Part shown: one piece after another, positions 1-64,000 of the stretch
How the letters are laid out: each line of letters begins with the position of its first letter
How positions within the stretch are numbered: position 1 is the stretch's first letter
DNA from: a virus
Direction: 5' to 3' (one strand)
Length of the DNA: 64,000 bases
IMG/VR virus record: IMGVR_UViG_3300033273_000313
Span: 1 to 64,000 of that record
Program-made: the position numbers and the translations under genes
Notes under the pieces: model-generated
What the model was told of the DNA's origin: nothing
Database searches by the model: none
The model's input: the letters and a program-made list of their open reading frames with translations, nothing else

Positions 1-1
1 T

Positions 2-277
2 AGCAATAAACGCTGGCTTCATTTCTTTATGCTGTTTGTACCTGTTATGGGTCTTTGGACCTCTTCTATTGGAATCATTGGTCTTGCTCTCAATCTTCGT
101 GCTTACGATTTTGTATCACAGGAGATTCGTGCAGCAGAAGACCCAGAATTTGAAACGTTCTATACAAAGAATATTCTATTGAATGAAGGTCTCCGTGCTT
201 GGTTAGCACCAGTCGATCAACCACATGAGAACTTCGTGTTCCCAGAAGAAGTGTTGCCAAGGGGCAACGCTCTGTGA
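2..277 (+). CDS. psbD: Photosystem II D2 protein, C-terminal part (partial, 5' end outside window)
   Basis: The frame is open from the window edge and encodes the last 91 residues of D2, which normally has about 352. The segment [12 protein letters not shown] carries the histidine that in D2 binds the non-haem iron, followed by the last transmembrane helix and the conserved tail ending LPRGNAL. D2 pairs with D1 in the photosystem II reaction centre. Phage copies are expressed during infection to keep host photosynthesis running. A strong intrinsic terminator follows nine bases after the stop. The identity is secure from the tail alone; the start and any upstream psbA lie outside the window. 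Confidence 0.97.
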
Positions 278-285
278 TATAATAT

Positions 286-310
286 GGGGGTGTTAACACC
301 CCCCTTTTTT
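286..310 (+). terminator. Intrinsic terminator after psbD
   Basis: A perfect inverted repeat, GGGGGTGTT/AACACCCCC (286-303), is followed by C and six T residues. It should end the psbD transcript. The glutaredoxin ATG directly follows the T run. Confidence 0.9.
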
Positions 311-565
311 ATGGACATTAAAATCTTTACGACGAATGGATGTGGATATTGTACCAAGATGAAAGAACTTATGGAACGTGTAGGACTTGAGTACAAAGAG
401 TATCGTCTTGGCAGAACTCTCACTATGGAAGAGTTCCAATCTTACTTCCCAAACCATACTAGTTTTCCTCGACTGGTTATTGATGAGAAACCCATCGGTG
501 ATCTTACTGAGTCTGTACGCTACTTTGTTGAACGAGGAATGATTTCTTCATCGAAAAAGAAATGA
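311..565 (+). CDS. nrdC: Glutaredoxin
   Basis: This is an 84-residue thioredoxin-fold protein. It has the dithiol active site CGYC near residues 11-14 (NGCGYCTKM), a later FPRLVI segment with the expected cis-proline, and a C-terminal IGDL motif for glutathione binding. T4-type NrdC reduces ribonucleotide reductase and so supports dNTP supply. The start at 311 matches the family N-terminus (MDIKIFTTNG). An in-frame ATG at 284 would put the terminator hairpin inside the gene. No Shine-Dalgarno is visible for either start. The stop overlaps the next ATG (ATGA). A second, altered copy lies at 27137. Confidence 0.9.
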   Translation: MDIKIFTTNGCGYCTKMKELMERVGLEYKEYRLGRTLTMEEFQSYFPNHTSFPRLVIDEKPIGDLTESVRYFVERGMISSSKKK

Positions 566-726
566 GTCAGGGATTGAAGATAAATAAAGGTGTGGAGCTA
601 ATGCTCAGGAGGGAGAAAAAGCAGGAACCCGAACCCACAGGATTCAAATTTCATCACAGAGTACACCTCCTAAAACGAAAGTTTAACTTTAAACTTGAAT
701 TCACTTGGGAGGAAGATAGTAACTAA
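562..726 (+). CDS. Small basic protein, function unknown
   Basis: This 54-residue ORF starts at the ATGA overlap with the glutaredoxin stop, which suggests translational coupling. It begins MSQGLKINKGVELMLRREKK and ends FTWEEDSN, and is rich in Lys and Arg. It fills the otherwise empty 170 bases before the next gene. A GATAAATA box resembling a late promoter lies inside it at 579-586, possibly for the downstream membrane protein gene. I recognise no family. Support comes from the coupling and the exact fit between neighbours. Confidence 0.55.
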   Translation: MSQGLKINKGVELMLRREKKQEPEPTGFKFHHRVHLLKRKFNFKLEFTWEEDSN

Positions 727-737
727 GGAGTATTACT

Positions 738-959
738 ATGACGACCCCCGTAATTTTATTCTTCTCAACGTTGATCACAGCACTGTTCTTTGTTGTGGGA
801 GTTACAATTGGTTGGACAGCAAACGATTTCCTGTATAATATACTGGCGAAAGATGATGTTCTCCACCCCGAAATGTATGACGAAGATGGTATGGTGATTA
901 ATGAAGAACTTTATTCTGTGAAATTTATCAACGACGAGGACGAGGATGATTATTATTGA
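738..959 (+). CDS. Small single-pass membrane protein
   Basis: The protein has 73 residues. An N-terminal hydrophobic helix (about residues 4-30, FFSTLITALFFVVGVTIGW) is followed by an acidic tail ending NDEDEDDYY. An AAGGAG Shine-Dalgarno precedes the ATG. The 3' end overlaps the RNase H gene by 14 bases, so the two are probably co-translated. Similar small membrane proteins sit upstream of rnh in related cyanophages, as I recall. The function is unknown. Confidence 0.75.
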   Translation: MTTPVILFFSTLITALFFVVGVTIGWTANDFLYNILAKDDVLHPEMYDEDGMVINEELYSVKFINDEDEDDYY

Positions 960-1806
960 CATGAATCAGATTATGATTAGTAATCTGATGGTCCAATTGA
1001 AAAACCAAGAACTTAATGTAGACTTGGCACGACATATGGTCTTGTCTTCATTGTTTTCTTATGAACAACAGTACGGGGAAGAGTATGGTGAGGTTGTCCT
1101 AGCATACGACAGTAAGCATTACTGGAGGAAAGAAGTCTTCCCCTACTACAAACAAAATCGAAAGAAAGACAGAGAGAAGTCTAGTCACAACTGGTCTAGC
1201 ATCTTTGAAGTCTTGAATAAGATCCGTGATGAAATCAGGGATCACTTTCACTTTAAAGTATTGGAGGTACACGGAGCAGAAGCAGACGATGTGATCTCTA
1301 CTCTTTGTAAGAACAAAGGCACTCAGAAAGTTCTGATTCTCTCAGGAGATAAAGACTTTATCCAACTTCAGAAGTACCCTGGTGTGAAGCAATTCAACCC
1401 GATCATGAAGAAGGAGGTTACCCACGATGACCCTTACACCTATGTTAAGGAGCATATTATTAAGGGTGATAAGTCTGACGGCATTCCTAATTATCTTTCA
1501 CCTGATGACACCTTTGTTGTTGGTGTAAGACAGAAACCTATTAGTCAAAAGAATCTTGCTAAGTGGGTGAAGGAAGGTCCTGGTCAGTTCTGTAAGACAG
1601 AGGAAGCACTGTCTAACTATCAAAGAAACAAACAACTGATTGACTTTGATTGTGTGCCTGAAGAGATTGAAGATAAGATCATGGATCTTTATGAGTCTCT
1701 AAATAATAATGAGAAGCAACCACCCTTGGAGTATTTTCATAAACATAAGTTGAACACTCTAATGGAAAAATATTTCTTTCGTACACCCACTACTTTTACA
1801 AAATGA
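946..1806 (+). CDS. rnh: RNase H / 5'-3' exonuclease of the FEN family
   Basis: This 286-residue protein resembles T4 RNase H, which removes RNA primers and flaps on the lagging strand. Acidic metal-binding residues are visible: D5 in MIIIDMN, D55 in AYDSKHYWRK, E112/D114/D115 in AEADDV, and D135/D137 in SGDKDF. The HIIKGDKSDGIP segment matches the FEN helix-hairpin region. The basic stretch KEVFPYYKQNRKK is typical of T4-like members. Its first codons overlap the preceding membrane protein gene, and its stop overlaps the next start. Confidence 0.9.
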   Translation: MIIIDMNQIMISNLMVQLKNQELNVDLARHMVLSSLFSYEQQYGEEYGEVVLAYDSKHYWRKEVFPYYKQNRKKDREKSSHNWSSIFEVLNKIRDEIRDHFHFKVLEVHGAEADDVISTLCKNKGTQKVLILSGDKDFIQLQKYPGVKQFNPIMKKEVTHDDPYTYVKEHIIKGDKSDGIPNYLSPDDTFVVGVRQKPISQKNLAKWVKEGPGQFCKTEEALSNYQRNKQLIDFDCVPEEIEDKIMDLYESLNNNEKQPPLEYFHKHKLNTLMEKYFFRTPTTFTK

Positions 1807-2237
1807 AACTACTTATTTCTGAAGTGCTACAAAAGGTGAGCAATGCCAAGACGAAAGCACAAAAAATTAAAATCCTACAGGAACACAACACACCTGCTCT
1901 TAGGTCTGTTCTGATCGTCAACTATGACGAGAGTGTAGTTTCTATGCTACCGCCTGGTGATGTCCCTTTTGAACCTAACGATGCCCCTGCTGGTACAGAG
2001 CACACTGTGCTAGAGCATGAGTATCGTAAGTTATACTTGTTCTTCAAAGGTGGATCTAGTTCACTCAAGCAAGCAAAGCGTGAGTCTCTATTCATTCAGA
2101 TGTTGGAAGGACTACAAGAGTCTGAAGCTCAGGTTCTTATTCTTGCCAAGGACAAGAAACTTCAGAAGAAGTATAAGATTACTAAGGCGTGTGTCGAAGA
2201 AGCATTTCCCCAGATTCAATGGGGAGGTCGTTCCTGA
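1803..2237 (+). CDS. Conserved cyanophage protein (DUF6433-like)
   Basis: The protein has 144 residues and starts at an ATGA overlap with rnh. The N-terminus (LLISEVLQKVSNAKTKAQK) and a charged C-terminal half ending EAFPQIQWGG resemble the DUF6433 proteins found after rnh in T4-like cyanophages. No catalytic motif is visible. The context suggests a replication-associated role, but this is inference. The family assignment is from memory. Confidence 0.75.
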   Translation: MKLLISEVLQKVSNAKTKAQKIKILQEHNTPALRSVLIVNYDESVVSMLPPGDVPFEPNDAPAGTEHTVLEHEYRKLYLFFKGGSSSLKQAKRESLFIQMLEGLQESEAQVLILAKDKKLQKKYKITKACVEEAFPQIQWGGRS

Positions 2238-2485
2238 TGGGGAAAGGTTGTAAAGTTTTACACTCCGACTGTGATCCAACACTGGCACAAGATAGATCTC
2301 TGCCATACACAGCATTCCTAGTTGAGTATTCTCAAGATGGTATGACCAAGTTTGATATTGTCATTGCTGCTAAGAAGGTAGATATCTTTGATGATTATTG
2401 GGATAAATATAGACATGACTTCAGGAACATGACACAAACTGAAGGTAGAGTCAACCCTAAACTTTGGAGTCCACCCAAAAAGTAA
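2237..2485 (+). CDS. Conserved hypothetical protein, 82 residues
   Basis: I chose the start at the TGATG overlap with the previous gene because a GGGGAGG ribosome-binding sequence lies just upstream. The longer reading frame to 2189 would overlap the previous gene by 49 bases. The protein begins MGKGCKVLHSDCDPTLAQD and ends NPKLWSPPKK. It is mixed alpha/beta-like with no recognised motif. It is part of the tightly packed rnh-speD gene run. Confidence 0.7.
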   Translation: MGKGCKVLHSDCDPTLAQDRSLPYTAFLVEYSQDGMTKFDIVIAAKKVDIFDDYWDKYRHDFRNMTQTEGRVNPKLWSPPKK

Positions 2486-2487
2486 CT

Positions 2488-2784
2488 ATGATTGAACCAA
2501 GTACACAAGAACAAAGAGCTATCCTAGAAGTTGTTCCTTCTAAGGCACAAACTTTTTGTATTCTTTTTTGGAAAAAGGACGAAGGTCTCAAAGCAAACAA
2601 GAAAGTTCTGAGAAGGATTAATTCTAATGGAATTCCTATCTCTACCAAAAAATATTCTGAGGTGTTTTTCTATATGGATGTGAGACATACTTTGGTTCAT
2701 GCTCAGTGGTTGCTAAAAGCTGGTTACGATGTCAAGATTCATAAGTGTAATAGAAAGGGTAACGATAAGTTCTGGTTGACATAA
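2488..2784 (+). CDS. Conserved hypothetical protein, 98 residues
   Basis: The start at 2488 lies two bases after the previous stop; an in-frame ATG at 2464 would add eight residues. The protein begins MIEPSTQEQRAILEVVPSKA and ends RKGNDKFWLT, with a basic middle (KKVLRRIN). No family is recognised. The stop overlaps the speD start as TAATG, consistent with one transcription unit. Confidence 0.65.
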   Translation: MIEPSTQEQRAILEVVPSKAQTFCILFWKKDEGLKANKKVLRRINSNGIPISTKKYSEVFFYMDVRHTLVHAQWLLKAGYDVKIHKCNRKGNDKFWLT

Positions 2785-3116
2785 TGGGTGATCACTTTTT
2801 ATTAAACCTTTATGGGTGTGACGTAGAGAAGTTAAATAACGAAAAGTTTATAGTTGAAATGTTTGAGCAGGCAGTCGTCGAAGGTAAGATGACTTTGCTC
2901 AATTTAATGACACATAAGTTTGAACCACAAGGTATTACAGCAGTAGCACTGTTAGCAGAGTCACATATTTCTATACACACTTGGCCTGAAGCGGGGTCTT
3001 GTGCTGTGGACGTTTATACATGTGGCACAACAGGTCGCCCACGCTTAGCATGTGACTATATAATTAAAGAACTAGGGTGTTCCGACCCTAGAGTCACTCA
3101 TGTTAAGAGATTATAA
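2784..3116 (+). CDS. speD: S-adenosylmethionine decarboxylase proenzyme
   Basis: This 110-residue protein is a prokaryotic class SpeD. The motif ESHISIHTWPE (residues 59-69) contains the Glu59-Ser60 self-cleavage site; Ser60 becomes the pyruvoyl cofactor. Cys80 in the VYTCG segment is the conserved proton donor region. The enzyme makes decarboxylated SAM for polyamine synthesis. Phage copies are known in cyanomyoviruses and may support polyamines for DNA packaging or host physiology. A hairpin beginning at the stop codon and a sigma70-like promoter follow. Confidence 0.95.
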   Translation: MGDHFLLNLYGCDVEKLNNEKFIVEMFEQAVVEGKMTLLNLMTHKFEPQGITAVALLAESHISIHTWPEAGSCAVDVYTCGTTGRPRLACDYIIKELGCSDPRVTHVKRL

Positions 3117-3164
3117 ATTGTATTGAATAATACAATTGACGATTTCTATATATTAAGGTAGAAT
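3116..3164 (+). promoter_or_regulatory. Hairpin plus sigma70-like promoter after speD
   Basis: A perfect 9-bp inverted repeat, AATTGTATT/AATACAATT (3116-3124 and 3129-3137), starts at the speD stop. Its last two bases begin the -35 hexamer TTGACG (3136-3141). After exactly 17 bases comes the -10 hexamer TAGAAT (3159-3164). The promoter should start transcription just before the run of small exported-protein genes. It is one of five places where a -35 overlaps or abuts a hairpin. Confidence 0.65.
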
Positions 3165-3182
3165 ACTACCATCGTTCATCTT

Positions 3183-3383
3183 ATGCTCAGCGTTCTGCTG
3201 GCATTGACCCTTGCCCATCATGCCGACGACTCACCCTACGGGTGGCATATGTCGTGTGAAAGGTTCTTACAACAGAGGATTGAAATCCTTATGGATGACA
3301 ATCTAGACAGACGATCCAAGTATAATCTTCTAGGTTATCTTAGATCGAAAGTAGAAGGTCAATGTGACGGAATGTTTACATAA
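3183..3383 (+). CDS. Small exported protein with signal peptide
   Basis: The protein has 66 residues. The N-terminus MLSVLLALTLAHHADD looks like a short signal peptide with cleavage near Ala-His. The mature part has two cysteines that could form a disulphide, in MSCERF and EGQCDG. It follows the promoter at 3136-3164 and precedes a second small protein of similar design. The function is unknown; periplasmic location is inferred. Confidence 0.65.
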   Translation: MLSVLLALTLAHHADDSPYGWHMSCERFLQQRIEILMDDNLDRRSKYNLLGYLRSKVEGQCDGMFT

Positions 3384-3418
3384 GACGCAAGTAAGTCGCG
3401 GAACGGAGCGTTCATCCC

Positions 3419-3586
3419 ATGATTGAATTACTACTGTATTCAACGCTGGCATGTGCAGATGCTGATGCTTTAATCCTTGGGATTCAAAAGCATGAGAGTC
3501 TGAAGCCAGAGTGGAAGTTAGAACTGGTCGAGACCGTAAAGGATTCTGTACCAGAATGTGACTACTACTGGGACGCAAACGACTGA
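3419..3586 (+). CDS. Small exported protein, 55 residues (conserved in cyanophages)
   Basis: The sequence begins MIELLLYSTLACADADALI and ends CDYYWDAND. The hydrophobic N-terminus resembles a signal peptide, and two cysteines remain for a possible disulphide. I recall this short family as common in cyanophages and marine cyanobacteria, often preceded by a leader like the one here (about 3384-3418, containing GGAACGGAGCGTTC). No function is known. It is shorter than usual gene-calling cut-offs and easily missed. Confidence 0.7.
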   Translation: MIELLLYSTLACADADALILGIQKHESLKPEWKLELVETVKDSVPECDYYWDAND

Positions 3587-3626
3587 AGGAACGGGGCTAT
3601 AAATCCCATCCTTTAGGAGACCTACA

Positions 3627-3791
3627 ATGAACACACTAAACATGATCCGTAATCAGATCAAGAAGCAAGCTGCTCTTCATGATGCTCAGATTGCTGTCAC
3701 CTCTTACCGTGGTGTCCGCTATGAGTGTCGGCAGAACGGTGAAGAAGTACACGGTACTTTCTGCTATCGTGGTCACACTTATAACAAGTGA
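3627..3791 (+). CDS. DUF4278-like small protein
   Basis: This 54-residue ORF has a good AGGAGA Shine-Dalgarno at 3615-3620. It carries two copies of a YRGxxY motif, SYRGVRYECR in the middle and CYRGHTYNK at the C-terminus. This pattern is typical of the cyanobacterial and cyanophage DUF4278 family. Members have no established function. The gene sits among other tiny genes. Confidence 0.75.
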   Translation: MNTLNMIRNQIKKQAALHDAQIAVTSYRGVRYECRQNGEEVHGTFCYRGHTYNK

Positions 3792-3796
3792 TCGCC

Positions 3797-3889
3797 ATGT
3801 TAGCTCTACAAGTAGTTGGACTAACGTCCCTAGGTTGTGTGGCTTTTATTGGTATGATCTACGGAGAACTTCTACTTCTTCACAAGTAG
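3797..3889 (+). CDS. Putative 30-residue membrane peptide
   Basis: The ORF begins MLALQVVGLTSLGCVAFIGM and ends GELLLLHK, so nearly the whole chain is one hydrophobic helix. It lies between the DUF4278-like gene and a strong terminator, leaving no other explanation for this stretch. No clear Shine-Dalgarno is seen. It resembles none of the small photosystem subunits I checked from memory (PsbM, PetN). Confidence 0.4.
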   Translation: MLALQVVGLTSLGCVAFIGMIYGELLLLHK

Positions 3890-3908
3890 TAGATATAACA
3901 ATCTTAAA

Positions 3909-3936
3909 GGGAGGTCTTGACGACCTCCCTTTTTTT
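3909..3936 (+). terminator. Intrinsic terminator
   Basis: A perfect 8-bp stem, GGGAGGTC/GACCTCCC (3909-3916 and 3922-3929), has a 5-base loop TTGAC and is followed by seven T residues. It ends the small-gene run begun at 3164. The loop also supplies most of the next promoter's -35 element. Confidence 0.93.
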
Positions 3937-3945
3937 GTGTATAAT
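3917..3945 (+). promoter_or_regulatory. Sigma70-like promoter embedded in the terminator
   Basis: TTGACG (3917-3922) lies in the loop and first stem base of the terminator. After 17 bases comes a perfect TATAAT (3940-3945). Transcription would begin near 3951-3953, giving the next gene (ATG 3966) a leader of about 14 bases. This rules out the upstream TTG at 3945 as a start. Confidence 0.75.
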
Positions 3946-3965
3946 TGATAAAACTGTACACATAT

Positions 3966-4142
3966 ATGGACAGACAAAAACTCAAGTTGATCGTCAAGAA
4001 CCTGGAGCTATTAGTTGACAGTTTGAAGTCGGAAGTTTATTCAGACACAGAAGCTTACCGACCCAAGTTAGAACTACAGCAAGACGCCAGCAAGTTCGGA
4101 TTTAAATACGATGAAGGAGACGACGATGGATACCCAGACTAA
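3966..4142 (+). CDS. Small hypothetical protein, 58 residues
   Basis: It begins MDRQKLKLIVKNLELLVDSL, likely an amphipathic helix, and ends with an acidic tail DEGDDDGYPD. It is the first gene after the promoter at 3917-3945, so early expression is likely. The stop overlaps the next ATG region by 17 bases. No family is recognised. Confidence 0.65.
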   Translation: MDRQKLKLIVKNLELLVDSLKSEVYSDTEAYRPKLELQQDASKFGFKYDEGDDDGYPD

Positions 4143-4437
4143 CCAACCACAATCACTCAAGCAATACATTAAGTGGCTACGCCAAGCAGTTGAGAAAGGT
4201 CACTTGTATGACAGCGAAGAGTATGCTAAAATCAAAAAGGAGTTGTATCAGGCACAACAACTTCGTAAACTAATACAAGCCAAAGAACGTTCACACTATG
4301 GATTCGGATACATCAATGAACCAGTCACCAGTCAGGTTGATCTCAGTGACTCCCGAAGCGGAGAAGACGATGGGGTACGTAGCGAGAGTATCGAACCCCA
4401 ACAATCAGGAGAATCCGAAGGTAGCGGGGCTGCTTAG
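4126..4437 (+). CDS. Hypothetical protein whose 3' end overlaps thyX
   Basis: From the ATG at 4126 it encodes 103 residues. The first 60 or so (LKQYIKWLRQAVEKGHLYDS onward) look like a real helical protein. The rest is a Ser/Glu/Gly-rich tail read in another frame over the first 122 bases of thyX. The tail is probably an extension created by loss of an earlier stop. The start at 4111 is also possible. The function is unknown. Confidence 0.6.
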   Translation: MDTQTNQPQSLKQYIKWLRQAVEKGHLYDSEEYAKIKKELYQAQQLRKLIQAKERSHYGFGYINEPVTSQVDLSDSRSGEDDGVRSESIEPQQSGESEGSGAA

Positions 4438-4957
4438 TTACTGTATCAAGCACAACCACTGGTCTGTGTTCGAGCAAGCGTTCATGACCCTGGAGATCTC
4501 TACTACCAGGGCAATAGCAGCTCAAATCCTGCGTCATCGTAGCTTCACATATCAAGAGTTCTCTCAACGGTATGCTGACAGTTCTATGTTGGCAGAACAA
4601 ATCCCTCTATTTGATCTTCGTCGTCAAGACGATAAGAACAGACAGAATTCCATCGATGACATCGATGATTTTACCAAGCAACAGTTTGAGATCCTAGTTC
4701 AGAAACATTTTGCTGAAGCAATGGATCTCTATCAAGAGATGCTTGCTAAAGGAATTGCTAAGGAGTGTGCCCGCATGGTGCTTCCCCTAGCAACTCCAAC
4801 CAAAATCTATATGTCAGGATCGGTCCGTAGTTGGATGCACTATATAGATCTACGGAGTGCTCATGGCACTCAGAAAGAACACATGATCATTGCTGAGGCA
4901 TGTCGTGATATCTTTAAAGAACAGTTCCCTATTTGTGCTGAAGCACTGGAGTGGTAA
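4316..4957 (+). CDS. thyX: Flavin-dependent thymidylate synthase
   Basis: This 213-residue ThyX carries the signature RHRSFTYQEFSQRY (residues 73-86), which binds FAD and dUMP. A second conserved region is RMVLPLATPTKIYMSG, followed by SWMHYIDLR, where the Arg contacts dUMP. The enzyme makes dTMP from dUMP using methylene-tetrahydrofolate and supplies thymidylate for phage DNA. I chose ATG 4316 (MNQSPVRLIS); the frame extends to 4298. The stop overlaps the next start (TAATG). Confidence 0.95.
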   Translation: MNQSPVRLISVTPEAEKTMGYVARVSNPNNQENPKVAGLLSYCIKHNHWSVFEQAFMTLEISTTRAIAAQILRHRSFTYQEFSQRYADSSMLAEQIPLFDLRRQDDKNRQNSIDDIDDFTKQQFEILVQKHFAEAMDLYQEMLAKGIAKECARMVLPLATPTKIYMSGSVRSWMHYIDLRSAHGTQKEHMIIAEACRDIFKEQFPICAEALEW

Positions 4958-5196
4958 TGCCTACATATCCTGTTAAACATAAAGAGACTGGAGAGACCAA
5001 GGAACTCCACATGACCATGAAAGAATACTGTGCCTGGAAGGAAGAGAATCCTGACTGGGACAGAGATTGGTCGAAAGGTTGTGCTGGTGTCGGAGAAGTC
5101 GGAGACTGGCGTAACAAGATGAACAAGACTCACCCTGGTTGGGGTGAGCACATGAAAAAAATTGCAAACATGCCTGGTTCAAAAGTAGAGTGGTAA
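4957..5196 (+). CDS. FmdB-like small protein without zinc-ribbon cysteines
   Basis: The 79-residue protein starts MPTYPVKHKETGETKELHMT, similar to the MPTY start of FmdB-type zinc ribbons. Cyanophages often have such a gene between thyX and phoH. Here the CxxC pairs are missing; the only cysteines are C23 and C40. The tail is rich in Trp and Gly and ends GSKVEW. Zinc binding is therefore unlikely, and the function is unknown. Confidence 0.7.
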   Translation: MPTYPVKHKETGETKELHMTMKEYCAWKEENPDWDRDWSKGCAGVGEVGDWRNKMNKTHPGWGEHMKKIANMPGSKVEW

Positions 5197-5199
5197 CTT

Positions 5200-5949
5200 A
5201 TGCCTAGAGGAAGAAACAAAGCTCCTGGAGCAAAGATGTCTGCCAAGCAGATGAGACGGAAGAAACCTATCAATGAGGACTATCTCCTCAAGGTAGAACC
5301 GTTGACTGAGAATCAAACAGTAATGTTCGATGCCTATGAAGCAGGCAAGAATCTGTTTGCTTATGGTTGTGCTGGTACAGGTAAAACATTTGTTGCTCTG
5401 TACCTAGCACTACGTGATGTTCTCAGTGAGGTTACACCTTATGAGAAAGTATATCTTGTACGTTCACTAGTTGCTACGAGGGAGATTGGTTTCCTTCCTG
5501 GCACACACGAAGATAAAGCATCTCTATACCAAATTCCTTACAAGAATATGGTAAAATATATGTTTGAGATGCCTGACGACAACTCTTTCGAGATGTTGTA
5601 TGAGAATCTTAAAGCACAAGAGACTGTATCTTTCTGGTCTACATCATTCCTCCGTGGTACTACACTGGACAATTCCATTGTTATCATTGATGAATGTCAG
5701 AACCTGAACTTCCACGAACTTGACAGTATCATCACCCGTTGTGGTCAAGATACTAAAATCATTTTCTGTGGTGATGCTCGTCAGTCTGATCTCCAAAAGT
5801 CTAATGAACGTACAGGTATCATTGACTTCATGAAAATCATTCAAAGTATGGAAGAAGACTTCCAGATGGTAGAGTTCGGCATCGAAGACATTGTTCGCTC
5901 TGGTCTCGTCAAGAACTATCTCATTGCTAAACTTAACCTAGGATTCTAG
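5200..5949 (+). CDS. phoH: PhoH-like ATPase
   Basis: The protein has 249 residues and a P-loop ATPase core. Walker A is GCAGTGKT (about residues 57-64) and Walker B is IVIIDECQN (about 160-168). Conserved PhoH segments LVRSLVATREIGFLPG and FCGDARQSDL are present. In hosts phoH belongs to the phosphate regulon, and in phages it is a common marker gene. Its biochemical role may involve RNA. It lies three bases after the FmdB-like gene. Confidence 0.93.
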   Translation: MPRGRNKAPGAKMSAKQMRRKKPINEDYLLKVEPLTENQTVMFDAYEAGKNLFAYGCAGTGKTFVALYLALRDVLSEVTPYEKVYLVRSLVATREIGFLPGTHEDKASLYQIPYKNMVKYMFEMPDDNSFEMLYENLKAQETVSFWSTSFLRGTTLDNSIVIIDECQNLNFHELDSIITRCGQDTKIIFCGDARQSDLQKSNERTGIIDFMKIIQSMEEDFQMVEFGIEDIVRSGLVKNYLIAKLNLGF

Positions 5950-5950
5950 T

Positions 5951-6640
5951 ATGCTCTTTAATCATGTGGGGATTGATAATCCTATTGAGATGAACACAGT
6001 TACAATCGATGGGAAGAGATACTATGTTACTCCAGAGGGTAACAAGTATCCCTCAATCACTACAGTGATTAGTAACAACTCCAAGAAGCAGAAGTCACTT
6101 GCTAAATGGAGAGCAAAAGTTGGTAAAGAGAAAGCACAGGGTATCTCTACTCGTTCAGCGACTAGAGGTACTCGCTACCACAAATTGGTAGAAGATTATC
6201 TCAACAACGAACTAGACAAGACCAAGTATAAGGACATGCCTTTGCCTTGGTTCATGTTCAATACATCTCAAAAAATCCTGGACCGTATAAATAATATATA
6301 CCTACAGGAAGCAGCACTCTATTCAGATGTGCTAAAAATCGCTGGTCGTGTTGATTGTATAGCAGAATTCGATGGAGTTTTATCCATCATTGACTTTAAG
6401 ACATCAGTGAAACAAAAACCTGAAAACTATCTACTGGACTACTATGTTCAGGAGTGTGGCTACGCTTGTATGCTTCAGGAGTTGTATGGAATTACCGTAC
6501 AGCAATTGGTGACTATTGTAGCAACGGAAGAGGGAGACCCACAGATCAGTATTGTGTCCCCTAAAAAAGAATATCTAATTTTGTTACAAGAGTACATCCA
6601 AGAATACCAAGACAAACATGCCGAAAAATCTGGAGGATAA
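5951..6640 (+). CDS. PD-(D/E)XK exonuclease (RecB-like)
   Basis: This 229-residue protein contains the nuclease core GRVDCIAEFDG followed by SIIDFKTS (about residues 137-155), giving the Asp and Asp-Phe-Lys metal and catalytic residues. A QxxxY-type helix follows in YVQECGYACML. Cyanomyoviruses usually carry such a nuclease next to phoH. It probably trims DNA ends in recombination or degrades host DNA, which is inference. ATG 5990 is an alternative start. Confidence 0.85.
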   Translation: MLFNHVGIDNPIEMNTVTIDGKRYYVTPEGNKYPSITTVISNNSKKQKSLAKWRAKVGKEKAQGISTRSATRGTRYHKLVEDYLNNELDKTKYKDMPLPWFMFNTSQKILDRINNIYLQEAALYSDVLKIAGRVDCIAEFDGVLSIIDFKTSVKQKPENYLLDYYVQECGYACMLQELYGITVQQLVTIVATEEGDPQISIVSPKKEYLILLQEYIQEYQDKHAEKSGG

Positions 6641-6644
6641 ATTT

Positions 6645-6863
6645 ATGACAACTGCGAGATTTTCGCAGGAGGTGGAGAAGGTAGCATTTGAAAACGAAAT
6701 GAATTACATTGATGCTATTGTATTTTACTGTGAAAAAAACGAGATTGAAATTGAATCCGTTCCTAAACTAATTAGCAAACCACTTAAGGAAAAACTTAAG
6801 TATGATGCCCAGAAGTTAAACTTCATGAAGAAAACGAGTCGAGCTAAGTTGTTACTACTATGA
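6645..6863 (+). CDS. 33: gp33-like late transcription accessory protein
   Basis: The 72-residue protein starts at 6645 behind a strong GGAGG site; the frame opens earlier at 6618 inside the nuclease gene. The conserved pattern NYIDAIVFYCEKNEIEIES and the C-terminal KKTSRAKLLLL match cyanophage gp33. T4 gp33 bridges RNA polymerase and the gp45 sliding clamp at late promoters. This fits the late promoter boxes seen before virion genes. Confidence 0.85.
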   Translation: MTTARFSQEVEKVAFENEMNYIDAIVFYCEKNEIEIESVPKLISKPLKEKLKYDAQKLNFMKKTSRAKLLLL

Positions 6864-7204
6864 GTAATTTCTTCCAGTCAGAAATGGTACGTGGAGATCT
6901 GCAGGAGATGGCAGAACTCCAACGCTTCTGCTTTCAATCTGCCCATGCTTTTCCTGTCCTCAGTGACAAGAAGAAGATGGAATACTTTAACGTGCTTGAA
7001 GAACTGATTGAAAAGCAGAAGATTTTTAATGCTAGGTTGAGTCTTAGTGATGATCCTGAAGCAAAAGAGATGGTACAGTCCATGAAGATGGCTGCTGTCA
7101 TGCTCGGTGGCGATGCCAATAAGTCCATCGGTGAGATCTTCGACGACCTCCTTGAGAAGGTTGCCATGATGAAGTCCGCTTTAAAAAGTGGCACAGGGGA
7201 TTGA
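6860..7204 (+). CDS. DUF1825 family protein
   Basis: This 114-residue, mostly helical protein begins MSNFFQSEMVRGDLQEMAEL and resembles the cyanobacterial DUF1825 family. It starts at an ATGA overlap with gp33 and precedes gp32, the usual cyanophage order. The function is unknown. Its stop codon lies inside the loop of the hairpin that also carries the gp32 promoter -35. Confidence 0.8.
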   Translation: MSNFFQSEMVRGDLQEMAELQRFCFQSAHAFPVLSDKKKMEYFNVLEELIEKQKIFNARLSLSDDPEAKEMVQSMKMAAVMLGGDANKSIGEIFDDLLEKVAMMKSALKSGTGD

Positions 7205-7230
7205 CTCCCGACCCTGTGCCAGTGTATTAT
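7190..7230 (+). promoter_or_regulatory. Hairpin with embedded promoter upstream of gp32
   Basis: A 9-bp stem, GGCACAGGG/CCCTGTGCC (7190-7198 and 7212-7220), encloses the hexamer TTGACT (7201-7206). TATTAT follows at 7225-7230 with an 18-base spacer. No T run is present, so the hairpin is not a canonical terminator. The leader from about 7237 to the gp32 ATG contains three spaced AATCCGA-like units just before the start. Confidence 0.6.
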
Positions 7231-7285
7231 GTATGAGTGGTAGGGATCACACAACCATAATCCGAAACAATCCGAGGAAATCCGA

Positions 7286-8161
7286 ATGTCATTTGCAGAT
7301 CTTAAGCGCAAGTCCCAGAACAACTTCCAATTCCTTCAGAAGGAACTGGAGAAGTCCAGCACCGAAAAGACTGGTGCCGACGAACGTCTCTGGAAGCCCG
7401 AACTTGACGCTAGCGGTAACGGTTATGCCGTCATCCGCTTCTTGCCCGCTCCTGAAGGGGAGACGGTGCCCTGGGCAAAGGTCTACTCCCATGCCTTCCA
7501 AGGTCCTGGTGGGTGGTTCATCGAGAACTGCCTGACCACGAAAGGTGACAAGTGTCCCGTCTGTGTCCACAACAATGGTCTGTGGAACAGTGGTCATGAG
7601 AGTGACAAGGACGTTGCTCGTAAGCAGAAACGTAAACTGTCTTACTACAGCAACATCTACGTGGTGAAAGATCCCAAGAACCCCGAGAACGAAGGCAAGG
7701 TCTTCCTGTATCGCTACGGTAAGAAGATCTTCGACAAGATCATGGCAGCAATGCAACCTGAGTTCCAAGACGAGACTCCCGTCAACCCCTTTGATCTCTG
7801 GGAAGGTGCCAACTTCAAGCTGAAGATCAAGACTGTTGCTGGTTACTGGAACTATGACTCCAGTGAGTTCGATCGTGTCGCTGCTCTGTCTGCCGACGAT
7901 GATGAACTCGAAACCATTTGGAAGCAAGCATACTCTCTCGAAGAGTACACTTCCGACAGTCAGTTCAAGTCCTACGATGACCTGGAAACCCGTCTCAATG
8001 CTGTGCTGAACGTTGCTCCCCGAGTGGCAGCAGATCAGCAGGAGGAAGATTTCGATCCTATTCCTACCGAGACCTCTTCTTTCCGTGAGAAGATGACTGC
8101 TAACACGTCAGACGATGACGATGCTCTGTCCTACTTCGCTGCTCTCGCTAACGACGACTGA
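7286..8161 (+). CDS. 32: Single-stranded DNA-binding protein gp32
   Basis: The 291-residue protein has the T4 gp32 zinc site: His69, Cys82, Cys90 and Cys93 (SHAF, NCLTT, KCPVC). The OB-fold core follows, with KRKLSYYSNIYVVKDPKN. The C-terminus is acidic (SDDDDALSYFAALANDD), used in T4 for protein-protein contacts. gp32 coats replication-fork ssDNA. GC-richer codons than in neighbours suit high expression. The N-terminal LKRKSQNN matches the cooperativity (LAST-like) region. Confidence 0.95.
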   Translation: MSFADLKRKSQNNFQFLQKELEKSSTEKTGADERLWKPELDASGNGYAVIRFLPAPEGETVPWAKVYSHAFQGPGGWFIENCLTTKGDKCPVCVHNNGLWNSGHESDKDVARKQKRKLSYYSNIYVVKDPKNPENEGKVFLYRYGKKIFDKIMAAMQPEFQDETPVNPFDLWEGANFKLKIKTVAGYWNYDSSEFDRVAALSADDDELETIWKQAYSLEEYTSDSQFKSYDDLETRLNAVLNVAPRVAADQQEEDFDPIPTETSSFREKMTANTSDDDDALSYFAALANDD

Positions 8162-8235
8162 TGAGATGGAACTATGAGAGGGTCTGCTTGACCCTCCTAG
8201 TCATCGCCACATACTACAGTTTGCTTTTTAAATAA
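8161..8235 (+). CDS. Putative 24-residue membrane peptide
   Basis: The ORF starts at a TGATG overlap with the gp32 stop and encodes a short chain beginning MRWNYERVCLTLLVIATYYS. The middle is hydrophobic with basic residues in front. Its stop overlaps the next start as TAATG. A hairpin GAGGGTC/GACCCTC (8178-8184 and 8190-8196) lies within it. Coupling to gp32 is the main support. Confidence 0.45.
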   Translation: MRWNYERVCLTLLVIATYYSLLFK

Positions 8236-8351
8236 TGGATGTAGTTCACGCTTGGAATTCTATGTCCTACGGGGAGGGGTTCCTCTTCTCCCTGTGGGTC
8301 ATCGGAATGTATTACATTAAACTCCGTATGGATCGGTACTTCACCCGATGA
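8235..8351 (+). CDS. Putative 38-residue membrane peptide
   Basis: The ORF overlaps the preceding stop (TAATG) and the following start (ATGA). It begins MDVVHAWNSMSYGEGFLFSL, has a hydrophobic stretch FLFSLWVIGMYYI, and ends in basic residues (KLRMDRYFTR), so one membrane helix is likely. It is the middle member of a coupled run of three small membrane proteins after gp32. The function is unknown. Confidence 0.55.
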   Translation: MDVVHAWNSMSYGEGFLFSLWVIGMYYIKLRMDRYFTR

Positions 8352-8545
8352 AAACATTTGCTTCGGTTCTCTTTCATCCACTCACGTTGATGAACTTTAT
8401 GATCTGTGGGTCTCTTGGTATGATTCAACTGGTCCACACCAAGGCACACTACACACTGGAGCAAGACGTTCATAGTCACGTCAGTCAAGCACTAAAAAAG
8501 AACCCAGAGCTAGCACGTTCTACCTGTTGGGAACTAGAAGATTAG
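8348..8545 (+). CDS. Small membrane-anchored protein, 65 residues
   Basis: The N-terminal half is hydrophobic (FHPLTLMNFMICGSLGMIQL) and the C-terminal half is soluble, ending ARSTCWELED. The start is coupled to the previous mini-gene by ATGA. The 3' end meets the convergent gp53 gene with a 4-base overlap, so it is the last gene of this rightward block. No family is recognised. Confidence 0.65.
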   Translation: MKTFASVLFHPLTLMNFMICGSLGMIQLVHTKAHYTLEQDVHSHVSQALKKNPELARSTCWELED

Positions 8546-10257
8546 ACTCCAGTCTGCTTCAGTCTGTTGCTAACATAGTCAGATGACTTCTTGTAGAGCG
8601 ATGCTTTCCTGAAGTCATCTACTAGTCTTCTTAAATATTCAGGTTTGAGAATATAGATCTCACGCTTCTTCTCATTTTCATAGGATTCATACTCAAAAAT
8701 AGTAACAGGTCTCGCTAGGTCAGAACCAGTAGCAGTTTCAATCATACCGTTGTTATTATATCTGAAACCATTCTTGGTAACTCTATACCATGTGCCATCT
8801 TGACGTGTCCATCTGACACCTTCGACAACAAAGTTATCAGGATCAATCTCAACGTAATCAATACTAGTTCCTACTGTATAGGTTTGGGAGAATTGATATT
8901 GAAGTTCTTGAACAGCGTACTGGTCAAAAATTTCTCCACTATTTTCTGGTTGAAATAGTCTGAACCTAGTTGTTTCTGTCTTTGCTTCTTCTGGAACTGG
9001 AATGATGAACTCATAAGGAACATCAGAATACTGACCAAACTGTACACCAGATGGTGTCTCTCTCGTACTAACTGAGAAGAGGAAGAGGTCTGGTAGATAT
9101 TCTTTTTGATTCTCACTTTGTTCGGGACCATTGTAATAGAATCCATTACCAATGTCTTCGTTCCTGATCCACAAATCAACTGTGGTGCTAGGTATGTCTC
9201 TACCACGGTCAACGATATCTATGTTAGTTATCGTTCCATCAGCAGCTACAGTAACATCAACTCTTGCTGTAGTTTCGATCTCTGCTTCACCATTACCAAC
9301 ATAGAGAGAGACGTTTTCATACAAACCCTCTGGTCTACCAGGACCACCGAAACCTAGTTCAGCCTGTGGTGTACCATCAAACTCAAAATACTGAACCATA
9401 CCTAGAGGAATGATGATATCAATGTCTTCCCAAGGATCAGTTTCATTGATTCTGTATTGTAGTTTCAAGATTTCATTTGCTAGTTCTGCTTCTTCGCCAC
9501 CGTTGATATCATTACCAAACTTTCCTTTGAATACAAAGTTGTCTAGGTGTGTAGCATCTAGTTGATAGAACTCAGCAAATCTTTCTCCAACACCCCTGAA
9601 TCTTAGGTAACCGTTGGATCTAACACCATTTCTTATTGGAGCATACAAAATAAATCCACCGTCTTCACCTTGACCATCACCATATGTCTGGAAGGTAGCA
9701 TTCTGTGAGTCAACAACGAATGAGTTATCAAATCCAGTGGAAGAGAAGACGTAGTTGTTTTCGTAGGTTACAAATTTTTGTTCAGAACTTAGGTCAGGGA
9801 ATGTGTCAGCAACTTTAGTCTCTGTACCATTGAAGAACTCTTCGTCAACCCATGTGCCAGGTGGCATCAGCACCTTACCAAATGCTGCTACCTGTTCTTC
9901 TTCACTTTTGATTTCATAGTGGTGGATGCCATAGTAGGGGTCATCATACTGACCTTCGACATGCTTTCTTAGTTCTGCCTCAGACATGGGTAGATCAAAG
10001 GTAGTATTGACCATGTTGTTAGTCAATACAATGACCCAATCATATGTCGCCCTGCCATAGACTGCCTCAGATATCTGGTCAAGTCTTTGACCATCTTGGA
10101 GAGCATACTTATTGAAGTATACTGCTTGACTAAAAGCAGTTTCACTTATGTTGTAGCGTCTGAAAAAATTCTTTGCTACAACATAGTCCGACTCAGAAAA
10201 AGGATAACTGATCGGCTTGACATCATACTTGATGGATGGTAAGAAATTAAAATACAT
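8542..10257 (-). CDS. 53: Baseplate wedge protein gp53
   Basis: The protein has 571 residues, against about 196 in T4. The N-terminus (MYFNFLPSIKYDVKPISYPF) and a LysM-like segment YALQDGQRLDQISEAVYGRA (about residues 50-70) match gp53. The rest is a long insertion rich in beta structure, as in cyanophage gp53. The protein is part of the baseplate wedge. It is the last gene of a leftward virion operon with gp48 and gp4. Confidence 0.85.
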   Translation of the reverse strand: MYFNFLPSIKYDVKPISYPFSESDYVVAKNFFRRYNISETAFSQAVYFNKYALQDGQRLDQISEAVYGRATYDWVIVLTNNMVNTTFDLPMSEAELRKHVEGQYDDPYYGIHHYEIKSEEEQVAAFGKVLMPPGTWVDEEFFNGTETKVADTFPDLSSEQKFVTYENNYVFSSTGFDNSFVVDSQNATFQTYGDGQGEDGGFILYAPIRNGVRSNGYLRFRGVGERFAEFYQLDATHLDNFVFKGKFGNDINGGEEAELANEILKLQYRINETDPWEDIDIIIPLGMVQYFEFDGTPQAELGFGGPGRPEGLYENVSLYVGNGEAEIETTARVDVTVAADGTITNIDIVDRGRDIPSTTVDLWIRNEDIGNGFYYNGPEQSENQKEYLPDLFLFSVSTRETPSGVQFGQYSDVPYEFIIPVPEEAKTETTRFRLFQPENSGEIFDQYAVQELQYQFSQTYTVGTSIDYVEIDPDNFVVEGVRWTRQDGTWYRVTKNGFRYNNNGMIETATGSDLARPVTIFEYESYENEKKREIYILKPEYLRRLVDDFRKASLYKKSSDYVSNRLKQTGV

Positions 10258-11267
10258 CAGTAAGATGCTCCCTCGATATTGATTTCATTAGAGTAGACAA
10301 GTTTTGTCTCGGAGAACTGTAGTGATAGTTCTACAGCAACTGGTCTGCCATCAGTAAATGTATTGTATGATCCATCTGGAGTGTAGTTGATGTCAACTCC
10401 AGTGATAGCACAGACTTTATACTGTGGTAGGTGATCATGTATATTAGGTCCTTTCATAAACTGAACGTTTACCAACCCTGGAACACCAATGTAGTTTGTG
10501 TTTGATGTTTTATCAGCACCAATAGTCTTCTCTTTGAGTGCCTTACCGAGAGCACCTAGATCAGCAATTCCTCCTGGATCAGGACCAAAAGATGGTAGTG
10601 CCACTTTCTTGAAGGTGCCAATGATCTTACCGATTTCTATTGCTTCAGTTTCATTACGAGCAGACATCTTAAACTTCAAACCAAATGATCTCAACTTAAA
10701 TCCCTGGAACATAAGTTCTGTGTTAGGATTCAAGACAACACCAAGAGAACCCTGGAGTACATCATTAGTAGTTACATTGTCATTACCCAGAGCATTGATG
10801 CCAGTAGCAATACCCTGAGCAACAGCTGTAGGAGCAGCACTAGCAGCAGTAGATAGACTGTTCACGAAAGAAGTGATGACTGCTCCAGCATCACCTGCTG
10901 CAGCATTGCCACCAGTTCTCAAAGCATTCATGCCAATGTTACTGAAACCTTTACCAGTCCAGTCTGTTTGATATCCTGTTGAGATATCTTCAGGCATGTA
11001 CATAACAATACGAGACGGATTTAGACCAGGATATCTAGTGTATTGTTTTCCGTTAGTCTGATTATATGTTTGGAGTTGGGGAGTGACACCATCGATATTA
11101 GTGGTGCCACCCCCACCATCACCAGAGAAAGGACCCTTGTACTTGTAGAAATCAAACATCACATAGTCAGTGTAGTTATCAAACAAATTACTAGGGTACG
11201 CTAGGCGTGCGCTGGTACTTGATGAAGCTTGACTACCTGTATTAATAAAATTAAGTGACTCTGCCAT
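10257..11267 (-). CDS. 48: Baseplate tail-tube cap protein gp48
   Basis: This 336-residue protein carries the segment GLNPSRIVMYMPEDISTGYQ and a central Ala/Gly-rich helical part, followed by a beta-rich tube-like C-terminus with YKVCAITGVDINYTPDG. The pattern fits T4 gp48, which caps the hub and starts tail-tube polymerisation. The gene overlaps both neighbours by one base. Confidence 0.85.
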   Translation of the reverse strand: MAESLNFINTGSQASSSTSARLAYPSNLFDNYTDYVMFDFYKYKGPFSGDGGGGTTNIDGVTPQLQTYNQTNGKQYTRYPGLNPSRIVMYMPEDISTGYQTDWTGKGFSNIGMNALRTGGNAAAGDAGAVITSFVNSLSTAASAAPTAVAQGIATGINALGNDNVTTNDVLQGSLGVVLNPNTELMFQGFKLRSFGLKFKMSARNETEAIEIGKIIGTFKKVALPSFGPDPGGIADLGALGKALKEKTIGADKTSNTNYIGVPGLVNVQFMKGPNIHDHLPQYKVCAITGVDINYTPDGSYNTFTDGRPVAVELSLQFSETKLVYSNEINIEGASY

Positions 11268-11956
11268 TACCTTACCATATCCTTACTTGATTTCTTAGCA
11301 TACCCCTCGATGACTCGTTGTGCTTTTATGTTATCGTAGAAAGAATCATTGGTCTCTTTCCATACATCCTCTTTAGGATAAGGGAAGACATGACCATTGA
11401 CATCCTTAACAAAGTCCTCGGTTGGAAGCAGAATAGCTGTGTCCCATTCTGCTGAAGCGAGATCAAGATAGAATCCGTCTACATGAGAGTGCAAGTATTT
11501 ATGGAAGCACTTCTTGGGAAACTCGATACGATTATACTTTAGTAGTTTGTTGACTGCCATGATCCTACGCTTGATAGGTAGGTAGTGTAGGTTGGCACCA
11601 AAAAATTCATTTTTATTTGACTTGATCACATAGACAAGAGGGAATCTATCGTAGTAAGGTAACCATCTCATCTTAGCTTTGTACTCAAACATGTACAGGT
11701 GACCAGCAACTACATAACGACGGACCATGTTCTGGTCCTGTTCATTCTTAGCACCTGTACTATCTCTACGTTCTGCTGAGATGTAGCGTGTGTTGTCTGT
11801 ACCATATACTTTGGACTCAGACTTTACAGCAGCACGATACCAGGAGAGAGGTTTCTTTTCTCCTTCTGTTTTCTTAGTTATCTTTTCAAACAAAGTTTCG
11901 TAACCAGTGTCATCTGTCTGCTGATTACGTTGGATGGACTTGAATCCAGTTGCCAT
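11267..11956 (-). CDS. Conserved virion protein, not assigned (gp2 candidate by position)
   Basis: This 229-residue protein contains the motif GHLYMFEYKAKMRWLPYYDR followed by FPLVYVI, and later LHYLPIKRRIMAVNKLLKYN. The motif recurs in cyanophage genes next to gp4. By position it could be the DNA end-protector gp2, or another head or baseplate protein; I cannot decide from sequence. It starts two bases after the gp4 stop. Confidence 0.6.
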   Translation of the reverse strand: MATGFKSIQRNQQTDDTGYETLFEKITKKTEGEKKPLSWYRAAVKSESKVYGTDNTRYISAERRDSTGAKNEQDQNMVRRYVVAGHLYMFEYKAKMRWLPYYDRFPLVYVIKSNKNEFFGANLHYLPIKRRIMAVNKLLKYNRIEFPKKCFHKYLHSHVDGFYLDLASAEWDTAILLPTEDFVKDVNGHVFPYPKEDVWKETNDSFYDNIKAQRVIEGYAKKSSKDMVR

Positions 11957-11957
11957 T

Positions 11958-12395
11958 TTAGACTCCTAGGTGATCTTCGGTGAGGATTAAAAATTTCATC
12001 TGCCTGTCCTCACAGAAGTCCTCTGCCGCCTCCCACTTAGCGCGGTTCTTGGCGTAGGTTAGGACTTCCCTCTTCCAAGAGGCAGTCTTCTTTTTAGGTT
12101 TATCATTCGGTGGTTTGGTTTGCTTCTTGGGTTTAACCTCAATGAGATACTTACTATACATTCCACTCTTCGATACTACTTTCATATAGAAGTCAGGATA
12201 GTATCTGTGTATCCTTCCATCAGTAGGACAGCGGTAAGGAATGATTACTTCCTCGCTACCCCACTCCACAATACTCTCATTATGATCACAGAAATACATA
12301 AACTTTCTCTCCCACAGCGAGCGATAGATTATCCTGGTTGGATTACCCTTATACTTTTGTGGGTTGGTTGGTTTATAAACACCTGAATATGCCAT
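11958..12395 (-). CDS. 4: Head completion protein gp4 (TnsA-like nuclease fold)
   Basis: The 145-residue protein shows IIYRSLWERKFMYFCD, then YYPDFYMKV and LIEVKPK, giving the Glu, Asp and ExK pattern of the TnsA-like nuclease fold. In T4 (gene 50/4) it finishes heads before tail joining. It is the first gene of the leftward operon, and its start lies close to a minus-strand late promoter box at 12422-12429. Confidence 0.88.
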   Translation of the reverse strand: MAYSGVYKPTNPQKYKGNPTRIIYRSLWERKFMYFCDHNESIVEWGSEEVIIPYRCPTDGRIHRYYPDFYMKVVSKSGMYSKYLIEVKPKKQTKPPNDKPKKKTASWKREVLTYAKNRAKWEAAEDFCEDRQMKFLILTEDHLGV

Positions 12396-12403
12396 GATAA
12401 ATA
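12396..12403 (+). promoter_or_regulatory. Late promoter box, rightward
   Basis: GATAAATA matches the NATAAATA late consensus of T4-like cyanophages. It points toward gp54, with an expected transcript start near 12409. It overlaps an inverted repeat, ATAGTTGG/CCAACTAT (12403-12410 and 12412-12419). Confidence 0.6.
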
Positions 12404-12421
12404 TAGTTGGACCAACTATCC

Positions 12422-12429
12422 ATATTTAG
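12422..12429 (-). promoter_or_regulatory. Late promoter box, leftward
   Basis: Read on the minus strand the box is CTAAATAT, pointing toward gp4 (start 12395). With the rightward box it forms a divergent late promoter pair only about 20 bases apart, centred on a palindrome. Confidence 0.55.
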
Positions 12430-12430
12430 C

Positions 12431-13201
12431 GTGTCACAACCAAAGGGACTAGCAAAGTTTGTAGATGTCATCGCCCAACAGGGTGGCATGTCATACAGTA
12501 ATAACTTTGATGTAGTGTTTAACTTCGGCAACACTGCCCACGAATTAATTCGAGAGAGATTTAAGAAGATTGGTCTAGAGTTTGGACTGGGTACTAGTTC
12601 TGCTGACACGGATGAGAACTTAGATGGTAGTCAAGCTGCCGACGTGCTGAAGATGTTCTGTGAAGAAGCACAACTTCCCAACGTACAGTCATCAACAGGT
12701 AACCTGACTGGTGTTAGACTAGGTGAAGGTCAGATAAACTATGCTACAGGTAAGTTGTACACTGACTTCCAACTAGGATGGATGTGTGATGCTAACATGA
12801 CACCACTCAAGTTCCTCAACTCTTGGCAGAGTTTTATCTTCAATGAATATGATTCAAAAAACAATGATATTCTAGATGAGACAGGAAAGTATATCAGATC
12901 AGGTGCTTCGTTGTCTGAACTAAAGTCTGAAACAGGAACACTAGGATCTAGAGACAAGTCTATTCGTCTTCACTACCCTGATCAGTATCAGTGTAACATC
13001 ACAATCACTAAAACAGAGAAAGGTAAGAGGGCTGCTAACAGTAGAGCATCGATGATGTACACACTGATTGATTGCTTCCCCTATGCTATTGATGCTGTCC
13101 CTCTATCCTATGGAGCATCACAGGTGACCAAGGTCACCGCTAACTTCTACTACAGTAAGTATAGTATACTGTATAATAATATTACCGATTTCGAAGGTTG
13201 A
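12431..13201 (+). CDS. 54: Baseplate tube initiator gp54
   Basis: From GTG 12431 the protein has 256 residues. The frame extends to TTG 12407, but the late promoter at 12396-12403 would start RNA after that codon. It begins with SQPKGLAKFVDVIAQQGGMS and continues with FNFGNTAHELIRERFKKIGL. The C-terminus FYYSKYSILYNNI matches tube-like T4 gp54, which sits on gp48 and starts the tail tube and sheath. Confidence 0.75.
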   Translation: MSQPKGLAKFVDVIAQQGGMSYSNNFDVVFNFGNTAHELIRERFKKIGLEFGLGTSSADTDENLDGSQAADVLKMFCEEAQLPNVQSSTGNLTGVRLGEGQINYATGKLYTDFQLGWMCDANMTPLKFLNSWQSFIFNEYDSKNNDILDETGKYIRSGASLSELKSETGTLGSRDKSIRLHYPDQYQCNITITKTEKGKRAANSRASMMYTLIDCFPYAIDAVPLSYGASQVTKVTANFYYSKYSILYNNITDFEG

Positions 13202-13215
13202 TTACCTGAATTCCC

Positions 13216-13238
13216 AAAAAAATTTCCCGCCATTTTTT
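13216..13238. repeat. 23-bp direct repeat, copy 1
   Basis: An A run, the core TTTCCCGCCA and a T run occur here and, identical over 23 bases, at 25961-25983. Both are followed by a similar GAAAAA stretch. The two copies flank the gp26-to-needle tail block. Confidence 0.8.
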
Positions 13239-13257
13239 ACCTGAAAAAGTCGATCTA

Positions 13258-13265
13258 AATAAATA
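13258..13265 (+). promoter_or_regulatory. Late promoter box before gp26
   Basis: AATAAATA (within CTAAATAAATATAC) lies 20 bases before the gp26 start, the spacing expected for a T4-type late promoter. Confidence 0.65.
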
Positions 13266-13285
13266 TACGATTTGAATTTATATTA

Positions 13286-14005
13286 ATGCCATTACCTACT
13301 CTATCGGTGCCAACCTATGAGTTGTCGCTACCCTCTACTGGAAAGAAAGTAAAGTACAGACCATTCCTAGTGAAAGAAGAGAAGGTATTGCTTCTCGCTA
13401 TGGAATCAGAAGACGAGAAGGAAGTAGAAAGAGCAGTCAAACAAACTCTCTCTGCTTGTATTCAAACACGTGGTGTCAAGGTAGACAACCTAGCATCATT
13501 TGATCTAGAGTATCTGTTCCTCAAGATTAGATCTGTCTCTGCTGGTGAAGACATTAAGATGAGAGTCACCTGTCAAGATGATGGGGAGACTCAAGTCACT
13601 GTTGCTATTGACATCGAACAGATTGAAGTCAGCAAACCTGAGGGTCACACCAGAAAGATCATGCTCAATGATGACACTGGTCTGATGATGAAGTACCCTG
13701 GATTCAGACAGTTTGTAGACCTCACTCTCCTCAATAAAGATTTGGATAGTACAGAAAGTATCTTGGGTCTAGTCGCTGATTGTATTGATCAAGTGTTTCA
13801 AGGTGAAGAGGTGTGGGACGCTAGTGATATGAAAAAGTCTGAGGTTGTTACCTTCCTAGAAGGTATGACACAACAACAGTTTGAATTGGTACAGAAGTTC
13901 TTTGAGACCATGCCAACACTGAAGCATGAGTTTAAAGTAACCAACCCCAACACAGGTGTTGAATCGACCTACACGTTGGAGGGCTTACAGTCTTTTTTCG
14001 GGTGA
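13286..14005 (+). CDS. 26: Baseplate hub subunit gp26
   Basis: The protein has 239 residues, close to T4 gp26 (208). It begins MPLPTLSVPTYELSLPSTGK and continues with VKYRPFLVKEEKVLLLAMES, the recognisable gp26 N-terminus. The C-terminus HEFKVTNPNTGVESTYTLEG fits as well. T4 gp26 is needed to build the baseplate hub. It overlaps or abuts the next small gene, forming the start of the central tail block. Confidence 0.88.
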   Translation: MPLPTLSVPTYELSLPSTGKKVKYRPFLVKEEKVLLLAMESEDEKEVERAVKQTLSACIQTRGVKVDNLASFDLEYLFLKIRSVSAGEDIKMRVTCQDDGETQVTVAIDIEQIEVSKPEGHTRKIMLNDDTGLMMKYPGFRQFVDLTLLNKDLDSTESILGLVADCIDQVFQGEEVWDASDMKKSEVVTFLEGMTQQQFELVQKFFETMPTLKHEFKVTNPNTGVESTYTLEGLQSFFG

Positions 14006-14007
14006 GC

Positions 14008-14184
14008 ATGTTTTATAATACTCTAGAGAACTATTATAAAACAAACTTCTCCCTCATGCAGCACCATAAATATTCATTGACAGAGATTGAAAACATGATG
14101 CCATGGGAGAGGACAGTGTACATTTCCCTGCTGAATCAATACATTAAAGAACAAGAGGAAGCTAGGAAAGCAGCACAGAGATGA
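14008..14184 (+). CDS. Small baseplate hub assembly protein (gp51-like, MPWER motif)
   Basis: This 58-residue protein contains MMPWERTVYISLLNQYIKEQ, a motif common to small tail-assembly chaperones encoded just after gp26-type proteins. In cyanophages it is often labelled gp51, although T4 gp51 is much longer. A GTG at 14002 is an alternative start overlapping the gp26 stop. It overlaps the next gene by four bases. Confidence 0.65.
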   Translation: MFYNTLENYYKTNFSLMQHHKYSLTEIENMMPWERTVYISLLNQYIKEQEEARKAAQR

Positions 14185-17100
14185 GTCTCCCCACTCCACC
14201 ATCAGGAATACTAGATAAGGATCGTCCATGGTGGCGTGGGAAGATTAGTGATGCTCAGTGGGACAGACTCAAAGCAAAACTAACTGGCGGCACTGACGCT
14301 GGTGGTACATCGTACTCTAAATTTATTGATTGCTCTGTTGCTGAAGCAGACAAAATTATTTCTAACTTGAAGAAGGATCCCCGAGGGTATCCTCAGATGC
14401 ACATGCCTGGTGGGGGTGAGTCCTACCAGATCATGATTGATTACTTTCAGTGGTTGAAAGATAGTTACTTAAGTGATGAACCAAAGGAAGTAGAAGAGAT
14501 TCCTATTGAGTTAGAGGTTGTAGAGGTAGAGCAGAAGACGGTTGATGAACCAATCGTTGTTAAGATTGAGGCTCCCTTTGAACCTACACCAACACAACCA
14601 CTATCAGCACCAAAAACATTAAGACTACCACGTAGAAGTGGTGTTATCTTCCGCCAACCAGCACGTAAGAAAAAGTCTGCCGCCGAAAGGATGGCAGAAG
14701 CATTTGATGCTAGACTAGATGATCTCGTAGAATCAATTAAGAATCCACCTCAAGCGGCGGAACCAAAGCAGAGGAAGCAGAAAGAAACTCTTGTTAAGAT
14801 TAGAAAGAGTCTAAAACCTGCTAAATTTGCTGACAAAAAAGGTACAAAGGGACCAAATTTTTTCCAGAACAGTAGTCTATTCACCTTTAACAAGGTCAAG
14901 GATGCTCTCGGTCGTGCTGCTCAACTCAGACGAGAAGCAGCAGCTCAAGGTATGCCTGCCCAGGAGAAAGGATTCTATGCTACAAGAGCACTAGGTCTTG
15001 AGTTTGGTGGCGATGCTATTGCTAGAACGAGAGGAATATTCTCGTCTAGTCCTGATGCTACACTAGATCCATCACTCACAAAGCAACAGAGATATGCTGC
15101 TGGTATCTTTGGTGCTAGAACTATTCGTCCACCGAAAGAGAGTGGTGTTGCCAAGGATATTGATAGACAGGTAGGTGAACTAGAAAAGAAACTTGACGCT
15201 GTAATCGACACGAAGAAGATTACACCAGAGTCTGCTGACTTACAGAAAGTATTAGAAGAACTTAGAAAGAAACTATCAGAAGGTAATAAACTACAGGGTG
15301 ATATTAATGCTTCCAAGAAGAAGTTATTATCACTAGAAGCAAAGGCAGCAGATCAAGCACAAGCAGATGCTGAAGAAGCAGAGACTGATGAAAACAAAGA
15401 GATCCACAAATTTAAGAAAGCAATAGGTGGTGAGAAAAAGGGTAGTGATGAAGGTGAAGATGATGGTGGCGGTCTTGACATTGGCGACATGTTCGACAAG
15501 TTCAGGAAGAGTAAGTGGTTGAAAAGACTGAGGAATCCAAAGAGATTTGCTAGGACATTGTTCCGTTACGGTAGAAGATTCTTATGGAAACCAATGAAAG
15601 CGGCGGCAACTAAAGTTGCTGGTATGTTTTCTGGTGCTGCTGCTACCAGTGCTGCTATCGTAGGTGGTGCTGGTCTTGCTGCTTCTGCTATTGGTGAGGG
15701 ATTCTTCCAACTCACTAAGAAAGGTGGTGCTGGTGAGCAAGCTAGAGATTACCTGAAGAAGAAAGGTGAAGAGATAGGAGGACCGATGGGTGCTCTCATT
15801 GGTGGCATGGGAAATCTAGCGGGGATATCTAACGAGGCAACCAAAGTAACAGGTAACATCCTTGATGTTGTTGGTGCTCCATTTAGATATGCTATTGAAG
15901 GTATTCGTTATCCATTCTTGAACGAAGAGGATAGAGAAAAGCAAGCAGCAAACCTCGCCAAGTTTGACGCTAGAATTAGAGAGAACATTCGTGGTGGACT
16001 AAACCGTATCGATGTCATGAACGTTGTTCCTGATGAGAAGGGTGGGTTTGGTAACATCTATGGTAATGATGAAGCCCAGAAAGAAATGATGGAGAAGATG
16101 TCTGAGGGTGGAACCATTCCTAAGTTCCAAGCAGTTGGTGGTGCTAGGTTGACAGGTGATCTACCTACTGCTGGTCCTAAGGTCATGGCAGCTGAAGCAG
16201 GTGAAGAGATGGTCATCACACCAGAGAACAACCCACTCCAGTCTCTTGCTCCAATGATCGTAGCAATGAGAGAGGTGACTAAGCGTGCTGGTACATGGGC
16301 AGACCCTGTAGAGAACATGGTACGCCAGGTTACAGATCCTATCGCTAAGAAGATTGGTCTACCTACACTACCAACTGACATTCAGATCGGTCAGAACATT
16401 CCTTCTGGTGATCAAGGTGAACAGAAAGAACAGAAGAAGATAAAGAGAGGTGGACTGCTTGGTAAATTGATGGACTTCATTACGGGAGCAGGTCCAGCAT
16501 CAGCAGCAGAGATCCCATTCTCTGGTGAAGTAAACATGGGAGGTGGTGCTGGTACTACCACTGCTGGCGCTGTCTACAACTATCTACTATCTAAGGGACT
16601 AAGTGAGAACCATGCTAAGGGTATCACTGCTAACATCAGTAGAGAGTCTGGATTCAAACTAGGAGCACACAATCCTAATGATCCTGGTGCTGGTTCGTTT
16701 GGATTGTTCCAGTGGAATGGTGGTAGAGCACAGAAGATGTTCAAAGCAGTTCCTGACTGGCAGAACAACTGGAAAGGACAGATTGACTATGCTCTCGGTG
16801 AAGATCATGGTCCTAGATATCTTGCTACTCAATTTGGATCTGCTGGAGAAGCAGCGTATGATTGGATGAAGTATTGGGAGAGACCAGCGGAATATGTACA
16901 AGCAAAGTATACTCCTGCTGCTTATGAGGGTATGATTAATAAGATGGGACTCCATCGTGGTATGCCTGTTGCTCCACTAACAGCAGCTGCTAATCCACCA
17001 GCAACACCATCGACCCCAGCGTCGTCGTCTTCAGGCAACAGACAGGTGGGACGTAGTGCTGCCAAGAGAAGACAAGAAGCAGCAGCATCAGCGGCAGCAG

Positions 17101-17285
17101 CACAACCACCAGTAGCACCTGTTACTCCTCAACCTCCCGCTTCTACCAGCACTGTAGTTATGCCACTACTCCAACAGCGACAGTCACAACAGAGTGGCGC
17201 TGCTGTACAACCAATACCCATGACATCTGATGGTAAGATTGACTTTATGGAGATGGCAAGAAGACAACGCCTGGCAGCGTCCTAA
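14181..17285 (+). CDS. Large tail/baseplate protein with C-terminal lysozyme domain
   Basis: The protein has 1034 residues. The N-terminus (KDRPWWRGKISDAQWDRLKA) leads into charged, probably coiled-coil regions (about 330-420) and a hydrophobic Ala/Gly-rich helix (AAATSAAIVGGAGLAASAIG, about 490-510). A phage tail lysozyme-type domain spans about residues 795-925, with likely catalytic Glu822 in NISRESGF and later GSFGLFQWNGGR. The end is Ala/Pro-rich. It likely cuts peptidoglycan during infection. It is related to the next gene, which carries a peptidase instead. Confidence 0.82.
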   Translation: MSLPTPPSGILDKDRPWWRGKISDAQWDRLKAKLTGGTDAGGTSYSKFIDCSVAEADKIISNLKKDPRGYPQMHMPGGGESYQIMIDYFQWLKDSYLSDEPKEVEEIPIELEVVEVEQKTVDEPIVVKIEAPFEPTPTQPLSAPKTLRLPRRSGVIFRQPARKKKSAAERMAEAFDARLDDLVESIKNPPQAAEPKQRKQKETLVKIRKSLKPAKFADKKGTKGPNFFQNSSLFTFNKVKDALGRAAQLRREAAAQGMPAQEKGFYATRALGLEFGGDAIARTRGIFSSSPDATLDPSLTKQQRYAAGIFGARTIRPPKESGVAKDIDRQVGELEKKLDAVIDTKKITPESADLQKVLEELRKKLSEGNKLQGDINASKKKLLSLEAKAADQAQADAEEAETDENKEIHKFKKAIGGEKKGSDEGEDDGGGLDIGDMFDKFRKSKWLKRLRNPKRFARTLFRYGRRFLWKPMKAAATKVAGMFSGAAATSAAIVGGAGLAASAIGEGFFQLTKKGGAGEQARDYLKKKGEEIGGPMGALIGGMGNLAGISNEATKVTGNILDVVGAPFRYAIEGIRYPFLNEEDREKQAANLAKFDARIRENIRGGLNRIDVMNVVPDEKGGFGNIYGNDEAQKEMMEKMSEGGTIPKFQAVGGARLTGDLPTAGPKVMAAEAGEEMVITPENNPLQSLAPMIVAMREVTKRAGTWADPVENMVRQVTDPIAKKIGLPTLPTDIQIGQNIPSGDQGEQKEQKKIKRGGLLGKLMDFITGAGPASAAEIPFSGEVNMGGGAGTTTAGAVYNYLLSKGLSENHAKGITANISRESGFKLGAHNPNDPGAGSFGLFQWNGGRAQKMFKAVPDWQNNWKGQIDYALGEDHGPRYLATQFGSAGEAAYDWMKYWERPAEYVQAKYTPAAYEGMINKMGLHRGMPVAPLTAAANPPATPSTPASSSSGNRQVGRSAAKRRQEAAASAAAAQPPVAPVTPQPPASTSTVVMPLLQQRQSQQSGAAVQPIPMTSDGKIDFMEMARRQRLAAS

Positions 17286-17290
17286 ATAAG
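17283..17290 (+). promoter_or_regulatory. Possible late promoter box
   Basis: CTAAATAA overlaps the stop of the lysozyme-domain gene and lies 24 bases before the next ATG. This matches the CTAAATA variant seen at other virion genes. Confidence 0.4.
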
Positions 17291-17313
17291 TATGACACCA
17301 CTGACTTCCTAGT

Positions 17314-19572
17314 ATGGCACACGGGTTTGTATCATACTCACAACCAAAGTACGGACTTGATCTCGGAGCGATGGTCGCTGGCAAGATCAAGGACTCTTTT
17401 GGTATGGCAGCAGAGGAGAGGAGGTTACGTGACGAAGAGATAGCAAAGTTAGAAGGAAAGAATAAAGAAGATAGAACAGCAGAAGAATCTGAAAGACTAG
17501 AAGAATTACTAGAACAAAAGAAGTCAAGGACTGAGGGTAGAAAGAGAGACAGGATAAAGAATAGTTTCTTTACCAAGGCAATGATGTCCCAGTTTGGTGG
17601 GGACAGAGCACGTAGATTACAGGGCACATTGTCTAGTAGTCCAAGAAGATCTCAGGATCCATCTCTCACTAAAGAGCAGAGATATAGTGCTCTACTAGAT
17701 GAGAGTATGACTGCTCCTGGTGAAGCACCAGCAGCACCAGATGATATCAACCCCATGGATTATGGGGATGCTAATGCTCAAGCACCAACTCCTCAACAGT
17801 CAGGACTAGAGAAAGCATTAGGTAGAGTATCAGAAGCACTATCAATAATCTCATCAAAGGTTTCTTCCTTGAAAGCAGAGGAAGCAAAAAGCAAAGCTAC
17901 TAGCGAGTCTAGACTAGCGAAGTTTACTGGTGTCTTCGAATCAATCAAGAATTATTTTGATAGAGATAACGATCTAAAGAAGACAGAGAATACTATTGAG
18001 CAACAGAAGATAGAAAACTTCAGGGATGCTCAAGCAGATGCTAAGGTAGCAAGAGAACAATCTGCTATCAAAGAGGGAGAAGACCTCAGTACATTTGAGG
18101 ACATGGAAGAACGTCCCGAGGGTAAAGGCAAAGGACTCCTCGGTGGCATCATGGATGGAGTCAAAGGTCTATTCAAAAATTTCATGGGTGGTGGTAAGAA
18201 GGGTGCTGACAAAGGAGTGACAGGATATTCTAAACCCATCGGACCACAACCGATGAACTCCAGTACACCATGGGCAAGGATGGGTGCTGGTGATCGTGGT
18301 GGTATGTTTGGTCAAGGACAGTTTACTCCTCGCCTATCTTCCACCAAGCTATCTGAAGGTGGTATCATTACTAAACCAACTACAGGTACACTAGAACCTG
18401 GAAGCAGTGTCATCCCACTCAATAGAAACAACGCTGTTGCTGATACATTTCAGGCAGCAAAAGAAACAGCAGGTGATGCTTCGATTGCCGACCCAATGGC
18501 ACAGGTCATGCAACTACCATCAAAAGTTGGTGGTGGTCTGCTGATCGGATTGCTATCGAAAGCAATGAGTGCTCTCGGTGGCATCGCTGGTATGCTGAAG
18601 CCTGCCATTCAACCTGTTCTTAACACACTAGTTCCAGCGTTTGGTCTACCTGCTACTGTTGCTGCTGCTATCTTTGGTGGCGGTCCAGCACAAGCAGCGA
18701 CAGGTGATTTTGATTTGGGATCTTACTTCGGCAAGAAAGAATCAAAGGGTCCTGGTGCTGCTGGTAGCGGCAGCAGCAGCGGCGGGGGTGCTCCTGTTGT
18801 CCCGACTGGTGCTGTATCTGCTGCTCCAAAAGGTAATGAGACTGGTATCCTGTCACTCAGTGGTGGCACACCAACAGCATTAGCACAAGGATCTACCATT
18901 GCTAACACTCAGTTACACCATGGTCACGAAGATAATCGTGGAGGATTGAAAGTTCGTGACTACTTTATTGGTGGTTCTGCTGGTCCTAGTGATGGTAGCG
19001 ATGGACTTGGAGCAAGATTGTATACTCCTCTTGGATTTGGTCCCGTCAAGTATAAGAAACTAGACAATCATGGCATTACATTCCATGACCCACAGACTGA
19101 TGAGAAAGTTGGCATGTACTACCACGTCAACAATCCTCAACACCAACTAGATGGTAAGATTGTACAACCAGGAACGATGGTAGGTACACAGGGTGGACTA
19201 CCTGGAACTCCATCAGCATACCCTGGAAGTAGTGCTGTTCACCTACATGTTGAGGGCACCGAGAGATTCCACAACGCTGTCATCTCTACCTATGCTAGTG
19301 GTCACGTGCTCAACGCTCCTGGAGTTACACACACAGCAACTCAACAGCAACCACAACCTGCTGGTGCTAGACCACAACTAGGTGCTGCTAACAATCCAGT
19401 TACTACTGCTGGAGCAACACCTCAGTATCAAGGACCAACGATCGCTACTATCCCTGCTCTAGCAGCAGCGACACCAACACAAGACGATGCTCCGCTAGAT
19501 AGTTCTAGTCCCTTCTCTATCTACAACAGCACTCCTGGTTGGAGTTCAATGTACGGGTCACTAATGTTCTAA
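17314..19572 (+). CDS. Large tail protein with M23-like endopeptidase domain
   Basis: The protein has 752 residues. A charged helical N-terminal half and a hydrophobic Gly/Ala segment (about 400-460) are followed by an M23 (lysostaphin-like) domain at about residues 530-665. Metal and catalytic motifs are visible as HHGHEDNRGG, MYYHVN and HLHVEG. It shares the block SSSP...DPSLTKxQRY and a later SEGG segment with the preceding protein, so the two are paralogues. It probably cuts peptide cross-links of host murein. Ser/Gly and Pro-rich linkers surround the domain. Confidence 0.82.
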   Translation: MAHGFVSYSQPKYGLDLGAMVAGKIKDSFGMAAEERRLRDEEIAKLEGKNKEDRTAEESERLEELLEQKKSRTEGRKRDRIKNSFFTKAMMSQFGGDRARRLQGTLSSSPRRSQDPSLTKEQRYSALLDESMTAPGEAPAAPDDINPMDYGDANAQAPTPQQSGLEKALGRVSEALSIISSKVSSLKAEEAKSKATSESRLAKFTGVFESIKNYFDRDNDLKKTENTIEQQKIENFRDAQADAKVAREQSAIKEGEDLSTFEDMEERPEGKGKGLLGGIMDGVKGLFKNFMGGGKKGADKGVTGYSKPIGPQPMNSSTPWARMGAGDRGGMFGQGQFTPRLSSTKLSEGGIITKPTTGTLEPGSSVIPLNRNNAVADTFQAAKETAGDASIADPMAQVMQLPSKVGGGLLIGLLSKAMSALGGIAGMLKPAIQPVLNTLVPAFGLPATVAAAIFGGGPAQAATGDFDLGSYFGKKESKGPGAAGSGSSSGGGAPVVPTGAVSAAPKGNETGILSLSGGTPTALAQGSTIANTQLHHGHEDNRGGLKVRDYFIGGSAGPSDGSDGLGARLYTPLGFGPVKYKKLDNHGITFHDPQTDEKVGMYYHVNNPQHQLDGKIVQPGTMVGTQGGLPGTPSAYPGSSAVHLHVEGTERFHNAVISTYASGHVLNAPGVTHTATQQQPQPAGARPQLGAANNPVTTAGATPQYQGPTIATIPALAAATPTQDDAPLDSSSPFSIYNSTPGWSSMYGSLMF

Positions 19573-19574
19573 TC

Positions 19575-20969
19575 ATGGCAAATAAGAATACAAAGTCTAT
19601 TGAACTGAAGGAGTGCTTCCTTTATGATGTCAATGGAAACCAATACAATTTTACCAAGGCATCAGTTGGATTTGCTTACTATGAAAGCATCTTCAGTCCA
19701 TTTGTTAGTGCTGTGCTGAATGTTGCTGACTCTGGTGGTAACTTTATCTCCAAGATTCCTATTCAGGGTGGAGAAAGAGTGACTCTAAAGATTGAAGACG
19801 TAGAAGAAGTAGAGTATGAGTTTGAGATGTATGTCTGGAAGATCTACAACAGATCATTCACCAAGAGCATGCAGAACTACAACCTAGCACTAACGTCGAA
19901 GGAAGCACTATACAATGAGGGTGTTAGACTGACCAAACGATTGAAGGGAACTCCTGATATGATTGTTGATAAGATTCTCAAGGAGAATCTCAAGACCGAC
20001 AAGGAGATCTTCAAAGAGAGAGCAAAGTATCAAGTACAGTTCTTCCCCAACGGTAAGAAAGCACACCATATTATACAGTCTCTATCACAGAAGGCAGTGC
20101 CACAGTCATCCAAAGCAGCAGATGGTGACGCTGGTAAGACTACAGAGGGTGGACAGTCAGAACTATCTGGTGACACTAGCAAGGCATCAGGTACAGCAGG
20201 TTTCTTATTCTTTGAGAACAGTGCTGGATTCAACTTTAATTCTGTTGACTTCTACTTCAGCACAGGTGGGGATGAGTTTGGTGGTGAGAGTGAAGTCGCT
20301 ACATATGAAGCGAAACCTAACCAAGATAATCCTGACCGCTTAGTCATCGAGGACTACAAGTTTACCAATGAGATTGACATGCTAGATCAGATGAGGAGCG
20401 GTACGTATGCTAGTCACGTAGTTACATACAACTGGTCTACTGGTTTCTATGAGGAGTTTAGATATAACTTGAAAGAAAACTTTGAAAGCATGGCACACCT
20501 AGGTAGTCAAGAAAAACTAGGAGCAACACAAGAGGAGTTGTCTATCAATCCTACTAGAGTCATGACTGTACTGGTAGACCATGAGACTTGGTATGATGAA
20601 GAGACACCTGGGTCACCAGAGGAGAGAGACAATGGCGGTGAAGGTGGATCAAACTTCCCAGACTATCAGAAGTATTGGCTTGCTCAAAGTGTTGCCAGAA
20701 GATACTTCATGGAGAACCAGAAGTTAGAGATCACTATTCCTGGTAACATGGCACTCAAGGTAGGTGATAAACTTAATGTCTTGCTCCCTAACATGACAGC
20801 AGAGGTAGAAAGACAAGAGGAAAATCTAGACAAAGAAAACAGTGGTGTATACTTGGTCTCTGCTCTGTCACATAACAATGTCTTCCTAAATAGTAGCACA
20901 TGTACGACAAAGATCGAGTTGATCAGGGACATCTACGGTATGAAAGACTCCGCTAGCAACGTGAAGTGA
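19575..20969 (+). CDS. 27: Baseplate hub protein (gp27-like)
   Basis: I chose ATG 19575 (MANKNTKSIELKECFLYDVN), two bases after the previous stop. The 464-residue product has FVSAVLNVADSGGNFISKIP and GGERVTLKIEDVEEVEYEFE, the beta-barrel features of hub proteins of the T4 gp27 / Mu gpD type. LPNMTAEVERQEENLDKENS near the end also fits a hub domain. It directly precedes a gp5-like spike gene, as expected for a gp27-gp5 pair. The match is structural rather than by close identity. Confidence 0.65.
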   Translation: MANKNTKSIELKECFLYDVNGNQYNFTKASVGFAYYESIFSPFVSAVLNVADSGGNFISKIPIQGGERVTLKIEDVEEVEYEFEMYVWKIYNRSFTKSMQNYNLALTSKEALYNEGVRLTKRLKGTPDMIVDKILKENLKTDKEIFKERAKYQVQFFPNGKKAHHIIQSLSQKAVPQSSKAADGDAGKTTEGGQSELSGDTSKASGTAGFLFFENSAGFNFNSVDFYFSTGGDEFGGESEVATYEAKPNQDNPDRLVIEDYKFTNEIDMLDQMRSGTYASHVVTYNWSTGFYEEFRYNLKENFESMAHLGSQEKLGATQEELSINPTRVMTVLVDHETWYDEETPGSPEERDNGGEGGSNFPDYQKYWLAQSVARRYFMENQKLEITIPGNMALKVGDKLNVLLPNMTAEVERQEENLDKENSGVYLVSALSHNNVFLNSSTCTTKIELIRDIYGMKDSASNVK

Positions 20970-20970
20970 T

Positions 20971-23900
20971 ATGGATCCAGCACTATCATCTCTATTTCCA
21001 ATACATCAGATCGGTGCCGATGGATTCTCGTGGTGGATCGGACAGATTGAAAGTAATAAGAACGAAGACCCCAAGAATTCTGGTAGATATAAGGTAAGAA
21101 TTGTAGGGCAACATCTGAAAAGTGGTGATGCTACACCTACTAGTGAGTTGCCTTGGGCACAGGTAATGCTACCTGTTACTACACCATTCAGTGATGGTGG
21201 TAAGACTGGTGCTAGTGTAGGATTGAACCTAGGTAACTGGGTGGTTGGATTTTATGTAGATAATGATAGACAGAAACCAATCATCATGGGATCGATTGGT
21301 CACACTGCTGGTGCTACAAAACTAGAGAACGTAGAGGAAGATCCTAACCCTAGTGGTACAGAGAAAGAGTTCACAACATACAAAGATTCCTCTGTCAATC
21401 CAAACTTATCATCACCCATGGGTTCTGATAAGAAAAGGAACGGTGACAGTCCAGCAGACAGCACTACTGCTGAAGATGAGAACCTAACAAAGCCAGGTGA
21501 TGCTGGTGAGATTGCTCCTGCTGTCCCAGGTCAGATGCCAGCAGCATTCTATGGTTTGTTTGCTGAAGCATCAGTCACCAACCCAACAGGTAACAAGGTA
21601 TGTGTAGAAATTGCTGACCCCACATGTGGATCCGAGAGTGATCTAAAGGGTGGTCTCACCAAGATTGTCGGTGACATGTTGGCAGCAACCCAGCAGTCGG
21701 GAGGTAACCTTGGATCATTCTATGTTAGTCAGGTCAACGGAGAACTTAATAGCTATATTGATGGTGGAATGGAATATGTTAATAAGGCAGTACGTCTTGT
21801 TAAAAGTTTCGTCTCTAGAGTTAAGGGAGAGATTGTCAAACTAGTACGTGAAGGTGTAGATAAACTAGTAGAACTAATTCTATACACAGACGCTGCTGCT
21901 GAAGATGCTCTAGGAAATACTAATACAGGTCCCGTTGCTCCTGATCTAGGCATCGAACCATTTCAACCTATCACCGAGAAAGAAAGCAGACTAAAACCAA
22001 TTCTAGATACCATCAATGATATCCTAGATGATCTTGGTTGTGAGATGGCAGACTTTACTGACAAGATTGCCAAGTGGTTGACTGATCTGCTCCTCGGTTA
22101 TCTGATGGATGCTTTCTCTAATGCTGCTTGTCTAGTGGACAATCTAGTTGAGGGTATCATCAACCAACTGTTGTCATTCATCGAAGATCTTCTAGGTAAA
22201 ATTCTAGGTCCACTACAACAGATTCTATCTGCTCTGGCAGCACCACTAGACATCATCGGCAATGCTATCAACGGTGTACTAAATCTTCTTGGCATCTCTT
22301 GTGATGGTCCTGCTGCCCAGTGTCAGAAACTTAGAAAAGAATGTGTTGACTGTGACACTGGCGAAGAAGATGATGACTGGTTGGATAATCTTATTGCTGC
22401 TCTAGAAGATGGTCCTCTAGATGGATCGACATATGTTTGTGACGAGGCAAAAAATACTTCAGCACTAGATTCTCTACCAGATACTAATGTAATCTTTGTT
22501 GGTGGTACATATCCTGACGGAGAAACAGATGAAATTGATGGTAGCACCCCAACAGATGTGCTCATCACATATGAGATCGACGACGTTGAAGTTACTGAGG
22601 GTGAGCAAGCCATCTTCACTATCACTAGAGGTGGTAACACCACAAAACCATCCAGTCTCACAATGACAATTCTTGGTGGCACTGCTGATCAGGGTGAAGA
22701 TTATGACAAGATCTTTAGTGGATCTTCTGTTGGGTTCCCACCTGGAGAAACCACTAAGACTATAGTGTTTGAAACATATATTGATGACGAAACTGAAGGA
22801 GAAGAGAACTTCTTCCTGAAGTTTGAACCTAACATGACACCTGAAGGTATTGAAGCTACGTTCCCAGGCGGTAACGTCAAGAAGTGTACAATCCTAGACT
22901 TTGTTGATGGACAGAGTAATAGTCCTACCACACCTACTGTCCCAGGAACAGCACCAACACCATTTGTTCCACCATCAACTGTAATTACACAACCAGTAAC
23001 ACCATCCACTCCACTAGGTCCTACTGCTCCTGTTGTACCATCGTTCGCTGTAACAACAGATAAATTCTTCTACAAAGAGGGTGAGACTATCATCTACACT
23101 ATCTCTACAGAAAATGTAGATGGTGCTGGTCCTTACAACTTCACACTAGAAGGTGACATTGATGCTGCTGATGTTGTTGGTGGGTTGACTGGTTCCTTTA
23201 CTCTAGATGAAACAGGAGGAGCTGTAGTTGAGGTAGAGATTGCCGAGAACAGTGACGACGATGATGATGCTCTAGAAAGTATTTCATTCTTCATCACTAA
23301 CACACCAGCATATGCTGATGCTTTCATCCTAGGTGCTAGTGATAGTCTCGGCAACGATCCTGTCTGGTCTGTTACATCTGATGTAAACTATGTAAGAGAG
23401 GGAGAGACAGTCACCTTTACAGTCAATGCTCTCAACATTCCAGACGGAACTAACTTCAAGTATAAACTAGATGGTCCTCTTACTAGGTCGGACATTGTTG
23501 GTGGTAGACTAGAGTCTAGCGTTGACATTGATGCCAACCCACTACAGATTATTGATGGTCAGTGTATCATTCCTATCCAAATTGCTGAGGATGGATTGAC
23601 AGAAGAGGCAGAACAGTTTGACTTCACTCTTGTTTCCTATGTTGATGGCGATGGTGACGACCAAGACATCGTAGATGTATCAACCACTGTTGTAATCGCT
23701 AGCGAGGTTCTGATTGATTCTTCGTTGACGCCTACGTACAGTGTAAATTCGGATAAGTTTAGTTACAAAGAAGGCGAGACCATTACCTACACTATCACCA
23801 CAACTAACATTGCTAACGGTACATTACTACAGTATACATTGTATGGTAATGGTATTAGTAAGAGTGACTTCGATAGCAACAGTCTCTTCGGTACGTTTAC

Positions 23901-24603
23901 TATCATCGACAATCAAGCAAAAGTCTACGTTGGTATCAGTGAGGACACACAGTCTGAGAGCACAGAGACTCTTACTTTCCTCATCAATGGTACAGGTGCC
24001 TTTGCTGATGTCATTATCATTGATGAAGATGTAGACGATGAGGTTACTCCAATCATACCAAAGAAACCATGCTTCGATAAACCACGTGCTGGCAAACCTA
24101 TCACAGATAGTAACGGAGCTATCATTAGTATTCCTATCGTTGAGCAAGGTTGTCCTTACGTGTTCCCACCAAAAGTTATCATCACTGGTCCTGGATATGG
24201 TGCCTCTGGTATCCCACTACTAGATGCTTCAGGTAAAGTGTCTGAGATTAGAGTGACTAGAACTGGTAGAGGGTATAATCTCAACCAAGATCCAGAACTG
24301 AGATGTGTCATCGACTCTTACACTATCATCAGTCCTGGCAAAGGATATACTTCCACACCTGATGTTTATGTTGATGGTGTTGCTGGTAGAGCAATCGCTA
24401 TCATTGATGAGAGAGGATATCTTGTCAGTGTACAACCAACAGACAGAACATCTGCCTGGAATGAGATTCCTGTCGTCAGGATCATCGGTGGTGGTGGAGC
24501 AGGTGCTAGAGTTCTACCATCTATTTCATGTCTAGATACTAAGACCTATGAAGATCAAGGTTATGCCAAGATCGGTACAGGCAAGTACATTGATTGTCCA
24601 TAA
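20971..24603 (+). CDS. 5: gp5-like hub protein with Calx-beta-type repeats, no lysozyme
   Basis: The 1210-residue protein opens with a gp5-type OB domain (FSWWIGQIESNKNEDPKNSG, RYKVRIVGQH, PWAQVMLPVTTPF and VVGFY...PIIMGSIGH). A helical region (about 230-470) follows. A Calx-beta-like domain spans about 530-640 (VTEGEQAIFTITRGG, EGEENFFLKF). Three related modules start near 690, 797 and 921, each with a YKEGETIxYT or YVREGETVTFT motif. The C-terminus (from about 1031) is Gly-rich. Unlike T4 gp5 there is no lysozyme domain and no long beta-helix; both functions appear in neighbouring genes. Confidence 0.78.
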   Translation: MDPALSSLFPIHQIGADGFSWWIGQIESNKNEDPKNSGRYKVRIVGQHLKSGDATPTSELPWAQVMLPVTTPFSDGGKTGASVGLNLGNWVVGFYVDNDRQKPIIMGSIGHTAGATKLENVEEDPNPSGTEKEFTTYKDSSVNPNLSSPMGSDKKRNGDSPADSTTAEDENLTKPGDAGEIAPAVPGQMPAAFYGLFAEASVTNPTGNKVCVEIADPTCGSESDLKGGLTKIVGDMLAATQQSGGNLGSFYVSQVNGELNSYIDGGMEYVNKAVRLVKSFVSRVKGEIVKLVREGVDKLVELILYTDAAAEDALGNTNTGPVAPDLGIEPFQPITEKESRLKPILDTINDILDDLGCEMADFTDKIAKWLTDLLLGYLMDAFSNAACLVDNLVEGIINQLLSFIEDLLGKILGPLQQILSALAAPLDIIGNAINGVLNLLGISCDGPAAQCQKLRKECVDCDTGEEDDDWLDNLIAALEDGPLDGSTYVCDEAKNTSALDSLPDTNVIFVGGTYPDGETDEIDGSTPTDVLITYEIDDVEVTEGEQAIFTITRGGNTTKPSSLTMTILGGTADQGEDYDKIFSGSSVGFPPGETTKTIVFETYIDDETEGEENFFLKFEPNMTPEGIEATFPGGNVKKCTILDFVDGQSNSPTTPTVPGTAPTPFVPPSTVITQPVTPSTPLGPTAPVVPSFAVTTDKFFYKEGETIIYTISTENVDGAGPYNFTLEGDIDAADVVGGLTGSFTLDETGGAVVEVEIAENSDDDDDALESISFFITNTPAYADAFILGASDSLGNDPVWSVTSDVNYVREGETVTFTVNALNIPDGTNFKYKLDGPLTRSDIVGGRLESSVDIDANPLQIIDGQCIIPIQIAEDGLTEEAEQFDFTLVSYVDGDGDDQDIVDVSTTVVIASEVLIDSSLTPTYSVNSDKFSYKEGETITYTITTTNIANGTLLQYTLYGNGISKSDFDSNSLFGTFTIIDNQAKVYVGISEDTQSESTETLTFLINGTGAFADVIIIDEDVDDEVTPIIPKKPCFDKPRAGKPITDSNGAIISIPIVEQGCPYVFPPKVIITGPGYGASGIPLLDASGKVSEIRVTRTGRGYNLNQDPELRCVIDSYTIISPGKGYTSTPDVYVDGVAGRAIAIIDERGYLVSVQPTDRTSAWNEIPVVRIIGGGGAGARVLPSISCLDTKTYEDQGYAKIGTGKYIDCP

Positions 24604-24615
24604 GGAGTGTAAATA

Positions 24616-25932
24616 ATGCCCGACTCAGTAAATCAAACACCATCAAAAGATACACAAGCTAAAGTAGCAGGTGGTTTTACTACTGACATAGAAACTCTTG
24701 GTAATAATTACTATGCCGAGGGACCTATTCCTGAGTTCTCTCAGATGCTGGGTGGTTTTGTCCTTACTGCTTATGAATTCCCTGAAGATGGTAGCAAAGG
24801 CATTGCTCTGTACAATGGTAAGACAGCATTCCATATCGACAACAACAATAACATAACAATCTCTGCTGGTCCACCAGGACAGTCTGGTTGTGGTGGTAAG
24901 TTTGTGCTGAATACTCAGGCACAGATTCAGAAGGCAAAGTCTGTTGCTATTGAAGTCACTGGTCGTGATGATGGTGGTGTTCAGTCAAAGGGCACCAATG
25001 AGGATGGCAACGTCGAGGAAGAAACCATGCCATCTTACTCACTGAAGGTCTATGGTCCTGTCAATGTTGAAGCTATCGGTGGTGATGCTGCTGTCAAAGG
25101 TGACAACGTAACTGTCAATGCTAGCAGCACACTCAACCTCAAGTCAGGTAAAGACATCAACATTCAAGCAGGTGAGAATGGTGGCAAGATCAATATGTTT
25201 GGTGGCACCTTCGAGCTCAACACAGGATTCTTTAACAAGAACCTATCTGGTGGTGAGTACAGTGAAGGACCAGGAGAATTTAAGATCATTCAGAAAAAGA
25301 AAGGTGCTAGCGTTAGTATCGATACCCCAGGTGAAGTGAAGTACACTGTCAATGGTAACTATACTGTTGGTGTCAAGGGTGACTACACACTAGGAACTGA
25401 GGGTCATTACAACATTAATGTAGATAAAGACGCTGCTTGGGCAATCAAAGGTAAGTTCTCTCAAATTGTTGACGGCAAGGGCAAGATGGAAGTCAAGGGT
25501 CAAGAAGCAAAGGGTGCTAATTCATCACAGCAAGAGACCTTTGTTGTTAAGGTAGCAGCACCTAAGAAGAAGTCTCTCGCTGCTCTACTAGTTGATGCTG
25601 GTGGTAAGCAAGAGTTCTTGGCAGCACAAGATGGATTTAAGTTTGAGATTGGTAAACAACTTGCTTCACTAGAACTAACCGACAAGAATAAGTTTAGTGT
25701 TACTACTGGTAAGGCGTTGGGTGCTATTAACATCGACGAAAAGCAAGTTATCGTTGAGCACGGCAAAACTGCCAAGATGACAATCAAACCAGAGGAAGTG
25801 TCACTAGCACAGAACAAGACCACTCAACTGACTATGAAACCAGACGAGTCAAAACTTGAGAACAATGGTGCTTATGTTAGCGTCAAACCTGCTGAGGTAA
25901 AAGTATTTGCTCCATTGATTTACCTAAACTGA
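24616..25932 (+). CDS. Baseplate spike/needle beta-helix protein
   Basis: The 438-residue protein has short repeating strands typical of a triple-stranded beta-helix, for example TVNASSTLNLKSGKDINIQA and YTVNGNYTVGVKGDYTLGTE. It resembles the C-terminal needle of T4 gp5 and VgrG-type spikes. An AAGGAG ribosome site precedes the start. Placed right after the gp5-like hub, it probably forms the membrane-piercing tip as a separate chain. Confidence 0.75.
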   Translation: MPDSVNQTPSKDTQAKVAGGFTTDIETLGNNYYAEGPIPEFSQMLGGFVLTAYEFPEDGSKGIALYNGKTAFHIDNNNNITISAGPPGQSGCGGKFVLNTQAQIQKAKSVAIEVTGRDDGGVQSKGTNEDGNVEEETMPSYSLKVYGPVNVEAIGGDAAVKGDNVTVNASSTLNLKSGKDINIQAGENGGKINMFGGTFELNTGFFNKNLSGGEYSEGPGEFKIIQKKKGASVSIDTPGEVKYTVNGNYTVGVKGDYTLGTEGHYNINVDKDAAWAIKGKFSQIVDGKGKMEVKGQEAKGANSSQQETFVVKVAAPKKKSLAALLVDAGGKQEFLAAQDGFKFEIGKQLASLELTDKNKFSVTTGKALGAINIDEKQVIVEHGKTAKMTIKPEEVSLAQNKTTQLTMKPDESKLENNGAYVSVKPAEVKVFAPLIYLN

Positions 25933-25948
25933 AATTCACTTTTCAGTT
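25927..25948 (+). terminator. Hairpin after the needle gene
   Basis: AACTGAAA/TTTCAGTT forms an 8-bp stem with a 6-base loop and includes the stop codon. No immediate T run follows, though a T-rich tract occurs from 25978. It may mark the 3' end of the tail-block transcript. Confidence 0.4.
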
Positions 25949-25960
25949 ACCAGAATTTCG

Positions 25961-25983
25961 AAAAAAATTTCCCGCCATTTTTT
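25961..25983. repeat. 23-bp direct repeat, copy 2
   Basis: This copy is identical to 13216-13238. It lies in the short gap between the needle gene and a 2OG oxygenase gene. Confidence 0.8.
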
Positions 25984-26001
25984 TTGTGAAAAAAGTTGAT
26001 T

Positions 26002-26565
26002 ATGTATAAACTTGATGAAATAACAATTATTGATAATTTTCTAGATCCTAATAGTTTTGAAAAAATCAGCAATTACATTTTAAGCGGTAATTTCAAATGG
26101 ACATGTGGACCATCTTTGATGGATTACAAAAATGTCGAAATAACGATGAATTCGTTATATGACCGACAATTGGTAAATTTGATATATTCAAAACACGTTG
26201 GAAATGGCAAATTAGCGGTAGAACAGGAAAATGACTATAAGATCATTATTCCGTTTTTGAAAAAACTAAAAATTACCACAAAACAACTCACTAGGGTAAA
26301 AGTAAACGCCACATTGTGTAAAGAGTCTGTTATGAGATCTGGTTGGCATGTAGATGTTCCCGAAGAAGAGTTACATTGTGGAATGACAGCAATTTACTAT
26401 GTTAACACGAATAATGGCAAAACAGTATTTAAGTGTGGTGAAGAAATTGAGTCTATTGAGAATCGGATGGTAATTTTTCCAAATTGGTACAATCACACTC
26501 CACAGTACCATACCAATGCTCCCATGAGAGCAGTGATCAATTTCAACTGGTTGACAAATCCCTAA
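26002..26565 (+). CDS. 2OG-Fe(II) oxygenase-like protein (1 of 5)
   Basis: The 187-residue protein has the iron site SGWHVDVPEE (His-x-Asp) and a distal His in NWYNHTPQYH. Arg in PMRAVINF would bind 2-oxoglutarate. Such enzymes hydroxylate protein, nucleic acid or small molecules; the substrate here is unknown. The composition is AT-richer than the neighbouring tail genes, which may mean separate acquisition. I chose ATG 26002 over the TTG at 25996. Confidence 0.8.
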   Translation: MYKLDEITIIDNFLDPNSFEKISNYILSGNFKWTCGPSLMDYKNVEITMNSLYDRQLVNLIYSKHVGNGKLAVEQENDYKIIIPFLKKLKITTKQLTRVKVNATLCKESVMRSGWHVDVPEEELHCGMTAIYYVNTNNGKTVFKCGEEIESIENRMVIFPNWYNHTPQYHTNAPMRAVINFNWLTNP

Positions 26566-26599
26566 AGACCCAGTACAATAACTCTGTCAGGGTTCAACA

Positions 26600-26607
26600 G
26601 ATAAATA
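26600..26607 (+). promoter_or_regulatory. Late promoter box
   Basis: GATAAATA lies 20 bases before the next ATG, the usual late-promoter spacing. Confidence 0.6.
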
Positions 26608-26626
26608 CCATCGATACAGCTTTATT

Positions 26627-26824
26627 ATGAACTACAAACCGTACTCACAGGAATGGCACAGATATCGCTACCTTAAAGAGGCAGTCGATAAGTACCTTGA
26701 CGATTACGTAGACCCTAGTATCATTGTGGATGATATCCGTGATGTTCTTCATGAACGCTCCGAACGAGCATATCAAGAATTCAACAGGATTAATCAATTA
26801 GAGCACTATCTCTCGGAAGAATAA
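26627..26824 (+). CDS. Small conserved hypothetical protein, 65 residues
   Basis: The protein is charged and helical. It begins MNYKPYSQEWHRYRYLKEAV, with VDDIRDVLHERSERAYQEFN in the middle. It follows a late promoter box and is one base from the next gene. I recall similar proteins in cyanomyoviruses but no function. Confidence 0.7.
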   Translation: MNYKPYSQEWHRYRYLKEAVDKYLDDYVDPSIIVDDIRDVLHERSERAYQEFNRINQLEHYLSEE

Positions 26825-26825
26825 T

Positions 26826-27137
26826 ATGCTTTCTACCAAATACAGACTACGACTTGAATACATCTGTAGATGTATCGCTAACAAAGAAGAAGTTCAATTA
26901 GAAGATATGCTTTGGGTAGAAAGACTTGCCAAACGTCATACCACTGCCCGTGACTGGTTGAACAAGGCACGTCGTCAGTCCAAGGGGATTGAGGAGGGCA
27001 GTGTGGATGATTTTATGAATAAGATGGGACTAGGAGACCCCGACCCATCTAATCACATAACGGGGTTCTCAGGTGCCGACGAAATTGTAGATTGGTTCAA
27101 ACAAGACAAACCCGACGATTGGAGACAACGCGATTAA
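26826..27137 (+). CDS. Conserved cyanophage protein, 103 residues
   Basis: The sequence starts MLSTKYRLRLEYICRCIANK and has a helical Arg/Lys-rich part (RDWLNKARRQSKG) and a C-terminal GDPDPSNHITGFSGADEIVD. This pattern is widespread in T4-like cyanophages. The stop overlaps the next start (TAATG). The function is unknown; a virion or late role is inferred from the preceding late box. Confidence 0.78.
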   Translation: MLSTKYRLRLEYICRCIANKEEVQLEDMLWVERLAKRHTTARDWLNKARRQSKGIEEGSVDDFMNKMGLGDPDPSNHITGFSGADEIVDWFKQDKPDDWRQRD

Positions 27138-27379
27138 TGGATAAAACTGTAGTAATTTACAGCAACGGCAGTCAAGAGTGTGAGCGTATGGCATCACTAC
27201 TAAAAACACTTGGTGGTGAATTCCTTGAATACAAATTAGGGCAACATTTTACTCAAAAAGGTTTTGATAAAGAATTCGGTGAAGAAGCCGAATATCCACA
27301 AATTAATATCGGGTTCAAACACGTTGGTGGTTTGAAGGAAACACTACGTTATATGAGCGATCGAGGCATGTTTGTGTAA
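27137..27379 (+). CDS. Glutaredoxin-like protein with altered active site
   Basis: The 80-residue protein aligns along its length with the glutaredoxin at 311: NGSQECERM replaces NGCGYCTKM, and EYPQINI keeps the cis-proline segment. GGLKETLRYMSDRGM matches GDLTESVRYFVERGM. The first, nucleophilic cysteine of the CxxC is Ser here; only the second remains. Normal dithiol catalysis is therefore unlikely. I chose ATG 27137 at the TAATG overlap; the longer frame is inside the previous gene. Confidence 0.8.
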   Translation: MDKTVVIYSNGSQECERMASLLKTLGGEFLEYKLGQHFTQKGFDKEFGEEAEYPQINIGFKHVGGLKETLRYMSDRGMFV

Positions 27380-27387
27380 CATAAATA
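27380..27387 (+). promoter_or_regulatory. Late promoter box
   Basis: CATAAATA begins right after the glutaredoxin-like stop and lies 20 bases before the next ATG. Confidence 0.6.
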
Positions 27388-27406
27388 ACTTTGTTAGGGA
27401 TTCAAC

Positions 27407-27673
27407 ATGAAATACCAACTATCACAACAATATTGTTTTTACATGGGTATGGTAGTTAGGATGTATTTCATCCAAGGTATTCCTTACACATTTGATGAAC
27501 TACCTCTTATTGTACAAGATCATCCAGCAGTTCAAGCAGAAGCACTCGCTGGTCGTGACTGGGACGATGAGGAAATGTATCTCTGGTCGTCATATCTTGT
27601 GACGGAAGAATGTCACCCACTGATGTTTGAGCTCCAATTAGATAATCCTGCTTTATTACCACAAGATGATTGA
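27407..27673 (+). CDS. Hypothetical acidic protein, 88 residues
   Basis: The protein begins MKYQLSQQYCFYMGMVVRMY and is acidic in the second half (GRDWDDEEMYLWSSYLVTEE). It overlaps the cpeT start by eight bases, so the two may be co-translated under the late box at 27380. No family is recognised. Confidence 0.65.
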   Translation: MKYQLSQQYCFYMGMVVRMYFIQGIPYTFDELPLIVQDHPAVQAEALAGRDWDDEEMYLWSSYLVTEECHPLMFELQLDNPALLPQDD

Positions 27674-28190
27674 AACTTTGAATTCTTGGTTAACTGGAAA
27701 ATTTGAAAACAAAATTCAAGCATTTTCAAATCCATCGAAGTATGCTATGATTACGGTCACTCATATCCCTATTTGGGATGGGTGGTTTTATGGTGAGCAA
27801 GGTTATTCTTATAGACAAAATGCTCCATATCGTCAATTTGTTCTTCATCCAGTAGAAGAAGCAGATTCATTTAGAATCTACAACTACGAGATTATTGATC
27901 CCAAACAATTTATTAATGGTCGTAACCTTGACAAATTGACGAAAGACATGATACAATTAAAAGATGGTTGTACAGTCAACCTCACATTCGATGGATGCTC
28001 CTTTCGAGGAGGGTTGACAGGATGTGATTGTTATGTAGAATGGAATGGGAGAGACACCTATCTCAATAACGAGATAGAGTTGACTCCTACCCATTACTGT
28101 GTGAAAGATCTTGGATTCTGTCAGAAAGATCACCATCAAATTTGGGGATCAAAGTATGGCAGATTTGAGTTCAAACGTATGGGGTTGTAG
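27666..28190 (+). CDS. cpeT: CpeT-like phycobiliprotein lyase homologue
   Basis: This 174-residue protein is a CpeT/CpcT-type lipocalin-like fold: GWFYGEQGYSYRQNAPYRQF, later LKDGCTVNLTFDG and GCDCYVEW. Host CpeT attaches or handles phycoerythrobilin on phycoerythrin, so this points to a pigment-containing Synechococcus host. Whether the phage homologue has lyase activity or acts as a chaperone is not visible here. The last ten bases, including the stop, are also the start of tRNA-Asp. Confidence 0.88.
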   Translation: MIETLNSWLTGKFENKIQAFSNPSKYAMITVTHIPIWDGWFYGEQGYSYRQNAPYRQFVLHPVEEADSFRIYNYEIIDPKQFINGRNLDKLTKDMIQLKDGCTVNLTFDGCSFRGGLTGCDCYVEWNGRDTYLNNEIELTPTHYCVKDLGFCQKDHHQIWGSKYGRFEFKRMGL

Positions 28191-28254
28191 CTCAGGTGGT
28201 TAGAGCGCCTGCCTGTCACGCAGGAAGTCGAGGGTTCAAGTCCCTTCAGTCCCG
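28181..28254 (+). tRNA. tRNA-Asp (anticodon GTC)
   Basis: The cloverleaf is complete: acceptor GGGGTTG/CAGTCCC, anticodon stem CCTGC/GCAGG with loop CTGTCAC (anticodon at 28215-28217), and T-arm GAGGGTTCAAGTCCCTT. CCA is not encoded. The 5' end overlaps the cpeT 3' end. Confidence 0.95.
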
Positions 28255-28305
28255 TTGGTAGGCGATGTCTACCATACGAGTCGGGATCATCATATCCGAC
28301 TCACC
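28255..28305 (+). other. Two hairpins between tRNA genes
   Basis: TGGTAG/CTACCA and GAGTCGG/CCGACTC can form two stem-loops in the spacer between tRNA-Asp and tRNA-Thr. They may guide processing of the tRNA transcript or be relics of former tRNA genes. Neither forms a cloverleaf. Confidence 0.45.
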
Positions 28306-28306
28306 C

Positions 28307-28380
28307 GCCACTATAGCTCAGCTGGATAGAGCAACGGTTTTGTAAACCGTAGGTCGTCGGTTCAAGTCCGACTTGTGGCT
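28307..28380 (+). tRNA. tRNA-Thr (anticodon TGT)
   Basis: The acceptor GCCACTA pairs with TTGTGGC except for one T-T mismatch. The anticodon stem ACGGT/ACCGT encloses TTTGTAA, with anticodon TGT at 28341-28343. The T-arm is GTCGGTTCAAGTCCGAC. It decodes ACA. Confidence 0.93.
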
Positions 28381-28427
28381 CTAGGGGAGTACAAAAGACC
28401 TCTATTTAGAAAGAGCGCCCCTTATAA

Positions 28428-28510
28428 GTCGGTATGGCGGAATTGGTAGACGCGCTGGGTTTAGGTTCCAGTGTCTTTATGACGTGGAGGTTCAAGTCCT
28501 CTTACCGACA
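28428..28510 (+). tRNA. tRNA-Leu (anticodon TAG)
   Basis: The acceptor GTCGGTA/TACCGAC is perfect. The anticodon loop TTTAGGT has TAG at 28462-28464. A long variable arm (around TGTCTTTATGACG) marks a class II tRNA. It decodes CTA. The 47-base gap before it can form a GGGG/CCCC-closed stem. Confidence 0.94.
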
Positions 28511-28523
28511 TTTTGGAGGTAGT

Positions 28524-29144
28524 ATGATCAACGTATATGATGATTGGATAGCACCAGAACTACGTAATATTATACGAGATACACTGTATTCCAGTAATTT
28601 TCCTTGGTATCTTCCATCTACCAAGTGGAGTACAGTGCCACATGAAGTTAGGGCAAAATTTGACGACAACGATCAAGTAATTGATTCGTCAATGATGGTC
28701 CATCCTATGATTATACAGGGTTGGGAACAACATACAGGTGGACATGAAGCACTGATGATGTTCCTTATTCGATCATTTTTTGAACAGATATCAGAAAATA
28801 AAAGTATTGATATCAATATTCATAGGATGAAAGCAAATTTGATGCACAAGCAAATTTGTGATAAACCGTTATTTTATAATCCACCTCATGTAGATTATTT
28901 GGGAGAAATTCCAGATGATCATTTTGCTGCTGTATGTCTATACTATGTCGATGATTCTGACGGAGACACATTTTTCTTCGATGCCGATTGGGATATCATA
29001 CAGCGAGTAACTCCTAAAGCAGGTAGAATGGTTCTGTTTGAAAATGAAGTTAATCATGCTTCATCACCACCCCAAGAATATGAGGGTAGAATCGTTCTAA
29101 ACACAAACATATTCTTGCCGATCGAGGCACGATGCCTTGTATAA
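28524..29144 (+). CDS. 2OG-Fe(II) oxygenase-like protein (2 of 5)
   Basis: From ATG 28524, behind GGAGG, the protein has 206 residues; the open frame upstream is tRNA-Leu. The iron site is PPHVDYLG and the distal His is in NEVNHASSP. Arg in EGRIVLNTNIF follows. YYVDDSDGDTFFF matches the prolyl-4-hydroxylase-like family. The substrate is unknown. It immediately precedes the giant fibre gene, so a fibre-modifying role is possible but speculative. Confidence 0.82.
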   Translation: MINVYDDWIAPELRNIIRDTLYSSNFPWYLPSTKWSTVPHEVRAKFDDNDQVIDSSMMVHPMIIQGWEQHTGGHEALMMFLIRSFFEQISENKSIDINIHRMKANLMHKQICDKPLFYNPPHVDYLGEIPDDHFAAVCLYYVDDSDGDTFFFDADWDIIQRVTPKAGRMVLFENEVNHASSPPQEYEGRIVLNTNIFLPIEARCLV

Positions 29145-29147
29145 ATA
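29140..29147 (+). promoter_or_regulatory. Late promoter box before the giant fibre gene
   Basis: TATAAATA is the exact T4 late consensus. It overlaps the preceding stop codon and lies 38 bases before the fibre ATG. Confidence 0.75.
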
Positions 29148-29184
29148 CATTGAAGAAGAAGAACAACCCAGGGTTTAGCTAATT

Positions 29185-32100
29185 ATGGCTCTTACAAGAC
29201 TTGATAATCTGTACTCAAGTAAGACTGGTAAGTACCTATACGTATCGCCAGACGACTTTAATGCTACTGATGAACTAGACAATAGAGGTAATAGTCCTCT
29301 ACGTCCGTTTAAGACTATCCAGAGAGCCTTTATTGAGGTTGCAAGATACTCGTTCCTACCTGCTGAAGGCGGAGAATCTGTACCTGACCGTTTTGACCAA
29401 TTTAGCATCATGCTGATGCCTGGTGATCACTTTATTGATAACCGTCCTGGTCTTGTAGATTTGCAATCTGGTGATAATCAGCGTTATTTTGATGCTAAGA
29501 ACCTGATTACAGCAAACCGTCAAGAGATTATTGACCGTTCTTTTGCCGAGATTGCTGTTCAATATGATGAAGTTACCTGGGGTACAGACTGGGTAGTTCC
29601 TGGTGACGATGCTGCTGATGACCAAAGCAGATACTATGATGCTTATCGTCTGATCCAGAAAAACAGAGATTATATTCAAGCAAGATCTACTGCTGAAGTT
29701 GCTGTTCAATACCCTGACTTCTATTTCCCTGATGAACCACAAACTGATAGTGCTAGCAGATTTGCCGATGCTTATCGTTTGATTCTTCAGAACAAAGCAG
29801 ATATTGTTGATATTGCTTGGACTGACACTCTTGCTGCTTATCCAGCAATTAACACAACCGAAACTAAGTGTAGGCGTGACCTCGGATACTATATTGAGCA
29901 CCTAGCACTTGACTTATTCTATGGTGGCAACCAGTATACTAGAGAGTTTATTCTTCAGTATTTTGAGAATGCTACAACTCAGATTGGCAATGGTCTGGCA
30001 GGCGAAGAGACTGAATCTCTCTACGCTTTTGCTAACGCTACTGCCCTTATGAAGGCAGCACTAACAAACCAAAGCAGTGTTACCTTAAATGGTAATGTGT
30101 ATGATATTACTGGTTGGACGAAGGACCTTACTGTAACTGCTGACCCTGTTACTGGTTCCAATACTGATTCCGCTTCTTGTGCTAACGTTCAGACAGCACT
30201 AGATACTCTAACCACTATTGTTAGTGATGTATTCACTGCTGGCAATACTAATGGTCTCCCTGCTGAAGATACTGGAGATGCTAGTGAAGGCAAACTAAAG
30301 TGTAAGCGTGACGTTGGTTACTTTATTGATGCTATCTCACTTGACGTTTCACTTGGTGGTGGTAACGTCTATACTAGAAAGTATACTCAAAACTACTTCA
30401 ATGCTGGCGGAACTTCTTGGGTAGATGATGGTCTCCAAGGAGAAGAGCAAGAGTCTATTGTTGCTTTCAACACAGCAAGAGACTTGATGATGGAAGCATT
30501 AACCAATCAACTTGGTTACAAAGATCTATCTATTACTCACGATCCAAATCCAGCAAATGGACCTGTTGGAAGTGGTATTGAGTACAATAATGTTTCTTGC
30601 CAAAATGTAAGATCTTTTGTTAATACTCTTGCTGCTATTCCTGTTACTTATTTCCAGCAAGGTAGTCTTGACAACTTTGTAGAAGAAACTGTTGCTGATG
30701 TAGAAGACGGAGCAGCAAAGTGTAAGCGTGACATTGGTTATATTGTTGATGCTGTTGCTGCTGACCTTGGCAACGGCGGTAACGGTAGTATTATTGCTGC
30801 CACCAAAGCATATTTTGACAAGAACGGTTTACCAATTAGTAACGGTCTTGTCGGTGAAGAAGCACAATCAGTTGTCGCCTTCAGTTATGCTGGCGTAATG
30901 ATGAAGAAGGCAGTTACTAACCAACTGTATTCCAAGGATCTCACTATCCTTGCTGGTCCTGCTTCTTACTCTGGTTATGAAACAAATGATCCTATTGTTC
31001 CAAACCTACCATCAGGTAACGCTGCTACCTGTGTAGATGTACAGGCAAGCATCGATACTCTTATTGGCATCATCACCACAGTTATTACTGATGGCGACCT
31101 TGATAGTCTCAACAGTGTACAGGTTACTGGTGATATCCCTGTATTCAACTATAACAGAGCACTACAGGAATGGCAGGACAATAGCATCCTAGACCTTTCT
31201 AATCCAGATAATGTTCTCTACAAGTTTAACTCGGCTTCTGGTGGCGCTATTGTTCCTAGAGGTTGTTCTCTTATTGGTTACGACCTTCGTCGTACCATCG
31301 TTCGTCCTCTATATGTTCCTGACCCCGCTGATCCCTCTACCGAAAGAACCTCCATCTTCAACCTAACTGGTGGTTGCTATCTCTGGCAGTTCACGATCAA
31401 GGACGGTGATCTATCATCGAACTCTCCACTATATGATAATAGTGCTAAGGTAGGTAAAGTATACTTCCAGAAAGGCAACAACACTCAACTTGCCATTCCT
31501 GAGTATTCTCACCATAAGATCTGTATCATGACTTATGCTGATACAGATGATCTACAACTGTATTACGATAAAGTCGGTACAGCATTTGCTCTATTCCAAC
31601 CAACAATTGATGATGGCGACTTTACTGCTCTGCCACAGGAAAACAGAATTGTTGGTCCTCTATCTGATACTAGAAGTATTATTAACATCAGACTGGTTGA
31701 GCAACTTGCCAATGGTAAGACTGTTATTGAAGCAACCACCAAAGTTGCTCATGGATACTTCAAAGAGCAGTACATCGCTATCATTGACACTGGACTCAAT
31801 GATGCCCTGAATGGTACATTCAAGGTTACTGCTATCGATGAAGATAACCCTAAACTGTTCCGTTATGAGGTAGATACAACTCCTCAACAGTTGGGTCTAG
31901 ACATTAACACTGTTGGTTATACTACACCTGATCTAAGTCTTGCTGCTAGAGCACAGGCAGAGATCGACTCGGTTGAATCTGCTTCTCCTTACGTCTTTAA
32001 CTGCTCCATCAGATCCACCTGGGGTCAGTGTGGTATGTGGGCAGATGGTTCTAAGGCGACTGGATTTAAGTCGATGGTTGTTGCCCAGTATACGGGTGTT

Positions 32101-35100
32101 TCGCTACAGAAGGACGACCGTGCTTTCATCCGCTACGATGAGTTCAGCAATACCTGGAACCAGGCATCTCTAACTGATGCTTTCGCTACCACTGCTTATC
32201 ACACCAAGGGTGATGCTTACTGGAAGGATGATTGGAGAAACTTCCACATCCGTGCTTCTGATGACTCCTTCATCCAGTGTGTTTCGGTCTTTGCTGTTGG
32301 TTTCTTCGATCACTTCTTGATGGAAAGTGGTGGTGACATGTCCATCACCAACTCGAACTCTAACTTCGGTAATACATCACTTCACTCTGTTGGTTTCAAA
32401 GGATTCTCCTTTAACCAAGACAAAGGTGGATACATTACTGACATCGTTCCTGTCAAGAAAGTTGATATCAGCGCCTTCAACCAGGAAGATCTTAAGTATT
32501 ATCCTCTATCTAACCAAGCAACTAAGGTTGATGGTAACCAGACCAGACTATACTACTCTGGAGATGATGTTTATTCTCCATTCATTAAACCCGCTACTTC
32601 TATTGACGGATATAGACTCGGTGCTCTAACTAACGATAAAGTATACCTCAAACTACCTAAGTTGGGTGGTGGCAATGACATCTATGAGTCCACTGTTTCA
32701 CCTTCTGGTTTCAGACAGTATACTGCTTCCCTGGAGACTCTAAACCCAGATGGCGTTCAGATCAATAACAACGCCCAGGATGCTTCTAACCTTATCGAGA
32801 CGAACAAAGAGTTCATCCAAAGAGAGGCATACAACTACATCATCACCCGTTATCCTGAACTACAAAACAACTCTAACATCACTATTTCTAAGTGTGAAAG
32901 AGACATCGGATACATCGTTGATGCTGTTATCCAAGACTTGAGAATTGGTGGTAACATCAATACTATTCAGGCAGCAGAAGGTTACTACGTTGGTGGTACT
33001 CTTTCTTATATTGATGGTGAGTTCAACGAATCTATCGAAGCATACGAGTACGTTAAGAACTTGACTATCGCTGCTATGAGGAATTTTGATTATCTAATCA
33101 AGAATCCTACAGTCACTGCTGGTTCTGCTATTCTTGATATTGGTAGCACCGCTGGTATTCTAGTTGGTATGACTGTTACTCAGTATGAGTACAATGCCAC
33201 TAACTTCACCAACGGTAGACTCAATCGTGATAATGCTGTTCAGGTAACTGGTGGTTCTGCTCTACTACCACTAAATGCTTATGTCAGACGTGTTATTGAT
33301 GGTTCTAGAATTGAAATCGGTAACTCTGCTCCTGTCCTAACTACAGATGCTAACGGTAACATCAGTGCTACATTTGGTAATGCTGTTGTAGCATCTAACA
33401 GTTCTACTTCTGGTGCTTATCTACACTTCGAGTTCCCACAAACTGCTTCCACTTCTGATAGCGATGATGTTCTACAGGGTGGTTACAGTGATATCAACCC
33501 AGTAAGAGACAGTTCTGTACTTCAAGACACTAGCGTCTGGGATGCTGCTGATAAGGGTTATCCTGAGTGTAATGACATCCTCACTCTTATCGAGGGTTAC
33601 TTCACTGAGTTCTTCTTGATCCTCAACAATGGTCTAACACCTCTTGGCGGCACCGAAGTTGATGCTCATAACCTAATCCTTGCTAATAAGGAGTTTATCG
33701 CTGCTGAGGCAGTCGATAGAATGCTCATCAACAACCCTGTATTCTCTGTTCCTGGTGGATCTGTAAACTGTACTGATGACGTTGAGGCAGTTCTAGAAAC
33801 TATTGCTTACAACATTAAGTACGGCGGTAACGACAGAGTATATGACGCTGCTCTACTTTACGTCCAGCAACCTGGACTACTCAACGACGAAAGAGACGAG
33901 TCAGTAGAAGTTTACACAAACATGAGAGATCTGGCGATCTCTGCTATGAGAAACGAACCAATTACTATCCAAGGTTCTCATGGTTTGACTCAGACCATCG
34001 ACAACAATGTTCTTGGTGATACTTCCAGTCAACCTGGAGTATATGACTTCGCTAATGACTGTGCTGACGTTGCTAGCTCCATCACCGTCTTCACTGCTAC
34101 TATCACTCAAGCAATCGGTACAGATGCTGCTCCTGGTAACCTAGTTGGTATCACCAGAACAGAACCTGCTTTCAACGTTGCTACAAGAGTTGAACCAGTT
34201 GTAGACACTGCTAACCTCGCTTCCCGTGCTACTCTGTTCACCATCAACACTGGTGGTTCTACTTCCGATCCTCACCTGTTTGAGACTGGAACTCCTGTAA
34301 GACTTGTTCCTAAGATCAGATCTGGTGTTGATCCTACAACAGTAGACAAGCGTGTTATCAGACTTCCAAAAGGATTCGACACTAACACCATTTACTATGT
34401 AATTGCTCCTGGCAGAACTACTGAACCAGAAGATTATTCTGATGGCGCTACCTATCCTAACGTCTTTGAGAAGACCAATACAACTAAGTTGATGTTGGCA
34501 ACGACGAAGGAGAATGCCGCCGCTGGTATCTACATGTATTCTCCAGAGACTGACTCTGTTGACTATGATGTAGAAATTGGCATCAATCAGTTTGTACTTG
34601 ACGAGTCTTATGATCTCCACAAGTATGTCTGTAACTTCCCAACTGGTCTAACTGACGTTCTAGAGACCGACGTTCCACACATCTTTGACGTTCCTGGAAC
34701 TGAAAATGTTGTACATGAAGTTTTCTTCAGAACATTCGGTACTGGTTCTACCCTACCTCAGATTACAACTGGTGGTGTTACTGCTGAAGTCAACACTAAT
34801 CAGTTCTACTATGTACGATTCGTCACTCCTAAGACATTCGCTGTATTTAACACCAAGGCAGAAGCAGTTGCTGGTTCACCTAGAATCACGTTTGCTCCTA
34901 ACTTCGGTCAAGACTTCTATGTCTTCGCTAACAAGCGTGTTTCTCCTGTAAAGTTTGACCCAACTAGAGACGATTCTGCTCTACCTGAGGCAAACAGAGA
35001 GACAACTACAGGTCAATGGTACATTCAAACTACAGACGATTATGATCCTGCTGTAAACATTCAGGCAAGAATGAACGAGATCGGTCAAGATCTCAAGGAT

Positions 35101-38100
35101 GCTCGTTCTAAGAACACTTCCTATAAGCGTCTCAAGGATGAGAGAACTGCTCAGGATAGGATCTATCGTCTACGTTATGTCATTCCTAAGTATGCTGAAG
35201 GTGTACGTGATCCTCTCAACGGTTTCGTTATCAAGGCAAGAACTGACGAGACAAGAAAACTCCTACCACAGAGAATTCTACTGAAGCCTACTGCTTCTGG
35301 TCTTGCTGATGTTGCTCTATTCGAGACACAAATTCAACTCACTGCTGGTGGTACACTTGCCCAGCAACTAGGTCTTCCTGCTGCTTCCCTTGATCCTAAC
35401 TTTGACTACGATCCATATCTAAGCAGTCAGGTCAAGCAGATTACATCTGATAGAGTTGCTTCTAAGACTGCCTTTAGCATCCAATCTGCTAGACAGGTTG
35501 ATGTTAGTGGCACTAACTACTTAGAACTAACCGTATTTGACCACACAATCACTGATGACGCTGTAAGAAACGAGCAGTTTGTAACTGTTAGAATCAATGC
35601 TCCTCAGGGTGGTGATGGCAACTTCAGAATCAATACTTCTACCTCCAATGATCTTAACAAGATTACCTGGAACGGTTTCTCTTCTGGTTTCGGTTTTGTT
35701 CAAGGTTACTTCAACCCAGACGGCACTGATGAGCATTACCTAGTCCTTAAGGGTCTAGATGATGATGTCGTTGTATATGATAAGAACTCTGCCACTACAT
35801 TCTCTCAACCAGTTCTGGATGCTGACAATGATCCTGTACTGGATGCTAATGGTAACCAAGTTCTAATCTATGCTACCCTACAAGCAAAACCAAATAGTGT
35901 TGGTTCTCCTAATGACTCGCTAAGCAAGTCTGACAGAAAGGATTACCTCTATAGCGACAAGAACTCCAACGTTCTTACCATGACTCCTGGTGATATTATC
36001 ACTGACGATGATGGTAACGACTACGAGATTGCTTCTGTTACTGATGCTGGTCAGATCGAAGACACCTTCTACATCTTTGACATTGAAGAGATCAAGCGTC
36101 GTATTCCTAACCAGCAAGAAGGTATCTACTATCTAACTTGTGTCAAGGGTAACGTTTCACCATTCCCAACTGGTCCTGGAATTGGCACCAACTTCCGTGG
36201 ATTTAAGTTCTCTCAACCTATTGGTCAACTGTATCCTCTAGACTACAAGAACGATCCATTGTGGTTCCAGATCCGTCCTGACGATACCAGAGACGCCACG
36301 ATCCTTGATACTCCACCGACTATTTGTGCTGCTGACAACTTCATCCATGGTCTTGTTACCACTAATGACTACAAGAACAGTGAAACTAAGGAAGTTATTC
36401 TTGACTTCATCGAGAACCCTGCTCTAGAAAGATATGAGTACACAACTAATGCCATCGAAGCACAAGATGGTAACGCTGCTTCTGGTTCTGAAGACAGACT
36501 AATCCCAATTAGTGGTGATTCGATCTATCCTACAGAGAAGAGACTATACGTTGAACTACGTCGTCCTTCTATCGCTAGATCTGGTAACCATACGTTTGAA
36601 TACCTTGGTTTCGGTCCTGGTAACTACTCAACTGGTTTCCCACTTCGTCAGGAAGTTGTCCTGGAAGACATCCAAGACTTCTACGCCCAGGCGAAGCGTG
36701 AAGACGGCGGTATCGTCTTCTACACTGGTCTGAACTCCAACGGTGACCTCTATATCGGTAACCGTAAGATCAACGCTATCACGGGTGAAGAAACCTTCCT
36801 TGAGCGTGCTGAACTTCTATCGTCTGATGATGACGGTGGTGATATTGGTGGTCTGGTTACAACCTTCGAACTACCTGTTGCTTTCGAGCAAGAGATCACA
36901 GTTGACGGCAACGCTCTGTTCAACAACCCTGTAACCATCAACGTTGATGATGACGAACCAAATGCCTTCACGGTTGTTTCTAACGTCTCTTCTAGCAACG
37001 GTGGTGACCTAACTCTAGACTCCAGTTCCTGGAGCAGAAGCACCATTGCTTCTGAGGGTAATGTTGTTATCCATCAGAACCAGATCTTCTCTGCTATATA
37101 CAGACTAAATCCACGTGGTAGCACCACTCTATCTGGTCAAGACTATAGCATCAGAACTCACGTTGATCAGAATGCTGGTAATACTCCAACTAATAAGACA
37201 CCTAATCAAACTAATAGTAATCTGGGTATTGAGGTTAAGTATGGTTCTCTAGCTACAAGCGAAGGTCCTCTTGCTGGCGACATCCTACTCAAGGGTGAGG
37301 AAGTTGGTCAAACTGGTTCTCTTGGTTGGATCTATGCTAACTACTACAACCCAATCACTGCTAACGTAGCATCTTCTACTGCTGCTGGTGGTTCTTTGGT
37401 GACCTTCACCATGGCAACAGGCGAATCTCCTTCTGCTAATGATATTGTCCTTGGTTCTATCGTTAAGATCTCTGGTCTAGAAGGTAGATTCCTCAATGTC
37501 AACGGCATTAGAGAGGTTACGGCAGTAACTGGTACTGGATTCTCTGTTAATGCTCCAGTTATCATCGAGACCAGTCAGGTTGATGATCCTACTGCTATTC
37601 CTGCTGGTGGTGTTATCTCTGTCTCGCTCTCCAAGTGGACTGAGACTGCTCTAATCGGTGCTGAAACACTTAGAACTGACACCGCTAATAATGGTGATTA
37701 CAGACTAGGCATCAACACCCTAGCAAGATCTGCTCATAGTGATTATCTACAGGGATTCACTTCTGATGCTGTACAACCAAGAGCAAACTTGGATGTTGTT
37801 GGTACAGCATTCATCAGTGGTAAGACTCTTGCTACCAATGGTTATGATAACTTCCCACTACTTGCTAACAGAACGTTTGCTGAAGTCAACAACGCTCTAC
37901 TAGTTGGTGGTAACTCTGTTGATCCTAATGTCGAAGCAACATTTAGAGTTGCTACAACGAATGGTCTACAAGGTCCACATGCTGGTCAATCTACTGGCAC
38001 TGCTAGAACTGTTCCTGGTGGTAGAGTTGGTATTAACGTCTCCGATGGTCTTACTAACCACACTTTAACAGTTGTTGGTGACATGAGACTAACAGAGAAC

Positions 38101-40803
38101 GCTCTGTTTGAAGAGAACCTAGCAGTCAATGGTGGATCTTTATCCACTACTTCTACTTCCTTCAGTCTCATTGATGGTGGTGCTACCACTGTTTACTTTG
38201 CTTCTGAAGCGAAGAACTTGTTCATCGGCAACTCGGTCTCTGGTTCTGATACCACCGAGGCATCTCCTCAGGTTATCAACATCTCGCCAACTGCTCAAAA
38301 CCAGGAAGTTAACATTGGTACATTTAGTCAAGACTCTATCTTCAAGGTTCACACTGGCGGTCTCAAGTCGGTTCTAGAACTTGGTACACCAAGTCTAACT
38401 GACACTGCTGCTATTTCTGTCTCCAAGATTGGTGGTGCTTACTCCAATCAATCCAACTCTCTCGTTTCTGGTTCGGTTGTTAAGTTCCAAACTAGATTTA
38501 CTGAAGTTGATGGTGACCTAGCAATTGGTACAGCACTAGTAACTGGAACGGGTATCGCTACTCTAAGTTCTCCTGCTGATCGTGTTAACCTATTCACACT
38601 GAACACATCGAAACTATACATTGGTAGCTCTGTCTCCAGAATGTATATCGGTGCTCAGGGTGGATTTACACAGATCAACAACAGTTTGATCGTTAAGTCT
38701 TCTTCTACACTTGAGGGTGATGTAACACTCTCTGGTGGTCTTAACTCTGGTGAGTTCGAGGTACGTAGAGGTTCGTTTTCTACCACTGCTACTGCTCACG
38801 ATCAAGGTGATACTGATAACTCTAACGTTGACCTCTTCACTAAAACGGTCATCGGTCAATTTGTTGACACGGACGCTAGCTTCTGGGGTGGTACTGATGA
38901 TGCTGTTGGTGGCACTGCTGCCAATGATCAATACTTCCTCACATTCTCTACACCTTCTAACACCACGATCTTTGAAATTGGTGCTTACCTCCTCATTGAT
39001 CGCTCTAGACTAGCAATCTTCGATCCAACAGCGTTCACTGCTACCGTTGCTGCTAACAGCAGCACTATCACCAGTGTTACTAACGCTTCTAGTTTCGATA
39101 CAAATAATACTTGGGTACGTATTGATCCTTCTTCTTCTGCTACATTTAATGACGGCACCAAGTATGCCCAGATCCAAACCATCGCTGGAACCACATTTAC
39201 CCTAAGCAAACCATTTGCTGCTGGTACAACTGCTGGTACAGTTAACTTCACTGGTGGCGATTCCACACAAGGTGATGCTCCTGTTGGTGAACAGTATAGC
39301 GAACTAGTTCTGATCGAAGAACTAACTAACCTGAACGCTATCTCTTCTGACAATCCTCTAAGAGTGAAAGTCAAGAGAGCAATGAACCAGCGTAATACCG
39401 ATGGTACGATGGTTGCTGGAACACCAGCTAATCTACCTACAGGTGCTGATGCTTCTTCCTTCAAGTTCCTAAGAACCGACCACCCAGATAACACTGAGAT
39501 CATTAGATATGATCTAGCAAATGATGTTAGCTTTATTGATGAAGTTGGTGGTCTCAGTGCTACCACTAGCGGAACTCTAGAGGACATCAACACAGGTGAC
39601 TTCTCTGGTGCTGTTGGCGAGGGAGACATCCTCCGCTTCACTGATGCTGAACTAGCAATCATCACTGACATCAATACGACATCTCCACAGAGATTCGTAG
39701 TTACAGATGGTTCTGATACTAACCCTGTCGAGCAATTTGTTGTTGACTCTACCAACGGTAACACCACCATCCTCGGTGATGTAACTGTTAACGCTAACTT
39801 CACTCTTGCTGGTTCGACAACTACCAACTCTCAGGTACTAACCATCACCACTGGTGGTTCTTCTCCTGTTACTACATTCAGGGTTGACTCTGCTACAGGT
39901 AATACCTGCCTCAAGGGTGACTTTGGCGCTGGTGGTACAAACTGTGACAGATTGACGGTTGATTCTGAGACAGGTCTTACTACTGTTAGTGTTGGTGACT
40001 TCTTGGTTGGTTCACAATCCGATCAGAAGATGATCCTCCAGAACAGCACTGGTAACCTAACAATCGCTGGTCACCTAACTGTCGAGGGTCAAACCGAAAG
40101 CAATATTGCTGGTCCTCTACAAATTGACGGTGGTAACCTTCAACTCAATAAGATTGATGATTCTCCTGAGTGGGTATCTGGTCAGTCCGTTGATGATGGT
40201 GATACTATCTTCTATGGTGTTAACATTTACACTGTTGTTGGAACTGGTGCCCTTGGTATTACAGCACCAACACATAGCACGGGTACACAGAACAACGGTG
40301 CTGTCCAACTTACCTTCTTGAAACTCAAGCAACCTGAAGAAATCTTTGAGGTTGAGAGTGATGGTTCTATGAACTTCGCTGGTCAGGAAGGATTCTTCAC
40401 TCCATCTGGTGCTAGAAAGTGGCAGTTCGTTGGTGCTGGTGAGGAGACATTCGATGTTGTATCGAACGTCAACTACTTCGTTGCTCCTTCTTCTGATACA
40501 ACTCTCAAACTACCACAGAATCCAACCACTGGTGACATGATTAGAGTCGTTGATGTTGGCGGTAACCTAACCTACAACATCTCGCTCAAGGTAAGAGCAC
40601 CTGACAATGTTGCTATTCAAGGCGACAACACTAATAGTGGAGTCCCTGCTAGCCTAGATAATATTAACTACGGCGGTGGTGAACTTGTTGTCCAGACCCC
40701 ACATGCTGGTTTCGGTCTGATTTACCTAGGTAGCTCAAACTTCGATGGAACCACAACTGGTGCTCCATCTACAACACAAGGTTGGTGGCTCGTAGAGATC
40801 TAA
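29185..40803 (+). CDS. Giant tail fibre / virion adhesin, 3872 residues
   Basis: The N-terminus (LYVSPDDFNATDELDNRGNS, PLRPFKTIQRAFIEVARYSF, SIMLMPGDH) looks like a parallel beta-helix fibre domain. It is interrupted by alpha-helical modules. Five copies of a KCxRDxGY...GGN...GE...A module start near residues 227, 372, 511, 1235 and 1528. Five LIxxNxxxI modules start near 104, 153, 196, 1202 and 1495. The C-terminal third is beta-rich and ends with a trimeric-fibre-like segment and TQGWWLVEI. It is probably the long distal fibre that contacts the host surface, as in other cyanomyoviruses. No stop or frameshift interrupts its 11.6 kb. Confidence 0.82.
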   Translation: MALTRLDNLYSSKTGKYLYVSPDDFNATDELDNRGNSPLRPFKTIQRAFIEVARYSFLPAEGGESVPDRFDQFSIMLMPGDHFIDNRPGLVDLQSGDNQRYFDAKNLITANRQEIIDRSFAEIAVQYDEVTWGTDWVVPGDDAADDQSRYYDAYRLIQKNRDYIQARSTAEVAVQYPDFYFPDEPQTDSASRFADAYRLILQNKADIVDIAWTDTLAAYPAINTTETKCRRDLGYYIEHLALDLFYGGNQYTREFILQYFENATTQIGNGLAGEETESLYAFANATALMKAALTNQSSVTLNGNVYDITGWTKDLTVTADPVTGSNTDSASCANVQTALDTLTTIVSDVFTAGNTNGLPAEDTGDASEGKLKCKRDVGYFIDAISLDVSLGGGNVYTRKYTQNYFNAGGTSWVDDGLQGEEQESIVAFNTARDLMMEALTNQLGYKDLSITHDPNPANGPVGSGIEYNNVSCQNVRSFVNTLAAIPVTYFQQGSLDNFVEETVADVEDGAAKCKRDIGYIVDAVAADLGNGGNGSIIAATKAYFDKNGLPISNGLVGEEAQSVVAFSYAGVMMKKAVTNQLYSKDLTILAGPASYSGYETNDPIVPNLPSGNAATCVDVQASIDTLIGIITTVITDGDLDSLNSVQVTGDIPVFNYNRALQEWQDNSILDLSNPDNVLYKFNSASGGAIVPRGCSLIGYDLRRTIVRPLYVPDPADPSTERTSIFNLTGGCYLWQFTIKDGDLSSNSPLYDNSAKVGKVYFQKGNNTQLAIPEYSHHKICIMTYADTDDLQLYYDKVGTAFALFQPTIDDGDFTALPQENRIVGPLSDTRSIINIRLVEQLANGKTVIEATTKVAHGYFKEQYIAIIDTGLNDALNGTFKVTAIDEDNPKLFRYEVDTTPQQLGLDINTVGYTTPDLSLAARAQAEIDSVESASPYVFNCSIRSTWGQCGMWADGSKATGFKSMVVAQYTGVSLQKDDRAFIRYDEFSNTWNQASLTDAFATTAYHTKGDAYWKDDWRNFHIRASDDSFIQCVSVFAVGFFDHFLMESGGDMSITNSNSNFGNTSLHSVGFKGFSFNQDKGGYITDIVPVKKVDISAFNQEDLKYYPLSNQATKVDGNQTRLYYSGDDVYSPFIKPATSIDGYRLGALTNDKVYLKLPKLGGGNDIYESTVSPSGFRQYTASLETLNPDGVQINNNAQDASNLIETNKEFIQREAYNYIITRYPELQNNSNITISKCERDIGYIVDAVIQDLRIGGNINTIQAAEGYYVGGTLSYIDGEFNESIEAYEYVKNLTIAAMRNFDYLIKNPTVTAGSAILDIGSTAGILVGMTVTQYEYNATNFTNGRLNRDNAVQVTGGSALLPLNAYVRRVIDGSRIEIGNSAPVLTTDANGNISATFGNAVVASNSSTSGAYLHFEFPQTASTSDSDDVLQGGYSDINPVRDSSVLQDTSVWDAADKGYPECNDILTLIEGYFTEFFLILNNGLTPLGGTEVDAHNLILANKEFIAAEAVDRMLINNPVFSVPGGSVNCTDDVEAVLETIAYNIKYGGNDRVYDAALLYVQQPGLLNDERDESVEVYTNMRDLAISAMRNEPITIQGSHGLTQTIDNNVLGDTSSQPGVYDFANDCADVASSITVFTATITQAIGTDAAPGNLVGITRTEPAFNVATRVEPVVDTANLASRATLFTINTGGSTSDPHLFETGTPVRLVPKIRSGVDPTTVDKRVIRLPKGFDTNTIYYVIAPGRTTEPEDYSDGATYPNVFEKTNTTKLMLATTKENAAAGIYMYSPETDSVDYDVEIGINQFVLDESYDLHKYVCNFPTGLTDVLETDVPHIFDVPGTENVVHEVFFRTFGTGSTLPQITTGGVTAEVNTNQFYYVRFVTPKTFAVFNTKAEAVAGSPRITFAPNFGQDFYVFANKRVSPVKFDPTRDDSALPEANRETTTGQWYIQTTDDYDPAVNIQARMNEIGQDLKDARSKNTSYKRLKDERTAQDRIYRLRYVIPKYAEGVRDPLNGFVIKARTDETRKLLPQRILLKPTASGLADVALFETQIQLTAGGTLAQQLGLPAASLDPNFDYDPYLSSQVKQITSDRVASKTAFSIQSARQVDVSGTNYLELTVFDHTITDDAVRNEQFVTVRINAPQGGDGNFRINTSTSNDLNKITWNGFSSGFGFVQGYFNPDGTDEHYLVLKGLDDDVVVYDKNSATTFSQPVLDADNDPVLDANGNQVLIYATLQAKPNSVGSPNDSLSKSDRKDYLYSDKNSNVLTMTPGDIITDDDGNDYEIASVTDAGQIEDTFYIFDIEEIKRRIPNQQEGIYYLTCVKGNVSPFPTGPGIGTNFRGFKFSQPIGQLYPLDYKNDPLWFQIRPDDTRDATILDTPPTICAADNFIHGLVTTNDYKNSETKEVILDFIENPALERYEYTTNAIEAQDGNAASGSEDRLIPISGDSIYPTEKRLYVELRRPSIARSGNHTFEYLGFGPGNYSTGFPLRQEVVLEDIQDFYAQAKREDGGIVFYTGLNSNGDLYIGNRKINAITGEETFLERAELLSSDDDGGDIGGLVTTFELPVAFEQEITVDGNALFNNPVTINVDDDEPNAFTVVSNVSSSNGGDLTLDSSSWSRSTIASEGNVVIHQNQIFSAIYRLNPRGSTTLSGQDYSIRTHVDQNAGNTPTNKTPNQTNSNLGIEVKYGSLATSEGPLAGDILLKGEEVGQTGSLGWIYANYYNPITANVASSTAAGGSLVTFTMATGESPSANDIVLGSIVKISGLEGRFLNVNGIREVTAVTGTGFSVNAPVIIETSQVDDPTAIPAGGVISVSLSKWTETALIGAETLRTDTANNGDYRLGINTLARSAHSDYLQGFTSDAVQPRANLDVVGTAFISGKTLATNGYDNFPLLANRTFAEVNNALLVGGNSVDPNVEATFRVATTNGLQGPHAGQSTGTARTVPGGRVGINVSDGLTNHTLTVVGDMRLTENALFEENLAVNGGSLSTTSTSFSLIDGGATTVYFASEAKNLFIGNSVSGSDTTEASPQVINISPTAQNQEVNIGTFSQDSIFKVHTGGLKSVLELGTPSLTDTAAISVSKIGGAYSNQSNSLVSGSVVKFQTRFTEVDGDLAIGTALVTGTGIATLSSPADRVNLFTLNTSKLYIGSSVSRMYIGAQGGFTQINNSLIVKSSSTLEGDVTLSGGLNSGEFEVRRGSFSTTATAHDQGDTDNSNVDLFTKTVIGQFVDTDASFWGGTDDAVGGTAANDQYFLTFSTPSNTTIFEIGAYLLIDRSRLAIFDPTAFTATVAANSSTITSVTNASSFDTNNTWVRIDPSSSATFNDGTKYAQIQTIAGTTFTLSKPFAAGTTAGTVNFTGGDSTQGDAPVGEQYSELVLIEELTNLNAISSDNPLRVKVKRAMNQRNTDGTMVAGTPANLPTGADASSFKFLRTDHPDNTEIIRYDLANDVSFIDEVGGLSATTSGTLEDINTGDFSGAVGEGDILRFTDAELAIITDINTTSPQRFVVTDGSDTNPVEQFVVDSTNGNTTILGDVTVNANFTLAGSTTTNSQVLTITTGGSSPVTTFRVDSATGNTCLKGDFGAGGTNCDRLTVDSETGLTTVSVGDFLVGSQSDQKMILQNSTGNLTIAGHLTVEGQTESNIAGPLQIDGGNLQLNKIDDSPEWVSGQSVDDGDTIFYGVNIYTVVGTGALGITAPTHSTGTQNNGAVQLTFLKLKQPEEIFEVESDGSMNFAGQEGFFTPSGARKWQFVGAGEETFDVVSNVNYFVAPSSDTTLKLPQNPTTGDMIRVVDVGGNLTYNISLKVRAPDNVAIQGDNTNSGVPASLDNINYGGGELVVQTPHAGFGLIYLGSSNFDGTTTGAPSTTQGWWLVEI

Positions 40804-40804
40804 T

Positions 40805-42508
40805 ATGCCAGGATATAACGTAATCAAAACACAAAGGGCACTTCCAATCGGGAGTGTCCAACCTTGGACAGGAAACCTGTCTGAAATTCCTAATGGGTGG
40901 TTGCTTTGTAATGGTGCTGAACTAGAAGCAGAAGATTATCCACTCTTGGCACGTATTCTACGTGATACCTACGGTGGTACAGAATTTAGTGGCAACTTCC
41001 CAAACTATAGTGGTACATTTAGACTACCACAAACAAATAACAAAGCATTAGCAGACATTTCGACTGCTTATTTTGGCAACTATGTTTCCACGTCTCCTCT
41101 TGTCCCATCCCCAATCGACAATTCTGATGCCCTAACAGTAGTTTCAGAATATCTTGGGGATTCTGTTCCTGGATTTGAACCTGGAGACTTGGGTCCGCCA
41201 AACGTAGTTAACGCTAAGACTGATCTAAACTTTACATATACTCCAGACCCAGAGGGTACGATTGTTAGTATCACGACAACTGGAACAGCACCTACAGTAA
41301 CTAATACAAAAGTTTATAATAATGTTACAGCAACAAATGGCACTAATGCTGATACTAGTGCTGCTGTAACTGGATCTGGTGCTCAATTTACAGTTGTTAT
41401 TAACACAGATCAGACATATGATGTTGTTCCTAAAGTTAAGGGACAATCATATAATGTTTCTGACCAACTAATAATTCCTGGAACAACATTTTCTGACGAT
41501 GGTGGTGTTTCTACTGCCAATGACATTGCTATTACTGTCACACAAACTGGTAATTCTTACTTTGAAGGTGTGATTACAGGACAGAGTATCATTGAGGGTT
41601 TCTCTATTAAAGAGGTATTCATTTGTCCTAGAAAATTGGGTAGAGAACATTTCCCTCAGCATTTTCACGAAGGAACATATAAAACAATTAACACTGGTGA
41701 TTCTGGTGAGAACCCAGGTACTGGTGCCTGTGTATTTGCTACACCAGAAGTAAACTTTACTGAATTCTACAATAGAGTTCACCCCTGTCCATCAGGATAC
41801 TTTGCTCCATTTGGACCTTATTGTCCACTACCAACATCACTTGATTGTGCTGGTAGTTCTGCTGTTGAAACTGGATTCTGGATTGGTAACAGCCCAACAA
41901 ATAATATTACTGCTCTAGACAACTCTCCATTCTCTCCTGGTGTTGGCAGATATGCTATCGCCTCTGTTGGTGGTAGTTTGCCAGTTGCTGAACACGAACC
42001 ATTTGGCACAACTGCTGTAGGTCATGGTGTTGGTAAGTCTTGGTTCACTGGAACTGGAAGTCACTTTAACTTGAGGGATAAGTCTGGTGCTACTTCTGCT
42101 GCTGGTGATACCAACATGACTGCCCTAAAGGCAAATGGTAGATTCTTCCCAGGATATAGAGTCCCATTTTCGGATAGTCAACAGACAATTAAATGTCCCA
42201 ACTATGACAATGGTACTGGTGGATCTGACCACCAACATGGAATTACGAAGACACTATTCAACCACGCTGCTGTTTCATTCTTGAATGATACATTGACTGG
42301 TGGTGGTGTTAATGATGTTATTGAACCTCATGACCATGATGGTTCTTTTAACGTTGTATATGATGGTTCAAACCTTGATATAGTTGAACAGATTAACGTC
42401 TTGGCACAACCAAATGTTACTCCAAACTCTATCGATGGGGCACTACAGATTACATTCACTACAAGAACCGCTTCTGTTACTATTACCAATCTAATTAGAG
42501 CATACTAA
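40805..42508 (+). CDS. Tail-collar domain protein (short fibre-like)
   Basis: The 567-residue protein has an N-terminal phage tail collar domain: LPIGSVQPWTGNLSEIPNGW, LLCNGAELEAEDYPLLARIL and later FRLPQTNNK. This domain occurs in T4 gp12 and host-binding fibre tips. A central beta-rich insertion (about 150-250) precedes a His-rich tip region (CPNYDNGTGGSDHQHGITKT, EPHDHDG) that may bind metal, as gp12 does. It starts one base after the fibre stop. Confidence 0.8.
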   Translation: MPGYNVIKTQRALPIGSVQPWTGNLSEIPNGWLLCNGAELEAEDYPLLARILRDTYGGTEFSGNFPNYSGTFRLPQTNNKALADISTAYFGNYVSTSPLVPSPIDNSDALTVVSEYLGDSVPGFEPGDLGPPNVVNAKTDLNFTYTPDPEGTIVSITTTGTAPTVTNTKVYNNVTATNGTNADTSAAVTGSGAQFTVVINTDQTYDVVPKVKGQSYNVSDQLIIPGTTFSDDGGVSTANDIAITVTQTGNSYFEGVITGQSIIEGFSIKEVFICPRKLGREHFPQHFHEGTYKTINTGDSGENPGTGACVFATPEVNFTEFYNRVHPCPSGYFAPFGPYCPLPTSLDCAGSSAVETGFWIGNSPTNNITALDNSPFSPGVGRYAIASVGGSLPVAEHEPFGTTAVGHGVGKSWFTGTGSHFNLRDKSGATSAAGDTNMTALKANGRFFPGYRVPFSDSQQTIKCPNYDNGTGGSDHQHGITKTLFNHAAVSFLNDTLTGGGVNDVIEPHDHDGSFNVVYDGSNLDIVEQINVLAQPNVTPNSIDGALQITFTTRTASVTITNLIRAY

Positions 42509-43407
42509 TGGCAACCTATTACACCAAAGAGAAAGCAAGGTATGGTGGTGTTTCAGGCACCATTATACCATTTCCTATCAAACTACCTACAGTTAATGTT
42601 CCTAACCAAGGAGATTGGAAGGAGTATCTTCCTGCTGGTTTTTTGAGATGTGATGGATCTATTCTTGATGCTAGTGAGTATCCAATCCTTGCTGAAATTC
42701 TGGGAACGGGTAATAACTCTAAATTCAAAAGACCTGATCAAACTGTATCTAATAACCAATTTGTTTTGCCTGACATTGGATCGAAACATATCCAAGGTGG
42801 TAATGCTTCTGGTGCTTATTTGAATGATAAGGTAATTAATGAAGACTCTACTAATCCATACAGAGTTGGTTGTGAAATTAATGTTGTATCTTTGATTGGC
42901 GATAGCACAACAATTACATACAGTGGTAACTTTGAAGTTATTAGTCCTGGACCTCAAGAGTTTATTGGTAATCCTACATTCAACACTACCACTACTGATG
43001 GTAGGACATTGAATGCTTTCTTGTCCGAACAAAACTTCCAAGCACACGGTCACGAAGCAGGTGTTGGTGTGTTTAGTTATCTTGGACAGTGGGCAGATTC
43101 TATCTTCACTGGTGAAACAACAGGTGCTTCACAGGGTGGTAACAATGCTCAGAACGAAGGTTCTAACGAACTAATTACAATTCAATCTCCCACAGGATCC
43201 TCTGCTGTTGCATCTCATGCTCACTTGATTGACTTTCCATCATCAACTACAATTTCTGATCAAAATGAGCTGAGATTTAATTTCGTAGATACTGATGTTG
43301 ATGCTTTTGGTCTAGAAAGTACGGTTACTCTAACGACCAGCAACATCAAAAAACTTGATGAAGCAACTCCTCCATTCATCCTAGTAGAGTATATCATTAA
43401 GATCTAA
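42508..43407 (+). CDS. Tail-collar domain protein, shorter paralogue
   Basis: The 299-residue protein overlaps the previous stop by one base. It has a collar domain (LPAGFLRCDGSILDASEYPI, LAEILGTG, FVLPDIGSKH). It also has His motifs (FQAHGHEAG, ASHAHLIDF) resembling metal-binding fibre tips. It is a smaller relative of the preceding gene, ending with PPFILVEYIIKI. Confidence 0.78.
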   Translation: MATYYTKEKARYGGVSGTIIPFPIKLPTVNVPNQGDWKEYLPAGFLRCDGSILDASEYPILAEILGTGNNSKFKRPDQTVSNNQFVLPDIGSKHIQGGNASGAYLNDKVINEDSTNPYRVGCEINVVSLIGDSTTITYSGNFEVISPGPQEFIGNPTFNTTTTDGRTLNAFLSEQNFQAHGHEAGVGVFSYLGQWADSIFTGETTGASQGGNNAQNEGSNELITIQSPTGSSAVASHAHLIDFPSSTTISDQNELRFNFVDTDVDAFGLESTVTLTTSNIKKLDEATPPFILVEYIIKI

Positions 43408-44963
43408 TGCCTACCTCAACTTTTACGTCGCCTGGAACGTATACTGTCAACATACCAGATAATGGATATAGTATCAGTGTAACTGTACGTGGCGCTAGAG
43501 GCGGCAGGGGTGGTAATGACGCCTCTGCTCAAGGTGGTAACGGTGGTACAACGACACAACAAACATTCACAGTTAACCAAAACTTTCAGGCTAGAACATT
43601 CACCTGTTATGTTGGTAACAATGGTGGAAATGGTGTAAACAACCAACCTAATGCTGCTGGTGGTAACGGTGGTTCTGGTATGGCAGCTGGTGGTCGTGGT
43701 GGTAACGCTGGTGATCCTCCCTACTCTGGTGGCGGCGGTGGAGGCGGTGGTGCCTCAGGACTAAAAATTGATGGTGTAAATGCCATCTGTATGGGTGGAT
43801 CAGGTGGTGGCGGCGGCGCTTCCGATAATAGAAATGGTGGTGGTGGTGGAGTCCAGTCTGTAAACGCTACTGCTAGTGGTAGTTTCAGTGTCAGCAACGG
43901 TGGTGAGGGTGGAGACCCAGGTGGCACTGATGGTGGCGGCGGTGGCGGCGGAGGCGGCGGCGCTGGTGGTGGCGGCGGTGGTGGTTCTGGACAGGATAAC
44001 AATCGTGGCGGCGGTGGCGGCGGTCGTGGTGGTTCACGATACCGTACTTCTTTATGTCAAGCTGGTAGCGCCAGTTATAATCAGACTGCTAATGATGGAT
44101 ATGTCCAAGTGTCGTGGTTAGAAGCAGCACCACAGATTAATAGTTTTTCAGCAAATCCTAACCCACAAAATAGTTCTACTAGTAATCCCACATACACAAC
44201 TACATTAACATGGACTACAACATATGCTACTAGTGTGACTCTTACTAGTTCTGCTGGGGAAAACTTTGGTAGTCAATCACTAGATGGTAATTATGATATT
44301 ACTAACTTACCACAATCTACTGCTGGTAGTAATAGTCCAGCAACTAGAACATACTATTTGACAGCAACAAATGATGGTGGTAGCACAACTAGTAATGTTA
44401 CTGTCTCTGCTCGTAATGATAATGTACCTAATAGTAATTGGATTACAAATACATCATTTACTAATTTGGAACCTAGCACTCAAGTTACACTGACTCTAGG
44501 AAATATTTCTGGTATAGATATGCCCACAGAAGTCTCTACATCAGGTAGTGGCAACTTTATTGGTTCTGGTGGAGCTTTTTCTGGATCTCAAAATTTCACT
44601 GATGGTAACACAGTACAGTTGAGGACTACTACATTACCATTCAATACTGATATCAGTGGGCAAACTGGTCTCTATGGAAAAGTAAACAATAAAACAGTTA
44701 CTGTTTCGTACCCAGGTGGATCTCGGAATATTACTATAGGTACTAGAGCACCTGTAATTAGAGAAGATTTTGATTATGCTAATAATGTAGATAATTATCC
44801 TTATGAAGATATCGATTTGATCACCAATAGTCCAGATCAATATGCTACATCAGCACAAATTGATGTTGATGATATTGATATTCCTATGGAGATTAAGGTA
44901 GATCAACCAGATGCTCAGATAAGTATTAATAACGGTTCTTGGCAAAACGTAAGAGAGATTTAA
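43407..44963 (+). CDS. Glycine-rich adhesin A
   Basis: The 518-residue protein has a beta-rich, extremely Gly-rich N-terminal domain (about 25-215, with runs such as GGGGGGGGASG) like phage fibre-tip adhesins. A C-terminal half shared with the next two genes follows: SFSANPNPQNSS, VTLTLGNISGIDMPTEVSTS, LRTTTLPFNT, PYEDIDLITNSP and finally ISINNGSWQNVREI. Ig-like beta sandwiches are likely. It is probably one of several exchangeable host-binding proteins. It overlaps the collar gene by one base. Confidence 0.75.
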   Translation: MPTSTFTSPGTYTVNIPDNGYSISVTVRGARGGRGGNDASAQGGNGGTTTQQTFTVNQNFQARTFTCYVGNNGGNGVNNQPNAAGGNGGSGMAAGGRGGNAGDPPYSGGGGGGGGASGLKIDGVNAICMGGSGGGGGASDNRNGGGGGVQSVNATASGSFSVSNGGEGGDPGGTDGGGGGGGGGGAGGGGGGGSGQDNNRGGGGGGRGGSRYRTSLCQAGSASYNQTANDGYVQVSWLEAAPQINSFSANPNPQNSSTSNPTYTTTLTWTTTYATSVTLTSSAGENFGSQSLDGNYDITNLPQSTAGSNSPATRTYYLTATNDGGSTTSNVTVSARNDNVPNSNWITNTSFTNLEPSTQVTLTLGNISGIDMPTEVSTSGSGNFIGSGGAFSGSQNFTDGNTVQLRTTTLPFNTDISGQTGLYGKVNNKTVTVSYPGGSRNITIGTRAPVIREDFDYANNVDNYPYEDIDLITNSPDQYATSAQIDVDDIDIPMEIKVDQPDAQISINNGSWQNVREI

Positions 44964-44964
44964 A

Positions 44965-46419
44965 ATGCCCTCAAACGATTACACTAATCCTGGAAGTTAC
45001 AGTTGGACAGCACCATTTGCTACTAAACAAGTCACCGCTAGGGTGATTGGTGGTGGTGCTTCTGGTTATCGAGATTGTGATGGAGACGATGAAGGTGGCG
45101 GCGGTGGCGGCGGTGGATTTGCTGAATCCACAAGAACTTTTTCTGAAGGTCAGACGCTATCAATTACTGTAGCATCTGGTGGTTCATCACCTAGTTGTGA
45201 TACTGGTAACAATGGTGGTACATCAGAAATTAAAGGTGGTCCTGGTAACATTGTAAACGTTCGTGCTACTGGTGGTCGTACTGGAACTGACGACTCTGGT
45301 GGAGGTGGTGGTGGTTATTCTGATGCTGGTGACATTACTAGAAATGGTGGATCTGGAGAAGATGATGATAAGGGACAAGATGGTGGTGGAGCAGGTAACT
45401 CTAATGGAAACTCTGGACGTTGTGGCAATGGTAAAGGTGGTAGAGGAACTAACCTAAATGGAAGCTCAGGTAGTTGCCCAGGTGGTAGATCAGGTGCTGC
45501 TTACGGTGCTGGAGGAGCAGGAAATGATGGTGGATCTGCTGGCTCTGGTGCCAAAGGTGGTGCCAGAATTATCTGGGACTATCATTCTCCATCAATCACT
45601 TCTTTTAGTGTAGGTAATAACTATAATACTGATGGTATTCCAGATGCTAATGTTTCTATGTCATGGAACACACAATATGCTAATAGTGTTAGTATAAACC
45701 AAGGTATTGGCTCTGTTGGCGCTAGTGGATCACTCAATGTAAACACTGGATTACAATCAAATGCTAATGGCACAAGTCCTGCTACAAAAAATTATACATT
45801 AACAGCAACAGGTCCTGGTGGAACAGTAGCTAGTACCAAAACTGCTAATGTAAAGAATGACAATACACCATCTAATAGTTGGACAACATCATTCCCGAAT
45901 AATGGTAGCACTGGATTTGACCCTGGTATTCAAGTGACTGTGACTCTTGGAAATCTTGCTGGGGTTGACATGCCATGTACTATATCTACCAGTGGTAGTG
46001 GTAATGCTATTGGACTAGGTGGATCTTTTTCTGGATCCAGAAATTTCAATAATGGCGAAACAGTACAGTTGAGAACTACTACGTTACCATTTAATACTAG
46101 TCTTTCTGGTGTTGCTAGTAATGCTACATTCGGCAAGACAAATACCAAGACAGTATCAGTTACCACTCCTAGTGGATCATTTAACGTATCAATTATAACT
46201 AAAGCACCGAGAATCAAAGAAAATTTTGATTATAGTGATAGTATTGACAACTATCCTTTTGAAGATATTGACTTGATTACTAATAGTCCACAACCACAAA
46301 TTACCACACCAGAAATTACTGCTAATGATATTGATATTCCTATGGAAATTAAAGTAGACAAACCAGACGCCCAGGTAAATATAAATGGTGGCGGATGGCA
46401 AAACGCTAGGAGTATCTGA
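44965..46419 (+). CDS. Glycine-rich adhesin B
   Basis: The 484-residue protein has the same design as adhesin A. The Gly-rich head (about 25-195) starts MPSNDYTNPGSYSWTAPFAT. The common tail has MSWNTQYANSVSINQ, VTLGNLAGVDMPCTISTSGS, LRTTTLPFNT, DNYPFEDIDLITNSP and VNINGGGWQNARSI. It overlaps the next gene by one base. The tail is also alike at DNA level, so the genes arose by duplication. Confidence 0.75.
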   Translation: MPSNDYTNPGSYSWTAPFATKQVTARVIGGGASGYRDCDGDDEGGGGGGGGFAESTRTFSEGQTLSITVASGGSSPSCDTGNNGGTSEIKGGPGNIVNVRATGGRTGTDDSGGGGGGYSDAGDITRNGGSGEDDDKGQDGGGAGNSNGNSGRCGNGKGGRGTNLNGSSGSCPGGRSGAAYGAGGAGNDGGSAGSGAKGGARIIWDYHSPSITSFSVGNNYNTDGIPDANVSMSWNTQYANSVSINQGIGSVGASGSLNVNTGLQSNANGTSPATKNYTLTATGPGGTVASTKTANVKNDNTPSNSWTTSFPNNGSTGFDPGIQVTVTLGNLAGVDMPCTISTSGSGNAIGLGGSFSGSRNFNNGETVQLRTTTLPFNTSLSGVASNATFGKTNTKTVSVTTPSGSFNVSIITKAPRIKENFDYSDSIDNYPFEDIDLITNSPQPQITTPEITANDIDIPMEIKVDKPDAQVNINGGGWQNARSI

Positions 46420-47636
46420 TGACAAACGATTTCGATTGGACTAGTAGGTCTACTGGTGGACCTCAATACTATGAACCTGCTTGGTCCAGTTTTATGAACA
46501 ACTATAATATTGGTGGTACTGAACCAGGAACATATAACGTTACTAGACAGTATTGCTGGAACATCACATTCAATAACTACGGTAAACAAAAGTTTTGGAC
46601 TGCTGTTGATGACTACGGTGATGTCCGTATCAATGGAGCTTATCAATTTAGTATGGGTGGATATGGTGGTCAGTCATCTAGAACTACACCAGGATATTTT
46701 GCCCCAGGAACATATACTATTTGTGCTACCTCGGTAAACTCTGGTGCTGGTCCTTATGGGGTAGCATTAGATTGGTATGGATATGATCCACCACCAGCAC
46801 CAACTATTACTTCTTTTAGTGCTAGTCCAAACCCACAGAATAGTAGTAACGGAAATCCTCAATATAGCACTACATTATCTTGGAACTCTAGTGGTCTTGG
46901 TATTTCTAGTGCTACAATTACTAGTAGTGCTGGTGAGAGTTGGAATGTTTCTTCTAGTGGTAGTTTAAACATTAGTAACTTACCACAATCTAATGCTAAT
47001 GGTACAAGTCCTGCTACCAGAAGTTATACTCTCACTGTTAGTAATAGTGGCGGATCAGATACCGAGAACATTACTGTCTCTTCATATAATGACAATACAC
47101 ATACTAATGGTTGGACTACATCATTCACTAATTTAGACCCCAGCACCCAAGTTACCGTAACTCTTGGAACTCTTGCTGGTGTTGATATGCCGACTACAAT
47201 TTCTACCTCTGGTTCTGGTAACTTTATTGGTTTGAATAATTCTTTTAGTGGTTCTATCAATTTCAGTAATGGTCAAGCAGTAAAACTTAGAACTACTACA
47301 TTACCATTCAATACTAGTATGTCTGGTGTTGGTGCTAACGATACATTTGGCAATGTGAATAACAAGGTTGTGACTGTTACCACACCAAGTGGAAGTTTTG
47401 ATGTCACATTCCAAACTAGAGCACCTAGAGTTAAGGAAGACTTTAACTATGCCGATACTCTCAATACATTCCCTTATGAAGACATTGACTTGATTACAAA
47501 CAATCCTGTAGAGTATGCTGTTAGTGCTCAGGTTGATGTTAATGATATTGAGATTGCCCAAGAGATCAAAGCATCTGATCCAGATTTACAGGTCAGCATA
47601 AATAATGGTAATTGGCAGAATGTAAGAGAGCTCTAA
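46419..47636 (+). CDS. Adhesin C with a non-glycine-rich head
   Basis: The 405-residue protein shares the C-terminal 280 residues of adhesins A and B (SFSASPNPQNSS, LGTLAGVDMPTTISTSGSGN, LRTTTLPFNT, PYEDIDLITNNP, SINNGNWQNVREL). Its head differs: about 120 residues starting MTNDFDWTSRSTGGPQYYEP, with Trp/Tyr-rich PA14-like or carbohydrate-binding appearance (FAPGTYTICATSVN). Head swapping on a common stalk is the simplest reading. Confidence 0.72.
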   Translation: MTNDFDWTSRSTGGPQYYEPAWSSFMNNYNIGGTEPGTYNVTRQYCWNITFNNYGKQKFWTAVDDYGDVRINGAYQFSMGGYGGQSSRTTPGYFAPGTYTICATSVNSGAGPYGVALDWYGYDPPPAPTITSFSASPNPQNSSNGNPQYSTTLSWNSSGLGISSATITSSAGESWNVSSSGSLNISNLPQSNANGTSPATRSYTLTVSNSGGSDTENITVSSYNDNTHTNGWTTSFTNLDPSTQVTVTLGTLAGVDMPTTISTSGSGNFIGLNNSFSGSINFSNGQAVKLRTTTLPFNTSMSGVGANDTFGNVNNKVVTVTTPSGSFDVTFQTRAPRVKEDFNYADTLNTFPYEDIDLITNNPVEYAVSAQVDVNDIEIAQEIKASDPDLQVSINNGNWQNVREL

Positions 47637-47637
47637 G

Positions 47638-47847
47638 ATGGCGCTAGAAAGAACAGAGGTTGTTGATGCTATTGAGATTAGACCTTTACTACAGCAAGTA
47701 GGTGTCAGAAAGACAGTTACTACAACTGTGGATGGAGAAACAGTATCTGTAAATTCTTACGAGACTCACTTCTCTCAAGGAGATGATATTTCTGCTGAAG
47801 ATGCTTTGTTCCAAAGCATTGCTAATCATTATTGGGGTACATTATGA
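47638..47847 (+). CDS. Small hypothetical protein, 69 residues
   Basis: It begins MALERTEVVDAIEIRPLLQQ and ends IANHYWGTL. The middle TTTVDGETVSVNSYETHFSQ is beta-like. It lies in the adhesin operon, one base after adhesin C, and is coupled to the next small gene by ATGA. No function is recognised. Confidence 0.6.
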   Translation: MALERTEVVDAIEIRPLLQQVGVRKTVTTTVDGETVSVNSYETHFSQGDDISAEDALFQSIANHYWGTL

Positions 47848-48020
47848 AAAAATTTCCTGTGGTATATGACATGGATCCAAGTGATCCACATTATAAATCT
47901 AGAATCTTTGAAATTGAGGGAGACCAACCCCAAGAGATTACAGCAGATAAACCAATTCAGGTAAGAATTAACAACGGTCCTTGGATTAACGTTAGGCAGT
48001 CTGACCTAAATAACAAATAG
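47844..48020 (+). CDS. Small protein resembling the adhesin C-terminal cap
   Basis: From ATG 47844 it has 58 residues. Its end, ITADKPIQVRINNGPWINVR, resembles the last residues of adhesins A-C (VDKPDAQVNINGGGWQNARS). It may be a free-standing copy of that cap or a related fibre accessory. The earlier in-frame start at 47832 lies inside the previous gene. Confidence 0.6.
   Translation: MKKFPVVYDMDPSDPHYKSRIFEIEGDQPQEITADKPIQVRINNGPWINVRQSDLNNK
48005..48012 (+). promoter_or_regulatory. Possible late promoter box
   Basis: CTAAATAA lies 36 bases before the next large adhesin gene and overlaps the end of the preceding small gene. Confidence 0.4.
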
Positions 48021-48047
48021 AAATAGCACGTGATAGAGTAGTAATCC

Positions 48048-51000
48048 ATGCCATTTAGCAGTACCGCTGTAAACGTAAATCCTGGGGATAAAGTACAGGT
48101 ACGATATCCAACTCCAAGTACCTGGAATACTCAGGTTACTGTTAATGTACAAATTGGTACTGGATCTGACCCTGATGGTGTCACGTTTGGTACAAAAATT
48201 CCTGATGCACTACCAGACACCTTTAACTTTACTGATCAATCTGGATTTACTGGTGCTTTTAATGGAACCAACAGTAGTGGTGGCACTACAACTTTCCAAA
48301 GAAATACAACATATTATTCTGATGTAGTTGACCTAGCAAATTTCGAGATCCCTATTCCCGCTAGCGTCTCTGCTGTATCTAACGGTCCTAAGAATAGTAA
48401 TACAAATAATACGACAGCACAGTTTAGAATTTATAGGGATGGTGCTTTTGATTCTTGGAGAACATCTATTAGTGCTAATGTTGCTGATGGTACTGGTGGT
48501 CTACAACCTGGAGATAAAGTACAACTAAGAGTAACTGTTCCTGATTGGTATGTTACTAGCACTGTTGTGACATTCAATGTTGGTGATGAGACATTTGGTA
48601 CTAACATTAATCAATCATCTACATCATTCAGCAGAACGTGGGGTATTACAACTAGAGCACAAGATCAGGATATCAACCAGTTTACTTTTACTGATAGAGT
48701 AGACCAGAAGATTCCTGCTGATGGTGAAGCGGATTATTTTTATCAAAATATTCCCATCTCTGGTATTGATGGTGATGTTGTGCTTAGAGCATCCTCTACG
48801 AGTTCTGTAGATATCTCTGCTGACAATAGTAACTGGAGTTCATCTATTGGTGCTCAATTAGTTCTCGGTGATACTCTCTATACTAGAATTCGTAACGGTC
48901 CTAATTATACTCAAAAGAGGAGTGGTGCTGTAACTGTATTTGCTACTGGTGGTGATACTTATACTAGAGGTGGCAACAATTATGAGAATACTACTGCTGG
49001 TACATATGGATCTGGAAATTATCAAATAACACAGACTCTTGGTGATGTAGATGACGACTGGCAGTCGTGGACTGAGGTAGATAGATATCCAGATACTGCT
49101 AGTATTGCTCCTATCTTTACCTATGGAGCTAAACTAAACCTATCAGGAACAGCACCAACATCTGGATTCCTCCTCAATACACATTATGATGTTGCTGGTG
49201 GTAACGGAAACAGTATGAGGGTTATGGTAACCACCGATGGATTTGATAATTTAATTGTTAGTGATCCTGGTTACGGTTATAGTATTGGTGATACTGTAAC
49301 TATTACTGGTGGTGGTGGTGAAGTTTGTACTTTGACTGTCGCTGAATATGAAAAAGTTCTAGTATCTGCTGACGCTACACATAACAGAGCAGAACCAGAC
49401 TTTATGTATTTTGGTGATGTTACTATCACTGGTCTAGGTACAGAATATGCTAGTGGCACATATAATAATCTAGAGTCACCTTACACTAATCTAGCAAACA
49501 ACAATCCAACCACTGCTCAAAACCTAGTAGCATCATTGAACGGTCAAGGTGTTAAGATGACTGCTATCATCGATGGCACTGGTGGTTTTATTAGAAAGAA
49601 TAATACTGGTGCTTGGGTACAGCAACTAACAGTTGAAGAAGACGATATCATCAACATGAAGATTCGTGCTTCTAATGTTTATGAAAATAGTGTAACTGCT
49701 ACTGTTAGGCTACAAGGTCCTCCAGATGGTAACCCAGATATTGGTAACCCAACTGGTGGTCCATCAACACCAACTTATACAGAAATTACTCATTCTATTA
49801 CTCTTATTACGAGAGAGCAGAGAACAGTTCCTTATCCATTCCACGCTACTCCTGTCTTCTTGTCTGACCCAGGTGTAGAACAAATTGCTGAAGTGAAAAT
49901 AGATGGACTGGATGCTTCTACTACAGCAACAATTACTGGTGGTGTTGGTAGTCTCAGTGTAGACCAAGTTAACTGGGGATCTTCTGTTACTGTACTACCA
50001 TCAAATCAAATTCTATTTGTTAGACAGAATGCTTCTACAGTATCTGGTGGTTTAAAACAACTGTCATATAGAATTGGTAACACTGCTGATGTTATTGCTG
50101 GTAATGCTATCATTGATACGTTTAGAGTATATACTAGACAGTTCAACACTCTTGGTGATTTTATTACAGAGACTTGGTTTGGACAGGGATTCGTTGATTA
50201 CACAGAGTTTACTATCCCTGCTTTTGCTGCCACAGAATTCTATCTCTCACTAGTCGGTGCTGGTGGAGGAAATGGTGGTGGTGACGTACCAAATAGTACA
50301 GGTGGTCCTGGTGGTGCTGGTAATATCCTTAGAGTTCTTGTACAGATTCCTATTAGTGCTTGGCCAACTAATCAATTCGGCAATCCCGACTACAAACTAA
50401 GAATTTATCCTGCTGATGCTGGTGACGATGGTGATGATTATGTAGTTGGCAGCGGTGGTGGCTCTGGTGGTTTTGGTTATTGTTATGGTGGTGATGGTGG
50501 TGACGCTGGTCCTGGAGACGCCTCTGGTGGCGGCGGCGGTGGCGGTGGTGCCTCTGCTATTACACTCACCGATGGCACATTGATCGCCCTCGCTGGTGGT
50601 GGAGGCGGTGGTGGTGGCGCTGGTAACGATACTGCTACTCCGTTGTCTATTCAATATGGTAACCATAGTGGAAATGGCACAGTTCAAACTACCACGATTA
50701 ACCTAAATCTTCCTGGTGATGATGCTCCAGATAGAACTGGTCAGGGTGGTGGTCCTGGTGGTGGAGGTGGTGGCTATGATGGCACTGCTGGTACACTAAT
50801 TAATACCTACACAGAAAATAGCACCACTCTACAAACTGTTGATCTAGACTCTACTGGTGGTAATGGTGGTGGTGCTTTCTACAATGCCACGTACTGTACA
50901 CCGTTGTCAGCAGCACAAGTTAGTGGTCAAGGTGCTGCTGCTGGCGAAGAAGGTGCTATTTATGTCGAATACTCACAGCAAGACATCACACCCGACGCTT

Positions 51001-53789
51001 TCTCGTTTGATACTGTAGATGGCGCTACTGTACAGACAACATATTCCTCTAACTTAGAACAGATTACTGGCATTACAGGTGGTGTATCTGTAACAACTAA
51101 TTCTCCTGGTATTACATCTGCCGTGAGAGTATGTACTACTTCAAATCCCTCTAGTTGTGGAGCATACACAGCAGGCGTTACGGTCTTTAACAACCAATAT
51201 ATTCAAGTTCAAGCAACAACTGGTAACCAGTTCAATACTACATACACAACTGCTGTTACTGTTGGTGATACTACTTCTAACTTTGATATCAATGCTGGTC
51301 CACCACCTGATTCTGAACCAAATGGATTCTTCCTTGAGGATGTAACTGGCGCTTCTATTAGCACTCTTACCACAAGTGAAGAAGTTCAGATCTCTGGTAT
51401 TACTGTACCTGTAAGTATTACTGCTACTAATGGTGCTGAAATTAGTGTAGAAGGAAATGCTTGGGTCAGTGGTGCTACTGGTACTACCATTTCAAATGGA
51501 CAACAGTTCCGTGTCAGAATTACATCATCTGCTGACTTCACTGATACTGTAACCACAGAAATTACGGTTGGTACAGGAGATCCTGTTGAATGGAATGTTA
51601 CTACTGGTGCTGAAGCAGATAGCACACCTAATGGTTACTCTTGGTTGCCTGTTAACCCTGCTGATCTAGAGACTGAATATACTAGTAACACAAACTTGAT
51701 TCAAGGTCTTGATACTACTGTTGACTTCATTGTTGAGGCAGGTGCTGGTGACCAGGGTGCTAACACTGACCTAGCATACATTGTCAAGAATGGTGTAAAT
51801 CTAGGTGCTGGTGTTACACAGACAACAGTACAAAACTTTGATACTCTTGCCTTGAATTATACTACTAGTGATGTTATTGGTGAAGCAAGAGTCTTCAATA
51901 CAAAGATTGGTCTTGCTGGATCTACCGCTGGATATTATGAAAGAGAATGGAATGTAACTATTGGTGGTGCATTTGGTACAGATCCTAATGACTTCGCATT
52001 CGCTACCGTACTTGCTACTGGTCCTGGTGTAGTAACAACATCTGCCGAAACTATTACTATCAGTGGTCTATCTACAGGTATCAGTATTGGTCTTTATGCT
52101 ACGAATGGAGCATTGATCTCTATTAATGGTGGATCATTCCTCTCATATACTGTAGCATCTCAGGCAAACGTATCTAATGGAGATCAGTTCCAAGTACAGC
52201 TAACATCTTCTGCTATTGCTGGATTTACTAGAACAACATTTGTTACTGCTGGATCATTTACAACAGGATTCTCTGTTCAAACTCCTGCTGCTGTATCAGA
52301 TCCCCTAGAGAGTCAGTGGTATAGTTCTATCACACCATGTAAGTACATTGGTAATACATTCAGTGGTAATCAGATTAGAATCAACACTAAGTTTGATGGT
52401 CTGCCTGTTGGATCTATTATGCCTATATTCCAAGATGGCACTGAGTCTGACTCCTGGGGTACACTAGATGGCAAACCAGGATCTAGATTCCCGAGTTTCG
52501 TATATTGTGATGGTACATATTACGATCCAGCAGAGTATCCATTGCTATTTGAAGTGCTTGAGTATGAGTATGGTGCTAAGGTAGTAGGTAGTGCCACATA
52601 CTTTAGAGTTCCTGACCTTAGAAATAGATATGTCAAGGGCACTGGTGTTATTGATGGAACAGCTGCTTCTTCTCCTGGACTGACACCATCGTATCAACCA
52701 ACAAAACAAACTGGTTCTCCTGGTAATGCTGAACCTGGAGCATTTGGTGGTATGTGGTTTGTCGATAAGATTGCTGATCCTGGCACTGGTGAACTAGAAC
52801 AGGTAGAAACTCCTGCTACTGGACAACCAGCACAAAATTCTGAATTCTTTGGCATTGCTCAGGTAACTACTACTGGTTATAGTGATGTTACTGGACAGAT
52901 TGAATTCTTTACATCTGGTTCGACAACATGTCCTGTTGGATTAGATCCTGAGAAGGTCTATGATGTCCCACTACACTTCCACGAGTTGATCTCTGGTAAT
53001 TCTGACCCAGGTAAGTTCAAAGGTAAAGTTAACTGGGGTGGTACTGGTGGATATGGTATTGATGTTGTACCACCTAATGCTTCAAACCTAGGTTCTGGCA
53101 CTAATGCTACATTCACATCATCTGGTACATTCTCATTCAACCTATGGGGATATGCTCTAGAAGATTATGATCTAGATGCGGATAACCTACCTGGATCTAC
53201 TGGTTGTGATGAAAGTGGTTGGCACAATGGCAGCACTTCAAACTGGCCAAATGGTACTAACCCTGGATATCAGGGTATCCTGAATGCTGGTGCGTATGGT
53301 TCTGTTACTATCCAACAGTCTGGTATCACAGGTTCTGTGTATAATGAGATCAACTCTTATATTGACCTAGATAGTTCTCCATTCAGTGGAGAGACTGGTG
53401 CTTTTGGTGGTACTAACGCTCGTAAGTTCTTGTCTACGGTTGACATTCCAGATAAAGAGATCACTGTTAGTTCCTATAACCCAGTCAACAAACTGAAGCA
53501 CAATCACTATGTCTCACTGACTGCCCATAATGATGATGAAATTTATGGATATGGTAACAATGAGACTGGCGGTACACAGAGCTCAGCACTACAAGCTTTC
53601 TCTGGTGGTGCTAATTCCTCTGTTGATCTTGAGTTCTCTGCTCTAGATGTAGGTCTTCAGGTTCTCCCTGGTACGTTCACACTACAGCAAACTAAGCAGT
53701 TGATTCCTGTCCCCGAATTTGATCCACAAGATGAAGTACCACTGGTCACACCATATACGTGGACCAAGTGGATGATCAAAGCATTCTAA
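48048..53789 (+). CDS. Large adhesin with Gly-rich insert and C-terminal tail-collar domain
   Basis: The protein has 1913 residues. Repeated beta-sandwich units of the type NGxQFxVxxTS...F...VxVG occur near residues 1-60, 135-200, 1030-1090, 1110-1190 and 1340-1420. A Gly-rich domain like adhesins A and B spans about 740-915 (GGGGGGGGASAITLTDG). A tail collar domain starts near 1450 (LPVGSIMPIFQDG, FVYCDGTYYDPAEYPLLFEV, FRVPDLRNRYVKGTG). The C-terminus has His-containing tip motifs (DVPLHFHELISG, KLKHNHYVSLTAHN). It probably forms a host-binding fibre fused to its own collar tip. Confidence 0.78.
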   Translation: MPFSSTAVNVNPGDKVQVRYPTPSTWNTQVTVNVQIGTGSDPDGVTFGTKIPDALPDTFNFTDQSGFTGAFNGTNSSGGTTTFQRNTTYYSDVVDLANFEIPIPASVSAVSNGPKNSNTNNTTAQFRIYRDGAFDSWRTSISANVADGTGGLQPGDKVQLRVTVPDWYVTSTVVTFNVGDETFGTNINQSSTSFSRTWGITTRAQDQDINQFTFTDRVDQKIPADGEADYFYQNIPISGIDGDVVLRASSTSSVDISADNSNWSSSIGAQLVLGDTLYTRIRNGPNYTQKRSGAVTVFATGGDTYTRGGNNYENTTAGTYGSGNYQITQTLGDVDDDWQSWTEVDRYPDTASIAPIFTYGAKLNLSGTAPTSGFLLNTHYDVAGGNGNSMRVMVTTDGFDNLIVSDPGYGYSIGDTVTITGGGGEVCTLTVAEYEKVLVSADATHNRAEPDFMYFGDVTITGLGTEYASGTYNNLESPYTNLANNNPTTAQNLVASLNGQGVKMTAIIDGTGGFIRKNNTGAWVQQLTVEEDDIINMKIRASNVYENSVTATVRLQGPPDGNPDIGNPTGGPSTPTYTEITHSITLITREQRTVPYPFHATPVFLSDPGVEQIAEVKIDGLDASTTATITGGVGSLSVDQVNWGSSVTVLPSNQILFVRQNASTVSGGLKQLSYRIGNTADVIAGNAIIDTFRVYTRQFNTLGDFITETWFGQGFVDYTEFTIPAFAATEFYLSLVGAGGGNGGGDVPNSTGGPGGAGNILRVLVQIPISAWPTNQFGNPDYKLRIYPADAGDDGDDYVVGSGGGSGGFGYCYGGDGGDAGPGDASGGGGGGGGASAITLTDGTLIALAGGGGGGGGAGNDTATPLSIQYGNHSGNGTVQTTTINLNLPGDDAPDRTGQGGGPGGGGGGYDGTAGTLINTYTENSTTLQTVDLDSTGGNGGGAFYNATYCTPLSAAQVSGQGAAAGEEGAIYVEYSQQDITPDAFSFDTVDGATVQTTYSSNLEQITGITGGVSVTTNSPGITSAVRVCTTSNPSSCGAYTAGVTVFNNQYIQVQATTGNQFNTTYTTAVTVGDTTSNFDINAGPPPDSEPNGFFLEDVTGASISTLTTSEEVQISGITVPVSITATNGAEISVEGNAWVSGATGTTISNGQQFRVRITSSADFTDTVTTEITVGTGDPVEWNVTTGAEADSTPNGYSWLPVNPADLETEYTSNTNLIQGLDTTVDFIVEAGAGDQGANTDLAYIVKNGVNLGAGVTQTTVQNFDTLALNYTTSDVIGEARVFNTKIGLAGSTAGYYEREWNVTIGGAFGTDPNDFAFATVLATGPGVVTTSAETITISGLSTGISIGLYATNGALISINGGSFLSYTVASQANVSNGDQFQVQLTSSAIAGFTRTTFVTAGSFTTGFSVQTPAAVSDPLESQWYSSITPCKYIGNTFSGNQIRINTKFDGLPVGSIMPIFQDGTESDSWGTLDGKPGSRFPSFVYCDGTYYDPAEYPLLFEVLEYEYGAKVVGSATYFRVPDLRNRYVKGTGVIDGTAASSPGLTPSYQPTKQTGSPGNAEPGAFGGMWFVDKIADPGTGELEQVETPATGQPAQNSEFFGIAQVTTTGYSDVTGQIEFFTSGSTTCPVGLDPEKVYDVPLHFHELISGNSDPGKFKGKVNWGGTGGYGIDVVPPNASNLGSGTNATFTSSGTFSFNLWGYALEDYDLDADNLPGSTGCDESGWHNGSTSNWPNGTNPGYQGILNAGAYGSVTIQQSGITGSVYNEINSYIDLDSSPFSGETGAFGGTNARKFLSTVDIPDKEITVSSYNPVNKLKHNHYVSLTAHNDDEIYGYGNNETGGTQSSALQAFSGGANSSVDLEFSALDVGLQVLPGTFTLQQTKQLIPVPEFDPQDEVPLVTPYTWTKWMIKAF

Positions 53790-53800
53790 ATAGTAAATAA
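53786..53800 (+). promoter_or_regulatory. Late promoter boxes before tail-assembly gene
   Basis: CTAAATAG (53786-53793) and GTAAATAA (53793-53800) overlap, the second 16 bases before the next ATG. Either could serve as a late promoter. Confidence 0.45.
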
Positions 53801-53815
53801 AGCACCCTGATAGAG

Positions 53816-54748
53816 ATGGCGTTTAATCCAGACGATTTTCAATTTGAGAGAATCTTACCACCTGAAGAGAGGAAACCTATTCTTGAATGGGATGCTCTTC
53901 ATCGTCTAATGGTTGTACGTGTGAAGCAGGATGGTGAGTGGACATATCTTGCTACTAAATTGGAACCTACAATTAACACCAACCTTCATAACAATCTACC
54001 AGATGAGTGGTCTAACGAAAACGATAGAATTGTAAGTTTCTCAGTTTTTGAGAATGGTGAGCATATCTTTGAAAAAGAAAAGTTGAAATTTGACTTCTCT
54101 ACTAAAACTTCAAAATGGTTGAGATATGAAAAAAATGATCTTACCCTAGCTCAAGTAAAAGAACTATTTGATATTCTCAAGGCAGCACTAGCGGTACAGC
54201 AAGTTGATGCTGATGTAGTCAAGTCAAAAGCAATCATTGACATTGCTACCAGACGGGAATATCTCGTCAAGACTGATGAAGTCAAGAAAGCAACACTAGA
54301 TAAACTACTTCGTGCTTCTGATTGGACACAACTAGCAGATGCTACCGAAAAGTTTGATGGTGAACTAGCATTGTGGACTGCTTATAGAACATATCTACGT
54401 GAAAATATCAAAACTCCAGAAGATTTTGATGACATGCTAGATTATCTCATCTGGGATGAAGAATATAAATGGCCTATTGATCCATTCGCTTATCATGAAC
54501 TAGACCCAAATCATGAAACTGAGTATCTCTCTATCCCTGCTCATTTCAAGTTCAATGTTGTTGAGACGGGTGAATATGCTACTGAACAAATTGTTGGTGA
54601 GATCAAACAGTCTGCTATCCTTGCTAAACAAAGAGAAGCAGAAGGTGGTCTACCACTAGCAAAACAGATCTGGGACAAGATCAATCAGTACAGTCTAAAT
54701 GAAGGACTAACTGGTGCTGTTATTGAAAACCTAAACATCACGGACTGA
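53816..54748 (+). CDS. Virion protein with tail-assembly-chaperone-like domain
   Basis: The 310-residue protein contains RREYLVKTDEVKKATLDKLL followed by RASDWTQLADA and LWTAYRTYLREN (about 160-205). This matches the phage tail assembly chaperone pattern found after fibre genes. The N-terminal half is beta-rich (MAFNPDDFQFERILPPEERK). It follows the adhesin operon and may help fold or attach fibres. That function is inference. Confidence 0.7.
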   Translation: MAFNPDDFQFERILPPEERKPILEWDALHRLMVVRVKQDGEWTYLATKLEPTINTNLHNNLPDEWSNENDRIVSFSVFENGEHIFEKEKLKFDFSTKTSKWLRYEKNDLTLAQVKELFDILKAALAVQQVDADVVKSKAIIDIATRREYLVKTDEVKKATLDKLLRASDWTQLADATEKFDGELALWTAYRTYLRENIKTPEDFDDMLDYLIWDEEYKWPIDPFAYHELDPNHETEYLSIPAHFKFNVVETGEYATEQIVGEIKQSAILAKQREAEGGLPLAKQIWDKINQYSLNEGLTGAVIENLNITD

Positions 54749-54752
54749 TATT

Positions 54753-55136
54753 ATGTACGTTACCACAAGAAATTTTGTAGAGTGGATGAGGCACTACACA
54801 GAGGCAACACAATCAACCATTGTACTGTTGAGAACTGTTGGTCCTGATGGTGTAGATGATGCCACTAAAGCAAACCAGATCTATTCAGCATACTATTTGA
54901 ATATGCAGTCGGAGAACCCTGCTATCTTCGATAAACTATTGTACAATGAGTTTACATTTGTAGAGTTCAGTACAGAGGAGTCAGCAGATGAATTCTGTAG
55001 AGATAACTTCCCAGGAGTTAAACCAACCGACACTGATTATTTTATTCAATACGTTATTTTTAGTAATGGATTGTATGTACGAGGAAACGACGGCATGACT
55101 GGTCTACGAGAACCGAGACCACAGACACTGGAATAA
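54753..55136 (+). CDS. Hypothetical protein, 127 residues
   Basis: The protein begins MYVTTRNFVEWMRHYTEATQ and ends MTGLREPRPQTLE. It has an alpha/beta appearance (FTFVEFSTEESADEFCRDNF) and no recognised motif. It is the last gene before a strong terminator, so it ends the fibre transcription unit. Confidence 0.68.
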   Translation: MYVTTRNFVEWMRHYTEATQSTIVLLRTVGPDGVDDATKANQIYSAYYLNMQSENPAIFDKLLYNEFTFVEFSTEESADEFCRDNFPGVKPTDTDYFIQYVIFSNGLYVRGNDGMTGLREPRPQTLE

Positions 55137-55144
55137 CTGGCACA

Positions 55145-55168
55145 GGGGGTTGGCAGACCCCCTTTTTT
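55145..55168 (+). terminator. Intrinsic terminator after the fibre block
   Basis: GGGGGT/ACCCCC (55145-55150 and 55157-55162) with loop TGGCAG is followed by six T residues. It separates late fibre genes from the helicase operon. Confidence 0.92.
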
Positions 55169-55180
55169 ATGCCGTATAAT
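55150..55180 (+). promoter_or_regulatory. Possible sigma70-like promoter overlapping the terminator
   Basis: TTGGCA (55150-55155) covers the terminator loop, and a perfect TATAAT lies at 55175-55180. The spacer is 19 bases, longer than ideal. It would transcribe the helicase operon starting at 55206. Confidence 0.5.
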
Positions 55181-55205
55181 AATCTCATCATCAGCAAGGC
55201 AACCG

Positions 55206-56453
55206 ATGCTCACCCTCCGTCCTCACCAGCAGCGTGCTCTTGCTGCTCTTGAGAACAACACTCACGGTCAAGTCATTGTCCCCACTGGTGGTGGCAAGAC
55301 TCTCATTATGATCAAGGATGCTCAGCGTCGTCTGACTGCTGCTGCCACCCCACAGACTATTGTAGTGGTCGCCCCACGTATTCTGCTGGCAAACCAGCTC
55401 TGTGATGAGTTCTGGAGTGCCTTCAATGGTGATGTCGATGCTGAGTTCTTCCACGTTCACAGTGGTGAGACTTCCTTTGGTAGCAGCACCAAGGTTCAGA
55501 AGATCCAGTGTCACGATGCTGTCTGTAAGACTGCTGGTCTTCACCAAGTTATCTTCACCACCTACAATTCTCTCCGTCGTATTGTAGAGGCAGGCATTGA
55601 CATTGACTGTATCTATTACGATGAGGCACACAACTCTGTCCGTCGTGACTTCTTTGAGTCTGTGCTCAACGTTGATGCCAAGTCTTACTATTTCTTCACT
55701 GCCACTCCTAAGCACACTCGTTCTGCTTATGGTCGTGGCATGAACAACAGCATGGTTTACGGTCCTATTCTTGAGTCTGTTCCTGCTCCCGAGCTTGTCA
55801 ACAACGGCAGCATTCTTGCTCCTGAAGTTATCTCTTATGAGGTTGATATCGAACGAGTCAAGGGTAAGTTCTCTTACGAATCTGACAAGGACACTCTCAC
55901 CAATCTCATCAACGACATTGATGCTGATGGTAACAAGATCCTGGTCGCTGCTCCTAGCAGCAAGATCATGTTCAACCTGTTGTCCAAGACTAATGTCCTT
56001 GACTTCTTCCATGACAAGGGTTATGATGTCCTTCACATCACCAGTAAGTATGGTGCTTTTGTGAACAAGACCAAGGTCAACCGTGAGCAGTTCTTCGACA
56101 CCTTCAATGCTTGGGGCAAAGATCCAAACCGTAAGTTTGTGATCTTCCACTACAGCATCTTGTCCGAAGGCATCAACGTCCACGGTCTAACACACACTGT
56201 GTTCCTCCGTCAACTGGATGTCATCCAGATGGCACAGACTGTCGGTCGTGTCATTCGTCTTAACAAAGACGACGCTGCTGACATTGCTTGTGGTAAAATT
56301 ACCCCAGGCAAGTTCGAGATGTACCGTAAGTCCACTGGCAAGGTCATTGTCCCTGTCTTCAAGAACTACGGTGCTCCTACCATCAAACGCCTTCAAAACC
56401 TTGTCGATACCATCTTCGTCAAGGGTCTCCCCGCTGTTTCTGTCACTGTCTAA
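55206..56453 (+). CDS. Superfamily 2 DEAH-type helicase
   Basis: The 415-residue protein has a Q-like motif (LRPHQQRAL), Walker A VPTGGGKT (residues 25-32), motif II YDEAHN (about 138-143), motif III FTATP and motif VI QTVGRVIR (about 346-353). The two-lobed core is complete, with no extra domain, so it is shorter than T4 UvsW (about 500). It could be a UvsW-like branch-migration helicase or the motor of a nuclease complex with the next gene. The stop overlaps the HNH start (TAATG). Confidence 0.88.
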   Translation: MLTLRPHQQRALAALENNTHGQVIVPTGGGKTLIMIKDAQRRLTAAATPQTIVVVAPRILLANQLCDEFWSAFNGDVDAEFFHVHSGETSFGSSTKVQKIQCHDAVCKTAGLHQVIFTTYNSLRRIVEAGIDIDCIYYDEAHNSVRRDFFESVLNVDAKSYYFFTATPKHTRSAYGRGMNNSMVYGPILESVPAPELVNNGSILAPEVISYEVDIERVKGKFSYESDKDTLTNLINDIDADGNKILVAAPSSKIMFNLLSKTNVLDFFHDKGYDVLHITSKYGAFVNKTKVNREQFFDTFNAWGKDPNRKFVIFHYSILSEGINVHGLTHTVFLRQLDVIQMAQTVGRVIRLNKDDAADIACGKITPGKFEMYRKSTGKVIVPVFKNYGAPTIKRLQNLVDTIFVKGLPAVSVTV

Positions 56454-57448
56454 TGGAAAGCATCACACGTGTCATCGGTAATCAGATCCTTGACTGGGAA
56501 CAATGTCAGGGTCTGATTAACAACAAACGAAACCTGCTTATGGGACGCCAGGTAGTACGTGACGCCGTTATGGTTCGTGACGTATCATGGGAAGAAGCAG
56601 AAGACTTCTACAACAATCTCTCCACACCTGATCGTGCCATGGTACGTAAGTCAGGGCAGCAAGGTGTATGTGGAGAGGGTGAGAATACATTGGGTTGGTA
56701 TGATCCAGAGACTGATAGTCTCACCAAGAATCCTACTCATGGTCGTGGCATTCTGATCTGTCAGCTATATCTTAACCAAGGTGGACGCTGTGCTTACACT
56801 CACACTGGTCCTTACAACATTCTGGACTTTCAGGTAGAGCACATCATTGCCAATGGTGGCGATCATCCTGACAACTGGTTCCTGGTGGTGTACAACGTCA
56901 ATGAGAATCGTAAGCAGTCTCGTATGACCAAGTTCATCAATCGTTGGGAGAAACGTGCTGCCAACGGTCAGGAAGAGTTTGAGAAGTGGTACACTGACCT
57001 CAAAAAAGCAGCAGACAAGGGTCAACGTGCCAAGGTTACTATTCTTTCTATGGAAGAAGATGATCTATGTGACTACCTTGACATCTGTCCTGCCAAGTAT
57101 GAGAAGTATATGTGGAGAAACATTGGCATGTCATCTCTACAACCATTCCGATTGACAAAGGCAGGTGTAGCACGTCCTGGTGGTAGTCAGGGTAACTACA
57201 AAGAGGTTCTTAACACTGTACTCAATGAGTATCTACGTGGTGACAAAGAACTAGCACGTCAGATCTACCGTACTGTACGTATTGGTGCTGCCAAGTATGT
57301 CAATGGTGAGATCAACAACACTGACTATGTGGAGATCATGTGTGAAATGATCGAGTTGTCAAATCACCAGGCAGTGAAGTATAATAGAGAAAAGTTTACC
57401 GCTAAAGTCCTCCGTAACACCTATTCATGGCCCCATCTCAAAAAGTAA
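56453..57448 (+). CDS. HNH endonuclease
   Basis: The 331-residue protein has an HNH core at about residues 108-155: GGRCAYTHTGP, FQVEHIIANGGDHPDN and NVNENRKQ. The conserved EHI, N and HxxDN elements are visible; zinc-binding cysteine pairs are not. The flanking N-terminal (about 100 residues) and C-terminal (about 170) domains are unrecognised. It is coupled to the helicase by TAATG and overlaps the methylase by 22 bases. It could be a homing-type or restriction-type nuclease. Confidence 0.85.
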   Translation: MESITRVIGNQILDWEQCQGLINNKRNLLMGRQVVRDAVMVRDVSWEEAEDFYNNLSTPDRAMVRKSGQQGVCGEGENTLGWYDPETDSLTKNPTHGRGILICQLYLNQGGRCAYTHTGPYNILDFQVEHIIANGGDHPDNWFLVVYNVNENRKQSRMTKFINRWEKRAANGQEEFEKWYTDLKKAADKGQRAKVTILSMEEDDLCDYLDICPAKYEKYMWRNIGMSSLQPFRLTKAGVARPGGSQGNYKEVLNTVLNEYLRGDKELARQIYRTVRIGAAKYVNGEINNTDYVEIMCEMIELSNHQAVKYNREKFTAKVLRNTYSWPHLKK

Positions 57449-58269
57449 CCAATCATTCTCTCTACCGCTATGCTGGTGGCAAGAATAGGATGAAGAAGGA
57501 TCTTATCAAGATTATTCGTGATGTCAACCCTGGCATCGAATATCTTGTGTCTCCCTTCTGGGGTGGTGGCAGCACCGAGATGCTGATCGCCAGTGAGGGA
57601 GTCAAGGTCCAAGGGTATGACATTTTCAGACCCCTGGCAGACTTCTGGGAGATTGTGTGTGGTGAAGGTGGTGCTGCTATCCTTGCCGACATGGCAGAGC
57701 AGCACTATCCCTTAGTTGATAGCGATCACTACAAAACGTTCCTCCCAGGGTTAGATAGTGAGGATAAGTGGGAGCGAGCACTGTCATTTTACATTGCAAT
57801 CAAGGGTTCGTACTCAGGTAAGATCGGATGTTCTACCGTTCGTAGTAGAGCAGAGTTCAGACTTGTGGGAATTGATAAACTTAGGAATTTTCATGCTCCC
57901 AACGTGTCGTTTGCCTATGGCAGTTGCTTCGACACCATCCCAGCACACCAAAATGACTTCTTATACCTGGACCCACCATATTATGAGACTGTGAGTCATT
58001 ACTATGGCAAAGATGGTGCCCTACATAAATCATTCGACCACGAGAAGTTCTGTGATGCCTTGAAGCAACATAAAGGTGGGTTTGTGATGTCTTATGACAA
58101 CAGCGATGCTGTTCGATCACTGTATCACGGGTGGACCGAGTTTAGATATCTAACATTCCCTTATCAAATGTCTGGCACTAAGCGTTATGAAAAGACAGAA
58201 CTAGTTATTGTTAAATACCCTGAGAAGGTGAAACCAAAGGCAGGAGTATTGGAGGCATTCTTAGCATGA
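57427..58269 (+). CDS. dam: D12-class N6-adenine DNA methyltransferase
   Basis: The 280-residue protein has the Dam pattern: YRYAGGKNR near residues 13-21, the SAM-binding SPFWGGGSTE (about 41-50), and the catalytic DPPY (about 182-185, FLYLDPPYYE). The C-terminal RYEKTELVIVKYP is also typical. It would methylate adenine in a short DNA site, GATC if Dam-like, but specificity cannot be read. The helicase-HNH-methylase order suggests a linked modification and cleavage function. Confidence 0.9.
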   Translation: MAPSQKVTNHSLYRYAGGKNRMKKDLIKIIRDVNPGIEYLVSPFWGGGSTEMLIASEGVKVQGYDIFRPLADFWEIVCGEGGAAILADMAEQHYPLVDSDHYKTFLPGLDSEDKWERALSFYIAIKGSYSGKIGCSTVRSRAEFRLVGIDKLRNFHAPNVSFAYGSCFDTIPAHQNDFLYLDPPYYETVSHYYGKDGALHKSFDHEKFCDALKQHKGGFVMSYDNSDAVRSLYHGWTEFRYLTFPYQMSGTKRYEKTELVIVKYPEKVKPKAGVLEAFLA

Positions 58270-58904
58270 ACGTAACCAAGCACACAAAGTATATTTGGCA
58301 GATCGATAACTTTCTGCCTGATGATGAGATTAATTATTTCCTCAATGCTGTGGGATTCTATAATCCTACACTGAAGGCAGACTTCAGGAATGATAGGAGA
58401 GAGAATGACACATATGATCTCACTGATATTGCTGAGTTAGATGGTATAGCATGGAACTGGGTGAGACAAGCAAATCAATATTATGTCACCAACAATGATT
58501 TCATATTCTACAACTGGGAACAAGATGTGTTGTTCAGTGACAATACTGTGTGGCGTGGACAAAACATCCTGAGGCAGTATAATGAGACTGACTCATACGA
58601 TTGGCACGCGGATCAGTCACCAGCAAACCATGCTGAGTTCTCTTACATCATCTATCTAAATGATGATTTTGATGGTGGTGATACTAGGTTTATGAACCCT
58701 AGAGTATCAGTTAAACCTAAGAAAGGATCTGTACTATGCTTCCCCGTTGATCATTATCACATTCATAAAGCTATGAAAGTAACCAATGGTACTAAGAAGA
58801 TTCTATGGAACTGTGTGTATCGTAATGAGATTAAAGTTGTTGCTGAACAACCATACTTGACAGCAATCAACGCCCCACGATCATCAACGAGGTGTATATG
58901 GTAG
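58266..58904 (+). CDS. 2OG-Fe(II) oxygenase-like protein (3 of 5)
   Basis: The 212-residue protein has SYDWHADQSP (His-x-Asp), YLNDDFDGGDTRFMNP, and a distal His in DHYHIHKAMK. The usual 2OG-binding Arg position reads KKILWNCVYR. The fold matches prolyl-4-hydroxylase-like phage enzymes. It starts at an ATGA overlap with the methylase gene, so a role linked to DNA modification is possible but unproven. Confidence 0.82.
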   Translation: MNVTKHTKYIWQIDNFLPDDEINYFLNAVGFYNPTLKADFRNDRRENDTYDLTDIAELDGIAWNWVRQANQYYVTNNDFIFYNWEQDVLFSDNTVWRGQNILRQYNETDSYDWHADQSPANHAEFSYIIYLNDDFDGGDTRFMNPRVSVKPKKGSVLCFPVDHYHIHKAMKVTNGTKKILWNCVYRNEIKVVAEQPYLTAINAPRSSTRCIW

Positions 58905-59128
58905 AGTCATACTATCTAACGTTATTCACGTTAACAGCGGTCATTGTAGCACTCATGGCAATGGATGCTAATGTAGCAGCATGGATTGATCTACAGTTCC
59001 GCTGGTTTGTAGTACGACTCAAACGACGATGGTATATTATTACTATTGGTACAATGGTTAAGTTTCAAACATGGAAAATGAAACGAGAGTTCAAACGTAT
59101 TAGACGAGAGCACGGATTAGATGACTGA
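58898..59128 (+). CDS. Small membrane protein with basic tail
   Basis: From ATG 58898 it has 76 residues. An N-terminal helix (LTLFTLTAVIVALMAMDANV) is followed by a strongly basic region (FVVRLKRRWYI, KMKREFKRIRREHGLDD). It overlaps both neighbouring oxygenase genes by a few bases. The function is unknown. Confidence 0.68.
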   Translation: MVESYYLTLFTLTAVIVALMAMDANVAAWIDLQFRWFVVRLKRRWYIITIGTMVKFQTWKMKREFKRIRREHGLDD

Positions 59129-59663
59129 CTTACTACATTATGCTGAGGTTGAGAACATCTTCACACCAGAACAGTGTGAGGAATACATCAGGATACTCAA
59201 CCAATGTCATTGGAAAGGACACACATGGTATCAGAATGCTGAGAGCAAGTTTCATGAAATAAAAGATTTTGATGTCACATATGATGCTGAAGTACAGAGC
59301 AAGATGAGAAAACCAGTGATGGAAATGCTTGCCAGATATTATGTCAAGCATCGTCCTGGTGGTGATGTTGACTGTGAGTTCTCTGGTGTACGCTTCAACA
59401 AATATAATGAAGGACAATCTATCCGTAAGCATGTAGACCATATTCATAGTCTATTTGATGGTAAAAAGCGTGGTATTCCAGTCATTAGTTTCGTTGGTGT
59501 GTTCAATGATGACTACGAGGGTGGTGATTTTATTCTATGTGGTGAGAAGATGGAACTAAAACAGGGAGATTGTATTATATTTCCCTCTGTCTTCATGTAT
59601 GAGCATGAAGTGACCACTGTTACGAAAGGCACACGATACTCATGGGTCTTATGGTCATGGTGA
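59121..59663 (+). CDS. 2OG-Fe(II) oxygenase-like protein (4 of 5)
   Basis: The 180-residue protein has IRKHVDHIHS (His-x-Asp), FNDDYEGGDFILCGEKMELK, and a distal His in MYEHEVTTV. Arg in GTRYSWVLW should bind 2-oxoglutarate. All core residues are present. It overlaps the preceding membrane protein gene by eight bases. The substrate is unknown. Confidence 0.84.
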   Translation: MTDLLHYAEVENIFTPEQCEEYIRILNQCHWKGHTWYQNAESKFHEIKDFDVTYDAEVQSKMRKPVMEMLARYYVKHRPGGDVDCEFSGVRFNKYNEGQSIRKHVDHIHSLFDGKKRGIPVISFVGVFNDDYEGGDFILCGEKMELKQGDCIIFPSVFMYEHEVTTVTKGTRYSWVLWSW

Positions 59664-59699
59664 TTAGATATGGTATACTACAAGAGTTCGGAGATTAAA

Positions 59700-59969
59700 A
59701 TGACTATTGAAGGACGACCTGAATTTCAAGGGTCAAATGAGTATTGGAAGGCAGAGTATGCCCAGCAACGTAGAGACAGGATGCAAGATGCCATCGATGA
59801 TTATCTTCAAGACGAAGATGTAACAGCACGACGAGCATACGAGGAAATGCTGTTTTGTGTCAATGATGTCATCAAGTATCATAAAAACAATCTTAAGAAA
59901 GCTGAAGAATTGAGGGATCTGATGTTAGGATATCGAAACATCGACCTAAATCTTCCAGAGAGGTATTAA
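59700..59969 (+). CDS. Conserved hypothetical protein, 89 residues
   Basis: The start at 59700 has a GGAG site at ideal spacing; ATG 59670 would add ten residues. It begins MTIEGRPEFQGSNEYWKAEY and is helical and charged (CVNDVIKYHKNNLKKAEELR). Similar short proteins occur in cyanomyoviruses, as I recall. The function is unknown. Confidence 0.68.
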   Translation: MTIEGRPEFQGSNEYWKAEYAQQRRDRMQDAIDDYLQDEDVTARRAYEEMLFCVNDVIKYHKNNLKKAEELRDLMLGYRNIDLNLPERY

Positions 59970-59973
59970 ACTA

Positions 59974-60174
59974 ATGTTTGAATTCGAGTCCCTGCCCGAT
60001 GGATTAAAAGAAGCACTAGCAGAAGATTGTGAAGATTATCTCAATCACCGACACATTCCACTCCATTCACACTCGTATGATAAAATTATTATCCAGGCTC
60101 TCCGTGAAGGATACCAAATGTCTGGATTTGACCGTGGACCCTACTCATCTATTAAAAATGCCTCGCTCGATTGA
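59974..60174 (+). CDS. Small hypothetical protein, 66 residues
   Basis: It begins MFEFESLPDGLKEALAEDCE and contains a His-rich segment (NHRHIPLHSHSYD). It lies four bases after the previous stop and overlaps the next gene by 17 bases. No family is recognised. Confidence 0.6.
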   Translation: MFEFESLPDGLKEALAEDCEDYLNHRHIPLHSHSYDKIIIQALREGYQMSGFDRGPYSSIKNASLD

Positions 60175-60337
60175 TCTCACACTAGACGAAAACGAACTGA
60201 AGTTCCTCATCAATTTGATGTGGTCTACAGATACACATAAGACTAAGACTATGGCAGACCAGCACGACATTATAGACGAGGCGCTCGAAGGACGGTTGGT
60301 CAAGTGTCTAGGTTACTGTGCCCTACAGGATGACTGA
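60158..60337 (+). CDS. Small conserved hypothetical protein, 59 residues
   Basis: I chose ATG 60158; the open frame to 60029 lies wholly inside the previous gene. The sequence starts MPRSIDLTLDENELKFLINL and is helical, ending YCALQDD. After it, 60338-60420 holds no clear gene, although a 34-residue frame (60330-60434) overlaps both neighbours. Confidence 0.6.
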   Translation: MPRSIDLTLDENELKFLINLMWSTDTHKTKTMADQHDIIDEALEGRLVKCLGYCALQDD

Positions 60338-60420
60338 CCTGCTACAATGTAGATTGTTAAGCAAAGACAAATTCAAGAAAATAACTATACTAAGTAGTAT
60401 GGTTGTATTTCGACAGACCT

Positions 60421-60564
60421 ATGACAGATTCTGAAAAGGCAATGGTTGATGAAATGAGTGAGCTTATCAAGGATCAAAACGAAAGGATCCGTGGATATGA
60501 AACGTATATTGAAGAGTTACAACGACAGATGGCAGACATGACCAACAGAGTGTATGATTGTTAA
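60421..60564 (+). CDS. Small coiled-coil protein, 47 residues
   Basis: The ORF begins MTDSEKAMVDEMSELIKDQN and continues with a heptad-like pattern (YETYIEELQRQMADMTNRVY). It fits between its neighbours. A TATACT at 60392-60397 could be a -10 element, but no good -35 is seen. The function is unknown. Confidence 0.5.
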   Translation: MTDSEKAMVDEMSELIKDQNERIRGYETYIEELQRQMADMTNRVYDC

Positions 60565-60636
60565 TGAACACCCCGCTTGAGTTTTATTATGGTTGCTCCA
60601 ATGCCTGAAACAGTTCAACACACCGAGGAAACCGAA

Positions 60637-60834
60637 ATGTATCCCGTAGGCACGGAAGTAATCTACAAAGGAGAGAGAGGCACAGTCAAGTTTTGTGACC
60701 CAGCAACAGGTACGTGTAGTATCTGTGTTAGAGTATTCCCTGACGATCCAGCACGTAATGTGTGCTTGATTGTCTACAAGCATGACCTAGATCATGTGAC
60801 CCCTGTTATTGGAAACCACTCCCGAGGTAATTGA
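60637..60834 (+). CDS. Small SH3/KOW-like protein
   Basis: From ATG 60637, behind GAGGA, it has 65 residues; starts at 60589 or 60601 are possible but lack a ribosome site. YPVGTEVIYKGERGTVKFCD looks like an SH3-like barrel of the KOW type. Its TGA overlaps the next ATG. The function is unknown. Confidence 0.62.
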   Translation: MYPVGTEVIYKGERGTVKFCDPATGTCSICVRVFPDDPARNVCLIVYKHDLDHVTPVIGNHSRGN

Positions 60835-60989
60835 TGAAGTACGCTGTTGTGTACATGAAACAAAAGAAGAAGAAACTTGTTATGGAGCAAGCAGTGTTCT
60901 ATAATCTTGAAGACGCTGCCATGTGGGAGCAGCACATCAACAAAACCCAACACCTTAAGACTGAAATTATTCCTGTATTTGAAGCATGA
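60834..60989 (+). CDS. Small conserved protein, 51 residues
   Basis: The ORF starts at a TGATG overlap and ends at an ATGA overlap, so it is coupled to both neighbours. It begins MKYAVVYMKQKKKKLVMEQA and continues FYNLEDAAMWEQHINKTQHL. I recall very similar short proteins in cyanophages. The function is unknown. Confidence 0.65.
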   Translation: MKYAVVYMKQKKKKLVMEQAVFYNLEDAAMWEQHINKTQHLKTEIIPVFEA

Positions 60990-61114
60990 ACGAATTTGAA
61001 GGCGACATCTTTGGCGATTATCAACTCCGAGAGAGTATTATTCGAGAAATTAGTGAACAAGAATTGTGGGAGACGCCTGAGACCCTACCAGAAGACCTTC
61101 TAGAGGACTTCTGA
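60986..61114 (+). CDS. Small acidic protein, 42 residues
   Basis: It begins MNEFEGDIFGDYQLRESIIR and ends PEDLLEDF. It is highly acidic and starts at an ATGA overlap. A strongly acidic small protein can mimic DNA, but nothing specific supports that here. Confidence 0.5.
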   Translation: MNEFEGDIFGDYQLRESIIREISEQELWETPETLPEDLLEDF

Positions 61115-61141
61115 GGCAACCACCATACGAAGTGTCACACA

Positions 61142-61179
61142 ACCCCTCAGGACGCCCTCCTGGGGGGTTATACTATATT
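61142..61179 (+). promoter_or_regulatory. Hairpin followed by -10-like hexamers
   Basis: ACCCCTCAGGA pairs with TCCTGGGGGGT (61142-61152 and 61158-61168, one G-T pair). No T run follows. TATACT (61169-61174) and TATATT (61174-61179) lie directly after it; no good -35 is visible. It may end the upstream RNA and start the next. Confidence 0.45.
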
Positions 61180-61212
61180 CATACCAAACGAGGCAACCAT
61201 GGGCTGCTGATT

Positions 61213-61362
61213 ATGTTTACTAAAGAAGATCACGAATTCATTGACATGCTGTTCAGCAAACTTACGTGTCTCAAGACCATGGATGTTGACATGATCGACC
61301 TCCATGATGACGATGCTGCTGGTGCTGACGCTATCGAGTGGACAAAACTAGAACTGTCATGA
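61213..61362 (+). CDS. Small acidic protein, 49 residues
   Basis: I chose ATG 61213 (MFTKEDHEFIDMLFSKLTCL), the first ATG after the hairpin and -10-like hexamers. The GTG-opened longer frame would read through the hairpin. The stop overlaps the next start (ATGA). The function is unknown. Confidence 0.5.
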   Translation: MFTKEDHEFIDMLFSKLTCLKTMDVDMIDLHDDDAAGADAIEWTKLELS

Positions 61363-61820
61363 TCTCCCTCCCCAACCCCACCAAGACCCTTTATACTGAA
61401 CTCAGTTCAGACAACGACATGACCACCGCTTCCTTCGCTGACTACGTGGCAACTCAAGACGCTCGTAACCAGATCCAACTCAACGTCCGCAAATACACTC
61501 TCATGCTCTGTGACGCCCTGGAGCAGAACTTCAAGGATCGTAACCACGGCAAGATTGGTCGTTATGATGCTCCTGTCTACAAGTTCGTAATCGAGTCTGG
61601 TCGTAAGTACCACAAGATCATCATGGAGGTTCCCAACCACAATCGTCCTCCCTCTCGTAGCGTCCACGCTTTCGTGGACAAGAAGACTGGTGAAGTTTAC
61701 AAACCAGCATCTTTCAAAGCACCTGCTAAGGGTGTTCGTTTCAACCTGCTCGTTATCAAAGAACGTGAATGGTTGCTCCAGCACGCTGACTGGGCAGGTG
61801 GTTACCTCTACAAGCGTTGA
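61359..61820 (+). CDS. Conserved cyanophage protein, 153 residues
   Basis: The start at 61359 makes an ATGA junction; ATG 61419 (MTTASFADYVATQDARNQIQ) is a plausible shorter start. The body includes LNVRKYTLMLCDALEQNFKD and SRSVHAFVDKKTGEVYKPAS, then WAGGYLYKR at the end. It is well conserved among cyanophages as I recall, without a known function. GC-richer codons, as in gp32, suggest strong expression. Confidence 0.72.
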   Translation: MISLPNPTKTLYTELSSDNDMTTASFADYVATQDARNQIQLNVRKYTLMLCDALEQNFKDRNHGKIGRYDAPVYKFVIESGRKYHKIIMEVPNHNRPPSRSVHAFVDKKTGEVYKPASFKAPAKGVRFNLLVIKEREWLLQHADWAGGYLYKR

Positions 61821-61822
61821 GG

Positions 61823-61851
61823 TTGACAGCAGACGCTTTGTCTGCTAAATT
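61823..61851 (+). promoter_or_regulatory. Sigma70-like promoter with hairpin in the spacer
   Basis: TTGACA (61823-61828) is the perfect -35. After 17 bases comes TAAATT (61846-61851), a 4/6 -10, with TATTAT and TATAGT just beyond. The spacer is an exact hairpin AGCAGAC/GTCTGCT (61828-61834 and 61840-61846). It precedes the operon starting at 61883. Confidence 0.55.
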
Positions 61852-61882
61852 ATTATAGTACACAAATTCTTCTTTCAAAGCA

Positions 61883-62104
61883 ATGGACTCCGAACTGATG
61901 TATGTTGTCGTCAATGGTGAAGCCATTATGATGGAACATGGTCAACTTGTTACGTATCTCGTTGACGAAGACGATGGTACTATTGACTGGACTAGTCAAG
62001 ACACTGTAGATTGGGAAGATATGCTGCCCAATGAGTACAAAATGTACAAAGCAGCAGTTGACTTCATCCAGACGTACACCTTTGACAATGTTTACACCAA
62101 ATGA
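61883..62104 (+). CDS. Small acidic protein, 73 residues
   Basis: It begins MDSELMYVVVNGEAIMMEHG and is acidic in the middle (LVDEDDGTIDWTSQDTVDWE). It is the first gene after the promoter at 61823 and is coupled to the next by ATGA. The function is unknown. Confidence 0.65.
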   Translation: MDSELMYVVVNGEAIMMEHGQLVTYLVDEDDGTIDWTSQDTVDWEDMLPNEYKMYKAAVDFIQTYTFDNVYTK

Positions 62105-62328
62105 AGAAGTTATCTTACATTTCTGATCTGTTCGCTCCCATCGATTATGATGCCACACCAGTACGTGTTTGCCCACGTGCTGATCTTGAACCCGAACAAG
62201 TAAATAAGTTCTGGAGATACCACGGTCGCTTCCCAAATGACTTCGCCCGTGCTATTGTAGAGATCCTGCCAGAGGGTAAGACCTTTGTCAGTTACGATCA
62301 CCTTGCTAACTCGCTTGTAATCAAATGA
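62101..62328 (+). CDS. Small hypothetical protein, 75 residues
   Basis: It begins MKKLSYISDLFAPIDYDATP and contains NKFWRYHGRFPNDFARAIVE. It has ATGA junctions on both sides, marking it as a middle gene of a coupled operon. No family is recognised. Confidence 0.65.
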   Translation: MKKLSYISDLFAPIDYDATPVRVCPRADLEPEQVNKFWRYHGRFPNDFARAIVEILPEGKTFVSYDHLANSLVIK

Positions 62329-62549
62329 ATCCACTTCAACAAGAGCAACAGTCTGTGTCCTACCAAGTTGACACCATCATGGCAAATCGTAATCGCCGCT
62401 TCAAGTGGTTGATGAAGAAAGATCGTGTTCAAGATGCTATCGCTGTTGGTGAGGAGTTCATGGAGTGGATGATGCTCGACCAAGATGATTGTGATGAGGA
62501 AATCCTGTATTTCCGTATTGATGATATTGATGATTTCTTGGAAGCATGA
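62325..62549 (+). CDS. Small hypothetical protein, 74 residues
   Basis: The N-terminal half is basic (MANRNRRFKWLMKKDRVQDA) and the C-terminal half is acidic (LDQDDCDEEILYFRIDDIDD). It is joined by ATGA overlaps to the genes before and after. The function is unknown. Confidence 0.65.
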   Translation: MNPLQQEQQSVSYQVDTIMANRNRRFKWLMKKDRVQDAIAVGEEFMEWMMLDQDDCDEEILYFRIDDIDDFLEA

Positions 62550-63160
62550 AGAAGCATCAAACTATCATTGAACCCAAGTCATGGGCAATCTATGATTCAC
62601 AACTCCCCACGGAGTTGTGTGATGCTATCATCAATCACTTTGCTGATCTTAATCAAGAAGTAGGGACAGCACATGCTCATAAAGGACATCGTAGGTGTGG
62701 TTTGACGTGGACCAATCCAGACACCTGGATTGGTCCATTTTTGTGGAAGTATATACAACAGACTAATGATCGTGTGTTTCAGTATGACATTACTGACACA
62801 CATATGACTGAGATACATCAACTTGAGTATCGCCCTGGTCATTACTATCATTGGCACGTTGATGATAATATCAGTAACATGATTCAGTATGCTCCGCCAC
62901 CATTTGGAGTGGCTAGGCAGAACATCACGGAGTATGTACGGAAACTATCATTCTCACTACAACTTACTGATCCTAGTGAGTATACTGGTGGTGATGTACA
63001 AATCATTGATGATACAGGTGGCAGAGGTATGCTCACTATTCCAAAGGAACGTGGCACTCTGTGTATATTTGACTCTAGAACAAGACATAGAGTTAAACCA
63101 GTCAAGACAGGCAAACGATTTGTGTTGGTTGGTTGGGTATTAGGACCACGTTGGAAGTAA
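62546..63160 (+). CDS. 2OG-Fe(II) oxygenase-like protein (5 of 5)
   Basis: The 204-residue protein has YYHWHVDDNISN (His-x-Asp), TDPSEYTGGDVQIIDD, a distal His in SRTRHRVKPV, and Arg in GKRFVLVGWVLGP. All core residues are present. The pattern is close to PiuC/prolyl-4-hydroxylase-like enzymes of cyanophages. The substrate is unknown. It is coupled to the upstream small genes by ATGA. Confidence 0.85.
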   Translation: MKKHQTIIEPKSWAIYDSQLPTELCDAIINHFADLNQEVGTAHAHKGHRRCGLTWTNPDTWIGPFLWKYIQQTNDRVFQYDITDTHMTEIHQLEYRPGHYYHWHVDDNISNMIQYAPPPFGVARQNITEYVRKLSFSLQLTDPSEYTGGDVQIIDDTGGRGMLTIPKERGTLCIFDSRTRHRVKPVKTGKRFVLVGWVLGPRWK

Positions 63161-63163
63161 CCT

Positions 63164-63841
63164 ATGAAAAACTATGTAATTGGATTGCTCACTGCTCTAT
63201 CACTGGGCACAGCACATGTAGCACTCGCTAATGAGGATAAGATCACCAAAGGTTTCTATAGTATGGATGCCATGGGATGTATGTTACTCCGTGAGTGTAC
63301 AGATGGTGTGGATGAAGTATTCTCTCTGCTTGACATCTCCTCAGAATATGATGACCCAGAGCGTTACACACCAGTAGCACTGGAGTTTAATCGTATGCTG
63401 GCAGCAATGAATGCTGTTGGTAGCAAAGTGTTCCTTGCTGATGAGAAGTATTTCCCCAAGAATCACCGTGGTGTGTACCACACTGTGAGTAACAACATCT
63501 ATCTCAACAGGAGACACATGGATCAACCTCATTATCTAATGAGTGTAATGAGACATGAAGGATGGCATGCAGCACAGGATTGTATGGCAGGTAGTATTAA
63601 AAACTCACTCATTGCTATCATACATAATGAGGAGGATGTTCCTATGATCTGGCGTACACTAGCAGAGCGTACATATCCAGCGAGTGCTGTACCTTGGGAA
63701 GCAGAAGCAGGGTGGGCAGGTAGAACTGAAGGCATGACAATGAAAGCACTAGAATCATGTGCTCGTGGCACAATGTGGACAGATTATGAATTGACACCAC
63801 TCACACGTAAATGGTTAGTTGAAGAGGGTTATATTGACTGA
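63164..63841 (+). CDS. Secreted HExxH metallopeptidase-like protein
   Basis: The 225-residue protein begins with a clear signal peptide (MKNYVIGLLTALSLGTAHVA, cleavage near ALA-NE). The mature part has the zinc motif HEGWH (residues 131-135) within RHEGWHAAQDC. A possible third ligand Glu lies in PWEAEAGWAGR (about 178-184). Several cysteines could form disulphides. It would act in the host periplasm or outside. Its stop overlaps the next start (TGATG). The exact peptidase family is not identified. Confidence 0.72.
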   Translation: MKNYVIGLLTALSLGTAHVALANEDKITKGFYSMDAMGCMLLRECTDGVDEVFSLLDISSEYDDPERYTPVALEFNRMLAAMNAVGSKVFLADEKYFPKNHRGVYHTVSNNIYLNRRHMDQPHYLMSVMRHEGWHAAQDCMAGSIKNSLIAIIHNEEDVPMIWRTLAERTYPASAVPWEAEAGWAGRTEGMTMKALESCARGTMWTDYELTPLTRKWLVEEGYID

Positions 63842-64000
63842 TGTACTACGATACTGTTCACTGCTCCTATGATCTAGGACCTGGATTCTGGGGACACAAC
63901 TTACATACAAAAGAACTATCTCAGACATGTGGGTGCTATTGGATCAGTCCAGCAGGTGAATTGTTTGAAGTAGATTACACTGGTACACAGGTATTCACTG
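63841..64000 (+). CDS. Small conserved cyanophage protein (partial, 3' end outside window)
   Basis: The gene starts at a TGATG overlap with the metallopeptidase and runs off the window after 53 codons. The visible part begins MYYDTVHCSYDLGPGFWGHN and includes YWISPAGELFEVDYTG. I recall short proteins of this kind in cyanomyoviruses; the function is unknown. Confidence 0.65.
   Translation, partial: MYYDTVHCSYDLGPGFWGHNLHTKELSQTCGCYWISPAGELFEVDYTGTQVFT

Follow-up and report, generated by a model that had tools for sequence, protein, structure and literature searches.

A putative terminator-promoter fusion at an operon boundary of a T4-like cyanomyovirus

Introduction

Can about 40 bp of phage DNA end one transcript and start the next? 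The question arises at positions 3906-3945 of a viral sequence, where a promoter -35 hexamer begins in the loop of a hairpin that resembles an intrinsic terminator. We analysed bases 1-64000 of a 66,024-base IMG/VR virus record; this whole stretch of 64,000 bases is called the window. An initial annotation of the window had described the element and listed five further sites as similar hairpin/-35 arrangements. The six are named here A (3909), B (3116), C (7190), D (55145), E (61823) and F (8178). By its gene content and similarity the source is a T4-like cyanomyovirus, a placement made because of PHROG matches and a BLAST search of bases 1-12000 against phage records, in which Synechococcus, Cyanophage or Prochlorococcus phages made up nearly all of the 386 records returned. 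An Rfam search of the window found three tRNAs and nothing else.

Methods

The pooled set consisted of the window and five isolates, S-PM2, Syn9, P-SSM2, P-SSM4 and S-H9-2. Near-identical contexts (over 75-90% identity) were removed before sequences were counted as distinct, and homologues whose match did not begin at the first residues were removed before counts, as was locus L001. Loci L144-L151, short pieces of genomes that were also taken whole, were excluded from the relative sets of sites A, B and E; pieces of T4, KVP40 and P-SSP7 were excluded from the site A relatives and the pooled cyanophage numbers. The locus sets count orthologous sites many times, and site-level counts are not independent.

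Results

Site A reads GGGAGGTC-TTGAC-GACCTCCC, followed by T7 and then by TATAAT 17 bp past TTGACG; in segments it is AAAGGGAGGTC-TTGAC-GACCTCCCTTT, the T-run, GTG and TATAAT (Table 1). The original description of 3909-3945, a terminator with a -35 in its loop and TATAAT at 17-base spacing, agrees with the sequence base for base. The site has the stable G+C-rich hairpin and the T-run right behind the stem of an intrinsic terminator, together with the -35/-10 hexamers at 16-18 bp spacing of a sigma-70 promoter. The hexamers match the sigma-70 -35/-10 at 11 of 12 positions (TTGACG-17-TATAAT), and the RNA fold reaches -18.6 kcal/mol with a z of -5.4, none of 200 shuffles being equally stable. ORFs with PHROG matches to phrog_6471, phrog_504 and phrog_545 precede the site, and phrog_878, thymidylate synthase, PhoH and exonuclease follow it. 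Both functions are inferred from sequence, by which site A appears to end one transcript and start the next. Between the phrog_545 ORF and site A, we also observed a possible 29-codon ORF (3798-3887), a similar end of which was seen by eye in locus L070.

Table 1 Coordinates and basis of the features discussed
Feature	Position	Strand	Basis
Reverse layout: TTGCCA - 18 bp - TATAAT, 2 nt on terminator GGGGGTG-ttaa-CACCCCC + T6	254..310	+	sequence, fold
Site B GTAN8TAC, NtcA-type box beside -35	3120..3133	+	operator-like, not terminator
Site B promoter TTGACG - 17 bp - TAGAAT	3136..3164	+	motif match
ORF upstream of site A, phrog_545 (function unknown)	3627..3791	+	PHROG match
Site A terminator hairpin	3906..3932	+	stem 3906-3916/3922-3932, G+C core 3909-3916/3922-3929, loop TTGAC 3917-3921
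Site A -35 TTGACG	3917..3922	+	loop + first base of 3' arm
Site A T-run (T7)	3930..3936	+	sequence; directly after stem
Site A -10 TATAAT	3940..3945	+	17-bp spacer from -35
First ORF past site A, phrog_878	3966..4142	+	PHROG match
Site C upstream box AAGTGGCACA, overlapping hairpin 5' arm	7186..7195	+	box listing
Site C hairpin TGGCACAGGG / CCCTGTGCCA around gp32 -35, no T-run	7189..7221	+	sequence, fold
gp32 promoter TTGACT - 18 bp - TATTAT	7201..7230	+	motif match
Site F hairpin GAGGGTC-tgctt-GACCCTC + weak promoter after gp32, no T-run	8178..8215	+	sequence, fold
Site D upstream box AACTGGCACA	55135..55144	+	box-to--10 spacing kept across loci
Site D terminator hairpin GGGGGTT-ggca-GACCCCC + T6, upstream of uvsW	55145..55168	+	sequence, fold, relatives
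Site D uvsW -10 TATAAT	55175..55180	+	sequence + relatives
Site E TTGACA - 17 bp - TAAATT, hairpin in spacer, no terminator tail	61823..61851	+	sequence, fold

The phrog_878 ORF had 51 homologous hits, whose upstream regions, together with that of the window, gave 52 regions in which the element could be followed among relatives. A T-run (at least six T) was present in 39 of these and missing from 13; among the T-run-less regions listed, most also lacked such a promoter. In the distinct relatives that bear the T-run, it is T7 in 30 of 32 and lies 3-4 nt from the -10 in 28 of 32. A TTG hexamer is found 16-18 bp before the -10 in 24/32, and a -35 with at least four of six matches in 29/32, its letters varying among TTGAC, TTGCA, TTGAT and TTTAC. 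The arms fall into 13 kinds. When the six bases before the T-run were made to seek a partner with loops of up to 12 nt (33 distinct relatives), the 3' arm paired with its own 5' partner in 31, compared with 115 of 576 pairings in a swapped-arm control, where the foreign arm differed at two or more of the six positions. The stems change yet still pair, with the -35, T-run and -10 mostly in register, and the site A stem is therefore held by pairing and not by sequence.

We compared these arrangements with chance expectation in the window and in the isolates. Thirty dinucleotide shuffles of the window yielded a terminator followed by a -10 at 8-12 nt 0.07 times per shuffle (maximum 1), and a good -35 accompanied none of these. 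Three such cases occur in the real window, at 3909, at 55145 and on the minus strand at 3091, the last of which lies inside coding sequence and is probably due to chance. Eight TTGAC promoters with a -10 matching at five or more of six positions were found in the window, and two of them (3917 and 7201) have a hairpin over the -35, against 0.23 expected from shuffled flanks; for the pooled TTGAC promoters the count is 19 of 163, with 5.5 expected from shuffled flanks. In the window and five isolates together, 31 -10 matches lie 8-12 nt past the stem cores of 153 terminators, where 7.2 would be expected from the region 20-79 nt past terminator stems (p 4e-11). Thirty of 151 distinct terminators in this set have a -10 at that distance, and the offset peaks at 10-11 nt.

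The excess is unevenly distributed. Observed (expected) numbers were 3 (0.08) in the window, 3 (1.2) in S-PM2, 11 (2.4) in P-SSM2 and 9 (0.6) in S-H9-2, with little excess in Syn9 (2, 1.2 expected; 32 terminators) and P-SSM4 (3, 1.8 expected; 27 terminators). No excess was seen in T4 (2 versus 2.6 expected), KVP40 had 7 versus 4.1 expected, and none of the seven terminators of P-SSP7 is followed by a -10 at 8-12 nt. Hairpins over the -35 were likewise found at 0/39 promoters in P-SSM4 and 2/33 in Syn9. Together, the window shuffles, the shuffled promoter flanks and the offset peak rule out a chance origin. The initial annotation had held five cases in one window to be unlikely by chance and had proposed shuffled controls. 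Enrichment over shuffled sequence is real, if uneven, but five was an overcount.

Site D, upstream of uvsW, is the second of the listed sites at which a terminator with a T-run is followed by a -10 in register and both are kept in relatives. We collected 61 upstream regions, 29 of them distinct and 24 of these with a strict -10; a strong hairpin precedes the -10 in 21/24 and a T-rich tail is present in 20/24. In the window, the spacing between TTGGCA and the -10 is 19 bp, and the z of the fold is only -1.8. The proposed likeness to site A holds for the true U-tract terminator with TATAAT behind it and fails for the loop -35, which is not conserved: a -35 with at least four of six matches at 16-18 bp was found in just 5/24 distinct relatives. 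We therefore rejected the loop -35 as the essence of the element at uvsW, given its retention in 5/24 versus 21/24 for the hairpin. What is conserved there is a box, AACTG(G/T)CACA, 28-30 nt ahead of the -10, and this box seems to stand in for the -35.

Site C, upstream of gp32, does place its -35 (TTGACT) in a hairpin loop as had been claimed, the loop having 13 nt and the stem 10 bp, but no T-run follows the stem, the tail reading AGTGTATTAT, so that this part of a terminator-promoter fusion is missing. From 65 gp32 upstream regions we obtained 44 distinct ones with a TTGAC promoter, and eight regions had none. The hairpin encloses the -35 in only 15 of these 44, which form a subclade, and stem changes are matched on both arms, as in GGCAGAAGG/CCTTCTGCC and GGCACAGCG/CGCTGTGCC. 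Among the gp32 sequences listed, no T-run was seen except in L018. In the relatives compared, the promoter is the constant part of this region, and the hairpin comes and goes. Separately, gp32 was seen with two alternative leaders that resemble structured RNA, one of them containing GTTGGGCAG...GTAAGACCCAAC.

The remaining three sites had also been listed as similar, F more weakly, and none has a T-run. Site B carries an A+T-rich inverted repeat next to the -35 (-5.4 kcal/mol), with neither a G+C-rich stem nor a T-run. Its GTAN8TAC is in register in seven of ten distinct sequences, window included, and out of register in two more; the in-register sequences have 25-27 nt from box to -10. In class II NtcA promoters the box lies about 22-23 nt from the -10. 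By this motif, site B looks like an NtcA-type operator, and NtcA sites have been reported in cyanophages (PMC3037559). At site E, two distinct near relatives, with proteins over 90% identical to that of the window, retain the hairpin and a more distant one lacks it; at site F the -10 is weak (CATACT). The six claimed sites thus comprise two terminators with promoters, one hairpin-loop -35 without a terminator tail and three of something else. The idea that all listed sites are alike was rejected, B, E and F having no terminator tail and C no T-run; judged by sequence, the list is a mixture of at least four kinds of thing.

The upstream box was recovered from counts of 7-mers before TATAAT/TATACT in the five isolates, which gave CTTGACA at -24, AACTGGCACA at -40, CTTTTTT at -12 and the reverse complement of AACTGGCACA at about -53; some sites have the whole dyad TGTGCCAGTT-N4-AACTGGCACA. 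Over all loci examined, 139 distinct cases have TATAAT 26-33 nt past AACTGGCACA; the gap is 28-30 nt in 128 of them, and a hairpin occupies the spacer between box and -10 in 56, against 7.6 expected from shuffled spacers. The consensus is AACTG(G/T)CACA; sites C and D have the box, and site A does not. In the window, AACTG(G/T)CACA and close variants were seen at 7186, 55135, 61130 and 61352, at a fixed distance from the -10 and sometimes as a dyad. We read the box as a candidate activator site of cyanomyoviruses that would replace the -35 and leave room for a terminator. The Syn9 transcriptome study of Doron et al. 2016 reportedly described a novel regulatory element for early genes, and the AACTG(G/T)CACA box may be that element. 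Among the matches listed for the box letters in open-licence papers, nothing concerned cyanophage promoters. A sigma-54 -24 element was considered and rejected: AACTGGCACA resembles one, but the -10 that accompanies it at 28-30 nt is TATAAT. To our knowledge, cyanobacteria lack sigma-54.

The opposite order of parts was also found. Near the start of the window a promoter is followed by a terminator (Table 1), and this reverse layout, with a hairpin 0-2 nt past TATAAT, also occurs in P-SSM4, S-PM2, Syn9 and S-H9-2. Among 151 terminators, we counted 22 instances of a -10 placed 0-8 nt ahead of the stem (7.6 expected), some of which look like coding sequence, with one terminator entered twice. 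RNA begun at such a promoter would have its first base within the 5' arm and therefore could not fold the terminator, whereas read-through RNA could. Other conserved elements were noted near the small genes. Upstream of phrog_504 and phrog_6471 genes, a -10 lies in a short inverted repeat with co-changing arms (for example TATGGTATAATTACCATA and GGTCTATAATGAGACC), followed by conserved CGTTCATC. The strongly conserved leaders GGGACGCAAGTAAGTCGCGGAACGGAGCGTTCATCCCATG and GGGACGCAAACGACTGAAGGAACGGGG lie upstream of phrog_504 and phrog_545 genes, with no Rfam match in the window.

We extended the analysis to IMG/VR with the pattern TTGACN(6-9)T7N(2-5)TATAAT, whose first 120 stretches, not a random sample, gave 114 distinct sites. 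Among the matches listed, a stem of at least 6 bp ends at the T-run in 66/114, and the spacing is 17 bp in 92/114. The geometry of the pattern forces TTGAC into the loop, and the evidence lies in hairpin presence only. Among the matches listed for a control pattern with CAGTT for TTGAC, the hairpin was found in 3/93 and the spacing was flat; among those listed for bacterial and archaeal genomes, again not a random sample and with many of the bacterial hits in low-GC Firmicutes, it was found in 13/119. From 20 of the 42 hairpin loci listed, one large ORF per locus was compared with PHROG; two of the 20 had no match, and among the hits of the remaining ORFs are T4-like genes for the clamp loader, DNA polymerase, single-strand binding protein and baseplate as well as cyanophage psbA. 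That the element is a recurring boundary element, as originally suggested, is borne out by the pairing-preserving stem changes at site A, the -10 peak after terminator stems and these hairpins around the -35.

A third layout, in which TTGAC lies on the 3' side of a long hairpin and is followed by T7 and TATAAT, was present at no fewer than 13 IMG/VR loci. Its 48-base core was found in 284 phage records, 283 of them Synechococcus phages, cyanophages or Prochlorococcus phages and one a marine virus; in the two that were opened, S-SRM01 and RN05-S, it separates an Hsp20 gene region from the DNA polymerase operon. The vibriophage KVP40 has a repeat, AAAGGGTTGACnnnnGTCAACCCTTTCTTGTATTAT, that like site A combines a terminator hairpin with a -35/-10. 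The TTGAC screen found five copies of it, and the terminator screen added others with TTGC. Unlike site A, its -35 begins in the 5' arm instead of the loop, its spacer is 18 bp and its T-run is short. In the KVP40 pieces L196-L208 we observed a repeated AAAGGGTTGAC-nnnn-GTCAACCC-TTTC-N-TATTAT, a separate vibriophage family of terminator-promoter elements.

Discussion

With a probability of about three in four, we interpret 3906-3945 as a terminator-promoter fusion at an operon boundary, the same build occurring at uvsW with a box seemingly in place of the -35. RNA of the upstream small-gene operon would fold into the G+C-rich hairpin and be released in the T7 run. As duplex, the same DNA would serve as a promoter of the host sigma-70 type, with the -35 in the loop, a spacer made of the 3' arm and the T-run, and the -10 3-4 nt further on. 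This promoter would start the operon of thymidylate synthase, PhoH and exonuclease, with initiation about 7 nt past the -10. The uvsW boundary would work alike, except that an upstream box, probably bound by a putative activator, appears to replace the -35. The likeliest reason for such a layout, which many related viruses keep and which often precedes their DNA-replication genes, is compactness: transcription would halt before the next start, and a boundary of about 40 bp would suffice.

Each half has familiar counterparts. Site A shares the G+C-rich stem, short loop, T-run and thermodynamic stability of intrinsic (Rho-independent) terminators; unlike in ordinary ones, its loop and 3' arm also spell a promoter -35 and spacer. 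With the sigma-70-type promoters of T4-like cyanophages it shares TTGACN, a 17-bp spacer and TATAAT, and it differs from those known in that the -35 and spacer lie inside a terminator. Sigma-70-like motifs have been reported upstream of S-PM2 and Syn9 early-gene homologues (PMC2984593). The second promoter class seen here has a weak or no -35 and the AACTG(G/T)CACA box. Among the open-licence titles and abstract openings on overlapping terminators and promoters and on cyanophage and phage promoters, none described an element of this kind. Taken singly, an intrinsic terminator or a sigma-70 promoter is nothing unusual; on the sequences compared, the fusion with a loop -35 across many phages would be the new part.

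The weakest competitor to this interpretation takes the terminator alone as active and the -35/-10 match as decorative. The variation of the -35 among relatives speaks for it, but a -35 of four or more matches and a -10 in register are kept in most relatives, and the 17-bp spacing in 92/114 distinct IMG/VR sites listed stands against a flat control spacing, which makes this account highly improbable. It is also improbable that the hairpins are DNA palindromes bound by a regulator, or promoter-switching cruciforms, and not terminators. Site C would suit such a role, its palindromic stem including the upstream box and having no T-run, as would the inverted repeat of site B with GTAN8TAC in register in 7/10 distinct sequences. 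At sites A and D, however, the stems change wholesale among relatives, a freedom incompatible with binding by a sequence-specific protein, and the T-run stands on one side only. Passive crowding, in which terminator and promoter overlap merely from short intergenic gaps and their positions drift with no selected register, is in keeping with the short gaps of phages and with the gp32 hairpin that comes and goes round a constant promoter (15/44 distinct relatives). We regard it as unlikely, since crowding alone would spread the offsets, whereas the offset is fixed (peak 10-11 nt) and the gap from T-run to -10 at site A is near-constant while the stems change completely.

A further possibility concerns what the overlap might do. 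It could place a just-released polymerase on the next promoter, where it would restart and so couple successive operons. RNA polymerase covers roughly 18 bp ahead, and because its footprint reaches that far, termination at about 3934-3936 would leave it over the -10 and the start site. Terminator and promoter are almost no distance apart here, and most relatives keep the geometry to within 1-2 nt. Kang et al. 2020 (PMC6978380) showed in vitro that E. coli polymerase remains bound to DNA once its RNA has been released and can initiate again at nearby promoters, an event described there as unobserved in vivo; the authors expect it to depend on the distance between terminator and promoter. Such post-terminational recycling predicts that a terminator-adjacent promoter can be refired by the same polymerase. 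Their system is E. coli in vitro (PMC6978380), whereas ours is phage DNA with an overlapping terminator and promoter in which a restart is hypothetical and the polymerase would be cyanobacterial. The -35/-10 spacing by itself would also yield a fixed geometry, a polymerase paused at the terminator would cover the promoter too, and compactness accounts equally well for the data. We therefore consider hand-over of polymerase rather unlikely, and retain the compact terminator-promoter fusion as our interpretation.

A broader proposal is that many tailed phages, above all T4-like cyanophages, have repeatedly evolved such fusions ahead of replication operons, as a relay in which a polymerase released at the end of one operon would restart from the next promoter and so time the operons without a phage-coded switch, and that a new activator at TGTGCCAGTT-N4-AACTGGCACA would replace the -35 at some cyanomyovirus boundaries. 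On the present sequence comparisons, we hold this proposal to be doubtful.

For annotation, calling terminators and promoters independently would miss one shared element. If our interpretation is right, terminator and promoter would share about 40 bp, naturally and in evolutionarily repeated fashion, before marine-phage operons, namely those of thymidylate synthase/PhoH and uvsW and, as the searches showed, of DNA polymerase. Elements of the site A type would make restart by a recycled polymerase directly testable in vivo, a process so far seen in vitro according to Kang et al. (PMC6978380). Moreover, the candidate cyanophage box, at its fixed distance from the -10, could account for the activation of genes that have no -35.

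Follow-up and report, generated by a model that had tools for sequence, protein, structure and literature searches.

T4 tells its own DNA apart by its modified cytosine, and complete restriction-modification (R-M) pairs are unusual on virulent-type phages. The closest described virus-borne counterparts to the locus analyzed here are the Type II R-M systems of chloroviruses (CviJI and relatives), in which nuclease and methylase genes are adjacent, the recognized sites are short and sometimes degenerate (CviJI cuts PuGCPy-type sites), and the nucleases are believed to break down the DNA of the host once the virus has entered (PMC7019647). In bacteria, Type II enzymes of the bba-Me type, e.g., Hpy99I, are likewise encoded beside a methylase (PMC6083498). 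Cyanomyoviruses are without denA, denB and ndd, and a review raised the possibility that they degrade host DNA by some route not yet described (PMC2984593).

The present locus lies in a 64,000-nucleotide stretch (the window) of a 66-kb IMG/VR virus record whose relatives are T4-like cyanomyoviruses, and centers on overlapping genes for an HNH nuclease and a D12-class methylase. It resembles the chlorovirus systems in this adjacency and in its predicted short, degenerate site, but chloroviruses infect eukaryotic algae, and the evidence for the cyanophage pair is sequence-based. Compared with the bacterial bba-Me enzymes, which share the placement of nuclease beside methylase, the window HNH protein has no family match to known restriction enzymes, and its carrier is a T4-like phage. 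The outcome proposed below, host DNA destroyed and phage DNA spared, is that associated with denA, denB and ndd in T4; unlike T4, the window phage would discriminate by purged and methylated sites. S-TIM5, S-TIM54 and related contigs encode a distant homologue of the HNH protein; its gene faces that of a C5-cytosine methylase, an enzyme of a different class, in a head-to-head arrangement. The S-TIM5 protein (552 aa, "virion structural protein and packaging") shares a homologous HNH core (28%) and adjoins a DNA methylase gene, but it is longer, with an N-terminal extension, its methylase lies on the opposite strand, and its genome does not avoid the YGCR sites discussed below.

Gene cluster and helicase

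A first-pass annotation had placed four overlapping genes at this locus, and their coordinates and junctions proved exact, with all three Pfam families confirmed. On the + strand, an SF2 DEAH-type helicase of the cyanomyovirus T4-GC36 family (415 aa; 55206..56453; Pfam ResIII/DEAD/Helicase_C, 1.7e-19), with its Walker A motif PTGGGKT at ~55281-55301, joins at TAATG the HNH nuclease gene (331 aa; 56453..57448), the proposed restriction component. A 22-base overlap connects the latter with the proposed modification component, a D12-class amino-methyltransferase (280 aa; 57427..58269; Pfam MethyltransfD12, 2.1e-14), which meets a 2OG-Fe(II) oxygenase (212 aa; 58266..58904; Pfam 2OG-FeII_Oxy_3, 3.3e-13) at ATGA. 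This gene order recurs in ~36 other viral contigs, far beyond chance. The cluster had also been credited with its own promoter-like element: a lone TATAAT-like element is present at ~55175, but a scan upstream of the helicase recovered no sigma-70 promoter pair. It did find an intrinsic-terminator-like hairpin (55144..55163, + strand; 8-bp stem then a T run), which parts the upstream tail genes from the cluster.

The four genes are not one four-part system, as had been proposed. The helicase occurs alone, an unrelated phage carries the pair without it, and the oxygenase, rejected here as a system part, is lost or replaced in many carriers; to judge from this gene content, it is a variable neighbor rather than a conserved part of the module. 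The true unit is the HNH-methylase pair, whose link recurs in a synteny search of other viruses, with helicase and oxygenase separable from it.

The helicase family ("Helicase" of S-PM2) is present in >300 phage records and is listed among the signature genes of cyanomyoviruses (PMC2984593). In Syn1, S-PM2, Sf-FP1, S-CAM3, S-MbCM7 and S-SZBM1, neither an HNH gene nor a methylase gene lies beside it. The first-pass annotation, which counted the helicase as part of the system, had stated that genes carried singly in related phages would speak against its proposal, and many cyanomyoviruses carry the helicase in just this way. It had made the same reservation for an orthologue of UvsW, and here its proposal fared better: the window helicase is 21% identical to T4 UvsW over 359 aa, which led us to reject orthology, and complete relatives encode both a counterpart of the window helicase (57-65% identity) and a separate UvsW orthologue (32-34% identical to the T4 protein over ~500 aa). 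On these identities, the window helicase is a paralogue of UvsW, not an orthologue. It appears to be a resident cyanophage gene that flanks the HNH-methylase pair and is not required by it. A different virus lineage has, 0-4 bases behind the same helicase, a 170-aa protein that is unrelated to the HNH protein and contains a PD-(D/E)xK-like motif (PGxDLI...TYESK); a D12 or N6_N4 methylase often comes next. The AlphaFold model of this protein is too poor (pLDDT 49.5) to confirm a nuclease; the occurrence of a putative nuclease in the same slot makes a loose helicase-nuclease link possible.

The HNH-methylase pair

Scans of IMG/VR with the HNH protein and with the methylase returned largely the same loci. 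In every HNH contig with room for neighboring genes, the methylase lies directly downstream with an overlap of ~16-34 bases, and the order in these contigs is helicase, HNH, methylase; among these contigs, an HNH gene without a methylase was never found. Nor did any contig of this methylase clade have a helicase-methylase frame with an empty HNH site, and HNH and methylase were gained or lost together in the contigs seen. In L113, an unrelated phage with other neighbors, the HNH gene directly precedes the methylase and no helicase is present. Separate adjacent nuclease and methylase genes, a feature of Type II systems, are thus common to all HNH contigs with room and to L113.

Catalytic motifs are intact in both enzymes. 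The HNH core (residues 113-154; 56789..56914, + strand) contains H130, N141 and N150, and the methylase contains DPPY (57970..57981, + strand); each motif is invariant in 20 homologues. PADLOC matches the methylase to generic Type II and orphan methylases. In the near-complete genome G001, a second, canonical Dam-like gene adjoins the clamp-loader gene, and G009 has the HNH-linked methylase only. The HNH protein itself matched nothing in Pfam, NCBIfam or PADLOC and had weak PHROG matches only, to phrog_3561 and an endonuclease VII family. Its structure model (pLDDT 85.6) aligned with the HNH domains of NmeCas9 and Gme over 82-94 residues (VIA-align Z 4.7), with Foldseek E>1 and nothing significant in a Foldseek search against the PDB. 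Two pattern scans of bacterial genomes gave no confirmed relative, and plasmids yielded no HNH relative and only low-identity methylases (26-34% among the matches listed).

The HNH gene evolves fastest of the three, with a mean pairwise identity of 56% versus 72% for the helicase and 83% for the methylase, and median dN/dS values of 0.21 (HNH) and 0.10 (methylase) indicate purifying selection on both. Between L011 and L017, the helicases are 93% and the methylases 99% identical, while the HNH proteins share only 47%; the corresponding values for L042 and L044 are 91%, 95% and 26%. Nucleotide identity drops at the HNH start and returns at the methylase start. Because the drop is confined to the HNH gene between near-identical flanks, HNH alleles must have changed hands as units of exactly one gene, with the methylase staying fixed.

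Genome-wide avoidance of YGCR

A motif census of the window found TGCA 23 times against 336 expected. Across contigs, depletion affects TGCA, CGCG and CGCA/TGCG, i.e., YGCR, of which the window (1..64000) contains 41 sites among 2219 GC dinucleotides (observed/expected, o/e, 0.08). The five window genes analyzed hold 6 YGCR sites versus 52 +/- 4.6 after synonymous-codon shuffling, so codon choice is not the cause of the depletion. GATC, also considered as a target, is not clearly avoided (338 observed versus 381 expected in the window) and gives no sign of Dam-type self-restriction. Depletion of AGCT and CCGG was set aside as a footprint, being common to HNH-less cyanophages.

The new finding is that YGCR avoidance tracks HNH carriage: it is seen in 25/25 carriers (o/e 0.04-0.21) versus 0/37 helicase-bearing HNH-less relatives (o/e 0.57-0.88 in all 37), counts that overstate independence since many of the contigs, mostly fragments of uncultured viruses, are near copies; the comparison sets were made up of whatever the scans returned. 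Of the 100 degenerate palindromic tetramers compared, none but YGCR and its member TGCA sets carriers apart from non-carriers; the data in which the motif was found are also those that support the claim, although the window by itself had shown it first. The helicase tree shows at least three changes of HNH state, and the YGCR state agrees at all three; three phylogenetically independent changes are too few for significance. The difference also holds between viruses of the same sample, with YGCR o/e of 0.07 in L010 (HNH) versus 0.69 in L185 and L150 (HNH-less) from sample 9124, 0.11 in L006 versus 0.70 in L207 from sample 21368, 0.11 in L013 versus 0.57 in L190 from sample 21373, and 0.04 in L081 versus 0.72 in L115 from sample 8113 (carrier named first in each case).

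The unrelated L113 shares the footprint of the carriers (o/e 0.21), and the same YGCR footprint is kept where HNH alleles only 26-47% identical have been swapped between near-identical flanks. L132 has a methylase of the window type, no HNH gene in its 56-kb fragment and a YGCR o/e of 0.29, mostly through CGCA/TGCG; given its avoidance, it may be the methylase, or some selective agent common to these viruses, that the footprint tracks. Between their motifs, the L113, L132 and carrier methylases all contain the stretch SGKIGCST..SRAE, in place of which methylases from viruses lacking YGCR avoidance have a different sequence (SGDLGHTSESSRKN). Strong avoidance can also arise in other ways: RGCY is depleted to the same degree in HNH-less relatives, for no known cause.

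A candidate restriction-modification pair and its alternatives

The resemblance to R-M components that the first-pass annotation saw in these genes has gained substance, with a conserved, overlapping nuclease-methylase pair, intact motifs, purifying selection and one tetranucleotide avoided genome-wide. Site avoidance in carriers is a mark of orthodox Type II R-M, with separate nuclease and methylase, and is rare for Types I and III (PMC4687349). For this reason, we favor, with moderate confidence, reading the HNH protein and the D12 methylase as a Type II-like R-M pair borne by the phage, with a target that includes the degenerate palindrome YGCR (TGCA, CGCG and CGCA/TGCG); a description of such an HNH-methylase pair was not found in the open-licence literature. 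As with the chlorovirus enzymes, what it attacks is probably the DNA of hosts or rivals. The HNH nuclease would cut unprotected YGCR in the DNA of the host or of competing phages, and the phage would survive because most of its own YGCR sites have been purged and the methylase, sharing this specificity, protects the remainder; the helicase may unwind or feed DNA. Besides L132 and the RGCY avoidance of HNH-less relatives, two observations run against an R-M pair. The word CGCG is without adenine and hence beyond the protection of an N6-adenine methylase; m4C would be the expected mark if it is protected. The HNH gene is moreover swapped without a methylase of its own, which R-M systems seldom do except where the specificity is common to all alleles.

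The main rival is a YGCR restriction system of the host. If hosts carry a YGCR-specific restriction enzyme, the phage could have answered by losing sites and by carrying an orphan methylase, and the HNH gene would be an unrelated passenger. Phages commonly counter restriction through site avoidance (PMC6286503), L132 combines the window-type methylase with YGCR avoidance on an HNH-less fragment, and HNH-less cyanophages strongly avoid RGCY with no visible nuclease of their own. We nevertheless regard this explanation as unlikely, since the HNH gene is not found without a methylase, being paired even in L113 and, in its distant form, with a C5 methylase, and since YGCR is not avoided by the HNH-less relatives that come from the same water samples. 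The exact exchange of HNH alleles between conserved flanks (L011/L017 and L042/L044) could alternatively reflect a free-standing homing endonuclease lodged between helicase and methylase, the methylase being a separate protective gene and the footprint unrelated; homing endonucleases do lie between conserved genes of T4-like phages and cyanophages, and the borders of exchange are marked by nuclease genes (PMC6083498, PMC10448857). Homing would not predict YGCR avoidance, however, and leaves the obligatory methylase unexplained. A homing gene should be optional on its own, and in the contigs seen the HNH gene is optional only jointly with the methylase, its site never being empty in the helicase-methylase frame of this clade; moreover, the flanks are different in L113. 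Homing therefore seems improbable.

Least probable, and in our estimation very much so, is the original idea of a three-part, motor-driven restriction system, in which the helicase translocates and delivers an exchangeable nuclease while the methylase protects self. It would account for the succession, closely behind one and the same helicase, of either an HNH protein or an unrelated PD-(D/E)xK-like protein, often with a D12 or N6_N4 methylase next, but the nuclease identity of the latter cannot be read from so poor a model. An obligatory translocase for the nuclease is not borne out by genomic linkage, given the pair without the helicase in L113 and the helicase without the pair in isolates, and avoided sites point to an orthodox Type II system, being rare with Types I and III (PMC4687349).

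A phage-borne R-M pair of the kind favored here would make the YGCR-purged phage a source of a concrete enzyme with a predicted site, YGCR. Genome-wide footprints also offer a broadly usable means of finding nucleases carried by phages in metagenomes and of predicting where they cut. More broadly, and as a tentative suggestion toward which we are more doubtful than inclined, T4-like cyanophages may carry exchangeable attack nuclease modules (HNH here, perhaps PD-(D/E)xK elsewhere), with the tetranucleotide hole of each lineage (YGCR here, RGCY in others) reporting which site a nuclease carried by the phage recognizes in degrading host DNA. If true, such attack modules would constitute the undescribed route to host DNA degradation expected for phages without denA, denB and ndd.

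RGCY avoidance and the protein behind the helicase

The tetramer RGCY (AGCT, GGCC, AGCC) is strongly avoided in cyanomyoviruses that lack the HNH gene, both at loci L199-L207, L214, L216 and L220 and in the isolates L001, L002 and L104, and its count in these viruses is often zero over 10-17 kb. Within their helicase neighbourhoods, no nuclease was found adjoining the helicase.

Another virus lineage carries the same helicase followed directly by a protein of 170-174 aa with a PD-(D/E)xK-like motif (L118:4204-4716; related loci L135-L160), often with a methylase downstream. In L159 and L160 the gene for this protein is disrupted, and L159 avoids RGCY only weakly.

HNH variants and avoided sites

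An HNH allele found at L038:5168-6028, and also in L072, has lost ~46 residues in frame, spanning the conserved GMSSL...GGSQGNY block; the methylase still lies directly behind it, and YGCR, the tetramer avoided by HNH carriers, is still scarce. The contig of L113 (G013), an unrelated phage with an HNH-methylase pair, shows a second strong site avoidance alongside YGCR: GGCC, with 0 observed versus 153 expected in 48 kb.

Long HNH proteins (L054:3323-4981, from S-TIM5; also L082 and L083) are encoded head-to-head with a C5 methylase. Since the S-TIM5 protein is annotated as a virion structural protein, it might be packaged inside the virion.

Other genes near the methylases and the helicase

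ParB-like phrog_27790 proteins adjoin D12 methylases in L118 (4782-5828), L120, L128 and L132, replacing or supplementing a nuclease. The helicase is followed, at L119:2866-5993 and L148:5703-8957, by genes for another SF2-helicase-like protein (761-766 aa) and for a protein of 286-294 aa; in L119 these two lie upstream of a D12 methylase. Just 3' of the helicase-HNH-methylase-oxygenase cluster, the window encodes a second 2OG-Fe(II) oxygenase (59121-59663), which belongs to the 2OG gene expansion widespread among cyanophages.
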